A stretch of 64,000 nucleotides of DNA. Origin: an uncultured Clostridium sp. GTDB taxonomy: Bacteria; Bacillota; Clostridia; Lachnospirales; Lachnospiraceae. The notes under the pieces are model-generated. The model was not told the DNA's origin. It did no database searches and was given only the letters and a program-made list of their open reading frames with translations. Shown piece after piece: positions 1-64,000 of this stretch. The stretch is taken from contig CAMMNN010000005.1 of assembly GCA_946498245.1 (NCBI GenBank), positions 1 through 64,000 of the forward strand, read 5' to 3'. Made by a program: the position numbers and the translations under genes. Numbering within the stretch: position 1 is the stretch's first letter; every line of letters starts with the position of its first letter.

Positions 1-95
1 TGCTGTATGAGCTGATTTTTTAATTCCACGAGGCTATGTAACAGCAGGCGTCTTTCTTGGCTATCCAGATATAAATGGGTTTTCTTTTCTCTCAT
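1..95 (-). CDS. N-terminus of small hypothetical protein (MREKKTHLYLDSQERRLLLHSLVELKNQLIQ...), resembles small proteins of Clostridial integrative/conjugative elements; truncated by window edge
   Basis: Open minus-strand frame from ATG at 95 to the window edge; similarity to ICE small proteins is from memory. Confidence 0.5.
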   Translation of the reverse strand, partial: MREKKTHLYLDSQERRLLLHSLVELKNQLIQ

Positions 96-166
96 ATTCA
101 GCACCGTCCTTTCTGTTATCTTCATTATATGAAAATCCCTAAAACAGCTCAAAGGTGTAAATCTGG

Positions 167-207
167 CAAAAAAATAAGCGTACCACTATCTCTAATGATA
201 CGCTTAT
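167..207 (-). terminator. Putative intrinsic terminator (minus strand)
   Basis: Perfect 9-bp inverted repeat ATAAGCGTA (174-182)/TACGCTTAT (199-207); minus-strand transcript continues with a T run. Confidence 0.55.
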
Positions 208-429
208 CCTATTCAATTTCTAAAAATCTGTTGCCTGTACTTTAGCAGCAGGGTGGACACTACATAGATATGTGACCTCTGAAAAATCCCTATTTCTCGT
301 TTGTGTTCCCACACCCGATGTCTACCATTACTGAAACATCAAAATAGTTTTTGAGGTGCTTATTTCGGATTTTTTCACCCTCCGAAGTGAACATGAAATG
401 CTTCGCAAAGTGCCTAAAATAAAGGATTT

Positions 430-1800
430 CTACGAGTTTTTCTTTTGTAGCAACACAATAGTCTCCACATGCACCCCACCCGGAAACATATCGCACCCCC
501 GCACTCTCTTCACCTCATATCCCCGCTCCCCCAGGTATTTCACGTCCCGGGCCAGGGTTGCGGAATTACAGCTTACGTAGACGACGCGATCCGGCTGCAT
601 CTTTGCAATGGTGTCCAGGCAGACCGTGTCGCAGCCTTTTCGGGGCGGGTCTACCACAATCACATCGGCTGCTGCGCCAGCGGACGCATACCGGGCCGGC
701 AGCACTTCTTCCGCCTTCCCCACAAAGAACTCTGCGTTGTTAATTCCGTTGAGTTCTGCGTTTCTCCGGGCGTCGTCAATGGCCTGAGGGACAATTTCCA
801 CGCCCCAGACCTGTTTTGCTTTCTGGGCCAGAAAAAGGGAGATGGTTCCGATTCCACAGTAGAGATCCCAAACATTTTCTTTGCCCGTAAGAGCGGCAAA
901 TTCCAAAGCCGTCTCATACAGTCTCTGAGTCTGGACGGGGTTTACCTGATAAAAAGAAAGGGGAGAAATCTGGTAGCGCACGGTTCCAATTAAATCCATA
1001 ATATAGCCTGGGCCGTAAAGGTTGACGACTTCCCGTCCCATGATTACATTGGTCTTTTCTGTATTGATGTTGTAAGAAATGCTGGTCATGCCGGGAACCG
1101 TCAAAAGCCGCTCTGCCAGAGTCTTTCCGTGAGGCAGATTCCGTCCGTTTATAACCAGACAGACCATAATCTGGCCCGTAGCGAAGCCTTTGCGGATCAG
1201 GGCATGGCGCACCAATCCCCTGTGACTGGTTTCGTCATAGGGCTCGATTTTATAATCTTTCATAAAGCCTTTGATGATTTCAAGGATTTCCTTGTTTTCT
1301 GCAATTCCCAGCAGGCAGTCTTCCTGTTCGATAATGGAATGGGTACGGCCCGCATAAAAGCCTGTGATAATCCGTCCGTTTTTGTCCTTTCCAAAAGGAA
1401 ACTGGGCTTTGTTCCGGTATCTCCAGGGATCTTCCATTCCTATAATGGGCTCCATATCTTCCAAAGAAAAGTTCTTCAGCCCGCCGATACGGACCAAATC
1501 GCTCCAAATCTTTTTTTGTTTAAAGTCAAGCTGGGCTTTATAATCCATGGCCTGAAGCTGGCAGCCGCCGCATTGACGGGCCGTAGAGCATTTCGGCGTT
1601 ACCCGGCAGGCGGAGGGCGTTATGACCTCCGCCAGTCTGGCAAAACCGTAATTTTTTTTCATCTTCATAGCCGAGGCCTTCACAACGTCCCCGATTACGG
1701 TATCTTTTATAAACCAAATGTAACCCTCGGTCTTCCCGATCCCGGCGCCATCTTCGCTCATATCTTCGATTTCAACAATAAACTCTTCGTTTTTTTTCAT
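430..1800 (-). CDS. rlmD: 23S rRNA (uracil-5-)-methyltransferase, RumA/RlmD (TrmA) family
   Basis: TRAM-like N-terminus, CxxC cluster (CSTARQCGGCQLQ), VDPPRKGCD and YVSCNSATLARD motifs. Confidence 0.92.
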   Translation of the reverse strand: MKKNEEFIVEIEDMSEDGAGIGKTEGYIWFIKDTVIGDVVKASAMKMKKNYGFARLAEVITPSACRVTPKCSTARQCGGCQLQAMDYKAQLDFKQKKIWSDLVRIGGLKNFSLEDMEPIIGMEDPWRYRNKAQFPFGKDKNGRIITGFYAGRTHSIIEQEDCLLGIAENKEILEIIKGFMKDYKIEPYDETSHRGLVRHALIRKGFATGQIMVCLVINGRNLPHGKTLAERLLTVPGMTSISYNINTEKTNVIMGREVVNLYGPGYIMDLIGTVRYQISPLSFYQVNPVQTQRLYETALEFAALTGKENVWDLYCGIGTISLFLAQKAKQVWGVEIVPQAIDDARRNAELNGINNAEFFVGKAEEVLPARYASAGAAADVIVVDPPRKGCDTVCLDTIAKMQPDRVVYVSCNSATLARDVKYLGERGYEVKRVRGCDMFPGGVHVETIVLLQKKNS

Positions 1801-1833
1801 ATCTTATTTCCTGTCTGCCAAAACCGGCCTTTT

Positions 1834-2820
1834 TTAAATATGGTGTCCGTTTGCAGAAAAAGTGGAGCCCGCCTTCGTCACAGAAGTTTTCCGGATATTG
1901 CTTTCCAGAAACTTATTATACCCAAGCCAGCCTGTATTCTCTCCTCCGGCATTCAATGCCTCCAGCATGGTTTCCATTTTCGCGTCTGTATTGTCTGCAA
2001 AATTCAGGGCCAGAGCCTCTATTAAGGCCGGCTTTTTGGGTGAGCCAAATTCCAGCTCTCCGTGATGGGCCAGGATACAGTGCTTCAGTTCCGCCGCCAG
2101 CCGGGACGGGAAACCCGGAATCGTCCGGATCCTCGCCCCCACCATTTCAGTGCCAATGACAATATGGCCTAAAAGCTGCCCGTCGTCGGTGTAATCATTT
2201 TCCGGAAATACGGACAGCTCCTTTGTCTTTCCTATATCATGGAAAATGGCTGCCGTAATCAGCAGATCCCGGTTAATGCCGGGATAATAGGACGCGTAAT
2301 ATTCGCAGAGCTTTGTTACGCTTAAAGTATGCTCTAACAATCCCCCCACAAATCCGTGGTGAACGCTTTTGGCTGCAGAATGGAACTGAAAAGCCTTTGC
2401 AAATTCCGGATCGTCAATGAAAAAGCTGCTGGCCAGCTTATTGAGGTAAGGATTTTTAATAGAACGGATTATGGCCGTCAATTCTTCGTACATTTTCCCG
2501 ATATTCTTTTTGGAAACAGGCAGGTAATCCTCCGGAATATACTCTTCCTCCCGCGCCTTTCTGATCCGGCGGATATTTAACTGATTGCTCCCTTGGAATA
2601 CCGTTATGTCGGCGTCTATGTAAACGTAATCCATGGTTTCAAAGTTTCCTACTCCCGGAGAACCTAAATCCCAGATTTTCCCGTCTATTGTCCCTGTTTT
2701 ATCCTGCAAAATCAGGTTGCCGTACTCCTTGCCGCTTTTTGTTAGCTGAATCTGCTTGTTTTTGCACAGATACACCTCGGATACGTGCATACCCTCCCGG
2801 AACATATTAATATACTTCAT
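1834..2820 (-). CDS. YhaM-like 3'-5' exoribonuclease (OB-fold + HD domain)
   Basis: OB-like N-terminus (LILQDKTGTIDGKIWD), HD motifs HHGFVGGLLEHT, FHDIGK. Confidence 0.88.
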   Translation of the reverse strand: MKYINMFREGMHVSEVYLCKNKQIQLTKSGKEYGNLILQDKTGTIDGKIWDLGSPGVGNFETMDYVYIDADITVFQGSNQLNIRRIRKAREEEYIPEDYLPVSKKNIGKMYEELTAIIRSIKNPYLNKLASSFFIDDPEFAKAFQFHSAAKSVHHGFVGGLLEHTLSVTKLCEYYASYYPGINRDLLITAAIFHDIGKTKELSVFPENDYTDDGQLLGHIVIGTEMVGARIRTIPGFPSRLAAELKHCILAHHGELEFGSPKKPALIEALALNFADNTDAKMETMLEALNAGGENTGWLGYNKFLESNIRKTSVTKAGSTFSANGHHI

Positions 2821-2869
2821 TGTCTTATTTCTCCTTTCATTCCTCTGCGCTAAGAGAGCCAGGTGGTTT

Positions 2870-4207
2870 TTACCTGGCTCCGATGGTTACTGGATATTCT
2901 AATTCCGTATATGCTTCTCTCCCGGAACGTTCTACTTTTACTGTTACAGTCTCTCCGGCCGTCAAAGCATCTAGCTGTTCTTTCCATTTTGACATGGACT
3001 CTACAGGATTTCCGCCGATTTCCGTAATAATGTCCCCAGCCTGGATTCCGGCCTGATAGGCAGGACTGTCCTCAATAGCCCTGGTGACATAAATACCTGC
3101 CGGAAGTCCCCTTTGTATCTGCTCCTCGGAGATCTCCTGTCCCATAATGCCAAAATAGGGGGCCTGGATTCCATTGGACAGCTTCTCTAAAATAGCTTTG
3201 TAGTCTGAAATGGCCCGAACCGCCGTTACCCGGCTGTCTCCCTCCGGCTGGTAATCGCCGGTAACCCAGCCCACCATGCGGCCGTCCATATCGATTAAAA
3301 AGGTTCCTTTTTTCGAATCCCCCGGCACATCTACGTAAAAAATCCGGCTTCTTCCGTCTGTTACCTGTACATCCTTGCGAATATAGGAAACCAATCCGTA
3401 GCCCATAGAATAGGGGTACCCCGCAGGGCTTCCTATCGCGGTCAGAAAGTCTCCCTGCTGTACTGTGTGGGAATTTCCCAGTTCCAAAACCGTAATCTGC
3501 TCCGCCGCCGCGTCGCTTAAATCGGCAATCTGGATTCCCAATACCGCCATTCCCGTCACCTGATCAGAACCGATCAGATGGCCGGCCACAGCCTCCTGAT
3601 CCTGCACTGCAACCAAAATGGAATCGGCCTCCGATACTGCCTCAATAGGGGTCAGAACCAAGTATTCCAGCGGCGTCTCCGCAATCACTGCCCCGGAAAA
3701 CTGCCCCGCAGTTTCTACCGGATTGTTAAACCAGTCTGTCTGGTGTTTCACCGAATACACTGTTACGATTCCGTGACTGGCTTCCTCTGCATTGGTTTTT
3801 AAATTGGCAAAAATGGCTTTCAGATCTTCTTCTGTAAACTCATAATCTGCAATTTCTTTACGGATCAGTTCTTCCAAATCCTCACCCGACGGGAGTTCCT
3901 CTTTCGATGTCTCCGGAGGCGTTTCCGGTTCAGAGGGGACGGTTTCCGAGTCTGTAGGGATCGTCACTGTCACTGCGGTACTTCCTTCGCTCTCTTCTGA
4001 AAGATACCGTTTTGCAAAAGGGGCCGTAATGGCAAATGTCAGTGCCGCTATGATACCAAAAAAAGCCGCAGAAAACAAAAGGCCAATGGCTCGCGCCGCT
4101 GTCTGCCTTCGCGTTCTTGGTGGCTTTACTATAGTTTCTTTTATAAACTGACGCTTTTCTTTCGTGTCTTTTTCCTTCAATTCATCGTGGCTGTTTCTGT
4201 CCGGCAC
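2870..4207 (-). CDS. HtrA/DegP-like membrane-anchored protein with PDZ domain; protease domain appears degenerate
   Basis: N-terminal TM, HtrA-like fold motifs, PDZ (AGIQAGDIITEIGGNPVESMSKW); catalytic motifs not conserved. Confidence 0.8.
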   Translation of the reverse strand: MPDRNSHDELKEKDTKEKRQFIKETIVKPPRTRRQTAARAIGLLFSAAFFGIIAALTFAITAPFAKRYLSEESEGSTAVTVTIPTDSETVPSEPETPPETSKEELPSGEDLEELIRKEIADYEFTEEDLKAIFANLKTNAEEASHGIVTVYSVKHQTDWFNNPVETAGQFSGAVIAETPLEYLVLTPIEAVSEADSILVAVQDQEAVAGHLIGSDQVTGMAVLGIQIADLSDAAAEQITVLELGNSHTVQQGDFLTAIGSPAGYPYSMGYGLVSYIRKDVQVTDGRSRIFYVDVPGDSKKGTFLIDMDGRMVGWVTGDYQPEGDSRVTAVRAISDYKAILEKLSNGIQAPYFGIMGQEISEEQIQRGLPAGIYVTRAIEDSPAYQAGIQAGDIITEIGGNPVESMSKWKEQLDALTAGETVTVKVERSGREAYTELEYPVTIGAR

Positions 4208-4327
4208 AAGATTACCTCCTTCAGACGGCCTATTCCTATTATAAGGTTTTCACGGTTTTTATGCAAGAAAAAGATAGTAAATAATAAATTTTATGGTATA
4301 CTTTATACAAGTATATTGGAGGTATTT

Positions 4328-6733
4328 ATGAATCAAAAAGCGTTACAGACTCTTGAATATAATAAAATAATCAGCCAGCTTGCAGAGTATGCCGCTTCCC
4401 CTTTGGGAAAAGCCCTATGCCTTGAGCTTTGTCCTTCCTCTGAACTGGAGGAAATCATACAGCACCAAAGAGAAACTACCGACGCCCTTACCCGAGTGCG
4501 CCAGAAAGGCAGCGTTTCGTTTTCCGGCGTCCGGGACATTGGAGATTCCTTAAAGCGCCTGGAAATCGGCAGTTCCCTGAGCATTCCGGAGCTTCTTTCC
4601 ATTAGCTCCCAGCTTACGGCGGCAGCCCGCGCCAAAGCCTATGGCCGCCACGAAGAATCGGAGCTTCCCGACGACTCTCTGGAAGGGCTGTTTCGTTCTC
4701 TGGAGCCTTTGCCCCCTCTTAATACGGAAATCAAACGCTGCATTCTCTCTGAGGATGAAGTCAGCGATGACGCCAGCCCGGGCCTGCGCCATGTGCGCCG
4801 CCAGATGCGGGGGATCGGAGATCGGATCCACAGCCAGTTAAATTCCATTTTAAACTCCAGCCGCGCCTATCTGCAGGACGCCGTAATCACTATGAGGGAC
4901 GGCCGGTATTGCCTTCCCGTAAAGGCGGAGCATAAAAACCAGGTGTCCGGCATGGTTCACGACCAGTCTTCCACGGGTTCTACTCTGTTTATTGAACCCA
5001 TGGCCATTATACGGCTCAACAATGAATTGCGGGAGCTGGAAATTCAGGAAAAGAAAGAAATCGAGGCCGTCCTGGCTGAGCTTAGCAATCAGGCGGCGCC
5101 TTTTTTAGAAGAACTCCGGACAAACCAGACTCTTCTGGCCCAGTTGGATTTTATCTTTGCCAAAGCCGCCCTTTCCCGGCATTACAAGGGCAGCGAACCG
5201 AAATTTAACAGCCGGGGCTTTATTCACATAAAAGATGGCCGCCACCCCCTTTTGGATCCTCAAAAGGTGGTTCCTATTACCGTCCGTCTGGGTGATGAGT
5301 ACGATCTTCTTATCGTTACAGGCCCCAATACCGGCGGCAAAACCGTTTCTTTAAAGACGGTCGGGCTCTTTACCCTTATGGGGCAGGCGGGCCTTCATAT
5401 CCCGGCCTTTGACGGTTCTGAGTTGGCGGTATTTGACAACGTCTTTGCGGATATTGGCGACGAGCAGAGCATTGAGCAGAGTTTAAGTACCTTTTCCGCC
5501 CATATGACCAATATTGTCCGGATCCTGGAAGAAGCGGATTCCCGTTCCCTCTGTCTTTTTGACGAATTGGGGGCCGGCACGGATCCTACGGAGGGGGCGG
5601 CCCTGGCCATTGCCATTTTGACTTTCCTGCACAATATGAAGTGCCGGACCATGGCCACCACCCATTACAGTGAATTAAAGGTTTTCGCCCTTTCCGCCAG
5701 CGGAGTGGAAAACGCCTGCTGTGAGTTTGACGTAGAAACCCTCAGGCCCACCTACCGTCTTCTCATCGGGATTCCCGGAAAGAGCAACGCCTTTGCCATT
5801 TCCAAAAAGCTGGGGCTCCCCGATTACATTATAGAGGACGCCAAGACCCATATTGAAAGCGGTCAGGAGGATTTTGAGGATCTTCTGGCTCACCTGGAGG
5901 AAAGCCGGATTACCATCGAGAAGGAACAGGCTGAGCTGGCTTCATATAAGGCGGAAATCGCCCAGCTAAAGGCGCGGCTGACTCAAAAAGAAGAGCGCCT
6001 GGAAGAACGCCGGGAAAAGCTTCTGCGCAATGCGTCGGAGGAAGCCCAGCGGATCCTTCAGGAAGCCAAGGACACCGCTGATGAAACCATTAAAAACATT
6101 AATAAACTGGCCGCCAGCTCCGGCATTGACAATAAGGCCCTGGAAGCAGAGCGCTCCCGCCTTCGGGATAAGCTGAAAACCACAGGAGAACGGCTGGCCC
6201 CCAAACAGAAAGGGCCTAAGCAGACCATTTCCCCGAAAAAGCTGAAAATCGGAGACGGCGTAAAGGTTCTGAGCCTGAATCTCAAAGGCACAGTCAGCAC
6301 CCTTCCCAACGCCAAAGGGGATCTGTACGTCCAAATGGGAATCCTGCGTTCCCTGGTAAATATTAAGGACTTAGAGCTTCTGCAGGAGCAGGACATTTCC
6401 GGGCCGGATATGGCTTTAGGCTATGGCGGCTCAAAGAGCGGCGGCCATAATACGGGCAGCGGCAAAATTAAAATGAGCAAATCCGCTTCTATTTCACCGG
6501 AAGTCAATCTCATTGGCATGACGGTAGATGAAGCCATTCCGGTTCTGGACAAATACCTGGACGACGCCTATCTGGCCCATATGTCCCAGGTACGGGTGGT
6601 ACATGGCCGGGGAACCGGCGCACTGCGAACTGGCGTCCACAAGCATCTGAAACGGCTGAAATACGTAAAAGATTTCCGTTTAGGTGAATTTGGCGAAGGA
6701 GATAGCGGTGTTACAATCGTTACATTTAAGTAG
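4328..6733 (+). CDS. mutS2: Endonuclease MutS2
   Basis: MNQKALQTLEYNKI start with GGAGG RBS; Walker A TGPNTGGKTVSLKT; C-terminal Smr domain (VHGRGTGALRTGVHKHL). Supplied ORF start 4187 is too far upstream. Confidence 0.95.
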   Translation: MNQKALQTLEYNKIISQLAEYAASPLGKALCLELCPSSELEEIIQHQRETTDALTRVRQKGSVSFSGVRDIGDSLKRLEIGSSLSIPELLSISSQLTAAARAKAYGRHEESELPDDSLEGLFRSLEPLPPLNTEIKRCILSEDEVSDDASPGLRHVRRQMRGIGDRIHSQLNSILNSSRAYLQDAVITMRDGRYCLPVKAEHKNQVSGMVHDQSSTGSTLFIEPMAIIRLNNELRELEIQEKKEIEAVLAELSNQAAPFLEELRTNQTLLAQLDFIFAKAALSRHYKGSEPKFNSRGFIHIKDGRHPLLDPQKVVPITVRLGDEYDLLIVTGPNTGGKTVSLKTVGLFTLMGQAGLHIPAFDGSELAVFDNVFADIGDEQSIEQSLSTFSAHMTNIVRILEEADSRSLCLFDELGAGTDPTEGAALAIAILTFLHNMKCRTMATTHYSELKVFALSASGVENACCEFDVETLRPTYRLLIGIPGKSNAFAISKKLGLPDYIIEDAKTHIESGQEDFEDLLAHLEESRITIEKEQAELASYKAEIAQLKARLTQKEERLEERREKLLRNASEEAQRILQEAKDTADETIKNINKLAASSGIDNKALEAERSRLRDKLKTTGERLAPKQKGPKQTISPKKLKIGDGVKVLSLNLKGTVSTLPNAKGDLYVQMGILRSLVNIKDLELLQEQDISGPDMALGYGGSKSGGHNTGSGKIKMSKSASISPEVNLIGMTVDEAIPVLDKYLDDAYLAHMSQVRVVHGRGTGALRTGVHKHLKRLKYVKDFRLGEFGEGDSGVTIVTFK

Positions 6734-6749
6734 TAGACAGGAGGTTTCT

Positions 6750-7460
6750 ATGGCAGAAAAACAAAAAATACTAATCGTAGATGACGATGCCAATATAGCT
6801 GAACTGATTTCCCTGTATCTGGCAAAGGAATGTTATGAAACGCAGATTGTGGGCGACGGCGAAGAAGCGCTCCGTGTATTCCCTGTTTTTAAGCCTAATT
6901 TGATTCTGCTGGATCTGATGCTCCCCGGCATTGACGGCTACCAGGTCTGCCGGGAACTCCGGGCGTCCTCCCAGGTTCCCATTATCATGCTGTCAGCCAA
7001 GGGCGAAATCTTCGACAAAGTCCTGGGGCTGGAGCTGGGGGCCGACGATTATATGATTAAGCCTTTTGATTCCAAAGAACTGGTTGCCCGGGTAAAAGCA
7101 GTTCTGCGCCGCTACCAGGCGGCTCCCGCCGCCAGTTCCGCCTCATTGGAGCAGCAGGGCAATTACGTAGAATATCCGGATTTAATTGTCAATCTGACCA
7201 ATTATTCCGTTACCTATATGGGGCATTCCATAGAAATGCCCCCGAAGGAGCTGGAGCTTTTGTATTTTCTGGCATCCTCACCCAACCAGGTCTTTACCAG
7301 GGAACAGCTTTTGGATAATATCTGGGGTTACGAATACATTGGAGATACCAGGACTGTAGACGTACATATTAAGCGTCTCAGGGAAAAAATCAAAGACCAC
7401 CAAAACTGGGCTCTGACCACGGTATGGGGCATTGGATACAAATTTGAGGTGAAGCGATGA
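6750..7460 (+). CDS. OmpR/PhoB-family response regulator
   Basis: ILIVDDDANIAELIS, LILLDLMLPGIDG phosphoacceptor, winged-helix C-terminus (TVDVHIKRLREKI). Confidence 0.95.
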   Translation: MAEKQKILIVDDDANIAELISLYLAKECYETQIVGDGEEALRVFPVFKPNLILLDLMLPGIDGYQVCRELRASSQVPIIMLSAKGEIFDKVLGLELGADDYMIKPFDSKELVARVKAVLRRYQAAPAASSASLEQQGNYVEYPDLIVNLTNYSVTYMGHSIEMPPKELELLYFLASSPNQVFTREQLLDNIWGYEYIGDTRTVDVHIKRLREKIKDHQNWALTTVWGIGYKFEVKR

Positions 7461-8863
7461 ATCACTCCCTGTATTCCAAATTTGTTTTGGGCTATTTGGT
7501 TTTCGGGCTTTTGGGCTTTGTTACCATTGCTACATTGTCCTCCCGTATGGTTCACCGCTATTTGGTGGAACAGCAGGCGTCTTTGCTTTATGATGAGGCC
7601 ACTACCATTGCCGGCCAGTGCAGCGGGCTGTACACCGGAATGTCTTTGGATTTGGAATCCGCCGCATCCCAGATCAGCATGGTATCCGGATTCATTGACG
7701 CGGATATTTGGGTCGTTAATCAAAACGGAGCCATTATCGCTGACAGCCGCAGCAGCGGCCTGACGGGGCATACTATTAAAGACTTTAATCCTACAGCCAT
7801 TGGAAACCGCTCCTACGGCATTGGAAATTATTACGGACTCTTCCCTTATGACGTTATCAGTGTTTCCGCCCCCATTACAGGAAATTATAATACCTATGGA
7901 TACATTCTGATCCACAAAGAGCTGGCGGCTCTGGAACCGGAGCAAAACCGGATTTTAAATATTGTTTATATCAGCGGGCTGATTATATTCGCCCTTTCCC
8001 TGATTATCCTTTTGGTTTTTACCAAAACCGTTTATTTCCCCCTGCGCCGGATTACCGTAGGGGCCAATGAATACGCTTCCGGCCATTTAGAGCACCGTAT
8101 CAAGGTGGAAACTCAGGATGAAATGGGCTATCTGGCCGCAACCTTAAACTATATGTCCAGCGAACTGGGGAAGCTGGAGGAATACCAGAAAACCTTTATT
8201 GCCAATGTTTCTCATGATTTCCGCTCTCCCCTGACTTCCATAAAGGGCTATCTGGAAGCGATTCTGGACGGCACCATCCCCCCGGAGCTTCAGGAAAAGT
8301 ACCTGAACCGGGTCATTTCCGAGACAGAACGCCTTAACAAGCTGACTCAGGGAATGCTGACCCTTAATTCTCTGGACAGCAAGGGCTATTTGTCCCGGAC
8401 TAACTTTGACATTAACCGCACCATTAAAGATACCGCCGCATCCTTTGAGGGCACCTGCGATGCCAAGGACATTTCCTTTGAACTGACTTTCTCGGATTCC
8501 ATTCAAATGGTTTATGCGGATCTGGGAAAAATCCAACAGGTGTTATATAATCTCATTGACAATGCCATTAAGTTCAGCCATACCGGAGGGACAATTTATA
8601 TCCAGACCTTCCTTCGGCGGGAAAAGGTATTCGTTTCCGTTAAGGATGAGGGAATCGGCATCCCCAGAGAGAGCCAGAAAAAGATCTGGGAACGTTTTTA
8701 CAAATCGGACGCCTCCCGTGGAAAGGACAAGAAAGGCACTGGCCTGGGCCTGTCCATTGTAAAAGAAATCATTCAGTCCCATGGGGAAAATATTGATGTT
8801 GTAAGCACAGAAGGCGTTGGAACGGAGTTCATATTCAGCCTGCCCCGTTCCACAAACCTGTAA
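7457..8863 (+). CDS. Sensor histidine kinase (HAMP, HisKA, HATPase_c)
   Basis: Two TM segments, FIANVSHDFRSPLTSIKGYL H-box, N/G boxes; 4-nt overlap with response regulator. Confidence 0.95.
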   Translation: MNHSLYSKFVLGYLVFGLLGFVTIATLSSRMVHRYLVEQQASLLYDEATTIAGQCSGLYTGMSLDLESAASQISMVSGFIDADIWVVNQNGAIIADSRSSGLTGHTIKDFNPTAIGNRSYGIGNYYGLFPYDVISVSAPITGNYNTYGYILIHKELAALEPEQNRILNIVYISGLIIFALSLIILLVFTKTVYFPLRRITVGANEYASGHLEHRIKVETQDEMGYLAATLNYMSSELGKLEEYQKTFIANVSHDFRSPLTSIKGYLEAILDGTIPPELQEKYLNRVISETERLNKLTQGMLTLNSLDSKGYLSRTNFDINRTIKDTAASFEGTCDAKDISFELTFSDSIQMVYADLGKIQQVLYNLIDNAIKFSHTGGTIYIQTFLRREKVFVSVKDEGIGIPRESQKKIWERFYKSDASRGKDKKGTGLGLSIVKEIIQSHGENIDVVSTEGVGTEFIFSLPRSTNL

Positions 8864-8893
8864 AATAAAATTTTAAGAAAGGATGGAACTCAA

Positions 8894-9871
8894 ATGCAAT
8901 CAGTTAAAAAACTCTGTACCATGTTAGCTTCAGCGGGAATGCTGGCTCTTTTGGCTACATCCCCCGCCTTCGCCAAGACGAACCTGAATGGAGTTCTGCT
9001 GGAATTTTCTTCCGGCGGCCGCAACGACTACACCTATCCGGAGCTCACGGTAACTCCCGGAGAAAAGACTCTCTACGATGTAGACAGCGTAACTTATATT
9101 GAATACGTTAATCCCTATACCGGCAAGTCAAACCGGTACCCCACAGCGGAAATCGTGATTAAAGCCCGGGACGGCTACGCCTTCCGTTCCTCCTCTAAAA
9201 GCTACTTTGAGCTTTACGGAATCGAGGCGGATTACGTCGATTCCCGCAAATCCGGAGACAGCATGACCATGACCCTTACTGTAGAATTTCCGGAAATGGC
9301 CAGTTCCGCTGTTGCGGCCCCGGCTTACGTCAATTTTACCGAAGACGGTCTGGCTTCCTGGGCCCCTGTGGGCGACGCTTCCTCTTATGAAGTTACCCTT
9401 GTCCGCGACGGAAAAGCGGATCTCTCCACCCGGACTACCGTTTCCGCCACCAGCGTCAATCTGGCGGATCGGATTACCCGTGCCGGCCAGTACGGTGTCC
9501 GCGTAGTTGCTCTCAGCCGCTATGATACTAAAATCGAAAGCTCCTATGTTCAGTCCGGCTCTGTTACTATTGACGATGCCCGCCTTGAGGCTCTGTCACA
9601 GGCTTCGGCTTCCCTGGAAGGAAAAACCGGCCAATGGGTAGAAACCGGATCCGGCATTTGGTATCAGAATCCCGACGGCACCTGGCCTTCTTCCTGCTGG
9701 CAGCAGATTGATGGAGCATGGTATTTCTTTAATCCCCAGGGCTACCGCCAGACAGGTTGGATTTTATGGAATAATCAGTATTATTACTGCGATTCCGACG
9801 GCAAAATGCTGGCAAATACCATTACTCCCGACGGCTATCCCGTGGATTCCAATGGGGTATGGCAGAAATAG
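8894..9871 (+). CDS. Secreted protein with FN3-like region and C-terminal cell-wall-binding (choline-binding-like) repeats
   Basis: Signal peptide; C-terminal W/Y/G repeats (GIWYQNPDGTWPSSCWQQIDGAWYFFNPQGYRQTGW). Confidence 0.82.
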   Translation: MQSVKKLCTMLASAGMLALLATSPAFAKTNLNGVLLEFSSGGRNDYTYPELTVTPGEKTLYDVDSVTYIEYVNPYTGKSNRYPTAEIVIKARDGYAFRSSSKSYFELYGIEADYVDSRKSGDSMTMTLTVEFPEMASSAVAAPAYVNFTEDGLASWAPVGDASSYEVTLVRDGKADLSTRTTVSATSVNLADRITRAGQYGVRVVALSRYDTKIESSYVQSGSVTIDDARLEALSQASASLEGKTGQWVETGSGIWYQNPDGTWPSSCWQQIDGAWYFFNPQGYRQTGWILWNNQYYYCDSDGKMLANTITPDGYPVDSNGVWQK

Positions 9872-9908
9872 ACTTTGAAGGTTTTATTGACAGAAAGGAT
9901 TTGACGAT

Positions 9909-10952
9909 ATGAAAAAATGGAAAACTGCTGTTGTACTGACTGCTTTTTTCTCCCTTCTGCTTCCCGGCACAGCTTTTGCCAGGGAACGGATTGAAGAAAT
10001 CTCTCTCAATTTTTCCGCTGATATGGGTTCCGAGGATCCATGGCCTTCCGTGGAAATCACCCCGGAAAACGACGGCTATATGATAGAAGATTTTCAGTTT
10101 CTGTCAGACAGCAGTGAAAAATATCCGCAGGGAACCGTAACACTGCTTGCCGATGACGACTATTATTTTGGTACCATTAAGCGAACCGACTGCACTTTAG
10201 AGGGCGAAGGCGCTTCCTTTGTCAAAGCAGTAAAAGACTCCAGCCGCAAATTAAGGCTGACGGTTTCTTTCCGTGAAATGGGCGACGGGGAGGTCAGCGC
10301 CCCCTCAAGCCTTTTCTGGAGTGAAAGCGGAACGGTTTCCTGGGAACCGGTTCCCGGAGCCAGATCCTACCAGCTTCGGCTGATGCACAACGGGAAAGCT
10401 GTCAGCACGGAAACCTTTGAAACAAAGGAAAGCTCTTACAGCTTTGCTTCACAGATTACCCAGACGGGAACCTACAGTTTCCGCATTCGTTCCGTCAGCC
10501 GCTACAATTCTTCTGTTTACAGCGACTGGATTACCTCTCCCGGCTTTCAGGTCAATGAAGCCACATTGGAGCTGATCCGTTCCATAGCCGGCAATCCCTC
10601 AGGAGAAAACGCCTCTGCCAATGGAAATGACGGAGCCGTATCCCTTACGCCGGGACAATGGCAGTGGTTCTCTTCCCAAAATGCCTGGTACTGGCAGAAT
10701 CCTGACGGAACCTACGCTTACCAGCAGTGGATCCATACGTCAGACGGCTGGTACTATACCGGCAGCGACGGCCACATGGCCTCAGGCTGGCAGTGGATTA
10801 AAGGAAGCGACGGTCTGTCCCGCTGCTACTACTTTGGCACAGGAGACGGAAACGCTCAGGGCAGAATGTATGCAGGAACCACAACTCCTGACAATTACAC
10901 CGTCAATGGAGACGGAGCCTGGACAGTCGATGGAAAAGTTCAGGTTCAGTAA
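9909..10952 (+). CDS. Secreted protein paralogous to the preceding gene, with cell-wall-binding repeats
   Basis: Signal peptide; same domain layout (…QNPDGTYAYQQWIHTSDGWYYTGSDGHMASGW). Confidence 0.82.
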   Translation: MKKWKTAVVLTAFFSLLLPGTAFARERIEEISLNFSADMGSEDPWPSVEITPENDGYMIEDFQFLSDSSEKYPQGTVTLLADDDYYFGTIKRTDCTLEGEGASFVKAVKDSSRKLRLTVSFREMGDGEVSAPSSLFWSESGTVSWEPVPGARSYQLRLMHNGKAVSTETFETKESSYSFASQITQTGTYSFRIRSVSRYNSSVYSDWITSPGFQVNEATLELIRSIAGNPSGENASANGNDGAVSLTPGQWQWFSSQNAWYWQNPDGTYAYQQWIHTSDGWYYTGSDGHMASGWQWIKGSDGLSRCYYFGTGDGNAQGRMYAGTTTPDNYTVNGDGAWTVDGKVQVQ

Positions 10953-10963
10953 CCCGATAAAAA

Positions 10964-10995
10964 TGGGCTGGCGATAATCGCCAGCCCCATCTTTT
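10964..10995. terminator. Terminator between convergent genes
   Basis: GGGCTGGCGAtaaTCGCCAGCCC hairpin followed by CATCTTTTT. Confidence 0.75.
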
Positions 10996-11003
10996 TATAT
11001 CTT

Positions 11004-11948
11004 TTAGTCCAAAACCATACGGGCCGCCCCGTAAATTCCGGCGTCATTTCCCAGCTTTGCTAAAGCTATGGTTCCTTTGTTCTCTGAAATCACTGCGTAT
11101 TTCTGGTAGTATTTATTAATCCGGTCTACCAGGAATTGTCCTGCCTTTGATACGCCGCCTCCAATAACAAAGACTTCCGGATCCACTATCATGGACACCT
11201 GAGACAATACCAGTCCCAAATATCTGCTGGCGGTTTCCACTACTTCATCGGCAAGAACATCGCCTGCTTTCGCAGCGTCCAGCACATCTTTTGCTGTCAC
11301 GCCATCCCCCTTTTCCCTGAGAACGGACGGCGCCTCGGAAGCTGCCATTTTCCGGCGGGCTTCTCTGGCAATTCCCGTTGCGGAGGCAATCTGCTCCAGG
11401 CAGCCCACGCCGCCGCAATTGCAGCGCTCGGTTTCCTCGTCTCTTACGTGAATGTGGCCTATCTCTCCGCCCAGGCCATGCTTGCCGGGAATAATTTTTT
11501 CATCCAGAATTACGCCGCCGCCGACGCCTGTTCCCAGAGTCACCATAACAATATCGCTGTAGCCTTTTCCGCCGCCCTGCCACATTTCGCCTAATGCAGC
11601 CACGTTGGCGTCATTTCCGCCTTTTACGGGAAGACCTCCTAAAAGGGCGCTCAGTTCTCTCTGAGGATTCATTTCCCTCCATCCCAGGTTGACGCAGACC
11701 TCTACGTAACCGTCAGGCATAACCGGGCCGGGGATTCCCATTCCTGCTCCGGCTACATTTTCCATGGCAATCTCTTCTTCCTGCAGTTTGCTCTTAATGG
11801 AAGCGGCAATATCCGGCAGAATATTTTTAGCCCCGTCCTCTGTCCGGGTAGGAATCTCCCATTTATCAATAAGTCTTCCGGAAATTTCAAAGAGTCCCAA
11901 TTTTACAGTGGTTCCCCCTACGTCAATTCCAATGCACACTTTCTCCAT
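11004..11948 (-). CDS. ROK-family glucokinase
   Basis: IGIDVGGTTVKLGLF, GTGVGGGVI, ROK zinc motif CNCGGVGCLEQ. Confidence 0.93.
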   Translation of the reverse strand: MEKVCIGIDVGGTTVKLGLFEISGRLIDKWEIPTRTEDGAKNILPDIAASIKSKLQEEEIAMENVAGAGMGIPGPVMPDGYVEVCVNLGWREMNPQRELSALLGGLPVKGGNDANVAALGEMWQGGGKGYSDIVMVTLGTGVGGGVILDEKIIPGKHGLGGEIGHIHVRDEETERCNCGGVGCLEQIASATGIAREARRKMAASEAPSVLREKGDGVTAKDVLDAAKAGDVLADEVVETASRYLGLVLSQVSMIVDPEVFVIGGGVSKAGQFLVDRINKYYQKYAVISENKGTIALAKLGNDAGIYGAARMVLD

Positions 11949-12024
11949 TTTCTTATGCTCCTTTTCTTTGTTATTCTCTTTTGAGCCGCCGGAGCCTTTC
12001 GGATTTCCGGCGGATTTCATACAT

Positions 12025-13407
12025 TTAGCGGAATGTGATTCCCCTCATTTTTTGAGGTCCTGTAAAAATAAATTGATTCGGCAGGCTTCCGCAGGTAATT
12101 TTGCTGATCTGGAAATCAAAATCTCCTTCAAACTTCTTGATTCCCGCCATGTTATAAATACAACAGGAATTATCGTCATACAGGAAGACATATTCCCCAT
12201 CAATGCCGGCGTGCTGATAATCAAAATCAAAACCCTTTTCAAATACTTTGCTGCCGTTTTCCCGGTACACTACCAGCTTGTGAGGTTCCGGCCCCTCTTG
12301 ATTGGCTGTAACCAAACCTATGTATTTGTCGGAATAAAACAGGCTTTCAATCCTTTCTTCTTCCGTCTGAACCGTTAAAACCGGGCTGGCCCTGTTTTCC
12401 GATGAGAAAAATGCCAGTCCTGTGTCAGCGCAGGCAAAAGAATAGGTTTCCGACATAAAATGAACCCGGGGCACCAGCTTGTCCACAAATGCCTCTTCAT
12501 TGGCGCTGACAATACGGTCCGGTATGTTCTGTCCCACTTCCTCGGAATAATCGTAAATCACTACTCTGCTTTTTAAATCCGCATTCTGTATGTAGGCATA
12601 AGAGCAAATAAGCTGCGTCCCGTCCGGTGAAAAGCTCAGATCCATTAGATAGCCGTTTTTAGAAATCGTGGATTTCATCGTCAGATTCAGCTCATTTCCG
12701 TCCCGCTTAAACATAGATACGTAGCTGGATTTAGAGTCTTCCAGGACAGCCGCCACCACTCCTTCTCCGGAAATGGCAATACGGGTAATGGGCAGCAGAG
12801 TCTTTGCCGTTCCCTGGTAGCCGTCTTCATTGCAGATGTAAATCTCATTCCCCTGTTGGTCAGCCACAGCGGCAAAGGAGCCGTTGACTACCGCAATAGG
12901 CGCTTTCATTTCATAGGTCTGTACCCATACGGCCTTTCCTTTTTCATCAATATAAGAAGCCCCGTCCTTTGTGTATTTTAAAAGATTCCTTCCAAAACGA
13001 ATGTAATTGGGAGCGCTGCCTTCCGCGCCGGCATCGCCGGCCGTCAGATCGGTTTCCCAGCTTACCCGGTATTCCTGGTACTGGTAATATTGTATCAGAT
13101 AATAAACCGTACCCGCTGCGGCTGCCAAAAGCAGCAGGATCGCCGCAGCAATAGCCGCTCTTTTCCGAATTACCCGGCGATGGGCCTTTTTTACCGTCTT
13201 TACCTCGTCTTCCCCGCTGTACCTTTCATAATGTCTGCCGCTTTCCGAATGTCTGGTTCCCGTGCCTTTTTGGGAGGAATCCGCCGCTGTCTGGTTTGAC
13301 ACAATCTGCTGGCGGAGCTGCTCCTTCTTTCTCTCCCGGTTCATGGCGTTTAAATCGCTCATTCCCATTTCTCCTCGGTGTGCTGTAATACGTTCAGTAT
13401 ACAACAT
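12025..13407 (-). CDS. Single-TM protein with beta-propeller-like ectodomain (DUF5711-like)
   Basis: TM near residue 85-110, repetitive beta-rich C-terminal region. Confidence 0.6.
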   Translation of the reverse strand: MLYTERITAHRGEMGMSDLNAMNRERKKEQLRQQIVSNQTAADSSQKGTGTRHSESGRHYERYSGEDEVKTVKKAHRRVIRKRAAIAAAILLLLAAAAGTVYYLIQYYQYQEYRVSWETDLTAGDAGAEGSAPNYIRFGRNLLKYTKDGASYIDEKGKAVWVQTYEMKAPIAVVNGSFAAVADQQGNEIYICNEDGYQGTAKTLLPITRIAISGEGVVAAVLEDSKSSYVSMFKRDGNELNLTMKSTISKNGYLMDLSFSPDGTQLICSYAYIQNADLKSRVVIYDYSEEVGQNIPDRIVSANEEAFVDKLVPRVHFMSETYSFACADTGLAFFSSENRASPVLTVQTEEERIESLFYSDKYIGLVTANQEGPEPHKLVVYRENGSKVFEKGFDFDYQHAGIDGEYVFLYDDNSCCIYNMAGIKKFEGDFDFQISKITCGSLPNQFIFTGPQKMRGITFR

Positions 13408-13435
13408 TTCCGCCGGAAACGCATTACCTTTTTCC

Positions 13436-14743
13436 TTAATTTTCTGCTGGCTCTCCTTCAGCAGCAGCTTCTGGCACTACCAGTTTCTGCCCGGATATAA
13501 TATGATTTTGATCCGTCAGGCCATTAAGCTGGCAGATTTCTTCCAAATGGTTGACGCTGTGATAGAGCTTAAAGCAAATTCCATAAAGGGTTTCTCCGTC
13601 CTGTACCGTATACAGCATCTGTCCCGGTCCCGGCTCTGTCACCTTCTGCATCACCATGCCGCTGGCAGCCGGCTGTACAGCTCCAGCCGGTTCCTGAGAG
13701 GCCGGCGCTTCTCCGGAAACAGGCAAAGACATTCCCGTTTCCTCCGTTCCCTGGCTCCCTTCCGCCTGAGTCGGGCTGCTCTCCCCCAAAAGGCTTTCCG
13801 TATCAGAATCTGCAGTCCCTTCCAGTCCATTCTCCGTATTTCCCACCGGGAAGGCTTCCGGAACGTCCTCTTCTGTGGGAAATACTTCGCCCGGAATCTC
13901 TTCCACCTGTATCTTGCTCCCTGATGGAGACTGCTCCCCATCTCCTTCTCTTACGCCTGCCGGAATTACAGAGGCAATAACGCCCTCCATATCTTTCATT
14001 TTTTCATAATTGTTAAACATGACAACGCCTCCGGCCAGCACGACAATGGCCAGAGCGCTGCATAGTCCGCCCAGAATATTGACGGAATTTCTGTGTACGG
14101 CGGCCTGGGCTTTTTTAGATTCCATTTTTTGGCGGAAATCCCGGATAACCGGATCGCTTCCCCCATCTTCTACCCTTCGCCCTTCTTTCTGATTTACCAT
14201 ATAATCCTGCATCATCTGGTTTCGCTCATAATAGATGCAGTGCCCTTTTAATTTATAGAATCCATCGCTGGACGTTATGTAAATGGATTCCTCTCCTTCC
14301 AGTCCCCCGTTCAGGTACATAAGCTGATTTTTGCCGTTAAAATACTGAATATGCTGCTTCCAGTAATTTAGGGGGCTTAGAGTGCAGCCCGGGGCTCCGC
14401 ACAGGAACCAGCCCTGAACCGTCCGTTTTGGAAACTGCTCTTCTATGCTCTGGTAGGCCCGCTTCCAGCCATCTTCTGAAAACGTCACCTGCTCCCCTTC
14501 CGTCGTCACCCCTTCCATTTCCATAGCGCCGTCTACAAAAATATACGGGATTCCTTCGTGCTCTTCCGTGCTTCCCAGCAGAAGCCCTACCCGCAGGTCT
14601 TGTCCGCCTGCCGGATAAAGACGCTTCAGGTAGGTATTTACATAGTCTTCCACATATAGTCTGACGGTCTGATCCCGCTCTCCAATCTGCCGGATATTTT
14701 TCGGCAGTTTGGGGAACGGATTATACAACTCTCCCATAATCAA
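13436..14743 (-). CDS. Single-TM protein: N-terminal MPN/JAB-like domain, TM, acidic linker, C-terminal LysM
   Basis: C-terminal LysM (YTVQDGETLYGICFKLYHSVNHLEEICQLNGL…GQKLVVP); TM GGLCSALAIVVLAGGVVMF. Confidence 0.72.
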   Translation of the reverse strand: MIMGELYNPFPKLPKNIRQIGERDQTVRLYVEDYVNTYLKRLYPAGGQDLRVGLLLGSTEEHEGIPYIFVDGAMEMEGVTTEGEQVTFSEDGWKRAYQSIEEQFPKRTVQGWFLCGAPGCTLSPLNYWKQHIQYFNGKNQLMYLNGGLEGEESIYITSSDGFYKLKGHCIYYERNQMMQDYMVNQKEGRRVEDGGSDPVIRDFRQKMESKKAQAAVHRNSVNILGGLCSALAIVVLAGGVVMFNNYEKMKDMEGVIASVIPAGVREGDGEQSPSGSKIQVEEIPGEVFPTEEDVPEAFPVGNTENGLEGTADSDTESLLGESSPTQAEGSQGTEETGMSLPVSGEAPASQEPAGAVQPAASGMVMQKVTEPGPGQMLYTVQDGETLYGICFKLYHSVNHLEEICQLNGLTDQNHIISGQKLVVPEAAAEGEPAEN

Positions 14744-14801
14744 TCACCCTGCTTTCCTATTCTATCTAACCAAGAATAGCACAGCGGGAATGAAAATCCT
14801 G

Positions 14802-15398
14802 TCAAACCAGGGCCGCTTTTGACCATAATTTTTCGACAAGCCGTATACTGTCGCTGATACAGTCCGCCAGCCGCATAACCACTGCCAGACGGACGCTCTG
14901 GAGCATCAGGGGATCATAATTTCCGCAGCCTCCCACAATTCCTGTGATAAAAATATCGCCTACCTCCCTCAGCTCCTTGCTTACGCCTAAACCGGGCTTT
15001 AAAGCGCCTTTCCCAAGGGTTACGTACCCAATATGATCCGACTTTCCCACAGAGGCGTCAATGGCCACTACAGCGTGATCCGGATACCCTTCTCTCAGAA
15101 AACGCATATAGTCTTCCAGATTCATGGCGTGAACCGGGCGTTCCAGGGTTCCGAACACAGGAATCCCCATTTTTTCATTTTCTTTCAGTTTATATCCAAT
15201 CAAAGGCCCCAGACTGTCGCCGGTAGAGCGATCCGTTCCGATACACAGAAACACTACGCCCTTTTTTCCGCAGTCCAATTCCTCCAAGATCATTTCATAA
15301 AGTCGGGCCGCCAGATGCTTTGCGTCAAATTCCCGGCGTGTATCGTAATAAAAAATTTCCTGCTGCGGATGCACAGCAATTCGTTCCCAAAATTTCAT
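14802..15398 (-). CDS. yyaC: Sporulation protein YyaC-like (GPR-related fold, DUF1256)
   Basis: VVFLCIGTDRSTGDSLGPLIGYKL and VVAIDASVGK motifs. Confidence 0.88.
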   Translation of the reverse strand: MKFWERIAVHPQQEIFYYDTRREFDAKHLAARLYEMILEELDCGKKGVVFLCIGTDRSTGDSLGPLIGYKLKENEKMGIPVFGTLERPVHAMNLEDYMRFLREGYPDHAVVAIDASVGKSDHIGYVTLGKGALKPGLGVSKELREVGDIFITGIVGGCGNYDPLMLQSVRLAVVMRLADCISDSIRLVEKLWSKAALV

Positions 15399-15553
15399 TC
15401 CTTACCGCCTTTAAGTTTGTCCTGATTTACTTTCATTATAGACGGGGGAAAAGAATTTTATGCACAGAAAAAGAATCCTGGGATACGGGTTTGTCTCCAG
15501 GATTCTTTCTTCAGGGGCCATTGGCTCCGCCCCCTATTCTCTTTCATTTTTCT

Positions 15554-16186
15554 TTATTGGCCAAATATCAGATTCCACACTTCTTCCAGGGTATCTGGAT
15601 CTATCTTTAAAATCCCTGTTTCCCGTTCTCCGCCTTCCTCTTCCGTCTCCTTCTCATCTTCGCCGGGAATTAAAATTCTGTCGGCCTCTTCCGCTGAAAT
15701 TATCCTGCCTCCAAGGGTAATGTACCATTGGCCTCCTTCTCTGACCATATTGGCTGAAGTGCTCCCTCCGAAATTGCCTTCTGTAAAATACACAGTGGCC
15801 CGATCCCCTTTTATCCGGGTTTCTGTCACTATGAAATCGATTTGGGGATAGTCCTCCGTATCGTAGGCTCCCAGCTCTTCAAACAACGGTATCAGGGCAA
15901 TGAGGTCTTCTGCGCTGATGTCCAGTTCTACCCCTATAATCGCTCCGGCGAGCCCCAGGATCAAATCCATTCCCGTCATGATGGATTCCATGCTCTCTTC
16001 GTCTATGCAGGCAATCATTCCGTCTACGTCCATTGCATTATAGGCGCTTTCCAGCTCCTCTATGGTATCCTCCGGCAGCGCTTCCCTGGGAGCCGGAATC
16101 GCGGCGCAGCCCCAGCAGCCGGCGGCTATGGCAGCCCCTGCCGCCACGGAAAGCAGGGCTTTGGCTTTTCTCCTTATCCATTCCAT
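15554..16186 (-). CDS. Putative lipoprotein, unknown function
   Basis: N-terminal lipobox-like AAIAAGCWGC. Confidence 0.6.
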   Translation of the reverse strand: MEWIRRKAKALLSVAAGAAIAAGCWGCAAIPAPREALPEDTIEELESAYNAMDVDGMIACIDEESMESIMTGMDLILGLAGAIIGVELDISAEDLIALIPLFEELGAYDTEDYPQIDFIVTETRIKGDRATVYFTEGNFGGSTSANMVREGGQWYITLGGRIISAEEADRILIPGEDEKETEEEGGERETGILKIDPDTLEEVWNLIFGQ

Positions 16187-16201
16187 TTCTGTTTTTCCTT
16201 T

Positions 16202-16966
16202 TTACTGGAACATAATCCGGGAATTGAGGTCATCTATAAAGTCTTCCAGCTCTTTTTCCGACAGCAGATTTCCTAATTGGGAACGGGCCTCGTTTTCCAT
16301 CTGTTCTGCAATATCGCTTCTATTGGTGGTATATTTCCCTACTCTTGACAGATACTTTTCCTCAATACTCTCCTTTGTTGCTTCTATAATTTCTTCCGCA
16401 GTAGCCAGCGCCACCCACTGTTTCGGATCCTCCTCGCTGGGGACATAAATCTTTCCCGTTGAGTTATACTTCATATTCCCCTCTACGGCGTCGGTCTTAA
16501 TGGCTCCGCCCTGCTGGGGATCGGCGTAATACCAATAGTAATCCTTGTCGCTCTTTTTGACCACCGGCTCAAAATATCCTACCGCCATCTGACCATTGGA
16601 GTGGAAGTAGTACCGTTTCCCGTTTTGGTTTTTCCAGGCGTCTCTCAGCATAATGCCGTTGTTGTCGAAGAAATACCATTTTCCTCCGATTTCTCTCCAA
16701 CCTGTAGCCCTGGCTCCATCAGGATCCATATAGTACCAGTCTTCACCGGAAGGGAGCCAGCCTGTTCCCATATATCCGTTTTCTCCAAAGCTGTACCACT
16801 TCCCATCGATTTCCACCATAAAACCGGACATATAGTTGCCGTTTTCCGTTTCATACCGCCAGCCCTTATCATCCTGTTTCCATTCTCCGGCCCAGGCCGT
16901 TCCTGCCATGCATACGGCGGCGCTTACTGCAGCTAACATGGTTATTGCTTTTCTCATCTTTTTCAT
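16202..16966 (-). CDS. Secreted cell-wall-binding repeat protein
   Basis: Signal peptide; several GW/KWYYF repeats. Confidence 0.82.
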   Translation of the reverse strand: MKKMRKAITMLAAVSAAVCMAGTAWAGEWKQDDKGWRYETENGNYMSGFMVEIDGKWYSFGENGYMGTGWLPSGEDWYYMDPDGARATGWREIGGKWYFFDNNGIMLRDAWKNQNGKRYYFHSNGQMAVGYFEPVVKKSDKDYYWYYADPQQGGAIKTDAVEGNMKYNSTGKIYVPSEEDPKQWVALATAEEIIEATKESIEEKYLSRVGKYTTNRSDIAEQMENEARSQLGNLLSEKELEDFIDDLNSRIMFQ

Positions 16967-17001
16967 GTCCTTTCCTCCTCGTTCATTATAAGATAATACT
17001 T

Positions 17002-19305
17002 TTAATTTGCTCCAACATTTCCGTTATTCATAATAAAATCCTGTATTCCCGCCCCCTGGCCTCCATAGGGCGCGTTTACCGTTTCACTGGCCGGTGTTTC
17101 CGCCGGCTGCGTCTGAGGCGCCGGTGTTTCCGCCGGCTGCGTCTGAGGCGCCGGTGTTTCCGCCGGCTGCGTCTGGGGCGCCGGCGTTTCTGCAGGACGG
17201 GTCTGGGGCGCTGGCGTTTCCGCCGGACGGGTCTGAGGCGCCGGCGTCTCCGCTGGCCGGGTTTGCCGGGTTGCCGCCGGCGTCTGCTGTCTGCTCTGAG
17301 TGCTGGCCGGCGCTCTTCCCTTGCTTACTGTCAGGACAACTTCCGTTCCTTTTTCTACCATGTGGGCTTTTCCTCCCACTGTAGACTTCAAATCCTGGGA
17401 AATAACCTGGCCCGCTGCATAACTGCTGTTATATTCTTCTACTGTGCTCCACTCCAGTCCCAGGGCTTCCAGCTCTTCTATGGCGTCTTCTAACATCTTC
17501 GTTTCCACATCTGGGATCTCCACCATCTCTTTTCCGGCGCTGACTACGACTTTTACACTGTCTCCTTCATAGAGAACCGCGCCGGCCTCTTCTTCCTGGC
17601 TGATGATAATGCCTTCCGGAATGGTATCGCTGTATACTTCTTCCATTTCCAGATACAGGCTGCGCTCTCCCAACAGCTCCTCAGCCTCCTGGTAGGCCAT
17701 TCCCACAACGTCAGGCATTTCCGTTTCCACAGAACTGTCCCTGCCTTCTTCGCCCAGAGAAATCACCAGAAGGATTTCCGAGCCTTTCTTAATCTTTGTT
17801 TCCGCTTCCTGACTCTGGCTGACTACCGTTCCGGGAGCCTTCTGGGAAGCCTCTTCCTTCAGCGCCACTGTAAATCCGGCTTTTTCCAGCTCCTTCACCG
17901 CATCTTCCCAGTTTTTATCCACTACTTTCGGCACTGTCACAGTCTCCACACCGCCGCAGATGGTAACCACAATTTCGCTTCCCGTCTCCATAATCTGCAT
18001 TTCCCGGATAGCGGGACTCTGTTCCAGTATCTTATCCGCCGGTATAACATCATCATACTTTTTGTTTTCCGCCACTCTCATCTGCAGTCCGATGTCATCG
18101 CACTTTTTCTGAGCGTCTTCCACATACTCGTTTAAAAGGTTGGGCGTCCGCACCTGATTTTTCTCTATCCTGCTTTCCATATCTAAGAAAGATACGTCCA
18201 GGGAGATTACTCCTGTCGTCAGCAAGACAATGACGGCGATTATGGCGGCTCCTAATGTTCCCGCTATTGCTATAACCCACCAGGGAATCTTCGGGATCTC
18301 CGGTTTGTCTTCCGTCGCCTGTCTCTCTATAACATTCTCTGCGTGCAGCTCCTTTGCAAACTCCGCCGCCGACTGGGTTCTGTCACAGATTTTGACATTC
18401 AGGGCATTCATGATGGCTGTTTCAATATTCTTGGGAATCTTAACTCCCATTTTGGAAGGCTTTTTCAGCGTATCCTTGGCCTTGCGCTCCATGGCGTCTT
18501 CCGGAGTCACCCCGGTCAGCATTTTATAGAAGGTAGCGGCAGCAGCGTAAACGTCAGTCCAGGGGCCTTGATCTCCCCGGCTGCAGTACTGCTCTTCCGG
18601 GGCGTATCCCGGTTTGATCATAACGGACAAGCTCTTGCTGTATTTCGTCGTAGCGTACCTGGAAGATCCAAAATCGCAGATCTTGACCCCGCCGTCCTTC
18701 AGCAAATAAATGTTGTCCGGAGCAATATCCCTGTGGATTATCCCTTCCTCATGTACCTTTTCCAAGGCTCTCAGCACTGTGAGAATAATAGGCAGGGCCG
18801 TTTCCAGAGGCAGCCTTCCCTCCTTCTCAATACGCTCCTTCAGGGTTTCCCCTTCCAGATATTCCATAACAATGTAGGCCGTATTGTTTTCCTGAAAGCA
18901 GTCAAAAATATGTACAATATCCGGCTCCTGCTGAAATTTTGCCAGACGCTTCCCTTCATTAATAAGATTGGTCAGACCGGCCTGAAACTGCTCCTCCTTC
19001 TCCCCGGTATAAACCGTAACCTTCGTTTCCGTAGGCCTTCTGGTGGAAAATTCGCTGGGCATATATTCTTTAATGGCCACTTTCATTTCTAAGTCCGTAT
19101 CGTAGCCAAGATACGTGATTCCAAATCCTCCAAATCCCAGTACCCTTCCTATAATGTACCGTCTATGAATGCGGGAACCGGGGGCAATATGGTAGGCTTC
19201 TCGCGCCTCTGTCCCCCGGATATAGCCGCAGTAAGGGCAAATCTCAAATTCGCCGTCATACTCTTCCATGCAGCCCATACATCTCACTTTTTCCATGCTT
19301 CTCAT
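17002..19305 (-). CDS. Ser/Thr protein kinase: zinc ribbon - kinase - TM - PASTA repeats - Pro/Thr-rich repeat tail
   Basis: CMGCMEEYDGEFEICPYCG; GFGGFGITY, VAIKEY, HRDIAPDN, DFG; PASTA-like VPKVVDKNWEDAVKELEKAGF…; PAETPAPQT repeats. Confidence 0.93.
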   Translation of the reverse strand: MRSMEKVRCMGCMEEYDGEFEICPYCGYIRGTEAREAYHIAPGSRIHRRYIIGRVLGFGGFGITYLGYDTDLEMKVAIKEYMPSEFSTRRPTETKVTVYTGEKEEQFQAGLTNLINEGKRLAKFQQEPDIVHIFDCFQENNTAYIVMEYLEGETLKERIEKEGRLPLETALPIILTVLRALEKVHEEGIIHRDIAPDNIYLLKDGGVKICDFGSSRYATTKYSKSLSVMIKPGYAPEEQYCSRGDQGPWTDVYAAAATFYKMLTGVTPEDAMERKAKDTLKKPSKMGVKIPKNIETAIMNALNVKICDRTQSAAEFAKELHAENVIERQATEDKPEIPKIPWWVIAIAGTLGAAIIAVIVLLTTGVISLDVSFLDMESRIEKNQVRTPNLLNEYVEDAQKKCDDIGLQMRVAENKKYDDVIPADKILEQSPAIREMQIMETGSEIVVTICGGVETVTVPKVVDKNWEDAVKELEKAGFTVALKEEASQKAPGTVVSQSQEAETKIKKGSEILLVISLGEEGRDSSVETEMPDVVGMAYQEAEELLGERSLYLEMEEVYSDTIPEGIIISQEEEAGAVLYEGDSVKVVVSAGKEMVEIPDVETKMLEDAIEELEALGLEWSTVEEYNSSYAAGQVISQDLKSTVGGKAHMVEKGTEVVLTVSKGRAPASTQSRQQTPAATRQTRPAETPAPQTRPAETPAPQTRPAETPAPQTQPAETPAPQTQPAETPAPQTQPAETPASETVNAPYGGQGAGIQDFIMNNGNVGAN
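17085..17266 (-). repeat. About six copies of a 30-bp tandem repeat encoding PAETPAPQT(R/Q)
   Basis: 30-bp periodicity read directly from the sequence. Confidence 0.9.
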
Positions 19306-20222
19306 TCCTTCCTGGACGCCTTAGGAAGCGTTTTCCTTTGCTTTCCAAATATATCTGCTTCAAAATCCTCCGCCTTTTTTGTCCGGCAGTAATGGCTACC
19401 CTGAAGAGCCCTGGAAATTGCCTTTCTCTCTCTTTTTTGCAGATGCCAGCTTTCCATAAACAGCCTGACGCCGGTTTCCGACTGGTAGGGCTTTCCGGAA
19501 GTCAGGAAAAAGAAAATTTTCCCCAACCCATAAACGTCAGTCCAGGGTCCCGGGCTTCCATAATCCACCCCGTCCAGCCTTCCGCAGCAGCACCGGGCCG
19601 GTTCCGGCCACCGCAAAATCAGTCTGCCGTCGCTTCCCATCCAAAAACTGTTTTCATCCAGGCTTCCGTGTATCAGATGGTTTTCATGAAGCCTTTTTAC
19701 CGCTTCTATAGCGTCCTTTATCAAAGCCCGGGCTTCCCGTCTGCCGATTTTCGTATCCTGGCAGTATTCCTCCAGAGTAGGCAGGTTCCAATACGCCGTA
19801 ACCAGATAGGCCGTGCCGTTTTCCTGAAAGCAGCTATAAGTTTCCGCAATCCTGCCTTCCCGGTAAAGCCGCAGCAGGCCCTTTCCGGAGCTTATAAAAA
19901 CCGACAGGCCTTTTTCAAACAGTTCCTTCCTTGTCTGGGCCGTATAAATGCTGAGCCGTGCCCCTTCTGAACGGGCCGCGCAGTACTGGGGAAAAAATTC
20001 CTGTATGGCCACTTTTCTGCTGAAAACCGTGTCCCAGCCGATATAAATAATATCCGTATCCCGCCTTTCTATGGCTTCTCCCACAATATACCGCTCCTGG
20101 AGAATTGTTCCTATTTTTAGAAATTCCCTTTCATCAAAAAAATCTGATTCAGAAAAACCGCAAATAGGACATTTTGTTGTATTCTCATCTTTGGGTTCCA
20201 TACATCCCGGACACCGTTTCAT
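19302..20222 (-). CDS. Zinc-ribbon pseudokinase (Ser/Thr kinase fold, catalytic motifs lost)
   Basis: CPGCMEPKDENTTKCPICG; kinase-like layout with GSPGPWTDVYGLGKIFFFLTSG but VAIQ, HGS and no DFG. Confidence 0.85.
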   Translation of the reverse strand: MKRCPGCMEPKDENTTKCPICGFSESDFFDEREFLKIGTILQERYIVGEAIERRDTDIIYIGWDTVFSRKVAIQEFFPQYCAARSEGARLSIYTAQTRKELFEKGLSVFISSGKGLLRLYREGRIAETYSCFQENGTAYLVTAYWNLPTLEEYCQDTKIGRREARALIKDAIEAVKRLHENHLIHGSLDENSFWMGSDGRLILRWPEPARCCCGRLDGVDYGSPGPWTDVYGLGKIFFFLTSGKPYQSETGVRLFMESWHLQKRERKAISRALQGSHYCRTKKAEDFEADIFGKQRKTLPKASRKE

Positions 20223-20224
20223 GG

Positions 20225-22216
20225 CTATTTGCTTTCCTTTCCCCGCCAGTTTAGAATTTCCAGGCTATTGATACCGGCCTCTTCCTTCTCCAGCTCCCCG
20301 TTAATGCCTACGTACTCTTCGTACATATCCCGGTTAATAGGCAGCGCCGCCCCTCCTCTGACATTTAAAATATCCTGCCCCCGCTCTGATACAAGGTAAT
20401 CGATAAACTCCTGGGCGCTTTCCTTTTCCTCTCCCGATAGCTGGCCGGATATGCTGAGTTCATTGGAAAACCTGGCCTTTGGAGCCGCCTCGCCGGACCA
20501 TATTTCCTCCGGCCACACCACCTCATAGCGGCCTGTCAATCGCTTTTGGACTTCCTCATAATCTTCTGTAGTTCCCAGGAAAACCGGTGTTTCCTCACTG
20601 TAAAAATCTGACGGCATTTTTGGGCTTTGCTCCCCACTCAGGTTCAGAGTTTCCAGACAGTTTTCGTAAAGAGCCTCGTCCTCTTCCTTCATGCTGAAGT
20701 TCCCCTTCCGGATCCAACTCTCAATTTCCTCTTTCCGGGAAGGAGTCCCTTCCTCCTGCTCCATTCCAACATTGAGATAAATCACCGGCATTTCAAATCC
20801 CAGGGGAATCTGGTACAATTCTGACTCTGCTCCTCCTATCTCTTCCAGAAAATAGTACTGCTTTTCATGGAGTTTCTGCCCCAGCGCCGTCAGGCTTCCG
20901 GCCTCTGCTTTGAGTTTTTCCGGATCCATACCTGTGCTGTCAAATATATCGGGCTTTTCTCCTGCATTTTCCCAAGTCTCCTGGTAAGTGTCCTCCGGAA
21001 TTTCTTTAATTTCGATGTGGATGTCCTGATAATATTCATTAAATGCCGCAATAGCTTCCCGGTATGCTTCTCCGGCATTTCCTTCCGGTATCCAAAATTC
21101 CAGATCCGCCTTCAGTCCATAGGCTTCCTGCCGCTTCCCCCGGTATACGGCTACGCAGGCCACGGCCCCGGCGCACAGGATCACCGCCGTTCCCGCAGCT
21201 CCCAGCAGGCGCAGCCGTTTCCGCCTTGCAATCTCTTTTTCCAGAGAACGGGCTTTTTTGGTATTCTCAATTGCTTTTATAAAAGCGCCCATGCTTTGGA
21301 ACCGCAGCTCCGGATTTAGGGCCATAGCCCTCATAATGCTGTCGTTTAAATATTCCGGAATATCCGGATTTATTTCTTTTGGGGCCTTTAAATTGTCTTT
21401 CTGAACCCGGTTTACGGATTCGTCAGGCATCTCTCCTGTCAGGGAACGGTACAGTACGGCTCCCAGGGCGTACACGTCGGTCCATGGCCCCTGTTTGCTC
21501 TTATTCCGGTACTGCTCCGGAGGCGCATATCCCGGTTTTAATATGATGGACAGCGTTTTTTCCGTTTCTCCGGAAGAAAATCTGGCAGCTCCGAAGTCAA
21601 TCAGCTTTATGGTTCCGCCCTTGCAGATAAAGATATTGTCCGGGCTTACGTCCCGGTGAATAATATGGAGCTTGTGAATATCCGCCAGTGCCCTGGCTGC
21701 ACAGACCACTACAGATACCGCCATATCCGTATTTACGCGTCCCCAGTGTTCCTTAATATACTGCCTGTAAGAAATCCCGTCTAAAAACTCCATGGCAATA
21801 TAGGCCGTGTTATTTTCTTCAAAAAACTCGAATACGTGAACAATATTGGGGTGTTGGTTAAACTTAGCCATGTACCGGGCTTCCGTCAGGAACCGTTCTT
21901 TTCCCTTCCGAAATTCATCCTCCCGGTTTCCAGTATATACAATTACGGTTCTCTCCCCAGGTATTCGGTTTACAATTCCGCCGGGATAAAACTCCTTTAT
22001 GGCTACCTGGCGCTCCAAACGGCTGTCCCAGGCCCGGTAGGTAATACCGAAACCGCCGAACCCCAGAACTGTCCCGATTACGTATCTCCCATACAGCAGT
22101 GTGCCGGGATGGAGATGGTACGCTTCCCTGGGAGGAGTTCCCCTAATAAAGCCGCAGTGAGGGCAGACCTCGTACTGCTCGTCGTACTCTTTCATACAAT
22201 TCAGACACCTGACCAT
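20225..22216 (-). CDS. Ser/Thr protein kinase fused through a TM to an ABC-type extracellular solute-binding domain
   Basis: Zinc ribbon; HRDVSPDN, DFG; TM VILCAGAVACVAVY; C-terminus LEFWIPEGNAGEAYREAIAAFNEYYQDIHIEI… resembles SBP family 1. Confidence 0.85.
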   Translation of the reverse strand: MVRCLNCMKEYDEQYEVCPHCGFIRGTPPREAYHLHPGTLLYGRYVIGTVLGFGGFGITYRAWDSRLERQVAIKEFYPGGIVNRIPGERTVIVYTGNREDEFRKGKERFLTEARYMAKFNQHPNIVHVFEFFEENNTAYIAMEFLDGISYRQYIKEHWGRVNTDMAVSVVVCAARALADIHKLHIIHRDVSPDNIFICKGGTIKLIDFGAARFSSGETEKTLSIILKPGYAPPEQYRNKSKQGPWTDVYALGAVLYRSLTGEMPDESVNRVQKDNLKAPKEINPDIPEYLNDSIMRAMALNPELRFQSMGAFIKAIENTKKARSLEKEIARRKRLRLLGAAGTAVILCAGAVACVAVYRGKRQEAYGLKADLEFWIPEGNAGEAYREAIAAFNEYYQDIHIEIKEIPEDTYQETWENAGEKPDIFDSTGMDPEKLKAEAGSLTALGQKLHEKQYYFLEEIGGAESELYQIPLGFEMPVIYLNVGMEQEEGTPSRKEEIESWIRKGNFSMKEEDEALYENCLETLNLSGEQSPKMPSDFYSEETPVFLGTTEDYEEVQKRLTGRYEVVWPEEIWSGEAAPKARFSNELSISGQLSGEEKESAQEFIDYLVSERGQDILNVRGGAALPINRDMYEEYVGINGELEKEEAGINSLEILNWRGKESK

Positions 22217-22235
22217 TGCCGTATCCTCCCTCTGG

Positions 22236-23027
22236 CTAAAATTGCTTTTGGTACTTCATCAAGATTACCGTCGTATTATCCTGGCTTCTTCCCGCACAGG
22301 CTTCTGACATTCGTAAAAGCCGATCCGCCGCGATTTCCATGTCCAGATCGTTATCTCTGACCATGGCAAAAATCTGCCGGCTATTCATGCACTTATACAG
22401 CCCGTCGCTGCACAAAAGGACAATATCCCCGTCTTCCAGCTTTGTCTCATAAAGTTCTGCCCGGGCCACCCCATTCATGCCAATAAAGCTGATAAGGGCC
22501 TCCGCCTTTGGGGTATTAATCTGAAGTTCATATTCTTTTGGGGAAATGGCTCCTGACTTCAAATCCTCATGGAGCTTCAGCCGGTAATTGTGCTCCGGCG
22601 TAAGGGCCTGGATTTCCCCTCCCCGGATCAAATAGATCTTGCTGTCCCCGACAGACAGATAACTCAGCCTCTCCTGACAGATTAGGGCTGCCACCATTGT
22701 CGTCCCGGCCTTCAGCCGTTTTCCCTCCTGATTCTTTAAAGCCGCCACTTCCCTGTCCGCTTTGGCGAGCTCCTCCTCAAAGAAAGGAAGGATCTGCTCC
22801 CTGGGCCGTTTCTTCTCGTAATCCTCCGCCAGTATTTCCACTGCCGTCCTGCTGGCCCTTTCTCCTCCGTTCAGCCCTCCCATGCCATCGCACAGAATGC
22901 CAAAAGCGCTGTCGCTGTCGGTATACAGATAACCGTAATCCTGCTGGTACTCCCTTGTCCCGATTATGCTTCCTGCTCCCACATCCAGGTGAGCCGCAAA
23001 ACCGGCTGCCCTTTTTACGATATTCAT
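22236..23027 (-). CDS. PP2C-type protein phosphatase
   Basis: GILCDGMGGLNGGERAS, YLSVGDSKIYLI, LLCSDGL. Confidence 0.93.
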   Translation of the reverse strand: MNIVKRAAGFAAHLDVGAGSIIGTREYQQDYGYLYTDSDSAFGILCDGMGGLNGGERASRTAVEILAEDYEKKRPREQILPFFEEELAKADREVAALKNQEGKRLKAGTTMVAALICQERLSYLSVGDSKIYLIRGGEIQALTPEHNYRLKLHEDLKSGAISPKEYELQINTPKAEALISFIGMNGVARAELYETKLEDGDIVLLCSDGLYKCMNSRQIFAMVRDNDLDMEIAADRLLRMSEACAGRSQDNTTVILMKYQKQF

Positions 23028-24160
23028 TCCCTTACCCCTACTACAAACTCAAATTTCCGGTTTGCCAGATAGATTTTTGCCGGCAAAGCGACCAGGATCT
23101 CCCTGCCTTTGGCAATCCTCCTGTTGTTGACAAAGGTTCCGTTTAAAGATGTATCGCAGATTTTCAGCTTGTCTGCTCTTTCGTCATAAGAAACCCGGCA
23201 ATGCCTCCGGCTGACGTCCCGCTCCGGATCCCTTAATACCAGATCATTTTCCTCGCCCCGGCCGATACTGATTTGGCAGTCGCCCCAAAACTCTATGGGC
23301 CGGCTTTTTATTCCCTGAAAAGTCCGTTGGAAATACAGGATTTTGCGGCGGGATTTCTCACCAAACCGCAGTCCTCCGGCAAAATCCGCCATTGTCTGGG
23401 TTCTCTCTTCCGGATAAAGCTTCAACGCGTTATCTACTGCGTCTGAGATCCGTCCCTCTGCTTCCGGGCACAGGCGAAACAGCGGAGCATAGCCTTCTCC
23501 CTTCTTTCTTTCCACCGCCGGCGGAATCCGCCTGCCGGTCAAAAGGTAATAATAACTTGCCGCCAGAGAGTACACGTCTGTAAAACGCCCCTGCTCCCCG
23601 TTATAAATCTGCTCTAACGGCGCGTACTCCGGTTTGGCTTCCTTGGGAATCCTGTCTTTGCTGTCAGATAAGTAAACTGCGGAGCCAAAGTCAATCATTT
23701 TAATCTCCCCGCTGTCGGTTAGGAAAATATTTTCCGGCGTCAGATCCCGGTGCAGAATCCCCGCCCTTTCATGGCAGGCATCGGCATATTCCGCCGTTTT
23801 CCGGATCAGATCCGTTATTTCCCGAAACCCGAACTTTCTCTGTTTGGTCCTGTGTCCCAGAGTGTCTCCCTCCAACAGTTCCATGGTATAGTACGCCCCT
23901 TGATTCTCTTCAAAATAGCTGCCGTACCGGACTACCCCGGGATAGCCTGTGAGCCCTTTCAGAATAGATGCCTCCCGCCGGAACTGCTCCAGTCTGCCTT
24001 CTTTCTCTTCTTCCTTTTCCCCAGAGCCGGAAAATGTATATTTTTTTACCGCGCACATGGCTTTTAGCTGCCTGTCGTAAGCCCGGTATACTGTTCCAAA
24101 CCCTCCGCTGCCTAAAACGCCCCGTATTTCATACCGGCCATCTGCCAGGACTTGTTCCAT
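23024..24160 (-). CDS. Ser/Thr protein kinase with C-terminal FHA domain
   Basis: GSGGFGTVY, HRDLTPEN, DFG; FHA ISIGRGEENDLVL…VSRRHCRV…NGTFVN. Confidence 0.93.
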   Translation of the reverse strand: MEQVLADGRYEIRGVLGSGGFGTVYRAYDRQLKAMCAVKKYTFSGSGEKEEEKEGRLEQFRREASILKGLTGYPGVVRYGSYFEENQGAYYTMELLEGDTLGHRTKQRKFGFREITDLIRKTAEYADACHERAGILHRDLTPENIFLTDSGEIKMIDFGSAVYLSDSKDRIPKEAKPEYAPLEQIYNGEQGRFTDVYSLAASYYYLLTGRRIPPAVERKKGEGYAPLFRLCPEAEGRISDAVDNALKLYPEERTQTMADFAGGLRFGEKSRRKILYFQRTFQGIKSRPIEFWGDCQISIGRGEENDLVLRDPERDVSRRHCRVSYDERADKLKICDTSLNGTFVNNRRIAKGREILVALPAKIYLANRKFEFVVGVRE

Positions 24161-24165
24161 TGCTA

Positions 24166-25812
24166 TCACCACCTAATCCGTATCCGGACCGGTCCCGCCT
24201 GTATGCTGTCTCCTGATGCCACCGCCGTCTTCTTTCCGGGCTCCGCCGCCTTTCCGTTAAGGCGGGTTCCGTTTTTGCTTTTCAGATCCGTCAGATACAG
24301 CCGTTTTCCCTTTCTTTCCAGCAAAAAGTGAGGGCTGGACACCCGCGGCTCGTCTATCCGGACGTCACAGTCCATTCCCCGGCCAATTACCAGGCTGCCC
24401 GCCATTTTCCACTGAGTATTGACAGTGGGCTTTCCTTCCATGGAAATCTCCGCATTGACCACAAAGTCCTTCTGCGGTTCTTTTTCCTTATCGGTCCGTT
24501 TTTTCAATTTCCCTACAGCGGCTGCCACTGCCGCCGCCAGAATCAGCACAGCCAGGACTAACAGGAGAATGGGGCCTGAATTGTCTTCCGGTTCCGGCTC
24601 TTTTTCCACTACCGCTTCAATGGTCACGCTGTTTTGTACCGGATTCTTTTCCATAGAGTTATCTGTAATGTTGATACACTCCACATAGTACGTTCCGGTC
24701 TGCAAATCTTCGCCCAATGACAGAAATACGGAATCCGTCCCCGGCTCTCCCTGAGAAATTCCGCTGACGGCTACTCTTTCTCCGTTTAATGTAACCTGGT
24801 AATTGGAAAGGTCCTCCGAGCCCAAAACCGGTTCGCTAAAGCGAATCCGCATCAGCCGGTCCCCGGCAATCTCTCCCTCTTCCATAGCCGGAGCCACGTT
24901 ATCTGGAATCCATCTGGAATTAATGACCTCCATGGACAGGGTTCTGTCGGACTCCTTCAGATGCAAGGTTACAGTATCTCTCCTATTGGTGACCCGGTTT
25001 CCGTCAGATGAAAATTTCAGCTCCCTCATATTCAGCAGTTCATCCGTTAAATCTGACGACGCCTGAAAGATACCGCCTTTTTCCAGGAGAACCAGCTTTC
25101 CCCCTGTATTGCGTGCAAATTCCCCGAAGCTGTTTATATTGCTTCTATCCGTTTCCCCAATGCACATGGCGTACAGTGGGATTCCCTTATCCTTTAAATT
25201 GGCCAGGGCCTCCTGGGCCTGCTTTTTCCCTACGGCAATATCCTCTCCGTCAGAAAAGACCACCATAACCCGCCTGCGGCACTCCTCCGCCTTCACGCCC
25301 TCTGCAATGCTGCTCATCTGGGCCATAGCTTCAAAGAGCAGGGTCTGCTGATCCCCATTGTCCAGACCATTGAGGATCTCTTCCAGACGCGCCTCATCCT
25401 GGCTGCCGTCGCTTAAAAGCCGTACTTCCTCCCCGAAGGCACACAGCACCAGCCGATCCTGCGCCCTCAAATTTTCTTGTATTTCTAAAATCCCGCTTTT
25501 GATTTCGGAAAAATAGGCGTCAGGAATGGAGCCGGAAATATCCAAAAGCACATAATAATAAATGGCATCCCCTGTTTCCTGAAAGGTTTTATCCCAGATG
25601 AAGTCCAGACGCTCCTCTCCCAGATACGCTTCCATCTGGCTGCCGTCTGTGCCTGCGAACTCTCCGTACAAGTAGACCTCCGGGAGATTCGTATATACGC
25701 TTTCCAAGCTCTCCGTATTTTCATCAGATAAAATCTGTCCGCCATTTTCCTGAAGGACATCTTCCGCCATTATAGGCTCCCATTCTCCTATACTGATTCG
25801 TCCCATCTGCAT
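24166..25812 (-). CDS. VWA - TM - FHA protein
   Basis: MIDAS VLLDISGSIPD; TM ILLLVLAVLILAAAVAAAV; FHA VIGRGMDCDVRID…KNGTRLNG. Confidence 0.9.
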   Translation of the reverse strand: MQMGRISIGEWEPIMAEDVLQENGGQILSDENTESLESVYTNLPEVYLYGEFAGTDGSQMEAYLGEERLDFIWDKTFQETGDAIYYYVLLDISGSIPDAYFSEIKSGILEIQENLRAQDRLVLCAFGEEVRLLSDGSQDEARLEEILNGLDNGDQQTLLFEAMAQMSSIAEGVKAEECRRRVMVVFSDGEDIAVGKKQAQEALANLKDKGIPLYAMCIGETDRSNINSFGEFARNTGGKLVLLEKGGIFQASSDLTDELLNMRELKFSSDGNRVTNRRDTVTLHLKESDRTLSMEVINSRWIPDNVAPAMEEGEIAGDRLMRIRFSEPVLGSEDLSNYQVTLNGERVAVSGISQGEPGTDSVFLSLGEDLQTGTYYVECINITDNSMEKNPVQNSVTIEAVVEKEPEPEDNSGPILLLVLAVLILAAAVAAAVGKLKKRTDKEKEPQKDFVVNAEISMEGKPTVNTQWKMAGSLVIGRGMDCDVRIDEPRVSSPHFLLERKGKRLYLTDLKSKNGTRLNGKAAEPGKKTAVASGDSIQAGPVRIRIRW

Positions 25813-25820
25813 TCCTCTCC

Positions 25821-26555
25821 CTACTCTATCCAGATCCCAATGGCCGAGTAGTTATCCATATCCCGTCTTTTCCCGTTTTTCAAAACGATTTTTTCCATTT
25901 GTTCCAGCCATTCCCTGGGACTCTCCGCCTTTCTCAGACAGGCCTCCATCTTTTTTTCTTCTATTAATTCCCAGAAACCGTCGCTGCACAACAAAAAAGC
26001 CTGACCCGGACAAATCACTGTCGTGTCGGCTGTTTCAAACTTCAGTTCCTCTACCGTTTCTCCCAAAGCCCGGAGAAGCCTGTTCCTGTCTGGGTGGTTT
26101 CGTATTTTTTTCTCTTTTAATTCTCCCGCGTTTACCAGCATCTGGGGAACGCTGTGATCCAGGGTTCTCCCTGTAACCCTGCCATTTTGGAATGTATAAA
26201 GTCTGGAATCGCCGATATGGCCCCATTTGGCTGTTTTTTCCCAAATTTCCAGCACTGTCAGGGTCGTCCGCATACCCATGGTTCTCCGGTCCTGCCGCTG
26301 CCTTTGGATGATTTCCTCCTGGGCCAGACGGAAACGGCTTCCCATGTCCCAGACTCCTCCGGCTTCTTCACATTCTGCGGCAAAACTCTCAATGGCTGCC
26401 TTCACTGCCAGCTCTGAAGCCAGTTCCCCATTGCCGTGGCCTCCCAAGCCGTCCGCCAGGGCAAAGCAGTAAGCGTCGCCCACTTGATACATTCCCACGT
26501 GATCTTCGTTGTATTCCCGATCTCCGTTTCTGCTAAGCAGATCAAACAATACCAT
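25821..26555 (-). CDS. PP2C-type protein phosphatase
   Basis: ALADGLGGHGNGELAS, WGHIGDSRLY, LLCSDGFWE. Confidence 0.93.
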   Translation of the reverse strand: MVLFDLLSRNGDREYNEDHVGMYQVGDAYCFALADGLGGHGNGELASELAVKAAIESFAAECEEAGGVWDMGSRFRLAQEEIIQRQRQDRRTMGMRTTLTVLEIWEKTAKWGHIGDSRLYTFQNGRVTGRTLDHSVPQMLVNAGELKEKKIRNHPDRNRLLRALGETVEELKFETADTTVICPGQAFLLCSDGFWELIEEKKMEACLRKAESPREWLEQMEKIVLKNGKRRDMDNYSAIGIWIE

Positions 26556-26621
26556 TTTTATCTTCTCCTTATAACCTGTGTCCTCCCAAAAGGGAGAACA
26601 CAGGCGATTACGCTAATGCTA

Positions 26622-27503
26622 TTATTCGATGTCCAGCCGGAAACCGTTGCGTTTGCTTGCAAGATAAATCACCGTTCCCCGTCCCACGCGTTTTGTCACG
26701 CCATTTTCCAGACGGGTTCCGTTTTCCAGGTAAGTTCCCAGTTTGGAGCAGTCCGTAATATAAAAGTCGTTGGTATTCATGTCGTAGCGTACTCTGCAGT
26801 GAACCCTGCTGATCTCATCCTGGTACTGGTCAAATACGATCTGGCAGTCTGAAGAAGAACGTCCCATAGTGATTTCCTTGCCATCGCTAATGTCAAAATC
26901 CGCCCCCTCATACTGACCGGCAATTCCGCAGATATAGGCCTTCTCCCGGGGGATCGCATCATTTTCAGAAATATCGCTGATGCCTCCTGAGGATTTCACT
27001 ACCACATCGGAAAATCCAATGAGCATCTTAAACACCAAATCAACGGTTCCAAAACCAGGAATAATCACCAACCAGGCTGTGTTGGGATTAAAGCGGAATT
27101 TCCCGTAAAATTTCCGGTAAGCCAAAAATGTAAAAATGAAGATGGCAATCCAGTATGCCGCTAAAATAATAAAAGGAAAGAGCAGCCCCTTGGTCAGCAG
27201 CACTAAAACCACTCCTAAAACAACGGTAATGACCCCTGTAATCAGGCCGGATTCTGAAAACAGGAAAATATACCACCAGGGAGCTTCCGCTATCCTCATA
27301 AAATAAAGCTGTCTGGCAACAGGCAAAAAGGGCATCCAATCTCCGTCAACCCCTGCCTTCTTTCCGATACACATATAAGCGTATCCCATAAAAAGGTATG
27401 AACCTAAAAGCGCCAAAACCAGCACAATCCAATATGTACTTAAAAAGGCTCCGATTAAATCAGGCAGATCCTCTATCATACTCATTAAATCATAATAACT
27501 CAT
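26622..27503 (-). CDS. Multi-TM protein (DUF5684-like) with C-terminal FHA domain
   Basis: Several TM segments; FHA TMGRSSSDCQIVF…ISRVHCRV…GTYLENG. Confidence 0.82.
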   Translation of the reverse strand: MSYYDLMSMIEDLPDLIGAFLSTYWIVLVLALLGSYLFMGYAYMCIGKKAGVDGDWMPFLPVARQLYFMRIAEAPWWYIFLFSESGLITGVITVVLGVVLVLLTKGLLFPFIILAAYWIAIFIFTFLAYRKFYGKFRFNPNTAWLVIIPGFGTVDLVFKMLIGFSDVVVKSSGGISDISENDAIPREKAYICGIAGQYEGADFDISDGKEITMGRSSSDCQIVFDQYQDEISRVHCRVRYDMNTNDFYITDCSKLGTYLENGTRLENGVTKRVGRGTVIYLASKRNGFRLDIE

Positions 27504-27515
27504 GTTTTCTCCCCC

Positions 27516-28178
27516 TTACTCCTCATTGTCCTGGGCCGTCCAGGTAAATTTATCATCGCAGCACGGTATCAGCATAAGGGAAACGTTTCCCACCTGAATG
27601 ATGTCATTCTTTTCCATGCGTCTCGGCTCCAGCACCACTTCGTCCTTTAAGTAAAACAGCTCTCTGGAATCTCCGGGTTTAACGATAAATACATTCTGTC
27701 TTGGCTCGTAAATAATAGCGGCATGGCGCTTCCTGGAAACAGACTTTTCATCAGCCAGACAAATATCCATGTCCCAGTCTCTTCCAATGAAATTGCAGCC
27801 GGTTTTCAAGCTGAAATCCTTCCCTTTCATCCGTCCCTTGACACAGATCAGCCATCCTACTGTCGGCTGGATATTCTCTTCTCCTTCATGATTCGTAAAA
27901 ATGCTGATGGTCTTGGCGTCGTCTTTGTCTGCCGGCTCTTTTATATCCTCTTCCGGTTCTCTTAAAGGCCGGGTTTCCGGCTCGCTGTCGTATCCCGGTA
28001 TCCCCTGTCCCGGCATTACCGCCACGTCGTTCTTCTCTTCTACCCAGGAAGTTGTGACATTCTCCTTGGGCTTTTCTCCTCTTTCCCCGGCGCAGTGAGG
28101 ACAGCTTGCATATTTATTGGCATCATAGTAATGCCCCTTCGGGCACCGGATATTCCGGATAGCATTGGGCTTGCTCAT
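27516..28178 (-). CDS. Zinc-ribbon FHA adaptor protein
   Basis: CPKGHYYDANKYASCPHC; FHA FIGRDWDMDICLADEKSVSRKRH. Confidence 0.85.
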   Translation of the reverse strand: MSKPNAIRNIRCPKGHYYDANKYASCPHCAGERGEKPKENVTTSWVEEKNDVAVMPGQGIPGYDSEPETRPLREPEEDIKEPADKDDAKTISIFTNHEGEENIQPTVGWLICVKGRMKGKDFSLKTGCNFIGRDWDMDICLADEKSVSRKRHAAIIYEPRQNVFIVKPGDSRELFYLKDEVVLEPRRMEKNDIIQVGNVSLMLIPCCDDKFTWTAQDNEE

Positions 28179-28201
28179 AGCTCACACTCCTCGTACATAA
28201 T

Positions 28202-28260
28202 AAATTTTCATTCATTATACCAAAAGCATCTCTTTTCCTTTTGATCTCCGCAAAACTTAC
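28202..28260 (-). promoter_or_regulatory. Candidate promoter of island A
   Basis: TGGTATAATG -10 element on the minus strand just upstream of the 28178 start. Confidence 0.4.
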
Positions 28261-28299
28261 ACGTTTAACGACAAAATTTACAACGCCCTTATGGCTGCG

Positions 28300-28338
28300 C
28301 ACAAAGGGCGATTCGCTTTTCCAAACGAACCGCCCTTA
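28300..28338 (-). terminator. Terminator-like hairpin overlapping the stop codon of the LytTR gene
   Basis: AAGGGCGGTTCG…CGAATCGCCCTT (one mismatch) on the minus strand. Confidence 0.45.
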
Positions 28339-29076
28339 TTTCTTTCCTTCCAATCCAATAATATATTCTGAAACTTTGCCTGCGTACTGTGCATACCGCT
28401 CCTTTGAGGCCTTCAGTCGCGCCTGACTGATGGGGATTTCCTGCCCGTTTTCCAGTAAAATCCGATCCCCGCCGATTTGAAAAATCTTATCCATATTTAC
28501 CAGATAACTTTTGTGGCATTGGAGAAAATTATCCGGCAATTGCTCTGTCACCACTCCCAGCTTTCCGTAATAAACGTAGCTTTCCGCCCTGGTATAAACC
28601 GTAATCATATGGCCTTTGCTCTCTATGTATAAGATCTCCTTTAAAGGAATCGCCAGCATCTCTCCCTTTTTCCGAAATACCAGCTTATATTCCTTTCTCT
28701 TGGGGTCTTTTGATAAAATGACGTTCAGCATTTCAGCAAAGCGCTCATATTTTAATGGTTTCTTAAAAACGCCTGCAATGTTGGCGTCAATAAGAAAAAT
28801 CTCTTCCAAAAGTTGATTCCCATCCGAGGTAATATAAATAAGATTGGTTTCCGGGCTTTTTTGGTACAAATCCTGAGCGAAATCCAATCCTGTAATGATC
28901 GCCTTCCCATCGACTTCTAAAAAAATATAATCAAAGGCCGCCCCGTGAAGGACGGCGTTTAAAAGTCCGTCAATTGCACAAAACTCCTGAATTTCTCTAA
29001 AACCTGACATATTCAGCAGGAACCTTTTTATCCCCTCTGCCAGCCGCCTATCCATACTGCAAACAGCCGTTTTCAT
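28336..29076 (-). CDS. Atypical LytTR-family response regulator
   Basis: Receiver-like N-terminus, C-terminal LytTR (IPLKEILYIESKGHMITVYT…FLQCHKSYLVNMDKI). Confidence 0.88.
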   Translation of the reverse strand: MKTAVCSMDRRLAEGIKRFLLNMSGFREIQEFCAIDGLLNAVLHGAAFDYIFLEVDGKAIITGLDFAQDLYQKSPETNLIYITSDGNQLLEEIFLIDANIAGVFKKPLKYERFAEMLNVILSKDPKRKEYKLVFRKKGEMLAIPLKEILYIESKGHMITVYTRAESYVYYGKLGVVTEQLPDNFLQCHKSYLVNMDKIFQIGGDRILLENGQEIPISQARLKASKERYAQYAGKVSEYIIGLEGKK

Positions 29077-29335
29077 ACTCTCATTCCTATCTTACATATC
29101 CGTCCGTTTCAGAAAAACCAGACAGATATTTTCGTATTTGTTTCCGCATTCAATGTTGATTTTTAGGATATGTGCCTTGGTGTATGTCCTCGGAAAAACA
29201 GTGGTTTCCATTATATATTGTTTCAGACAGTATTTTACATTTCTGTCAAAATTAACCAAATTAGGGACAAAATTAAAATGCAATACACTAATAATATCTC
29301 TAAAGCGGAATGAAACGACCGCTGACAGTAGCGAA

Positions 29336-29380
29336 AGAGGGTATCCCCCGCCGCAATCTGCGTTCTAAGGGATACCCTCT
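29336..29380 (-). terminator. Terminator-like hairpin downstream of spoVG
   Basis: Perfect 12-bp inverted repeat AGAGGGTATCCC (29336-29347)/GGGATACCCTCT (29369-29380). Confidence 0.6.
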
Positions 29381-29409
29381 GTACGTTCTAAATATTCATT
29401 TTGCTTTTC

Positions 29410-29694
29410 TTACGCAACCCCGTCCTGATCCGAACTCTCCAACAGCGTTGTGGTGTACTTATCCAGAATCACTCTCTGAATGGTATCACGGGTGCCGGAA
29501 TTGATTGGATGTGCAATATCACGGTACTCGCCGTCTGCAGCCTTGCGGCTGGGCATTGCGATAAACAACCCTTTCTCTCCTTCAATTACTTTAATGTCGT
29601 GGATGACGAATTCATTATCCAGCGTGATGGAAACTATCGCTTTCATTTTTCCTTCTTTTTCAATCCGTCTTACTCTTACATCTGTAATTTGCAT
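29410..29694 (-). CDS. spoVG: Septation/sporulation regulator SpoVG
   Basis: [39 protein letters not shown]. Confidence 0.95.
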
Positions 29695-29790
29695 ACTTGA
29701 AACCCCTCCGTCACTCAACTCTCGCACCTGCGAAGTATATTTCTGCCGGGAAAATTCCCGCAGTTTTTCTTTTTCATCTCCCGTTTTTCT

Positions 29791-30912
29791 TTATAATGTA
29801 TATCTCTCGTTCTTTTCCACCACAATCTTGATATTGTCAGGCGTACCGATATGGGTCGTATTGGCCCGGATGGTATCCCGGCTTTCCACGATGCAGTTTT
29901 CGATTACCGTGTTGTCGCCGATATATACATCATTCAGAATGATAGAATTTTTAATGACGCAATTATTTCCAATGTATGCTTTTTTGAAGAGTACGGAGTT
30001 CTCAACAGTACCATTTAAGATACATCCACTGGAAACCAGGCTGTTTTTCACCACTGCCCCCGGATTGTACTTTGCCGGCGGCATATCGTCAATCTTGGAA
30101 TAAATGTCGGGATACTGCTTAAAGAAGTAATCCCTTACCTCCGGTTTCAGGAAATCCATATTAGTCTTATAGTAGGATTCCACCGAAGCGATGTTGCTCC
30201 AATAGGTATCCATTTTATAAGCGTAAATTCGCTTGAGGTTCTTATAGCGAACCAAAATGTCCTTTACAAAGTCATAGCGATCCTCTGCCGCGCAGCGCTC
30301 GATTAGCTCAATCAACTGACGTCTGCGGATAACGTAAATACCGCAGGAAATGGTATTGGCATCGGAAACCATAGGCTTTTCTTCAAAATCTACGATCCTG
30401 CCGTCGTCGTTAATCTTCACGCAGCCAAAACGGGTTATGTCCTCGCCCTCCGCCATTTTCTTGCAGACAACGGTAATATCCGCTTTTTTCTCAATGTGAT
30501 ATTCCAGAACCTTATTGTAATCCAGTTTATAAATGCCGTCGCCTGCAGCGATAACCACATAGGGTTCGTGGCTGCTCTTTAAAAAGGAAAGGTTCTGATA
30601 CAGGGCATCCGCCGTACCCCGGTACCAATCGCTGCTCTGGGCCGTAATGGTCGGCGTGAATACAAACAGGCCGCCCTGTTTTCTTCCAAAATCCCACCAT
30701 TTTGAAGAACTCAGATGCAGGTTCAGGGAGCGGGAATTGTACTGGGTAAATACCGCCACATTCTGAATATGGGAATTGGTCATGTTGCTTAATGCGAAAT
30801 CGATGCTGCGGTAGCTTCCTGCAACCGGCATAGCGGCGATTGCCCTTTTATTAGAAAGCTCACGCATCCTCTTACTGTTACCACCTGCTAAAACAATACC
30901 GATTGCTCTCAT
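29791..30912 (-). CDS. glgD: Glucose-1-phosphate adenylyltransferase subunit GlgD
   Basis: [12 protein letters not shown] nucleotidyltransferase motif, C-terminal left-handed beta-helix; next to glgC. Confidence 0.93.
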
Positions 30913-32183
30913 CTCACGCCACCTGCCTTTATAATGTAATCTCCGCTTGCCAGCAATCCGTCAGGATAATCTTCCGGCGCCGTTTCTCCGGAAACAGCGG
31001 TATTCTTTCCTATTTTTACGTTGTCCGGAATTACGGAATGTTCGCCAATGGTAACCAAATCAAACTGATATACTTTGGGATCATAAGTACTGGGGGCATA
31101 CTCTCCAACGCCCAGTTGCGCCCCTTTTCCAATGTGTACATCCTCGGCCACAATGGCTTTGGTAATCACCGCGCCTTCTTCGATTACCGTTCCCTTCATA
31201 ATAATAGAGTCGCGGATAACCGCGCCCTTTCCAATGGTAACTCCGGCTCCGATGACTGAATTATAAATTTCTCCGTATACTTCCGTGCCTTCCCCAATAA
31301 TACTCTTTTCAATCACTGAATCTGCGGAAACATACTGAGGCGGGATAATATCGCTCTTGGTATAGACTCTCCAGTATTCTTCATACAGATTGAACTCCGG
31401 AATAATATCGATCAGCTCCATATTGGCTTCCCAATAGGATCCCAAAGTCCCCACGTCTTTCCAATATCCGTTGTACTCGTAAGCAAAAATCCTGTCCCCC
31501 TTGCCATGGCAGTAGGGAATGATGTGCTTTCCGAAGTCGCAGCCCGGTTCGTCTTTCATCTTAATTAATGCATCTCTCAGTACCGGCCAGCTAAAAATAT
31601 AAATACCCATAGACGCCAGATTGCTTCTGGGAACCGGCGGCTTTTCTTCAAATTCCGTAATCCGGTTATGCTCGTCTGTAATTACGACGCCGAACCGGCT
31701 GGCTTCCTCGATAGGAACCGGCATAGCAGCAATGGTGATGTCTGCATTGTTAGCCTTGTGGTAATCCAGCATAACCTCGTAATCCATCTTGTAAATGTGG
31801 TCCCCGGAAAGAATCAAAACGTAATCCGGATTGTAGCTTTCCATATACTCAAGATTTTGATAAATTGCATTGGCAGTACCGGTATACCAATCGCTGCCTT
31901 TGCTCCTTTCATAAGGCGGAAGCACTGTAACTCCCCCTACGTTGCGGTCTAAATCCCACGGAATACCGATTCCGATGTGAGAATTTAAACGTAACGGCTG
32001 ATATTGGGTTAAAACACCTACCGTATCAACGCCAGAGTTAATGCAATTACTCAATGGAAAATCGATAATGCGGTACTTTCCCCCGAATGATACCGCCGGC
32101 TTTGCTACTTTCTGAGTCAGGACTCCTAGACGGCTCCCCTGTCCGCCAGCCAAAAGCATGGCTATCATTTCCTTTTTAATCAC
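30909..32183 (-). CDS. glgC: Glucose-1-phosphate adenylyltransferase GlgC
   Basis: [15 protein letters not shown]…[20 protein letters not shown]. Confidence 0.96.
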
Positions 32184-32425
32184 GTTATCACCTCTTGCTG
32201 TTAAATTTAGTTATGGAAACATTATACCATACTTTTCATAAATAGTGAACAAATTACTTTATTTTTTCTTGTATTTTTTGTGCATTTTCCGACAGTTTTT
32301 TCCAAATTATTCAAGATATTGTATATTTTCCCACATCTTGTATCCCTTCCCTTTGACAGATACAAAATATTTCTGCATCTGACCTCTGAAAGCCGTCAAA
32401 AAACGCGCAAAAATTCCCCAAACCC

Positions 32426-32454
32426 TTGAATCGCCGCAAAAAATACAGTATAAT
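32426..32454 (+). promoter_or_regulatory. Sigma-A-type promoter for asnS
   Basis: TTGAAT (32426-32431), 17-nt spacer, TATAAT (32449-32454). Confidence 0.65.
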
Positions 32455-32517
32455 CAAGTTTAATATGCGAATGGCAGGCAATTCCATCCTGTACCGCAGA
32501 TCGGAGGAAATATCAGC

Positions 32518-33909
32518 ATGGATTTAGTTACTGTAAGAGAATTATATAAAAACCGCGACGCCTATCTGGATAAAGAGGTTTCTATCGGCGGCTGGGTCCG
32601 CAGCGTCCGTGATTCCAAAGCTTTCGGTTTTATTGTAGTCAGCGACGGTTCTTTCTTTGAACCGCTCCAGGTGGTCTACCATGATACTATGGAAAATTTT
32701 GCGAAAATTTCTAAGTTAAACGTAGGCTCGGCCATTATTGTAAAGGGCACTTTAGTTGCAACGCCAAATGCCAAACAGCCTTTTGAAATTCAGGCTTCCG
32801 AGATTCAGGTAGAGGGCCCTTCCGCTCCGGATTATCCCCTGCAGAAAAAGCGCCACTCCTTTGAATTTCTCCGCACCATTTCCCACCTGCGCCCCAGAAC
32901 CAATACCTTCCAGGCAGTGTTCCGGGTTCGCTCCCTTATCGCTTATGCGATTCATCAGTATTTCCAGGAGAGGGATTTCGTTTACGTCCACACCCCCCTC
33001 ATTACGGGAAGCGACTGCGAAGGCGCCGGAGAAATGTTCCAGGTTACGACTTTGGATCTGGCAAATGTTCCCAAAAATCCTGACGGAACCGTGGACTTTT
33101 CCAAAGACTTCTTTAACAAGCCCACGAATTTAACGGTTTCCGGCCAGCTAAACGGAGAAACCTACGCCATGGCTTTCCGCAATATTTACACCTTCGGCCC
33201 CACCTTCCGGGCGGAAAATTCCAACACCACCCGCCATGCGGCGGAGTTCTGGATGATTGAGCCGGAAATCGCTTTTGCCGATTTGGACGACAATATGGAT
33301 CTGGCCGAGGGAATGTTAAAATACATTATCCGCTTTGTACTGGAACACGCTCCCGAAGAAATGAATTTCTTTAATCAGTTTGTAGATAAGGGCCTTCTGG
33401 ATCGCTTAAACGGCATCCTGGATTCCCAGTTCGCCCGGATTACCTATACTGAGGCCATTGAGATTCTGGAGAAAAACAACGACAATTTCGATTACAAGGT
33501 TTATTGGGGCTGTGATCTCCAGACCGAGCATGAACGCTATCTGACGGAGCAGGTTTACAAAAAGCCGGTTTTCGTTACCAACTACCCCAAAGAGATTAAG
33601 GCCTTCTATATGAAGCTGAATCCCGATGGAAAGACCGTTGCCGCTGTGGACTGTCTGGTTCCCGGTATCGGCGAAATCATCGGCGGCAGCCAGAGGGAGG
33701 ACAATTACGAGAAGCTTCTGGCCCGCATGAAAGAGCTGGGGCTTAAAGAAGAAGACTACGGTTTTTATCTGGATCTGCGCAAGTACGGTTCCGCCCGTCA
33801 TGCCGGATTCGGCCTGGGCTTTGAGCGCTGCGTCATGTATCTGACCGGAATGTCCAACATCCGCGACGTACTTCCCTTCCCCAGAACCGTCAACAACTGC
33901 GAGCTGTAA
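32518..33909 (+). CDS. asnS: Asparaginyl-tRNA synthetase
   Basis: OB-fold N-terminus, class II motifs ([48 protein letters not shown]). Confidence 0.96.
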
Positions 33910-33920
33910 GATCACAGGTC

Positions 33921-33953
33921 AAAAGCTGCTGCCTCACTGCAGCAGCTTTTTTT
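33921..33953 (+). terminator. Intrinsic terminator of asnS
   Basis: AAAGCTGCTGC ctcact GCAGCAGCTTTTTTT. Confidence 0.85.
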
Positions 33954-33967
33954 GGAGGTTCCTGCTT

Positions 33968-35038
33968 ATGAAATTTATCCATACCGCCGACATTCACTGG
34001 GGCATGGCTCCCGACAGCGAAAAACCCTGGAGCCAGGAACGGGCCCAGGCCATTAAAGATACCTTTCAGGAGATTATCCGTCAGGCCAGAGAACGAGATG
34101 TGGACTTTCTTTTTATTTCCGGGGACTTATTTCACCGCCAGCCATTGGTAAGGGATTTAAAAGAAATGAATTACCTCTTTTCCACTATCCCCGGAGTCCA
34201 GGTAGTCATAATTGCCGGCAATCATGATCGGCTCAGGGCCAATTCCGCTGTTTTCAGCTTTTCCTGGTGTCCCAATGTTACGTATTTTACCAATCCGGAT
34301 TTAGACTCCGTTTATTTTGAACGCCTGAATACGGAGGTTTACGGCTTCAGCTACCACACCCCTGAGATCCGGGAGGACAAGCTGGGACAGCTTCAGATTC
34401 CTGACAACGGCCATATCCAGATCCTTCTGGCCCATGGCGGGGATGCCAATCATCTGCCTTTGGACAAAGCGGTTCTGGCCGCTTCCCCCTTTTCCTACAT
34501 CGCCTTAGGCCATATCCACAAGCCCCAGGTGGTTTTGGAGGGGAAAGCCGCCTACTGCGGTTCCCCGGAGCCGCTGGACAAGACAGAGCTGGGGCTTCAC
34601 GGCTTTTATTACGGGGAAATCAATCCGCTGACTCACCGCCTCACCCTGCTGGAATTTGTTCCCGCCGCCCAGGCCCAGTATATTTCTCTGGCAGTCAACG
34701 TCACTCCCGCCACTACCAATACGGAGCTGGCTTCCAGCATTTCCCAGGAAATCCAGAAGCGGGGCGGTGGAAACATTTACCGCTTCCACATCCGGGGAAT
34801 GCGGGATCCCGATATTTCTTTTGACTTAAATGTTTTGGCCTCCCGTTTCCGCATCACAGAGCTGGTGGACGAGACGGAGCCTCAATACGACTTTTCGGCT
34901 CTTTTTGCAGAGCATCCCAGCGATATGATCGGCTTTTTCATACAGGCGCTCCAAAAGGACGATATGAGCCCTGTGGAGAAAAAGGCCCTGTATTACGGGA
35001 TTAATGCCCTTTTACACACCACTGATGAAAGGAGTTAG
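33968..35038 (+). CDS. DNA repair exonuclease, SbcD/YhaO-like metallophosphoesterase
   Basis: IHTADIHWG, GDLFHRQP, GNHDR, LGHIHKPQ motifs. Confidence 0.92.
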   Translation: MKFIHTADIHWGMAPDSEKPWSQERAQAIKDTFQEIIRQARERDVDFLFISGDLFHRQPLVRDLKEMNYLFSTIPGVQVVIIAGNHDRLRANSAVFSFSWCPNVTYFTNPDLDSVYFERLNTEVYGFSYHTPEIREDKLGQLQIPDNGHIQILLAHGGDANHLPLDKAVLAASPFSYIALGHIHKPQVVLEGKAAYCGSPEPLDKTELGLHGFYYGEINPLTHRLTLLEFVPAAQAQYISLAVNVTPATTNTELASSISQEIQKRGGGNIYRFHIRGMRDPDISFDLNVLASRFRITELVDETEPQYDFSALFAEHPSDMIGFFIQALQKDDMSPVEKKALYYGINALLHTTDERS

Positions 35039-35040
35039 GC

Positions 35041-36876
35041 ATGAAACTGTTAGAACTGTATATCGGCGGCTTCGGAAAGCTTCATGACCAAACCGTTTCC
35101 TTTCAGGACGGATTCAATATCGTGTACGGAAAAAACGAAGCCGGAAAATCTACCCTCCACACCTTTATCCGGTGTATGCTTTTCGGCATTGAACGGCAGC
35201 GGGGTCGGGCTGCGCGGACAGACGCCTACAGCCGCTTCCTGCCCTGGGAAAATAAGGGCGGCTTTGCCGGGTGGATCCGCCTGGAAAAAGGCGGAAATAT
35301 TTACCGCATTGAACGGAATTTTCAAAACAACCGGGAGCTTTCTATTGTAGATGAAACGGCGGGACGGCAGATAGAGCCTACCAAAGCTTTTATGGACAGC
35401 CTCCTCAACGGCCTCAGCGAAACGGCATACACCAATACCATCAGCATTGGCCAGCTAAAAAGCGCTACGGATTCCGGAATGGTTTCGGAATTAAGAAATT
35501 ACATTGCCAATCTCAATACCTCCGGAAATCTGGCGCTGAATATTACCAAGGCCACGGCTTTTTTGAAGGCCCAGAGAAAGGCTTTTGAAAATCAGATGGT
35601 TCCCGAGGCCGCCCGCAGCTATACGGCCCTGTTAAGTGAGATCCGGAACATTGAAAAGGCCATATCCTCCCCGGAATATGAAAACCACCTGGCAGATTAC
35701 CGCAAAAAAAGAGACGGTATGTCCCGCTTAATCGCGGAAAAGCAGCAGGAAAAGGAAGACCTCCTGCAAAAAATCGCCAGAGGCCAGCAGCTTCTCTCCG
35801 GGAACCAGTTTTCCGGCGAATCGGCGATACTCCAATACGAGGACGAAGCGCGGATTATTTTTGCCCGGTACCAGTCTGCAAAGCTGGCCGCCGCCAAAAA
35901 ATCCAGAAAAATATTTCTGGCCCTGTCTTTCGTTATTGCCCTGATTTCTGCAGGAGCCGGCGGCTGGACCGCCCTTTCCGGGGCTTTTTCGGATATTCCC
36001 TTCCTTCCCTTTGTCTTCGGCGGCGCCAGTCTTTTCTTTCTGGCTGTGGGAATCATTTTAGCCCTGCGGAGCAGCGGCATCAAACGGGACTTTAATTACA
36101 GCAGTAAACTTCTCCAGGAAATCTTCTCCCGCCATCTTGGGGACAGTTCTATCTCTCAAGAAGCTATGAACGCCTTTTCTCAGCGCATGGGAGAATACCG
36201 GAGGCTCTGCGCCGCTCTCATTAAGTCAGAGGAAACCGTTAAAAGCCTGACGGAAGAGCTGGCCCAGCTTCAGTCCCAGCAGACCGCCTGCACGGAAAAC
36301 ATTGAACGCCAGCAGAGAACCCAGTGGGAGCTGGAACAGAAGCTGGAGCACCTTGCCAACTGTAAAACCCAGGCCGAAGCCCTCCGGGGCGTATTGGCGG
36401 AAAATGAACGGCTTTCCCAGGAAATCGCCGCCATTGACTTAGCCCAGGAAACTATGACCAATCTTTCTACCACCATTCGGGATTCCTTTGGCCTCTATCT
36501 GAATAAAGAGGCCTCCCGCCTCATTGACCGCATAACGGGAGGGGCTTACAACAGTATGAGCGTTGATGAAAACCTCCATGTTTTCATGAATACCAAAACA
36601 AAGCTGGTTCCTTTGGAACAGGTCAGCAGCGGCACTATGGATCAGGTGTATCTGGCTCTTCGTCTGGCTGCCGCCAAGCTTATCCAGAAAGGCGACGATC
36701 CCCTGCCTCTGATTTTTGACGACAGCTTCGTCCTCTATGATGATGAGCGCCTGAAAACGGCTCTCAAATGGCTGTCTTCCTCCTATCCGGGGCAGACCAT
36801 TATTTTCACCTGCCACCAGCGGGAAGCACAGATGCTTACTGCCAATCAGATTCCTTACCATCTGATCTCTATTTAA
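35041..36876 (+). CDS. SbcC/YhaN-like AAA ATPase
   Basis: Walker A GKNEAGKSTLHTFI, coiled coils with central TM pair, VSSGTMDQVYLALRLAAA signature, LPLIFDDSF Walker B. Confidence 0.92.
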   Translation: MKLLELYIGGFGKLHDQTVSFQDGFNIVYGKNEAGKSTLHTFIRCMLFGIERQRGRAARTDAYSRFLPWENKGGFAGWIRLEKGGNIYRIERNFQNNRELSIVDETAGRQIEPTKAFMDSLLNGLSETAYTNTISIGQLKSATDSGMVSELRNYIANLNTSGNLALNITKATAFLKAQRKAFENQMVPEAARSYTALLSEIRNIEKAISSPEYENHLADYRKKRDGMSRLIAEKQQEKEDLLQKIARGQQLLSGNQFSGESAILQYEDEARIIFARYQSAKLAAAKKSRKIFLALSFVIALISAGAGGWTALSGAFSDIPFLPFVFGGASLFFLAVGIILALRSSGIKRDFNYSSKLLQEIFSRHLGDSSISQEAMNAFSQRMGEYRRLCAALIKSEETVKSLTEELAQLQSQQTACTENIERQQRTQWELEQKLEHLANCKTQAEALRGVLAENERLSQEIAAIDLAQETMTNLSTTIRDSFGLYLNKEASRLIDRITGGAYNSMSVDENLHVFMNTKTKLVPLEQVSSGTMDQVYLALRLAAAKLIQKGDDPLPLIFDDSFVLYDDERLKTALKWLSSSYPGQTIIFTCHQREAQMLTANQIPYHLISI

Positions 36877-36929
36877 CTAAAAATGAGGGGAAGCTCCCTG
36901 TCCAAAAGGAGTTCCTCCTCATTTTATTG

Positions 36930-38039
36930 TTATCCCGCGTTTTTCTGTTCCTTATAAACCACAATGGCTTCGCTAAGGTTGGATGCCTGTCCATTGCGGA
37001 TAATCTTTGCCAGCTCCGCCAACCGATCCGTCTGAAGGAACTCCTTTCCCAAATACGTTTCGTACTCGTCTGTTACGTGAAGGGCCTGCTCCTTTAGGTG
37101 AATCTGGGCTTCTGTCAGTCTGGCCTCTGTCCTCTCGTGTTCTTCCTGCAGCGCTTCCAGCCTGTCTTTGCTGTTATTGACGATTTCATCAGAAATAATG
37201 GTTTTTGTCACGGTATTAAAGGTGTTTAAGGCGTCTTTTTTATGAAGGCTGATCTCCTGCAGTTCCTGTTCGATCCGGGCAATCTCATCGTCAAACTTCT
37301 CCAGATTGTAAACCTTCTCATCTCTGTCACGCCGGATAGAAAGCGTAATAACCCGAATCTTTTTGCGGTTTGAACGCATGATGCTGCGAATATCCCGTCC
37401 CTTTTTCAAGGTATCGGCATGGCGGATTTTCGTTTTATTTCCTATGGTAATGTAAATTCCGCCAAACAGCAGGATCGCCAAAAGGTATATGACTATAAGC
37501 ATCCAAAATTTCCGCTGTTCCTCCGGCACCAGAAAATACGCGCCGCTGGGAATCCCCAAAAAGCAAATGAGAAACGTCAGAAGGCCCAGTCCCGCTTCTT
37601 TTAAGCTCCCCGGCATATACATAGCGTAATACCAGGTACTTCTGCAAAAAGCCGGTACCCGGTTCTGTTTAAACAGTGTTTTTAGCTGGCTGTCCAGCTC
37701 CTGATTGTGTTCTCTGAGGACTTCGGTTTCTTCGTCAATCCGCTCCCGGATCCCCTGGCTTTTCGCCTTCTCCCGCTTTGCCCGAACCTTTCTCAGACGC
37801 TCCTGGCCGCTTCCGATCTCCTTGTCATAGCTGGAGCTGATTTCCTCCCGGCGTTTCTTTACAGTTACATTAATGGAATCCGTTACCGTCCGTTTTTCGC
37901 TTTCCAGTTCCCGTTCCAGACGGCGTTCCTCCGCTGACAGCTCATCGCAGGCTTTTTTGCTCCGGTTCAGCTCTTCCACTGCCTTCATCGCTTCTGACAA
38001 AAAAGCGGAATAATCCGTAATCCCAGACCCCATAAGCAA
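36930..38039 (-). CDS. Hypothetical coiled-coil protein with two central TM segments
   Basis: Long charged coiled-coil stretches around LLTFLICFLGIPSGAYFL and MLIVIYLLAILLFGGIYITI. Confidence 0.65.
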   Translation of the reverse strand: MLMGSGITDYSAFLSEAMKAVEELNRSKKACDELSAEERRLERELESEKRTVTDSINVTVKKRREEISSSYDKEIGSGQERLRKVRAKREKAKSQGIRERIDEETEVLREHNQELDSQLKTLFKQNRVPAFCRSTWYYAMYMPGSLKEAGLGLLTFLICFLGIPSGAYFLVPEEQRKFWMLIVIYLLAILLFGGIYITIGNKTKIRHADTLKKGRDIRSIMRSNRKKIRVITLSIRRDRDEKVYNLEKFDDEIARIEQELQEISLHKKDALNTFNTVTKTIISDEIVNNSKDRLEALQEEHERTEARLTEAQIHLKEQALHVTDEYETYLGKEFLQTDRLAELAKIIRNGQASNLSEAIVVYKEQKNAG

Positions 38040-38184
38040 GTTCCCCCTCTTGTCCGAATATCTGTAAAACCTCTCCTAATAGATTACTACAAATTGCAGC
38101 TATCGACAAGGTTTTCTTGTATAAACTCCATTTATCTGCTACAATAAACACCAAAATCGCGTTTCGTCTAAGGAGGTTTTGATT

Positions 38185-38451
38185 ATGTTCCGTATGTGGG
38201 GAAAGCTTTGGAAGGATAACCGGCTTGTGCAGGATACGGTTATCTGCATCTCCGACCCGTCTTTGTCCCGAACCCAGAAGGTCTTTCAGTCCCTGGATGA
38301 CATTTGCGTCCAGTTTGATTTGGGCCACCCTATCTGGATGGATTCCGCCATTCGGGATTTTCAGCGTCATGCCAAAGCAAGATTTTATCAGGACTGTTTT
38401 GTGGAGTCCATTGACTTTGACTATCTGGAAATCCAGGTCATTGAGGAATAA
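38185..38451 (+). CDS. Conserved small hypothetical protein (88 aa)
   Basis: AAGGAGG RBS upstream of ATG at 38185; 3' end overlaps the convergent GH32 gene. Confidence 0.65.
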   Translation: MFRMWGKLWKDNRLVQDTVICISDPSLSRTQKVFQSLDDICVQFDLGHPIWMDSAIRDFQRHAKARFYQDCFVESIDFDYLEIQVIEE

Positions 38452-39877
38452 CCGCCAATTCCCACTTGAGTTTTTCCCATTTATAAGGCGACTCAAGAAA
38501 GACCCGGTACTGGTTGTCCGCCGGATATACCGTTTCTGTTATCCGGGTTTTTCCTCCCTGCCAAAAGATTTCCACAGCGCTTCGGTCCACCCAGATTTCC
38601 AAAAGGTCCGTTTTGTCATTTCCCTGTCTTTTGCCGTCTTCCAGGGGACAGATAACCATGCCCTTATCCCACTGATTTTCCATAGGGTTTTTATCCACTA
38701 CCATTATCCGGTTTAAAAGATCTACTGTCAGCTCCAACTGCCTTCCCTCTCCGTCAGACATGAGAAAGATTCTGACCTGACCCGATTCCAGCGATTCCGG
38801 TTCCAGCCGGAGGCGATAGCGGTTTCCGTCCCCAGCCGGAAGCTCCGTCGGCTTTCTTCCCGCCAGCGTCTGTCCTTCAACTGCTTTTTCTTTCCACAGG
38901 CCTTCTGCTTCCTTTACAGGCCGGCAGCAAAAGTTTCCGGCCTTATCTAAGAACACTTCCGACGGGAGGGTCAGACAGCCCCTCCAGCCTTCTTTGTCTG
39001 TCGGCCCCCAGTCTTCCATCCAGGGCATCCACATCCATCCGTTCATCCACCCTATGGCCACTCTCCGTCCGTCAGGAAGCTCATAGGTCTGCGGCGCATA
39101 AAAGCGGCCGCCCCAGTCATACCGCTCCGCCTTTTCTACCAGGAAGCGGCAGTTGTCAAAATCTACAGCGCCTTCAAAACGTATGGCAGGCCAGAACCGG
39201 CTATGGTACATGGGGGACGCAGTCAAAAACCATTTATCCCCTAATTGAAATAAATCCGGGCACTCAAACATGGAGCCCCAGGTTCCCTCTGATTCCAGAA
39301 GAATCCCATTATACTCCCAGTTCAGCAGATCCTCGGAAGAATACAGATAAATTCTGCCGCGGCTTTCCGGACAGTCCGCCGGACCGTCGCTTCCTCCGCA
39401 GATCATTCTCCAGCGCCCTTTAGCCCAGAAAACCTTTGGATCCCGGAAATCCTCAGAATTTCCTTCGGGAGCTTCTATCAGCGGATTTTCCTTAACCTTT
39501 TCAAAACGGAAACCGTCCTCTGATACAGCCGCACACTGGGTCTGGACTGTTTTCCCCTCCCGCTTTACCGTTCCGGTATAAAACAGATACAGCTTTTCGT
39601 CCTTTACTACAGGGCACCCGGAAAAACAGCCCCCCGCCGGATCCTTGTCATACTCCTGATCCGGCGTAAGGGCACAGCCGGCATCTTCCCAATGTATCAT
39701 GTCATCGCTTACGGCGTGGCCCCAATGCATGGAATCCCAGTTGCAGTGATAGGGATTGTACTGGTAAAAAAGATGGTATTTCCCTTGAAACCATACCAGG
39801 CCGTTGGGATCATTCATCCACCCCTTAGGGGGAGTGAAATGGAATCCCGGCCTCCATAACTCTTTGCTCTTTTCCAT
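38438..39877 (-). CDS. Glycoside hydrolase family 32 (sucrose-6-phosphate hydrolase/fructan hydrolase type)
   Basis: HFTPPKGWMNDPNGLVWFQGKYHLFYQ, FRDPKVFW, ECPDLF. Confidence 0.95.
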   Translation of the reverse strand: MEKSKELWRPGFHFTPPKGWMNDPNGLVWFQGKYHLFYQYNPYHCNWDSMHWGHAVSDDMIHWEDAGCALTPDQEYDKDPAGGCFSGCPVVKDEKLYLFYTGTVKREGKTVQTQCAAVSEDGFRFEKVKENPLIEAPEGNSEDFRDPKVFWAKGRWRMICGGSDGPADCPESRGRIYLYSSEDLLNWEYNGILLESEGTWGSMFECPDLFQLGDKWFLTASPMYHSRFWPAIRFEGAVDFDNCRFLVEKAERYDWGGRFYAPQTYELPDGRRVAIGWMNGWMWMPWMEDWGPTDKEGWRGCLTLPSEVFLDKAGNFCCRPVKEAEGLWKEKAVEGQTLAGRKPTELPAGDGNRYRLRLEPESLESGQVRIFLMSDGEGRQLELTVDLLNRIMVVDKNPMENQWDKGMVICPLEDGKRQGNDKTDLLEIWVDRSAVEIFWQGGKTRITETVYPADNQYRVFLESPYKWEKLKWELAVIPQ

Positions 39878-39897
39878 CGCTTCTCCTTATTTTTGTT

Positions 39898-40740
39898 TTA
39901 CCCTTTTACAGCTCCCTCCGTCATACCTTTTATAATATTTTTCTGAAGCAGGACATAGAAAATCAGTTCCGGAATCATAATCATAAGGCTGGCAGCGATA
40001 ATACCGCTGTAGTCCATGGAATACTGGCCTCTAAACATGGAAGTCATAAGGGAAACCGTGTTCATTCGGCTGTCCTGGATAAATGTGGACGCAAAAGGAT
40101 ATTCATTAAAAATATAAACGGCGTTAAAAATTACCACTGTGACAAAGGTGGGCTTCATAACCGGAATCACCACCCTGGTACAGAGTTCAAACAAATTGCA
40201 GCCGTCTATTATGGCCGCTTCCTCCAATTCCCCCGGAAAGCCTCTGAGAAATCCCGTAAAGATCAACGTATTAAATGAGATATTTACCGCAATGTAAGGC
40301 AGAATCAACCCCAGCCGCGTCCCCAAAATTCCCAGAAGGGAATCGATCCGGTAAATGGGAAACAACAGCACATAAACGGGTATCGCCACGCCAATGAGCA
40401 GATACAGGTACAGCCAGTCCGAGAGTCCCCTCCTCCGGTATTCCAGTCTGGCAATGGCAAAGGAGCCCATAAATGTCACCGCAACGCTGAAGAAGGTGGC
40501 TGTTGCCACCAAAATCAGGGTATTTCCGTACATTTGCGGAAAGTCTATGGTTTCCACTGCCCTCTGATAGTTATCAAAAAGCAAGGTTTCCGGAAGAGAA
40601 AGAGGGCTGTTTACAATCTCATTATTGGTCTTAAAAGAAAGCAGCACCGACCACAAAATGGGAATCAGCGCCAGTATCAGCAGGGAAACGACTAAAAAGT
40701 AAAACGCCGCCTTTTTTGCTGTTCTTTTTCTTCTTTCCAT
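39898..40740 (-). CDS. Carbohydrate ABC transporter permease (MalG type)
   Basis: Six-TM layout; EEAAIIDGCNLFELCTRVVIPVMKP EAA loop. Confidence 0.92.
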   Translation of the reverse strand: MERRKRTAKKAAFYFLVVSLLILALIPILWSVLLSFKTNNEIVNSPLSLPETLLFDNYQRAVETIDFPQMYGNTLILVATATFFSVAVTFMGSFAIARLEYRRRGLSDWLYLYLLIGVAIPVYVLLFPIYRIDSLLGILGTRLGLILPYIAVNISFNTLIFTGFLRGFPGELEEAAIIDGCNLFELCTRVVIPVMKPTFVTVVIFNAVYIFNEYPFASTFIQDSRMNTVSLMTSMFRGQYSMDYSGIIAASLMIMIPELIFYVLLQKNIIKGMTEGAVKG

Positions 40741-40742
40741 GG

Positions 40743-41627
40743 TCACAGCACCCCTTTCTGCCTCTTTCGGGACGTAATGCGGATATAGGCAACGGATCCC
40801 ACGGCGGAGCAAAGCAGCACTACCACCGCAATGGCCATTCCATAACCGTACTTTCTGGACTGGAATACTGTAAAGTACATATAAGAAGTTAAAAGCTCTG
40901 ACTGGTGAGCCGGTCCCCCTCCTGTTAATTGTACCACTAATTCATAGATTTTAAACACCCCTGTAATGACTAATACTGTATTGATTATAATGGTTTCCTT
41001 TAACATAGGCAGTGTAATCTCTTTCACCCTTCGGATACTTCCAGCTCCGTCTATCGCGGCGGCCTCATAAAGCTCCTGGGGAATGGTTCTTAACCCTGAT
41101 AGAAAAATAGTGCTGTGAAATCCCAGTACCTGCCAGGTGAAGACAATGGCCAGAGAAAGGGGCGTCCACCTCCTTCCTCCGATCCACTCAATGGCCAGTT
41201 CCTCCAGCCCTGCCGCCCGTATAAGGCTGTTAAGGAGTCCGTAATTGGGATTTAAAATATATCCCCAGATAATTCCAATAATAATGGGCGCAATAATATA
41301 CGGGGCAAACAAAACCATTTTAAATAAGCCGTTCCCTTTAAAATCCGTATTCATAATCAGGGCTGCAAAAAAGGAACCTGCCATTAAAAACGCGATACTG
41401 CAGCCCAAAACTAAAAACGTATTTTTTAGGGCAACTAAAAATAACTTGTCCTGAAACAGACGAATGTAATTATCCAGTCCATTAAATACCGCCTTCCCCA
41501 GTCCGCTATATTCGGTAAAGCTATAGTAAACGGCAATGGCCGCCGGAATCATAATAAACACTGTGTAGATCAAAAGAACCGGAGCCAAAAGAGCCGCCTT
41601 TGCTTTTTTCGTACTTAGCCATCTCAT
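40743..41627 (-). CDS. Carbohydrate ABC transporter permease (MalF type)
   Basis: YEAAAIDGAGSIRRVKEITLPML EAA loop. Confidence 0.93.
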   Translation of the reverse strand: MRWLSTKKAKAALLAPVLLIYTVFIMIPAAIAVYYSFTEYSGLGKAVFNGLDNYIRLFQDKLFLVALKNTFLVLGCSIAFLMAGSFFAALIMNTDFKGNGLFKMVLFAPYIIAPIIIGIIWGYILNPNYGLLNSLIRAAGLEELAIEWIGGRRWTPLSLAIVFTWQVLGFHSTIFLSGLRTIPQELYEAAAIDGAGSIRRVKEITLPMLKETIIINTVLVITGVFKIYELVVQLTGGGPAHQSELLTSYMYFTVFQSRKYGYGMAIAVVVLLCSAVGSVAYIRITSRKRQKGVL

Positions 41628-41633
41628 AGCAGC

Positions 41634-43019
41634 CTACCGTTCTGCGCTGTGGAGATCTTCCACGTATTGGGCCGCTTCTTCAGGAGTGTACACCCCTGTC
41701 ATAACCCCAAAGGACGCGTCAAAGTAGCCGTAAGCTACGCTGGTAGAAAGGGAGTTAAAGGGTTCCGTAACTGCCGCCCAGTCGTCGTTTAGAGCACTTA
41801 TCATAGTGGCCAGAACCGGGTGTTCTTCCTCATTCACTTCCCCGTTATACTGGGAGCAGGGCAAGGCAAAGGTTTCCTCGGCAATGATCCGGGTTCCTTC
41901 TTCCCCGTAATAAAACTGCCAAAATTTCATAATAGCGTCCAGAAGTGCCGGATCCTGAGCCGCCTTAGCAGACACTACATACACGCCGCCGGAAGCCTTG
42001 ATTCCGATTTCCTGGGGGTATTGGCTATCCGTAAAAGTGGGTCCCCAGAAGAATCCTATTTTGTCGGCGATTTCGCTGTTTTCAAAATCGCTGATGTCCC
42101 AGGCACCGGAATTGAACATTGCCGCATTGCCTCCCAAAAAGCTTTCTTTGGCTTCAAAATACCCCATATTGGCAATATCTGGGGTAAAGGTTTCATTGTC
42201 CCGCATTTCCTGCAGCTTTTCAAAGTAATGAATAAAGTCCTCATTTCCCCAGGAGATGGATCCGTCGTCTAATCCCTCCAGCTTTTCAAAAAATCCGTAG
42301 CGGGCCAGCATGGTTTCAAAGGCCCAACAGCTATAGTTATCCTTTGCGCCGATAGCCAGAGGAACAATGCCCGCTCCATTTAATTTATTTACCGCTTCCT
42401 GAAATTCTTCATAAGTCACCGGCGCCTCAGAGATCCCCGCCTGCTCAAACAAATTTTTATTATAGAAAAATCCTACCATCATTACTTCGCTGGGAAGGCC
42501 GTAATCTGCTCCGTCCACTCTGCAGCTTCCTTCCAGTCCCGGAAGGAGACTGTCATTAATTCCATAGGTTTCCAGCTCCTCAGCCATATTGTATAAATAC
42601 CCTCCTGCCGCAAACTCTCTGGCAGTAGCCTGTTCCAGCCAGAAAATATCCGGCAGCTTGTCCTCTCCGGCCAGCAGTGTCATCTGGGTATTGTGCTCCG
42701 AAACTTCCCTTCCGGAAATATCGATTTTAATGCCGGGATTTTCCGCCTCAAAGGCCGCGATAATCTTCATGACATGAGGGTTTTGGGCTTCCACGTCGGC
42801 TACATGTTCCGCAAAACGGATCGTAATCTCCCCCTCTCCGCCAGTCTGCGCCTCACTGGTTCCAGCCTCACTGGTTCCAGCTTCACTGGCAGCGCTGGTT
42901 TCGGCTGAGGAAGGATTCTCCCCCGTTTCCGCTTCTCCTGCGCCGCCGCACGCGGCCAATCCTCCGGCAACTGCGGCAGCAAGCCCTGTCAAAAAGATTC
43001 TTCTCCACATTTTTTCCAT
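41634..43019 (-). CDS. ABC transporter extracellular solute-binding lipoprotein (family 1)
   Basis: Lipobox GLAACGG, Ser/Thr/Glu-rich linker, SBP family 1 fold. Confidence 0.93.
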   Translation of the reverse strand: MEKMWRRIFLTGLAAAVAGGLAACGGAGEAETGENPSSAETSAASEAGTSEAGTSEAQTGGEGEITIRFAEHVADVEAQNPHVMKIIAAFEAENPGIKIDISGREVSEHNTQMTLLAGEDKLPDIFWLEQATAREFAAGGYLYNMAEELETYGINDSLLPGLEGSCRVDGADYGLPSEVMMVGFFYNKNLFEQAGISEAPVTYEEFQEAVNKLNGAGIVPLAIGAKDNYSCWAFETMLARYGFFEKLEGLDDGSISWGNEDFIHYFEKLQEMRDNETFTPDIANMGYFEAKESFLGGNAAMFNSGAWDISDFENSEIADKIGFFWGPTFTDSQYPQEIGIKASGGVYVVSAKAAQDPALLDAIMKFWQFYYGEEGTRIIAEETFALPCSQYNGEVNEEEHPVLATMISALNDDWAAVTEPFNSLSTSVAYGYFDASFGVMTGVYTPEEAAQYVEDLHSAER

Positions 43020-45500
43020 TTACGCTTCCTCCTTCTCCTTTACCTGGATCCCCTCCAGAGATCCGTATAATACCTCTATCTCTCTTTCTATTTTTTCTCC
43101 GTTCCTCTTCTGCCGGTAAACCCCCCAGGCTTTGCCGCAAATAAAGAAACTGGAAAAATCATCTTTTAAAACTCTGGGATCAAAAGAAATTTCCCCTCGA
43201 TACATATCGCTTTCAAATCCCATAAGTGCATTTAAGATTCCCCAACTTGCCATAGCCCTGCAGTAATGATGGCCTGACTCGATCTCGCTGAAAGGATTCC
43301 TCTTATAGCCGTCGTAGCGATCTCTCACGGCCTTTACCATTGTCAGCCCCTCTTCCACAGCCCCGGCATACATCAGGTTGGCCGCCACTTCATACTCAAT
43401 TCCAGTCCAAACCTCGCCATAGTACGAAAGGGGGAATTGAGGCCGTCCGCCATGAGGCCAGCTTGCCGTTACCAAGCCTTTCTCATCATTAATGGCATAG
43501 GCTCTGTGAACGCTGTCTGTATGGTAAAAATCGTCCTTAAAATTGTACTGGAACACAGCTTTTGCCGCCGAGCTGATATGAGCGTGAGGGAGAATTTCCC
43601 CAATTCCTGCCATATGAGCTAAAAACTGGCCCAGAAGCTGATCCGAAAGGCAGCCTGTTCCTACCTGGTATTTATAGCGATCCACGTCCTCTAATCTTTG
43701 AATGTAATACTCTCCGTTAAACATGAGTTTGTCAGCCTTTTCTCTTCCTTTTTCAAAGGCCTCCCGATACCGGCTGCTCTTCTGGGAATCTCCTAAAATC
43801 TCCGCTATTTCTTCACAGCATTTTAAAGCTGCCAAAAAAATAAAATCTGTCATGGGATTGGGTCCGTAAAATTCAATGTCATAGGTCGTGTTCTGCTGCC
43901 CGTCCAGAACGAAATCCCCGTCCAAATCCCAATGGGAAAAGGCGTACTCCATGGCTTTTTCCACTTGGGGCCACAGTTCCTCTAAAAACTCCACATCCCC
44001 CGTATTCTTAAAATCCCGGTACAGCCGGACAATGCTTCCCAACTGACCGTCGCAGGCCGGAACCATAGCGTACCGCTTCTGCCCGAAAACCGAAAACATA
44101 CGGGTAGACATACAGCCCATTTCGTCCGTTTCCCGGCAAAACTCTACTCTTCTCATAGATTTTTCCAGATCCGGAAACAGGAAAGCCACTGTCTGAGCGT
44201 AATTCCATACATGGGGAACACTTCCGTATCCACAGCCAATCCAGTCCCGGATTCCTTCAAAGCCACCGAAAGTCCCGTCTTCCAGACGGAAGCACAACTG
44301 GCTTCTCAGGTTGGTAATATTTGCAGTCAGGGCATCGACTACATAGGCCGGGAGATTGGTTTTGCAGAACATGGCTTCCCTGAAATCGCGGCTTCCCTTT
44401 TCCAGTCTTTCCAAATTTCGGTATACGTACTCTCCCACGTCCCAGGCATTTTTAAAAATCCCTGCATAGTAGTTGCGGACAGTTCCGTACTGGCCTTTCC
44501 GGAAATTTTCGTAATCCTCGTCAAATTCAATCCAGGCCTTTACCCGGTTAGGAAAATACCAGGAAATCACAAAACGAAACGCCTTCTCTTCCCCAGGTTT
44601 CAAGGTTTCATAAATTCCCAGGGATCCGATCTTTTCCCGGCGCTTTAAAAAGCTGAAATCATGGAATCTGGCAAACTCACATCCAATGCTGCTGGACGCA
44701 CTCTCCGGTTCCAGTCTGCCGTCCTCTGTAAAATCGTCCCAAAAATCCTGAATGCCGTCCACCCACTCCCCGTCCAGCCATTGGGTTTTATAAGTAATAT
44801 TGGGGGCGTCCGACATAATGGCCATATTGCCGTACCGCAGATGGCTTTCCTCCAAATGTTCCGGGGTGTAATAAAGTCCCCGGATCTTTCCGGATTGGCG
44901 AAATTCATTTTTAACGCTGTCAGCCAGCTTCAGATTTTCAATGACATCGTAGCCTTCAAATGCCGATGCGTTTGGCAGCGTTCCCACAATGCAGACGTCC
45001 AGATCCCCGCCGCTTGTATTTTTCACACGGTACTCCATAATGGCGCAGGGAATCCCGGAATCCTTGCTGTTTAAGGGGATAAAAGGCGTATATGCCTCCA
45101 ATGTAATATTTATGGGCAGCTCGCTGTCCTGAAACCTCACCTCTCCAAAAGGGTACTGGCAAATCATTTCCGAGTCTTCCAGCCTGGGAAGATTGACCAG
45201 TTCCGCCTGAAGGTAGCCGTGGGAGCTGGTATAGGGCGGTATCAGCCGGGACTCCAGAATTTTAGCCACCGGTTTTTCTAACTCCGGCCCCGCAGTCCGT
45301 ACAGCGAAAAACGCCAGTGGAAATTTCGTATTTTTTTCCGGCCAGTTAAATAATTCCCAGTCCGTCATCTTCCCCCTGGAATCAATGGAAAAATTGCCGG
45401 TTCCAATGCCGCCCAGAAGGAAGCGAACCTCTGATGCCTCTCTTGGATAGATCCTTTGCTCCCTGGAAAATAGCTCCTCTTTGGAAAAAACAGTTCCCAT
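43020..45500 (-). CDS. GH116-like (GBA2/DUF608-type) glycoside hydrolase
   Basis: GIGTGNFSIDSRGKMTDWELFNWPEKN; QNTTYDIEFYGPNPMTDFIFLAAL; start at 45500 has GGAGGAGA RBS. Confidence 0.82.
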   Translation of the reverse strand: MGTVFSKEELFSREQRIYPREASEVRFLLGGIGTGNFSIDSRGKMTDWELFNWPEKNTKFPLAFFAVRTAGPELEKPVAKILESRLIPPYTSSHGYLQAELVNLPRLEDSEMICQYPFGEVRFQDSELPINITLEAYTPFIPLNSKDSGIPCAIMEYRVKNTSGGDLDVCIVGTLPNASAFEGYDVIENLKLADSVKNEFRQSGKIRGLYYTPEHLEESHLRYGNMAIMSDAPNITYKTQWLDGEWVDGIQDFWDDFTEDGRLEPESASSSIGCEFARFHDFSFLKRREKIGSLGIYETLKPGEEKAFRFVISWYFPNRVKAWIEFDEDYENFRKGQYGTVRNYYAGIFKNAWDVGEYVYRNLERLEKGSRDFREAMFCKTNLPAYVVDALTANITNLRSQLCFRLEDGTFGGFEGIRDWIGCGYGSVPHVWNYAQTVAFLFPDLEKSMRRVEFCRETDEMGCMSTRMFSVFGQKRYAMVPACDGQLGSIVRLYRDFKNTGDVEFLEELWPQVEKAMEYAFSHWDLDGDFVLDGQQNTTYDIEFYGPNPMTDFIFLAALKCCEEIAEILGDSQKSSRYREAFEKGREKADKLMFNGEYYIQRLEDVDRYKYQVGTGCLSDQLLGQFLAHMAGIGEILPHAHISSAAKAVFQYNFKDDFYHTDSVHRAYAINDEKGLVTASWPHGGRPQFPLSYYGEVWTGIEYEVAANLMYAGAVEEGLTMVKAVRDRYDGYKRNPFSEIESGHHYCRAMASWGILNALMGFESDMYRGEISFDPRVLKDDFSSFFICGKAWGVYRQKRNGEKIEREIEVLYGSLEGIQVKEKEEA

Positions 45501-45519
45501 TCTCTCCTCCTTTCCATTT

Positions 45520-45621
45520 ATTCGGTTGTTCGAATAAGTTGTGTTGTTTTTTTGCTCCCTATGGGAATTAGGGAGCATTTTTCTTAGCTATATTGATTGT
45601 TCGAATGTTTTGTGCTATAAT
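45520..45621. promoter_or_regulatory. Divergent regulatory region with repeated operator-like element
   Basis: TTGTTCGAATaagTTGTG (45526-45543) and TTGTTCGAATgttTTGTG (45597-45614); TATAAT at 45616-45621. Confidence 0.55.
45554..45582 (+). terminator. Terminator-like hairpin inside the divergent promoter region
   Basis: GCTCCCTA tgggaat TAGGGAGC ATTTTT. Confidence 0.5.
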
Positions 45622-45680
45622 TCTAACACCGGACACCTGGTTTGTCAATACCGGGGCCGGATCTTTTATAAGGAGCTCAT

Positions 45681-47138
45681 ATGAACGCAAAGCCAAGAAT
45701 CCCCAAATACGTTATCATCAAAAACCAATTATCCGAAGAGATTGTCAAAGGCGTGTATGCCGTAGGCGAGGCTATCCCTTCTGACAATGAACTGATGCGG
45801 ACCCTTCATGTCAGCAAAAGCACCATTACCCAGGCATTAAAATCTCTGGAAGCAGAAGGCTATATCTCCCGCCAGCAAGGACGGGGCAGTTTTGTCCTTC
45901 CCCGTCCTCAAAAAAAGGTGACCCTTTCTCTGTATATCTGTCCCATGGAACATGGAGAGGAGGCGTTTTGGACTTCTTTAGTACAGAACTTTAATCAGGG
46001 CAGGCAGGATTGTCAGATTTTCCTGACCTTTTTATCCAACCAGACCGCTCCCCTTCGGGACATTCTCCTTCAGCGTTTTGCCAGCGGAAACGCCCCGGAT
46101 CTCTTTTCTCTGGACGGTCCCGACGTGCCTTATTGGGCCTACATGGATTCCCTGATGCCTCTGGACGCCTATCTGCCGGAAGAGATGCTTCAGTCTTTTA
46201 TTGAACCTATTCTTCAGCAGGGAACCTTTCAGGGGCATCTCTACCATCTGGGATACACGGAATCTTCCCTCTGCATTCTTTATAATAAAAAGCTTTTTGC
46301 GTCTCACGGCATCTCTGTTCCAGAAACTGCCGATGAGGCCTGGACCTGGGAAGAATTTACCGACGTCTGTTCCTATCTGAAAAGGCACTCGGATCTCCCC
46401 TATCCTCTGCTCATGGACTCCGGAAGAGGTCTTTCCCCCCGCCAGGGAGAATGGCTGACCTACTCCGGTCTTCCTTTTATTGAGCAAAACAATGGCCGCC
46501 TTTTTAACCCCGATTTCTCCCGAACCGAGGGATACGTAAATTCGCCGGAAACAGTTTCCGCCATGAACTGGCTGGGGGAATTGTTCCACAAATACCACTA
46601 CACTCACACAGAAAACCTAAGCGGGCTTTTTCCCGGCAATTTTGCCATGAGCCTGTCTCTTCCCAGCGCGTATTTTCAGACGGCAAAACATGAGGATTCC
46701 ATCGGAATCCTCCCCCTGCCCCGCGCCCGTCGGGCCGCCACTCCCCACGGTTCCTGGGGACTGTCTATGGCCCGCCAAACAAAATATCCGGAGCTGTGCG
46801 CCGAATTTCTGCGCTATGTGTTTAATTTTCAGAATCAGCTTAAAATCAGCCAGTACACAGGAATGCCTGTAATTAAGGAAATCTATGACGCTATGGAAAG
46901 CTTTCACGCCGTTTCCGGCCAAACCGGTATCCTGTTTTCCCAGCTCAGGAACTCCTCCTTTACCCGCCCCCAGACTCCGGCCTATCCGTTTTTCAGCAAG
47001 CAGTTTTCATATGCCTACTACAACATTGCCCTGGGGGCTGATCCGCAAAAAGAAATGGATCATCTGGCCCGACTGACAGACGACCATCTTTACCGGCACC
47101 ATTACTATCGTTCTAAATGGAATACAAGTGGTTTATAA
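45681..47138 (+). CDS. GntR-family winged-helix regulator fused to an extracellular solute-binding (SBP family 1) domain
   Basis: N-terminal GntR HTH (PSDNELMRTLHVSKSTITQALKSLEAEGYISRQQGRGSFV); C-terminal SBP-like region. Confidence 0.88.
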   Translation: MNAKPRIPKYVIIKNQLSEEIVKGVYAVGEAIPSDNELMRTLHVSKSTITQALKSLEAEGYISRQQGRGSFVLPRPQKKVTLSLYICPMEHGEEAFWTSLVQNFNQGRQDCQIFLTFLSNQTAPLRDILLQRFASGNAPDLFSLDGPDVPYWAYMDSLMPLDAYLPEEMLQSFIEPILQQGTFQGHLYHLGYTESSLCILYNKKLFASHGISVPETADEAWTWEEFTDVCSYLKRHSDLPYPLLMDSGRGLSPRQGEWLTYSGLPFIEQNNGRLFNPDFSRTEGYVNSPETVSAMNWLGELFHKYHYTHTENLSGLFPGNFAMSLSLPSAYFQTAKHEDSIGILPLPRARRAATPHGSWGLSMARQTKYPELCAEFLRYVFNFQNQLKISQYTGMPVIKEIYDAMESFHAVSGQTGILFSQLRNSSFTRPQTPAYPFFSKQFSYAYYNIALGADPQKEMDHLARLTDDHLYRHHYYRSKWNTSGL

Positions 47139-47169
47139 CCAAGAGCTCTTCCTACAAGTCATGAAATAA

Positions 47170-47206
47170 CCGGACGAGAATGCTTTATACCCGTCCGGAT
47201 TCTTTT
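47170..47206 (+). terminator. Intrinsic terminator
   Basis: CCGGACG…CGTCCGG followed by ATTCTTTT. Confidence 0.75.
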
Positions 47207-47237
47207 GCTTACATATTTCTAAAGATATTGTAACGTC

Positions 47238-47268
47238 TTGACAAGAGCGTGTATAATAACTCTATAAT
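47238..47268 (+). promoter_or_regulatory. Sigma-A-like promoter
   Basis: TTGACA (47238-47243), 19-nt spacer, TATAAT (47263-47268). Confidence 0.45.
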
Positions 47269-47407
47269 TGCGACAGTTTTCGCGCAGTTACAGCCACATG
47301 GAAGTTATATAATCACAGGCCCCAGAAATGTTATCTATCCTGCATAGGTAGGGCTTGTTTTGCCTATACCAGGATTATGCCGTTATATCAGGTAAATAAA
47401 GATAGGA

Positions 47408-49231
47408 GTGGTCATTATGCTTAATGAAGAAAACGTATGTACAGAAATTTACAATATTACAGAAAAAAATTTGGAAACACAAAATGAATCCGTTCATCTG
47501 CCAATGCCTAAAATCCCCTTTATTTATTCTGTAAAAGCCACCCCTGGAATAGCAAATATTAAAGAGATGGCGCAGTGTAAGAATAATATGGAATTTTTAA
47601 ATCTTGCTTATTGGTCGCTATTATTCAGGCTCCCAGACGAAGATGCTATTGCAATTTGGAAACAATCAGAGCAATTACCTTGTAGAGAATTTCAAAAAAG
47701 GGTTATACATCAGTTGATTAATTCAACAGAATTTTTATCAAAAGGCTGCAAAGTTACTAATAATATTTTTGGTTTGAATATATTTAGACGGGTTGCTGTA
47801 AAAATTTATAGAAACTCACCTGATACATTCAAAATGATTTTAAAAAAGCTATATCTGAAGCTAAAGGCAAGATCCAAAAGCGCAAAATTGTATATAGACA
47901 TTAGCAGTATGTTATCTTCAAACTTCCTCACAAGTATTCATCTGGTTGTCCAGGAAGTTGTATATTGTAATTTAAATATCTTTAGAACAATTATTGTAAA
48001 AATTCATAGGAACTCATCTGATGCATTCACAAAATTTTTTGAAAAGCTATATCTGAAGCTAAGGAAAAGATCCCAAAAAACAAAATTGTATATAGACATT
48101 AGCAGTATGTTATCTTCAGACTACCTTACAGGCATTCAGCGAGTTGTTCAGGAAGTTGTATATAGACTCCTTAACAATAACCATTTTGAAGTTGTACTGC
48201 TGAATTTTGATGAAAAAAAGAATAAATTTTATGTCTTTAATAAAAGTAACTTTTTAGACAGGTATCTCACAGGGAAATCTGAAATACATATAAATGAAAA
48301 AAGGAAATATCTAAAGTTTAAAGATTTTGGTAAAAATTCTATATTTTTTGACATTGATGCTGTTTGGAATGTTAAATTAGTCCGTTCATTCCTATATAAA
48401 ACGCTAAAGGCATTAAATATAAAAATTGTTACATTTGTGCATGATATTATTCCTATTACTGATCCTTTTTATTGCGACTTAGCAACGGTATGCCAATTTA
48501 TGAATTACACCAGTGCAGCTATAAATTATTCTGATCGAATCCTCACTTCCACAGAAGCAACAAAAGATGCGCTTAAAAAACTAATGTATCAAACAGATTC
48601 TAAACTGACAGATATGGGGGTGACATGGTTAGGTTCCGATTTCAGGCATTATGATGATTATGAAAAATTAGATGCCAGCATTGTAGACAAAGTAAAAAAT
48701 CACAAATACGTATTATTAGTAGGAACGCTAGAACCCAGAAAAAATCATAAAATTTTGTTAGAAGCATTTGACAGAGAATTGTTTGATCGCGGTTTAACGC
48801 TGGTATTTGCAGGGCGATACGGCTGGAATATTGATGAATTAAAAGTAACAATGGAAAATCACCCTCAGAAAAACCTACAGTTCTACCACCTTCAGAAAGC
48901 AAATGATATGACCATTGACTGGCTGTACAGAAATGCATTTTTAAGCGTGTACCCTAGCTTTAATGAAGGTTTTGGCCTTCCAATTATTGAGGCTTTGGAG
49001 CGCGGCTGTCCGGTTATCGCTTCTGATTGTAAAGTATTAATGGAAGTTGGAAAAGACTACTGCGAATATTTCATTCAAAACAATGCGGACTCTCTTATTG
49101 ATATAGTAAAGAAATATCATTTAAATTCCGAACTCTACGATAAATGGAAAGAAAAAATCTCAAAGTTTAGGCCAATTCTGTGGAATGAGGTTGTAAATAG
49201 AATGGAAATAGAGCTGAATCATGTTAAATAA
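47408..49231 (+). CDS. GT4-like glycosyltransferase with N-terminal DUF4214-like region and internal duplication
   Basis: GT-B motifs (VLLVGTLEPRKNHKILLEAF; SVYPSFNEGFGLPIIEALERGCPVIASD); N-terminal FLNLAYWSLLFRLPDEDAIAIWK. Confidence 0.85.
   Translation: MVIMLNEENVCTEIYNITEKNLETQNESVHLPMPKIPFIYSVKATPGIANIKEMAQCKNNMEFLNLAYWSLLFRLPDEDAIAIWKQSEQLPCREFQKRVIHQLINSTEFLSKGCKVTNNIFGLNIFRRVAVKIYRNSPDTFKMILKKLYLKLKARSKSAKLYIDISSMLSSNFLTSIHLVVQEVVYCNLNIFRTIIVKIHRNSSDAFTKFFEKLYLKLRKRSQKTKLYIDISSMLSSDYLTGIQRVVQEVVYRLLNNNHFEVVLLNFDEKKNKFYVFNKSNFLDRYLTGKSEIHINEKRKYLKFKDFGKNSIFFDIDAVWNVKLVRSFLYKTLKALNIKIVTFVHDIIPITDPFYCDLATVCQFMNYTSAAINYSDRILTSTEATKDALKKLMYQTDSKLTDMGVTWLGSDFRHYDDYEKLDASIVDKVKNHKYVLLVGTLEPRKNHKILLEAFDRELFDRGLTLVFAGRYGWNIDELKVTMENHPQKNLQFYHLQKANDMTIDWLYRNAFLSVYPSFNEGFGLPIIEALERGCPVIASDCKVLMEVGKDYCEYFIQNNADSLIDIVKKYHLNSELYDKWKEKISKFRPILWNEVVNRMEIELNHVK
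47773..48168 (+). repeat. Two diverged tandem copies of a 198-bp unit within the glycosyltransferase gene
   Basis: LNIFR…KLYIDISSMLSS(N/D)(F/Y)LT(S/G)I…VVQEVVY occurs twice, 66 aa apart. Confidence 0.9.
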
Positions 49232-49281
49232 AAGAAAACCCCATGTACAGGTGTGCGCTGCCGCGCACCCACGCACCAAAC

Positions 49282-49308
49282 AGGGGCAGAGTCAACCGCT
49301 CTGCCCCT
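49282..49308. terminator. Terminator hairpin between convergent genes
   Basis: AGGGGCAGAG…CTCTGCCCCT. Confidence 0.65.
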
Positions 49309-49339
49309 AAAGTTATATTTCTTATTATAATCTTCTTAA

Positions 49340-50689
49340 TTATAATCTCTTTAACAGCTTCTCTCTCTCCGCCTCATATCCCGGCTTACCCAGAAGAGCG
49401 AACATATTTTTCTTATAGCTCTCCACTCCAGGCTGATTAAAGGGATTTACACCCAGCAGGTATCCGCTGATGCCGCAGGCAAATTCGAAGAAGTAGAACA
49501 ACTGGCCCAGATAGTAAGCATTCTGCTCCGGAATATTGACTACCAGGTTGGGAACCTGTCCGTCAGTATGGGCCAAAATGGTTCCGTTCATAGCGCTCTT
49601 ATTTACAAAATCCACGCTCTTTCCGGCCAGATAGTTCATGCCGTCGGTATCCACGGCCTCTTCCTTGAGAAGCACTTCCGCTTCGGAAGTTTCTACGTTC
49701 ATAACGGTTTCAAACATGATTCTGGCTCCATCCTGGATAAACTGGCCCATAGAATGGAGATCCGTGGTCAGGTCTACTGCGTGAGGCAGGATTCCCTTCT
49801 GATCCTTGCCTTCGCTTTCTCCGTACAACTGCTTCCACCACTCAGATACGTAGTGAAGGCTGGGTTCGTAATTGGCTACAATCTCAACCTGTTTGCCCTT
49901 GCGCAGTAAGATATTGCGGACTGCGGCGTACAGCAGGGCCGGATTCTCTTCATAAGGAGTTTCCAGAGCTTTCTTTCTTCCGTAAGCGGCGCCTTCCATT
50001 AACTGGTCAATATCCGCCCCGCTGACTGCAATAGGCAGCAGACCAACGGCTGTAAGTACGGAGAAACGGCCTCCAACATCATCAGGAACCACGAAGGACT
50101 CATAGCCTTCCTCATTTGCCAGACTCTTTAAAGCTCCTCTGGCCTTGTCAGTGGTGGCATAGATTCTCTTATTGGCCTCTTCTTTGCCGTACTTTTCAAT
50201 AAGCAGCTCCTTAAATACGCGGAATGCGATGGCCGGCTCAGTGGTTGTACCGGATTTGGAGATAATATTAATGGAGAAATCTTTCCCCTTCAATACATCC
50301 TGAAGGTCCTTTATATATTTGCTGCTGATGCTGTTTCCTACAAAGTAAATTTCCGGGGTTTTTCTCTCTTCCTTAGAAAGTACATTGTAGAAACTATGGG
50401 ATAAAAATTCAATGGCAGCTCTGGCTCCCAGATAGGATCCTCCGATTCCGATTACCAGAAGGACATCGGAATCTGACTGAATCTTCTTTGCCGCTTCCTT
50501 GATTCTGGCAAACTCTTCCTTGTCATAATCCACCGGCAGATCAATCCATCCTAAAAAGTCATTTCCTGCCCCGCTTCTCTCCGTCAGAACATCTTTAGCG
50601 CATAAAACAGAGGCCTTCATATTTGCCAGTTCTTCTGCGGAAATAAAGCCTGCTGTTTTGGAATAATCAAATGTGACTTCTCTTCCCAT
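49340..50689 (-). CDS. pgi: Glucose-6-phosphate isomerase
   Basis: [45 protein letters not shown]. Confidence 0.96.
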
Positions 50690-50767
50690 CGCTATCCTCT
50701 CCTTTTTCTGAAGTTTTATTTTGTAACGGTTTATTAAATCGATTATAGCACAGTTACGCCCAAAAAT

Positions 50768-51580
50768 CTATCCCAGATATTCCCGGATGATCTCGCCTAA
50801 CACCCGGATCTCCTCCGGCTTCAGTTCTTTCATCCATCCGGTTCCGTCATCATTTCCTCCCGCCAATTTATCCGGCGCGTCTTTTCCCGACGAAACCTTT
50901 TCTCTTCCCCGGTCCCGGCTGGCAGCCGTTTCCGTTATCGTCCTCTGCTCCATGGCTCTCCGGGCGCTCTTTTTTTCCCGCAGTTCCCTCACATTGTTTC
51001 TTGCCGGCTGCACAGGTTCGCTTTCCAGAAGCCTCGCGCTGTCTTCAGCGGGCTCTGATACCCGTTCTATTGCCATTCTGTGCCACAGAGAATTTTCCAG
51101 GTAATCCTGAAGTCCGGCCAGCAATTGTTGGCGGCGGTTTTCCAGGCCTGTCCCATTTTCTACCATTATATTTAAAACGGCAGCCAGTATTCCAGCCGTA
51201 CCGTAGAGAACAATATAATACGAATCACAGCGGTACCAGTATGCCAGAAAAGACAATACGCCTCCGGCCAGGAGGCACAGCCAATTCATTTGGCTGGAAA
51301 GTCCGGCCCATCCCGCCGGCGTCAGAACTCCCACTTTGGCTTCAAAAAGCTGTTTTTCCAGGTATGCCCGGGTATTGGCGATTCCCTGGCTTACCCGGTA
51401 GGCGTCTTCCGCCTTTTGCTTTAAATTTCTCAGATACTTGTTTTTTGTAATTGCCATGTTGTTTGTTTCTTTGATCATTCTTTTGTAGGAGTTCTTTGCA
51501 ATTACTTTACTGACTATCCCCAAGAGGCAGATAACCGCCAATAAGTACAATGCAGTTCCATTTTGTAATACTTGCAGCAT
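50768..51580 (-). CDS. Hypothetical multi-TM/coiled-coil protein
   Basis: TM segments (YLLAVICLLGIVSKVIA; WLCLLAGGVLSFLAYW), charged C-terminal region. Confidence 0.6.
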   Translation of the reverse strand: MLQVLQNGTALYLLAVICLLGIVSKVIAKNSYKRMIKETNNMAITKNKYLRNLKQKAEDAYRVSQGIANTRAYLEKQLFEAKVGVLTPAGWAGLSSQMNWLCLLAGGVLSFLAYWYRCDSYYIVLYGTAGILAAVLNIMVENGTGLENRRQQLLAGLQDYLENSLWHRMAIERVSEPAEDSARLLESEPVQPARNNVRELREKKSARRAMEQRTITETAASRDRGREKVSSGKDAPDKLAGGNDDGTGWMKELKPEEIRVLGEIIREYLG

Positions 51581-51855
51581 AGATTTTAAACTCCCCTTTC
51601 TCGCCAAGCTCCTGACAGGCATCTAAAAGGCGCCATTCCTTCGGCACGTATCCGCGCCCGCCGGTATCCGGGGCAGGTGACCGGTCCTTTCCCGCCATTC
51701 CTGTATCCGGCCTGTGAAATGCCTCGCCCATTGTCCTGTCCGGCTTTGCTGTAAATCACATTATAGCGGCGAAAATCACTTTTGGGAAGTTCAAAACCCC
51801 TAGAATCTTTCGTCAAATTCTCCCTAAAATCGAATCTTACCTCTTTTTGAAGAGC

Positions 51856-52548
51856 TTAATATCTCTCCGCAATGGCAAGAAGCAGCTTTACAGAGTGGTC
51901 AATGGCCTGCTTCTCAAATTCTTCGTAATCCATATTGGCGCTGTCGTCGGCTTTGTCCGAGATGGCCCGGATAATGAGACAGCCTATGTGATTCAGATAG
52001 CAGACCTGGGCGATTGCCGCCCCTTCCATTTCCGTGCAGAAGCCGTCAAAGAGACGGATCAGCTCTTCCTTTTTCTCCTTACCGGCAATGAACTGATCTC
52101 CGCTTACGACTCTGCCTGTAAAGGTACGGATGTCCGGGTTTACCTGACTGCAGCACTCCTCTGCCAGCGCTAAAAGTTCTTTGTCCCCAGGGAAAGAAAA
52201 GGTATCCATTCTGGGGATCTGGCCCATGGGATAACCGAATCCCGTAGCATCCATATCGTGCTGAACCGAATCGCTGGAAAGCACAATATCCCCGATATTG
52301 ATTTCCGCCCTGAGGGATCCGGCGATTCCCGTATTAACAATGGCCTTTACGCCAAAGCGATCAACTAAAATCTGGCTGCATACGGCAGCGTTTACCTTTC
52401 CGATGCCAGAGCGAACCACTACAACCTCTTTCCCCCGGATCTTTCCTTTGTAAAAATCCATTCCTGCGGCGGACTCCACCGTCACGTCCTCCAGGACTGC
52501 TTTAATCTCACGGACCTCCTCGTCCATTGCTCCAATAATTCCCAGCAT
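51856..52548 (-). CDS. mtnN: 5'-methylthioadenosine/S-adenosylhomocysteine nucleosidase
   Basis: MLGIIGAMDEEVREI, NTGIAGSL, EMEGAAIAQVCYLN, AISDKAD. Confidence 0.95.
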   Translation of the reverse strand: MLGIIGAMDEEVREIKAVLEDVTVESAAGMDFYKGKIRGKEVVVVRSGIGKVNAAVCSQILVDRFGVKAIVNTGIAGSLRAEINIGDIVLSSDSVQHDMDATGFGYPMGQIPRMDTFSFPGDKELLALAEECCSQVNPDIRTFTGRVVSGDQFIAGKEKKEELIRLFDGFCTEMEGAAIAQVCYLNHIGCLIIRAISDKADDSANMDYEEFEKQAIDHSVKLLLAIAERY

Positions 52549-52632
52549 ATTGCCATACTCCTTCCTGATAGTTTCAGTCAGGTCTATTGTAGCATGACCG
52601 GCGGCCTTCTACAACCTGCGGCAGCCTTTTTA

Positions 52633-54759
52633 TCAGTATCTCATCTTCTCCTCATACTTGGAAATCAGATCCCGGTTGGCCTTTTCATAGGAGTTAAGAT
52701 AAGTATCATCATTAAATTGGCTTGGCTCTATGGTTCCTCTGTACCAGGGCTGGGAATCAAAATACTTCTGAAGGGCTTCATCCGTAAATTTTCTGCCGTG
52801 TCTGGCATAGATTTCGTTGCGGCCCAGACGCAGAGTTTCCGCCGACAGCCCCGTCAGCTCTGATTCCCTCATATACCGGGAGTCGCTGTCAGGGAAAATA
52901 TACTGAGACTGAGACTGCGTTTCCTCTGTACTTTCGATTACCTCCACCATTTCGTCATTTTCCCAAAGGCCGGTTTGGGAGGTTCCGTCAGTATAGTACA
53001 TGGTCCCTATTCCCTCTCGTCTGTCGTTAGCCCACTCGCCTTCATACCGTTTTCCGTCGCTCCAGGTGTAAAAGCCTACGCCGGATTTAATGCCGTTTTC
53101 CCATTCTCCTTCGTACACGTCTCCGTTGCTCCAGGTGTAAGTCCCTACGCCGGACTGCTCGCCGTCTTCCCATTCTCCTTCGTATGTGTCCCCGTCGCTC
53201 CAGGTATAAATTCCTGCGCCCTGGCGAATGCCGTTTTCCCATTCTCCTATATAAGTCGCCCCGTCATTATAATACTGACTTCCTGTGCCGTGCCTGTGAT
53301 CGTCTTTCCAATCGCCTTCGTAATATTCTCCGTTTAACCATGTCAGAGTCCCGGTTCCGTCCCGTTTTCCATTCTTCCAGTCGCCAATATACTCTTTCAG
53401 GCCATTTTCAGTTTCTCCGTAAGTACAGATGCCGAAACCGTCCAATACTCCGTTTACCCTGACGCCCTGATACTGATGTCCTGCGCTGTCCGTCCAGGTC
53501 TCTATCTGGGCTTCCGCTTCCGCTTCAGCCTCTGTCTCTGCCTCTGTCGTCCGCCTTTTTGCTGCAGTGGTTTCTTCATCACTATCAAAATCAATCCCTA
53601 TATCAATGTCCAGGGTTTCGACAAAACCGGAAGTTTTTACGTCTTTGGGTTCTTTGGACTCCGATGGCCAGATAGCAACCGACAGGCCGATAGCTGCACA
53701 AAGCCCTACGGCAAATCCAGCGATTTTTGCAGCGCCAATACCTTTTTTCTTGATGATAGGTTTCGGATCTTCTGTGGCCTCATAAAGTCCTTTATACAGA
53801 TCTTCCATAGTCTGATACCGGTCTTCCATTTTAACGGCCATACCCTTTTTTAACGCCTGTACCTGTTTTTTCGTCATCTGGGCCTCCACGTCATCAGGAA
53901 GCCGGGTATCGTCATGCTCCTGGCGTTCCAGGGCCTCTTTGGGAACCTGGCCCGTCAGGCAGTAGTACATCGTCGCACACAGCGCATGTATATCCGTCCA
54001 GGGGCCGATATTGCCATGGCTCAGGTATTGCTCAATGGGGGCATAGCCGTATTTCAGCAATATGGTTACAGATGCCTCTCCGTCGGGATTTGTAGTATGG
54101 GCTGCCCCGAAATCCATAAGCTTTAAGGTATTATCCGGCATCAGCATCAGGTTGTCAGGGCTAATATCCCGGTGGATCAGTCCCATTTCATGGACTTTCG
54201 AAAGGGTCTTTACAATGGGCTTCATCAGATCCAGCAGCTCTTTAGGAGGAATCCGTCCTCCCTTGCGGGCCGTATATTCTTTCAGGGTGATTCCCTGAAG
54301 GAGCTCCATGACAATGTACGCCGTGTTGTTCCCCTGAAAGTAATTCTGAACCTGGACGATCTGGGGATTGCCTGAAAATTTAGACAGGATTTGGGCCTCT
54401 TTTTCAAATCGCCGCTTTCCTTTGTTAAAGTACTCTTCCTGAGGGCCTTGGTAGCTGATAACTGAGCAGGAAACCGAGGTATCCCTGGTTACAGCGCCGC
54501 TTGGATAATACTCTTTAATAGCAACGGCCCGATCCAGGTTTAAATCCCAGCCAATATAAGTAATTCCGAAACCTCCCTGGCCCATGACTTTTCCTATTAC
54601 ATAAGCCCCGTTTAAAATTGTCCCCGGGCGAAGCTGATGGACGGACGGCGGAAATTTTTCTGTACAGTACCCGCAGTGGGGGCAAACCTCCTCCCCATTG
54701 GTTTCCTTCATGCAGCCGAAGCATCGGTTAAATACATAATCCATAGCGTTCCCTCTCAT
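52633..54759 (-). CDS. Ser/Thr protein kinase: zinc ribbon - kinase - TM - MORN repeats - YARHG domain
   Basis: CFGCMKETNGEEVCPHCG; HRDISPDN, DFG; YEGEWENG-type MORN repeats; GRNEIYARHGRKF YARHG motif. Confidence 0.93.
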   Translation of the reverse strand: MRGNAMDYVFNRCFGCMKETNGEEVCPHCGYCTEKFPPSVHQLRPGTILNGAYVIGKVMGQGGFGITYIGWDLNLDRAVAIKEYYPSGAVTRDTSVSCSVISYQGPQEEYFNKGKRRFEKEAQILSKFSGNPQIVQVQNYFQGNNTAYIVMELLQGITLKEYTARKGGRIPPKELLDLMKPIVKTLSKVHEMGLIHRDISPDNLMLMPDNTLKLMDFGAAHTTNPDGEASVTILLKYGYAPIEQYLSHGNIGPWTDIHALCATMYYCLTGQVPKEALERQEHDDTRLPDDVEAQMTKKQVQALKKGMAVKMEDRYQTMEDLYKGLYEATEDPKPIIKKKGIGAAKIAGFAVGLCAAIGLSVAIWPSESKEPKDVKTSGFVETLDIDIGIDFDSDEETTAAKRRTTEAETEAEAEAEAQIETWTDSAGHQYQGVRVNGVLDGFGICTYGETENGLKEYIGDWKNGKRDGTGTLTWLNGEYYEGDWKDDHRHGTGSQYYNDGATYIGEWENGIRQGAGIYTWSDGDTYEGEWEDGEQSGVGTYTWSNGDVYEGEWENGIKSGVGFYTWSDGKRYEGEWANDRREGIGTMYYTDGTSQTGLWENDEMVEVIESTEETQSQSQYIFPDSDSRYMRESELTGLSAETLRLGRNEIYARHGRKFTDEALQKYFDSQPWYRGTIEPSQFNDDTYLNSYEKANRDLISKYEEKMRY

Positions 54760-56399
54760 TCATCTGCAGTGGGGCCTTCTCCTTCTGTCCAATGAATCCG
54801 GTAGTCAGAAGATCCCATTCGTATTACATCATCACATTTAAGAACATAAGGCTGGGATATGGGAATCCCGTTTACCTGAGTTCCGTTGGTAGAGTTTTGG
54901 TCACAGAGAACCAAATCCCCGTCGCAATCCGCCAAAATACAGTGAAGACCTGACAGTTGAGGATCTTCAGGAAAAACGCAATCTGCTTTTTGAGGCGATC
55001 TGCCTATGGAGATCTGGCCTTTGATGGTGATGCGGTAGGTCACTTCCTCCGCCATACCGATTCTCGTCAGGTAAACTTCCCTTCCTGCCGGTTCCTCTGC
55101 TCTCTGTTCCGGAATCTCTTCTTCCTTTTTTTCTTCCTCAAAAGTCTCTCCGCTATCTTCCGGTTCTTCTGCCTCTTCTTCCGAAATCTCTCCTGTGGCG
55201 GACTCCGGCAAAGGCTCTGGTTCCTCCGGAAGCGGGATCTCTATCTCCTGTTTTTCCTCTGCGGCTTTTTTCTTTTTCCTCTTTATAAAAATCACCGCGC
55301 ATATTGCCGCCAATATCACTGCGGCTCCTCCGGCAATGGCCAGGACTTCCATTGGAGGCCCACTTTCTTCTGCCGGCGCCGGCTCCTCCGGCGGCGGGGC
55401 GGCAGAGCTTTCCTCCTCCGGGGCGGATTCCTCAGGGGCCGGTTCTGTTTCCGGAACGGAAATATCCCCTGCCGGGAGCGAATATCCGTCTGACGCTTCC
55501 CCTCTTCCTTCGTCCGTCAGGGAAATCTGCAGATAATTTTCGCCGGAAGACGGGGTATAACCGGAAAGATCTCCATGAATGATCAGGCTGTCCGCCATAA
55601 AAGCCGCCACCTGACCGACGCTTTCCTCCGGAGAAAGGTCGTCAATTCCCAGGGCCGTGTGGATTCCTCCCGGAGAGAGTCTGGCAAAGCTTCCCAGGAC
55701 TTTAGCAAATTCAATGCTGCTTTCGTCGGCCCCTGATTCCAGGACTGCCGTAGTAAAAATGGGAATGCGGGAGATCTCAATCTGGCGGTTTACCTCTTCT
55801 CTGGTAATGCCTGCCGCCTGATCGTCCTCTCCGTCAGACACCACTACCAGACCTCTGCGGTAGTCCCCGGTACTTCCGGCGTCCAGAACCTTTAATGCCT
55901 CTGTAATCCCGTAATACAGGTTTGTATCTTCCCCAATTACCTGAATGCCGTCAATGCTCTCCAGGATTTCCTCTTTATCAGAAAGGAAGGGCCCTATGGT
56001 GAGATTGTTTCCCAAGGCGGCGATACTGACCTGATCCTGCTCCGGAAGCTGCTGGACAATCAGTTTCAGATAATCCTTCATCTCCTCCATCTGGGCCCGG
56101 GGAATGGATCCGGAAACGTCTGCCAAAAAAATCCAGGACGCTCCCTCTTTTGTATCTCCGAAACGCTCAATTCCCTTTATAGGAATTTCCTCACCGCCAA
56201 GGCTGATTTTATAGTGCTCCGCCGCCGCCTTTTTCTCCGCTTCTAAGTTATTGTTTACATAAAGCAGCAGCTCCCCGTCAGCAGACCGGCTGTTTTCCAG
56301 GTGGACTTCCAGGGCTTCCGACGCTGCAGCCGGAAATGACGCAATCATTGCCGCTGCCACGCAGAGCAGCAAACCTAATTTTCCTTTTCTTCCCCTCAT
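54756..56399 (-). CDS. Secreted VWA - TM - FHA protein
   Basis: Signal peptide, MIDAS FLADVSGSIPR, TM VLAIAGGAAVILAAICAVIFIKRKKKK, FHA SIGRSPQKADCVF…STNGTQVNG; ATGA overlap with upstream PP2C. Confidence 0.9.
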   Translation of the reverse strand: MRGRKGKLGLLLCVAAAMIASFPAAASEALEVHLENSRSADGELLLYVNNNLEAEKKAAAEHYKISLGGEEIPIKGIERFGDTKEGASWIFLADVSGSIPRAQMEEMKDYLKLIVQQLPEQDQVSIAALGNNLTIGPFLSDKEEILESIDGIQVIGEDTNLYYGITEALKVLDAGSTGDYRRGLVVVSDGEDDQAAGITREEVNRQIEISRIPIFTTAVLESGADESSIEFAKVLGSFARLSPGGIHTALGIDDLSPEESVGQVAAFMADSLIIHGDLSGYTPSSGENYLQISLTDEGRGEASDGYSLPAGDISVPETEPAPEESAPEEESSAAPPPEEPAPAEESGPPMEVLAIAGGAAVILAAICAVIFIKRKKKKAAEEKQEIEIPLPEEPEPLPESATGEISEEEAEEPEDSGETFEEEKKEEEIPEQRAEEPAGREVYLTRIGMAEEVTYRITIKGQISIGRSPQKADCVFPEDPQLSGLHCILADCDGDLVLCDQNSTNGTQVNGIPISQPYVLKCDDVIRMGSSDYRIHWTEGEGPTADE

Positions 56400-57145
56400 A
56401 AACCGTTTTCCTCCCTCATACAAAACAGGGCTGCCGCCGTATAGTTGTCATTTTCCCCCTGTTTCTGCATTTTTGCCACCTTTTTCCTTAAACGTTCCTC
56501 CATACAGGCCAGCCACTTCTGGGGCGTATCCGCTTTGGACAGGTCGATTTCCATCTCATCTTCCAAAACGTATTCCCAGAATCCGTCTGTGCACAGCAGA
56601 AAGGCGTGAAACCCCGGTTCCAGCAGGCCAATGCTTTTAATTTCCGCCTTTACCTCTTCCTCTGCTCCCAGAGCCCTTAAAACCCGGTTCCGATCCTCAT
56701 GGAAACGGATCTGGGCCGGGGTAATCTCCCCTGCCATTACTGCCATCTGGGAAACGCTGTGATCTCTGGTACAGAAAACCATCTCCCCGTCAAAGAAATG
56801 GTACAGCCTGGAATCTCCTATGTGGGCCCACATAGCTTCGTCCCCTTCTAAAAACAGGGCGACACAGGTGGTTTTCATCTTGCAGGCCGGAGTCTGGCAG
56901 GCCAGTACTGCTTTATTGGCTTTGTCATACAGGGTCTGCACAGACTCCGGATCCATTTTTCCGCCTTCCCGGAATCCTTCCGTTACCATCTCCACAGCCG
57001 TCTGGGACGCCGTTTTCCCCCCTCCGTGGCCTCCCAGCCCGTCGGCTACTGTCAGGCAGCACCGGCCTTCTGAAACGTACCACTGGACGCTGTCTTCATT
57101 GCAGGCTCTTCCGCCCTGACAGGAAATCTTTCCCAATTCAACCAT
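56396..57145 (-). CDS. PP2C-type protein phosphatase
   Basis: TVADGLGGHGGGKTAS, WAHIGDSRLY, LLCTDGFWE. Confidence 0.93.
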   Translation of the reverse strand: MVELGKISCQGGRACNEDSVQWYVSEGRCCLTVADGLGGHGGGKTASQTAVEMVTEGFREGGKMDPESVQTLYDKANKAVLACQTPACKMKTTCVALFLEGDEAMWAHIGDSRLYHFFDGEMVFCTRDHSVSQMAVMAGEITPAQIRFHEDRNRVLRALGAEEEVKAEIKSIGLLEPGFHAFLLCTDGFWEYVLEDEMEIDLSKADTPQKWLACMEERLRKKVAKMQKQGENDNYTAAALFCMREENGL

Positions 57146-57157
57146 TCGTTTATCCTC

Positions 57158-58381
57158 CTAAATCTCCACCTCAAATACTTCTTCCTTCCCTAAAGAGAGC
57201 CGATCCCCGTTTTTCAGCCGGCATTCCCCGCCTCTGGGAAGGGGCCGCCCGTTAATCCATGTACCGTAGGTGGAGTTCAGATCCTTTAATATCATAGCGT
57301 TTTGCTTTTGATCGCAGATGACCTGGCAATGGACTCCGCTGACCCCTTTGGTTCCGGGGGGAAACACCAGTTGGCATACTCTTGCGTTCCGTCCCAAAAT
57401 GGCAATGTCTTCTACTGTCACATCTGCCCCTTTATAGCAGCCTCCCACACAGTGAAGCCGGATTCCCTGGGACATTCCTGTTAATTGCTGCCGGAACTGC
57501 CTTACCGTCTGCTGTCTGTCTTCAGGGAGAATAGAAAGGGCTTTCACAATGGCGTCTGAGGCCCCTTTGGGAATCCCCGGACTATAGACCTCCGGGGGCT
57601 TCAGGGTATCCTGCATCATTCGCTCCGGCGCTTCCGGAACCCTCTGCCCTGTAAGGATCTGATAAATGGTGGCCGCCAGGGCGTAAATGTCCGTCCATGG
57701 CCCCTGGTTGCCCCTCCTTCTATACTGCTCTAAAGGAGCAAAACCCTTTTTTAAAATAACGGAGAAGCTTCGGCTTTCATCAGCCAGAGCCTGCCTTGCC
57801 GCGCCAAAATCAATCAGCTTGACGATTTTATCCCTTCGGATAAAAATATTGTCCGGACTAATATCCCGATGGAGAAGATTCTTTTCGTGAACGTATTCCA
57901 GGGCGTCTATAACGGGAAGCAGAAGGGACAGCATCTCCTCATAGGAAAGCCTTCCGCCCTTCTGCTTCAGATACCGTCTCAGGTCCATTCCGTCTAAATA
58001 TTCCATAACATAATAGGCCGTATTGTTCTCTTCAAAATAGTCGAATACGTGAACAATATTGGGGTGGCTGTTAAGCCGGTATAACGTTCTGGCCTCGTCC
58101 CCAAACCTCTCTTTTCCGTAAGAGAAGCCTCTCTCGTCCTGGACAGCGCTGACCCTGAGCGTTCCCGGCGTCCTCACCGCAATTCCGCTTGGCATAAATT
58201 CCTTCAGAGCCACTTTTCTCTCTTTTTCCAAATCAACACCCAAATACGTAATTCCGAAACCGCCGAAGCCCAGCATATCCCCAGTCAGATATTTCCCTTT
58301 TAAAATCGTTCCTGCCGGAAGAGCGAAGGACAGTGTCTGGTTGAACCCCTCCATTTTCATTCCTTTTTCTCCTACAGGCAC
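57158..58381 (-). CDS. Ser/Thr protein kinase with C-terminal FHA domain
   Basis: GFGGFGITY, HRDISPDN, DFG; FHA ILGRNARVCQLVFPPGTKGVSGVHC…STYGTWING. Confidence 0.93.
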   Translation of the reverse strand: MPVGEKGMKMEGFNQTLSFALPAGTILKGKYLTGDMLGFGGFGITYLGVDLEKERKVALKEFMPSGIAVRTPGTLRVSAVQDERGFSYGKERFGDEARTLYRLNSHPNIVHVFDYFEENNTAYYVMEYLDGMDLRRYLKQKGGRLSYEEMLSLLLPVIDALEYVHEKNLLHRDISPDNIFIRRDKIVKLIDFGAARQALADESRSFSVILKKGFAPLEQYRRRGNQGPWTDIYALAATIYQILTGQRVPEAPERMMQDTLKPPEVYSPGIPKGASDAIVKALSILPEDRQQTVRQFRQQLTGMSQGIRLHCVGGCYKGADVTVEDIAILGRNARVCQLVFPPGTKGVSGVHCQVICDQKQNAMILKDLNSTYGTWINGRPLPRGGECRLKNGDRLSLGKEEVFEVEI

Positions 58382-59478
58382 TCCAAAATCACTGCTGTAT
58401 AATTGTCCTGGGTCTTTCTGTTTTTATCCCGGATCATCTGATCCATAATACTGCCGCTTTCCTCGATTGGGGCCTGCATAGCCAGAATCATTTCCTCATC
58501 ACTGAGGGTTCCGAAAATACCGTCGCTGGCTAAAATAATCCGATCCCCGGTTTTCAGCTTTAGGGGTCGGATATTCCGGTCAATCTGGGACAGTTTTCCC
58601 ATGCCGATAAAGCTGGTCAGGGCCTTCCTCTGGGGATCCCCTGCGGCGCTGGCAAAGCTGATTTCCCCTTTTGCAGCCCGTTCATCTAAAAGAGCTCCGT
58701 ATACATGATCCCGGTTTATCTGCATCAGGGAGTGATCCCGGTATAAATAAATGTGGCTGTCGCCTACGGAAATCCAGTACAGGTTCATATCTTTTATGAG
58801 AACCGCCGTCAGTGTGGAGCCGCTTTTCCCTTTTCCGCTTTCTCCCAGGAACTCATTAACCTTCTGATTGGCCTCTCCCAGCATCTGCAGCAGCTCCTTC
58901 TCCGGAGACGCCGCCATGGGGTTCTGATCAAAATACTGCATCATAGAAAGGGTGACCATGGCGCTGATTTCTCCGCCCTTTGAAAGTCCGCCCATACCGT
59001 CGGCAACAATAGCCAGAACTCCTTTTTTCCTGCCCTCTTTGCCGTCCAGATCCGAGATGCCGAAAGAATCCTGCTGGCTGCTTCTCTTTCCAATATTGTG
59101 GACCTTGCCTGCGTAGATTCCCTGAGGACGCCTTGGGGAAACGCTGTTTGGAATGGCTTCTGTCTTTATTTTCAGGTCCTCCTCCTGGATTATCTCGTCT
59201 TCCGCCGTTTCCGGTTCCTCGTCTTCTCTGTCCTGCTTCCTTCTCTTCACCCAATACAGGCCGGCAAGGGCCAGCAAAAGGGCGGCGAGAATCGCTCCGA
59301 AGATCCAGATTTTTCCCGGAACATTTCCCGGCGCTCCTCCGTCAGCGTTGGCGGGAGTCGCCTCCCCCGCCAGTTTTCCTTCTAAAATATCCGTAATTTC
59401 CTCCTGAGCCTCAGTCTCTGCTTCCTTTTCTGCATCTTCCGGGTAATTCCAGAAAATATCAGCCATGTCCATTTTCAT
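58372..59478 (-). CDS. Membrane-anchored PP2C-type phosphatase
   Basis: TM IWIFGAILAALLLALAGLYW; AIVADGMGGLSKGGEIS; SVGDSHIYLY; start trimmed from 59559 to an ATG near the upstream stop. Confidence 0.9.
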   Translation of the reverse strand: MKMDMADIFWNYPEDAEKEAETEAQEEITDILEGKLAGEATPANADGGAPGNVPGKIWIFGAILAALLLALAGLYWVKRRKQDREDEEPETAEDEIIQEEDLKIKTEAIPNSVSPRRPQGIYAGKVHNIGKRSSQQDSFGISDLDGKEGRKKGVLAIVADGMGGLSKGGEISAMVTLSMMQYFDQNPMAASPEKELLQMLGEANQKVNEFLGESGKGKSGSTLTAVLIKDMNLYWISVGDSHIYLYRDHSLMQINRDHVYGALLDERAAKGEISFASAAGDPQRKALTSFIGMGKLSQIDRNIRPLKLKTGDRIILASDGIFGTLSDEEMILAMQAPIEESGSIMDQMIRDKNRKTQDNYTAVILECL

Positions 59479-60130
59479 TATTCGTCCACTCAAACCTTTC
59501 TCCGCACAAGGGTATAAAAAGAAGCTGAGTTTTTCCAATTTCAATAATGTCATAGGCATTCAGCTCCGCCGTAGTCAGCATGGCCTTTCCATTGAGGCGC
59601 ACAATGCTCCTTCCGTCACCTCTGGAAAAATAAAACAGTTTATCCCTTGTATCATAGCTGATTACCGCGTGGTTGACCCGGGAAATGGTTTCGTCTCCGC
59701 GGATACAAATATCCATCTGTTCCCCTCTTCCAATAAAATTGTTGTCTGAGTGGATCCGGTAATCCCGGCCTTTTTCCTTTCCGTTAAGGCTTACCAGCCA
59801 GCCCACGACGGGATCGATTCCCATTTCAGCCTGCATCACAGCCACCGTAACGCCCTCTGTCTGTCTCTGGCCTGCGCCTCCCGTAATAGGAAGGGTCGCT
59901 CCGCTGCCGCTCAATGGGAGAGTCGCCCCGCTGCTCTGTACCGTGCCGCCCCAGCCGCCTGCAGGCGGCACGGTAGCTCCCATAGACGGGGAAACGGTAC
60001 CGGAAGAATCAAAAATGCCTTCCGTAGCCCCAAAAGCCGCCCCGCCTTCCCTCAGCTCCTTACAGGTAGGGCATTCCTGGTAAATCGATCCATCGTAGTA
60101 ATGGCCTTCTTTGCATTTCTTCAGCTCCAT
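59459..60130 (-). CDS. Zinc-ribbon FHA adaptor protein, paralogue of 27516..28178
   Basis: CKEGHYYDGSIYQECPTC; FHA FIGRGEQMDICIRGDETISRVNH. Confidence 0.87.
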   Translation of the reverse strand: MELKKCKEGHYYDGSIYQECPTCKELREGGAAFGATEGIFDSSGTVSPSMGATVPPAGGWGGTVQSSGATLPLSGSGATLPITGGAGQRQTEGVTVAVMQAEMGIDPVVGWLVSLNGKEKGRDYRIHSDNNFIGRGEQMDICIRGDETISRVNHAVISYDTRDKLFYFSRGDGRSIVRLNGKAMLTTAELNAYDIIEIGKTQLLFIPLCGERFEWTNNENGHG

Positions 60131-60151
60131 AATAAAATCCTCCTCTATTTT

Positions 60152-61510
60152 TTATAAAGACACGGAAAACAAATTGCTTTCTCCGCCCAGATAAAACTTT
60201 ACCTGATTGGTCAGGCGGTACGGCACGTTAGGTTCCAGCTTCTTTCCGCCCTTAAAATACGTTCCATATGTAGAATTTTTATCAATCAATACCGGAATCC
60301 CGTCTTTCCACCGGATCTCACAGTGGACCGAGCTGACTCCCCTGGTATCTCCCGGGAAGCAGACCTGGGCCCTGGTTTTATCGCGCCCAAAAACAAGAGT
60401 TTCCGAAGGCCCTATCCGAAACTGCCGTCCGTCTAAGATCCCTCCTACCGCTGTTATAACAAGACTGGCCGCCGGACTTGCCGCTGCTGCCGGACTTGCT
60501 GCCGCTCTGGAAGGAGCCGGCGCCTGCTGCCTGCTGATATAGATCATTTGCCGGATGCTCTTCCTCATTACAAATAGAAGCAGCGCCCAGCCCAAAACAG
60601 TCAGAACAATTTTATCAATATACATACTCTGAAGGCGCAGGAAAAGCAGAATCCAGGATTCCGGCAAAAGCCCATAGAGATAGAGCCAGTTAAAATTCCA
60701 GGCCGTATGAAGCAGGAAGGCCGCAGACCATGTGGCAATAACCAGCTTGTTAGCCAAAAGAGAGGCTTTCATCTTCCCTCTGCCCTTTGCCAGTCCCAAG
60801 GCCCCTCCATAGAGGGCGGCCCAGACTACGTGGCCTCCCGGGGAAAGAAGGGAACGGGAAACTATCACCTGAGTTACAGAAGCAGTCCCGTCCAAAAAAT
60901 ACTCCCAGGCATATCCCGCCGACTCAATGGCAGAAAAGCCTACTCCTACGGCGCCTCCAATTAAAATCCCCTGAAGGCCGCTGTAGTACTTATCTCTGCT
61001 CAGAAGCAGATACACAATGGCAAGTTTCGCTATTTCCTCCGGAAGAGGGCCTGCCAGAAACGCTATGTCCGGAATATCAAAAAGATTTCTCACAACGCCT
61101 GTAACCGTCAGAGAGAGCAGCCCTCCCAAAAGTACCATAAAAAGCATCTCATACAGAGAGACATCTCCTGCAATGTTCATCTCCCAAAATAAGATGGCCG
61201 CCGCCAGAGGGAGGACAAAGGCAGGAATTACGAAAAGCATTACACCCATAGCGTAGCTGGAAAAGATGTTCCAGCTTGCCAAGATAATCAGAGACAGCGC
61301 AATGCCTATTCCCGCCACCCGGAGAAACAGCCACGGTTTCTGCCATTGATCCAACATCTGACTGGGCCGGGGCACATTATCCCCAATTCCTTTGGTCAGA
61401 AGCTGGTTTAATTGTTTCCGGCTGTGGGGTTTGGCCATGTCGGAAAAAATGTCCTTCCAGGTAAAATTCGCCTTGACGTCAGCGGCCTTATCAAAAAATA
61501 CGGTATTCAT
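60152..61510 (-). CDS. PrsW-family intramembrane protease fused to C-terminal FHA domain
   Basis: Multi-TM; PLPEEIAKLAIVYLL, GFSAIES, GHVVWAALYGGALG; FHA VFGRDKTRAQVCFPGDTRGVSSVHC. Confidence 0.88.
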   Translation of the reverse strand: MNTVFFDKAADVKANFTWKDIFSDMAKPHSRKQLNQLLTKGIGDNVPRPSQMLDQWQKPWLFLRVAGIGIALSLIILASWNIFSSYAMGVMLFVIPAFVLPLAAAILFWEMNIAGDVSLYEMLFMVLLGGLLSLTVTGVVRNLFDIPDIAFLAGPLPEEIAKLAIVYLLLSRDKYYSGLQGILIGGAVGVGFSAIESAGYAWEYFLDGTASVTQVIVSRSLLSPGGHVVWAALYGGALGLAKGRGKMKASLLANKLVIATWSAAFLLHTAWNFNWLYLYGLLPESWILLFLRLQSMYIDKIVLTVLGWALLLFVMRKSIRQMIYISRQQAPAPSRAAASPAAAASPAASLVITAVGGILDGRQFRIGPSETLVFGRDKTRAQVCFPGDTRGVSSVHCEIRWKDGIPVLIDKNSTYGTYFKGGKKLEPNVPYRLTNQVKFYLGGESNLFSVSL

Positions 61511-61522
61511 TTTTCCCCTCCT

Positions 61523-62722
61523 CTATACAATGCGGAATGTGTTGTCCCGTACAGCCAGATAAAATTCGTCCCCTTTATTTAAACGTACAGGCTGGTTGGG
61601 AGAAAGCTTTGTACCGTTTCCCAGAAAAGTTCCGTAAGAGGAGCCTAAATCCGTAATAACCGCTCCGTCTCCCCCTGCTTCCAACTGGCAGTGGACACCG
61701 CTGACCCCTTTGGTATCTGCCGGATAGCTGACAGAGCAGCGCTTCTTATCCCGCCCGAAAACCAGTTTTCCTGAAATGGGAATGGTTTTTCCGCCGAAAT
61801 ATCCGCCGAGCCCCTGAACCGCCAGAGAAGCTGAGCCAACTGACTGCAGGACAAATTCTTCCTCTCCCGCCACTCTCCGCTGAGCCTCGTCATTGAGATA
61901 GGATACAAAACTGACAATAAACACAATCCCCATAATGGGAATCAAGGCCAGAAAGAAACTGCTGCCTCCCGTTACTGTCGTTAAAAGACCCTGGCTTAAA
62001 ATATCCTCTGAGTTTCCGCCTCCGCCGGAACTTCCCGCGCCGCCGAATCCGCTTCCGCCAGAGATTCCTCCATTGCCGGATCCGCTGGGTTCCGTACCGA
62101 AAAGGGCTGAGGACAAAATAAACTCATCATCACTTATGAGGATTCCGGCCAAATCCCCGTTTTCACAGAAGACAGGGCCTCCTGCCATTCCTGACGCCAG
62201 ATCCGTTATAGTGGCAAATATGGGGCTTTCCCTGTTTTCTATCTGCCCCAAACTGGTTTCATACATCACCATAGATGCCGACAGGTTTTCTACGTCCAGA
62301 TTTGGATCTTGAAAGTTAATGCCAGCTACATATAAAAGCTGTCCCGCTGTCAGATCTGCCGTTGTCTGGTTTATGGGGTGGCCGCTTTTTCCCGACGCAT
62401 CAGGTACCAGGGTGATTCCGTATTCCGGCATCGCTGACCAACTGGCAGTCGGCCGTATTTCACCGTTTCCCTCCACTATCATGAGCTGATCCGCCGCATC
62501 CACAGTGTCTGCGCAGGGCATGATAATGATTTTTCCCTGGGCCCCGGTGTCTACCCGGTAGCCGTTAAAAATTGCCGTCATCTCGTCGCTGCCTTCCATA
62601 GACGCCATGAGTACGATATTGTCCTGCCAATCGGCTGCCTGGGATGCAAAAGCCGCCGAAGCTGCCGTCAGGCAGAAGACGGCGCAAAAGACAGCGGCTG
62701 CCCGCTTTCGTGCTTTTCCCAT
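61523..62722 (-). CDS. Secreted degenerate trypsin-like domain - TM - FHA protein
   Basis: Signal peptide; GMAGGPVFCENGDLAGIL; TM FFLALIPIMGIVFIVSFVSYL; FHA VFGRDKKRCSVSYPADTKGVSGVHC. Confidence 0.8.
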   Translation of the reverse strand: MGKARKRAAAVFCAVFCLTAASAAFASQAADWQDNIVLMASMEGSDEMTAIFNGYRVDTGAQGKIIIMPCADTVDAADQLMIVEGNGEIRPTASWSAMPEYGITLVPDASGKSGHPINQTTADLTAGQLLYVAGINFQDPNLDVENLSASMVMYETSLGQIENRESPIFATITDLASGMAGGPVFCENGDLAGILISDDEFILSSALFGTEPSGSGNGGISGGSGFGGAGSSGGGGNSEDILSQGLLTTVTGGSSFFLALIPIMGIVFIVSFVSYLNDEAQRRVAGEEEFVLQSVGSASLAVQGLGGYFGGKTIPISGKLVFGRDKKRCSVSYPADTKGVSGVHCQLEAGGDGAVITDLGSSYGTFLGNGTKLSPNQPVRLNKGDEFYLAVRDNTFRIV

Positions 62723-62740
62723 AGATTTCTCCTCCCAAAT

Positions 62741-63166
62741 TTACAGTTCAAAGGGATTTGCCTTCACTCCGCTGCTTCTCCCCTGATACTCGCTGCCTTC
62801 CCATCTCCCGTCAGGCCCTACCCAGTAGCCGTCAGGAGTCGTGGTATTGGTCAGCATAACCCCGTCTTTTCCGAAATAGTACGTTTCATAGACCCAGGAA
62901 TTGTAGGCCATAGTTCCATTCTCATGGAAGAAATATTTATCTCCGTCCAATATCAGCCAACCAGTGCACATATACCCGTCTTCGTCAAAGTAGTACCACT
63001 GTCCGCCAATGCGTTCCCAGTCGTTTACGGGATAGCTGCCGTCCCTCTTCTCATACCACCAGCCGTTTTCCGTCTGATTCCAGCCCTGGGCTCCATACGC
63101 CGTAAATGTCAGGGCACTCAGGGAGCAGAGAAGGGCGGCCAGACCTATTTTTATTCTTCGCGACAT
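62741..63166 (-). CDS. Short secreted cell-wall-binding repeat protein
   Basis: Signal peptide; NGWWYEKRDGSYPVNDWERIGGQWYYFDEDGYMCTGW. Confidence 0.85.
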   Translation of the reverse strand: MSRRIKIGLAALLCSLSALTFTAYGAQGWNQTENGWWYEKRDGSYPVNDWERIGGQWYYFDEDGYMCTGWLILDGDKYFFHENGTMAYNSWVYETYYFGKDGVMLTNTTTPDGYWVGPDGRWEGSEYQGRSSGVKANPFEL

Positions 63167-63178
63167 ATCCTTCCCTCC

Positions 63179-64000
63179 TTATATTCCAGCCTGTATTCCT
63201 TCATCTACAGAGTAGCAGTTCTCCAAATCCCGGACTTCCCCGTCCAGATTGAAGGAATACGCCTCATAGGTATAGGGCGTCGCCTCGTCGTCCTTAACAC
63301 GGAACCAGACTATGTCGTCCGCCACGCTAAAGCTTTCCACGGTTCCTTCAATTCCTTCTACCAAGGTTTCCGTTTCCTCTGTGGCCAGAGAAAATCTTCC
63401 GATAGATTGGTTTTTAAAATTGGCAAAATAAAGCCATCCATCAGTAATGCCTAAAATATTGCTCTCCGGAACGAAGCTGTTCCGGAACTCCCGCATCTGG
63501 TTTCCCTCAGCGTCCATTTCTATAATAAAGTCCTGGGTATCGGCGTAAATCCGTCCGTTATAGGCCCTTACGCGGTAAACGGTTTCTTCATCATAGAGAA
63601 GAGCAGGCTCTCCCGGCTCTTTATAGGGCAGTTTATAAACCTTGTTATTTTTCGTAAAGAATACATTTCCGTCTTCTACTATCATATTAGTAGTAATCCG
63701 GGTATCTTCGTCTGTAGCGTACAGGCACTCTTTTTCCCCTGTTTCCGGATCCATGCGGAAAATTCCCTCAGGATTTTTGAAAATCAGGACATCATTTACC
63801 AATGTAAGATTATAGGCCACCGTATCGTCAGCTAAAACAGTCAGCTCATCCGTTTCCAAATCCAGGCTGTAAATCTTTTCCGTATCGGTAAAGAACCACG
63901 CCTTGCCATCGTATACGTTGAGATCCTGCACTCTTCCGTTATACAGAAGCTTAAAACCGCCAGCGCTGCTTTTATAAAGCTTTCGCGCCGAGTCCGTAGT
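63179..64000 (-). CDS. DUF5050-like beta-propeller protein, truncated by window edge
   Basis: Frame stays open past the supplied GTG start at 63931 to the window end; repetitive VxNGRIYxDT/GWLYFAN strand motifs. Confidence 0.65.
   Translation of the reverse strand, partial: TTDSARKLYKSSAGGFKLLYNGRVQDLNVYDGKAWFFTDTEKIYSLDLETDELTVLADDTVAYNLTLVNDVLIFKNPEGIFRMDPETGEKECLYATDEDTRITTNMIVEDGNVFFTKNNKVYKLPYKEPGEPALLYDEETVYRVRAYNGRIYADTQDFIIEMDAEGNQMREFRNSFVPESNILGITDGWLYFANFKNQSIGRFSLATEETETLVEGIEGTVESFSVADDIVWFRVKDDEATPYTYEAYSFNLDGEVRDLENCYSVDEGIQAGI

Follow-up and report, generated by a model that had tools for sequence, protein, structure and literature searches.

Eukaryotic-like kinases and intramembrane proteases constitute two major routes of transmembrane signalling in bacteria, and they are usually studied apart. 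In case of the intramembrane protease PrsW of Bacillus subtilis, four motifs have been described, namely E75E76xxK79, F110xxxE114, H138 and H175xxxD/N179 (as summarised in PMC12943098). Fusions of PrsW to FHA, PilZ, cNMP-binding and zinc-ribbon domains were predicted as signalling peptidases in 2012 (Biol Direct 2012, PMC3482391), and the PrsW-FHA fusion and its likely signalling role are already stated there. PilZ-PrsW LIC_20173 of Leptospira represents a related architecture class (PMC12943098).

The gene dealt with here lies on a contig of an uncultured, gut-type Clostridium sp. of the Lachnospiraceae, of which 64,000 nucleotides (the window) were analysed. From the letters alone, it had been read as a PrsW-type protease fused to an FHA domain, with proteolysis possibly gated or recruited by Thr phosphorylation from neighbouring kinases (the original prediction). 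All features are compiled in Table 1.

Table 1 Features of the PrsW-FHA locus, given as positions in the window
Feature	Position	Strand	Evidence
PrsW-FHA protein, 452 aa (N-terminus, PrsW core, A/P/S linker, C-terminal FHA)	60152..61510	-	
PrsW-protease domain, residues 122-280	60671..61147	-	Pfam 2.4e-27; genome search gives identical span
E158-E159 of EExxK (motif 1, PLPEEIAK, with K162)	61034..61039	-	
H227 (motif 3, GHVVW)	60830..60832	-	
H268 of HxxxN (motif 4, HTAWN = H268xxxN272)	60707..60709	-	
A/P/S-rich disordered linker APAPSRAAASPAAAASPAAS, about residues 330-349	60464..60523	-	Sequence; pLDDT <50 at 330-346
FHA domain of PrsW-FHA, residues 373-442	60185..60394	-	Pfam, PDB fold matches
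Kinase-like-TM-DUF5050, 979 aa, first operon gene	63179..64000, continues beyond window to contig base 66118 (L068 1-2118)	-	
Choline-binding-repeat secreted protein	62741..63166	-	
S1-like-TM-FHA: signal peptide, HtrA/DegS-like S1 domain without catalytic triad (GMAGGPV), TM, cytosolic FHA	61523..62722	-	
Zinc-ribbon-FHA protein, candidate phospho-scaffold, downstream of PrsW-FHA	59459..60130	-	
Zinc-ribbon-FHA linker with GATEGI, GATLPL, GATLPI, GVTVAV	59801..60061	-	
TM-anchored PP2C phosphatase	58372..59559	-	
Soluble Ser/Thr kinase-FHA	57158..58381	-	
PP2C phosphatase	56396..57145	-	
VWA-TM-FHA protein	54756..56423	-	
Ser/Thr kinase-TM-MORN-YARHG, receptor-type kinase	52633..54759	-	
Second, paralogous FHA/kinase/PP2C/VWA cassette	17002-28178	-	

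Domain architecture and predicted topology

The open reading frame starts with ATG, with AGAGGAGGGG just 5' of the start codon. Both domains of the original prediction were recovered by Pfam above their cut-offs, PF13367 with 96.2 bits (cut-off 23.5) and PF00498 with 40.5 bits (cut-off 20.7; 3.7e-10), and functional residues are conserved in both. According to profile search, the protein is the sole PF13367 member in the genome assembly. The three PrsW motifs named originally, PLPEEIAK, GFSAIES (F192xxxE196) and GHVVW, are present with their expected residues, as is the low-complexity linker, while the fourth motif, H268xxxN272, had been overlooked; all four are found in the window's protein. 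In the FHA domain, GR and SxxH are retained and the usual NxxNG reads YG.

Structure prediction with AF2, suggested as a check along with the original prediction, gave a helical membrane part and an FHA-like beta-sandwich (pLDDT 80, pTM 0.67). The best PDB matches of the beta-sandwich in Foldseek include the FHA domains of FhaA, OdhI, GarA and MDC1. Since the PDB matches listed for the model are of FHA type only, with none for the PrsW core, assignment of this core rests on sequence and AF2. Eight transmembrane helices are predicted from the AF2 helices and loop charges, and the PrsW motifs are located within such helices. Applying the positive-inside rule, the N-terminus, loops 171-177 and 243-254 and the C-terminal FHA domain would lie on the cytosolic side; combined with the AF2 helices, the same rule would place EE, H227 and H268 on the side of the outer leaflet.

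Distribution and conservation of PrsW-FHA

Of 397 sampled genomes of the family, 9 encode full-length PrsW-FHA; the source genome is one of them, and the orthologues in the eight others share 29-60% identity. Wider scans of named genomes, together with a class search, gave 34 PrsW-FHA loci. Based on these orthologues and loci, PrsW-FHA is not a chance open reading frame. A single-protein scan of genome contigs returned no relatives, and an alignment scan recovered them. Neither PrsW-FHA nor the operon's kinase-FHA gene had a match in three further genomes from the genus. Altogether, the comparison covered 39 PrsW-FHA proteins, which belong to Lachnospiraceae, Oscillospiraceae and Selenomonadaceae; cultured carriers include [Clostridium] asparagiforme DSM 15981, with locus L103 on CP102272, and Murimonas intestini DSM 26524, with locus L096. 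A search for a mobile-element origin gave no full-length plasmid match, and this origin was rejected.

Across this set, EExxK is invariant in 38/38 proteins (one truncated copy of the 39 lacks the region), FxxxE is likewise invariant, and both H227 and H268 are conserved in 39/39, with position 272 being Asn in 31 and Asp in 8. Judged from its intact motifs, PrsW-FHA is best explained as an active-type intramembrane protease. The FHA residues are similarly well kept, with the Arg (R376 of the window's protein) present in 38/39, the Ser in 39/39 and the His in 39/39. In 30 of the 39 proteins, including that of the window, the Asn of the NG motif is replaced by Tyr (position 415), which may weaken or alter phosphopeptide binding by this FHA domain.

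A tree of the PrsW cores groups 51 FHA-less proteins into a single clade (SH-aLRT 100). The two remaining FHA-less entries, L091 and one L119 copy, group among the PrsW-FHA proteins and are apparently frame-split. The tree is consistent with one PrsW-FHA fusion event, in a sample drawn by similarity to PrsW-FHA. Tandem PrsW-FHA duplicates occur in L104, L105, L106 and L119, one further L119 copy apparently being frame-split. One protein (L057:5410-6849) is a PrsW-FHA with an additional N-terminal zinc ribbon, which suggests that the FHA domain was joined onto a zinc-ribbon PrsW lineage.

The FHA/kinase/PP2C cassette

The PrsW-FHA gene sits in a 10-gene operon (52633 up to contig base 66118) with intergenic distances of -101 to +21 bases, in the order kinase-like-TM-DUF5050, choline-binding-repeat, S1-like-TM-FHA, PrsW-FHA, zinc-ribbon-FHA, TM-PP2C, kinase-FHA, PP2C, VWA-TM-FHA and kinase-TM-MORN-YARHG. 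The product of the first gene is an apparent pseudokinase receptor, as HGK replaces HRD and DFG is absent from its sequence. With local variation, the cassette recurs in all nine genomes of the first set. In the wider set, 27/34 PrsW-FHA loci have a kinase nearby (counted within about 9 kb), 28/34 a PP2C and 29/34 a further FHA protein, and 6 of the 7 kinase-less loci are confined to stretches of 4-8 kb. In contrast, none of 51 FHA-less PrsW loci has a kinase, PP2C or other FHA protein nearby (Fisher p 5e-16 for the kinase linkage); L091, the one exception among FHA-less loci, is apparently a frame-split PrsW-FHA cassette. The kinase link of the original prediction is thus borne out as a conserved Ser/Thr kinase and PP2C neighbourhood, while the protease-like/TM/FHA partner and the relation to a second cassette in the window had escaped it. 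Assignment as a defence system was rejected, with PADLOC matches being generic kinase/PP2C and none spanning PrsW-FHA.

The second cassette encodes a PASTA-type kinase, a kinase with large extracytoplasmic domain, PP2Cs, kinase-FHA, VWA-TM-FHA, multi-TM-FHA and zinc-ribbon-FHA proteins as well as a 306-aa apparent pseudokinase. Here, the Pfam-less multi-TM-FHA protein (26622-27503), one of several with three to four TM helices and an FHA domain whose membrane part is of unknown type, stands in the place of PrsW-FHA. Further PrsW-less sister cassettes carry an intact S1-TM-FHA (L071, L073, L075, L084, L088), DUF805-FHA (L072) or other such 3-4 TM-FHA proteins, and DUF805-FHA adjoins PrsW-FHA in the Selenomonadaceae locus L107. 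One sister cassette contains an FHA-FHA-ABC transporter (L078:9923-12211), an arrangement of the M. tuberculosis Rv1747 kind. In one genome, a dynamin-like GTPase-FHA fusion and a second dynamin-like protein are encoded beside the cassette (L061:11199-13064 and L061:13701-15839).

The S1-like-TM-FHA partner

The S1 domain encoded directly upstream of PrsW-FHA was assigned from a Trypsin_2 match below the Pfam threshold together with family context. Its predicted ectodomain fold (AF2/Foldseek; moderate model, pLDDT 68) has RsgI9 S1C, DegS and HtrA1 among its best matches. Where the His-Asp-Ser triad is expected, D/G/A are aligned, and by its sequence the window's protein is a pseudoprotease. 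The triad is intact in 18 of 24 S1-TM-FHA proteins and degenerate in the window's clade, the L096 paralogue and L100. S1-TM-FHA directly precedes PrsW-FHA in 10 loci. Because it is also found in 5/20 PrsW-less cassettes and is not significantly enriched with PrsW (Fisher p 0.24), S1-TM-FHA was ruled out as an obligate PrsW substrate. RsgI9, an anti-sigma factor acting in an intramembrane-proteolysis pathway, has an ectodomain that is protease-like and binds polysaccharide (PMC12203970), and by analogy offers a precedent for a protease-like ectodomain serving as sensor on a cleaved membrane protein.

A threonine array as candidate FHA ligand

The linker of the zinc-ribbon-FHA protein carries repeated Thr motifs of the form [G]xTx[P/A][VIL], an expression composed after the linkers had been inspected, and up to 9 of them per linker occur in its relatives. 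Across 53 non-redundant linkers, V/I/L/M/F/Y stands at +3 in 195 of 368 Thr compared to 82 ± 8 in shuffled linkers (0 of 2000 shuffles reach the observed value), a test which overstates independence because linker Thr share descent and repeat expansion. The signal survives stricter redundancy cuts, counting identical hexamers once and removal of 25 FHA-adjacent residues. It is specific for Thr, as Ser in the same linkers has a hydrophobic +3 residue at background level (74/346), and Pro is found at +2 of 28% of linker Thr versus a background of 9%. Motif density amounts to 2.2 per 100 aa in these linkers, compared to 0-0.8 for the remaining FHA linkers of the cassette. The array is common to zinc-ribbon-FHA relatives of both PrsW and non-PrsW cassettes. 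In its sequence, it matches known bacterial kinase-site and FHA preferences: PknA-dependent phospho-Thr sites of M. tuberculosis feature Leu/Val in the +3 position and Pro at +2 (PMC7164672), and binding and selectivity of FHA domains are influenced by the pT+3 residue (PMC5549992).

Proposed mechanism and alternative readings

The arrangement of the operon suggests that phosphorylation may set where and when PrsW-FHA cuts, and we infer array phosphorylation, FHA docking, cleavage and the likely substrate as follows. The cassette kinases would phosphorylate Thr residues, above all the repeated sites of the zinc-ribbon-FHA protein, and the FHA domains of PrsW-FHA, S1-like-TM-FHA, kinase-FHA and VWA-TM-FHA would dock on the phosphorylated array. 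Docking would cluster PrsW-FHA with single-pass membrane proteins of the same cassette, one of which PrsW-FHA would cut near the outer membrane face; its most likely substrate would be the protease-like/TM/FHA sensor or a receptor kinase. Both PP2C phosphatases would reset the circuit. The probability of this scheme as a whole, from Thr scaffold to cleavage of a membrane partner, is estimated at roughly 45%. Recruitment by Thr phosphorylation, as originally proposed, keeps its place as the best explanation and gains a candidate ligand.

A possible but somewhat more tentative generalisation is a phospho-Thr code at the membrane, which receptor kinases would write on the zinc-ribbon-FHA scaffold and which swappable FHA effectors (PrsW, HtrA-like protease or pseudoprotease, ABC transporter, DUF805 and others) would read, so that phosphorylation instead of a site-1 cut would aim proteolysis. 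If the scheme is true, the kinase and intramembrane-protease routes would be joined in one operon via a phosphothreonine reader, and roles would be suggested for many uncharacterised FHA/kinase/PP2C cassettes of gut Clostridia. The Thr array would then also predict specific phosphosites, making the kinase-protease link directly testable.

Phosphothreonine might also act without a multi-site scaffold. The FHA proteins GarA and OdhI switch through intramolecular phospho-binding, and modelled on them, the FHA domain could gate PrsW in cis via a phosphosite on the same protein or a single kinase; the last Thr motif beside the FHA domain of the zinc-ribbon-FHA protein has a comparable position. The PrsW-FHA linkers, however, make this rather unlikely: that of the window contains no Thr, 33 of them, with 908 aa in total, jointly contain only 24 countable Thr along with 7 motifs, and a disordered linker is better suited to tethering than to rigid coupling.

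The original prediction had drawn an analogy to PrsW of Bacillus, which cleaves an anti-sigma factor, RsiW in case of B. subtilis (PMC4602095). PrsW-FHA would then make the site-1 cut in an anti-sigma factor whose gene lies elsewhere in the genome, with FHA as phospho-switch, and the genome does encode one zf-HC2 protein (C7:41002) along with at least 14 sigma-70 region-2 matches. This analogy did not find support, as PrsW-FHA scores 30.4 bits against a cut-off of 225 bits for the NCBIfam equivalog of the RsiW-cleaving type (NF033739), and no zf-HC2 or sigma factor lies within the conserved cassettes among the matches listed. The nearest sigma factor among these matches (G114:C10:39694) is about 5.7 kb off, outside the cassette and in one genome, and the PrsW-FHA genomes G130, G780-G783 and G785 gave no zf-HC2 match. 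Hence, an anti-sigma role is quite improbable, and less likely than phosphorylation-directed docking.

Considering that FHA tags many unrelated modules in the sister cassettes (DUF805, ABC transporter, unknown 3-4 TM proteins, dynamin), PrsW-FHA could also process a secreted peptide or other precursor, or be a proteolysis-dead membrane anchor, with the output of the cassette lying elsewhere, such as in envelope homeostasis or secretion. A dead PrsW is at odds with the full conservation of all its active-site motifs, which contrasts with the loss of the triad from the adjacent S1 domain in the window's clade, and no small precursor-like ORF was seen to recur beside PrsW-FHA in the overall cassette gene content, leaving both variants improbable as well. 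Finally, a PrsW polymorphic-toxin export module as described in 2012 shares the N-terminal PrsW and C-terminal appended domain, but is practically discarded, as the appendage here is a constant binding domain, neither toxin nor polymorphic, and PMC3482391 itself keeps FHA fusions apart from toxin fusions.

Comparison with known systems

No paper found in the open-access literature searched reports the cassette, its S1-FHA pairing or the Thr array, and cassette and array appear undescribed there. PMC3482391 and PMC12943098 deal with the same architecture class, without mention, in the portions used here, of the kinase/PP2C/VWA cassette, of a paired S1-TM-FHA or of a Thr-array scaffold. With B. 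subtilis PrsW (PF13367), PrsW-FHA has in common EExxK, FxxxE, H and HxxxN/D, a multi-TM core and a predicted intramembrane active site; it differs in its C-terminal FHA domain, its longer cytosolic N-terminus and a locus in which no RsiW-type anti-sigma factor was found. Regulated intramembrane proteolysis of the DegS/RseP type likewise places an HtrA/DegS-like TM-anchored domain beside an intramembrane protease, but here both proteins carry a cytosolic FHA domain, and the window's S1 domain is a pseudoprotease, with intact triads occurring in other clades. RsgI9 of Clostridium thermocellum, the closest PDB fold to the window's S1-like ectodomain (7sjy), is in contrast an anti-sigma factor of opposite membrane orientation and without FHA. 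As in the cassette described here, GarA/OdhI, FhaA and Rv1747 of Actinobacteria are FHA proteins wired to PknA/PknB-type kinases; FhaA is multiply phosphorylated at 23 sites (PMC7164672), and Rv1747 is an FHA-tagged ABC transporter, as in L078. Compared to these, one FHA partner of the present cassette is a protease, and its candidate scaffold combines a zinc ribbon with a repeated Thr array.
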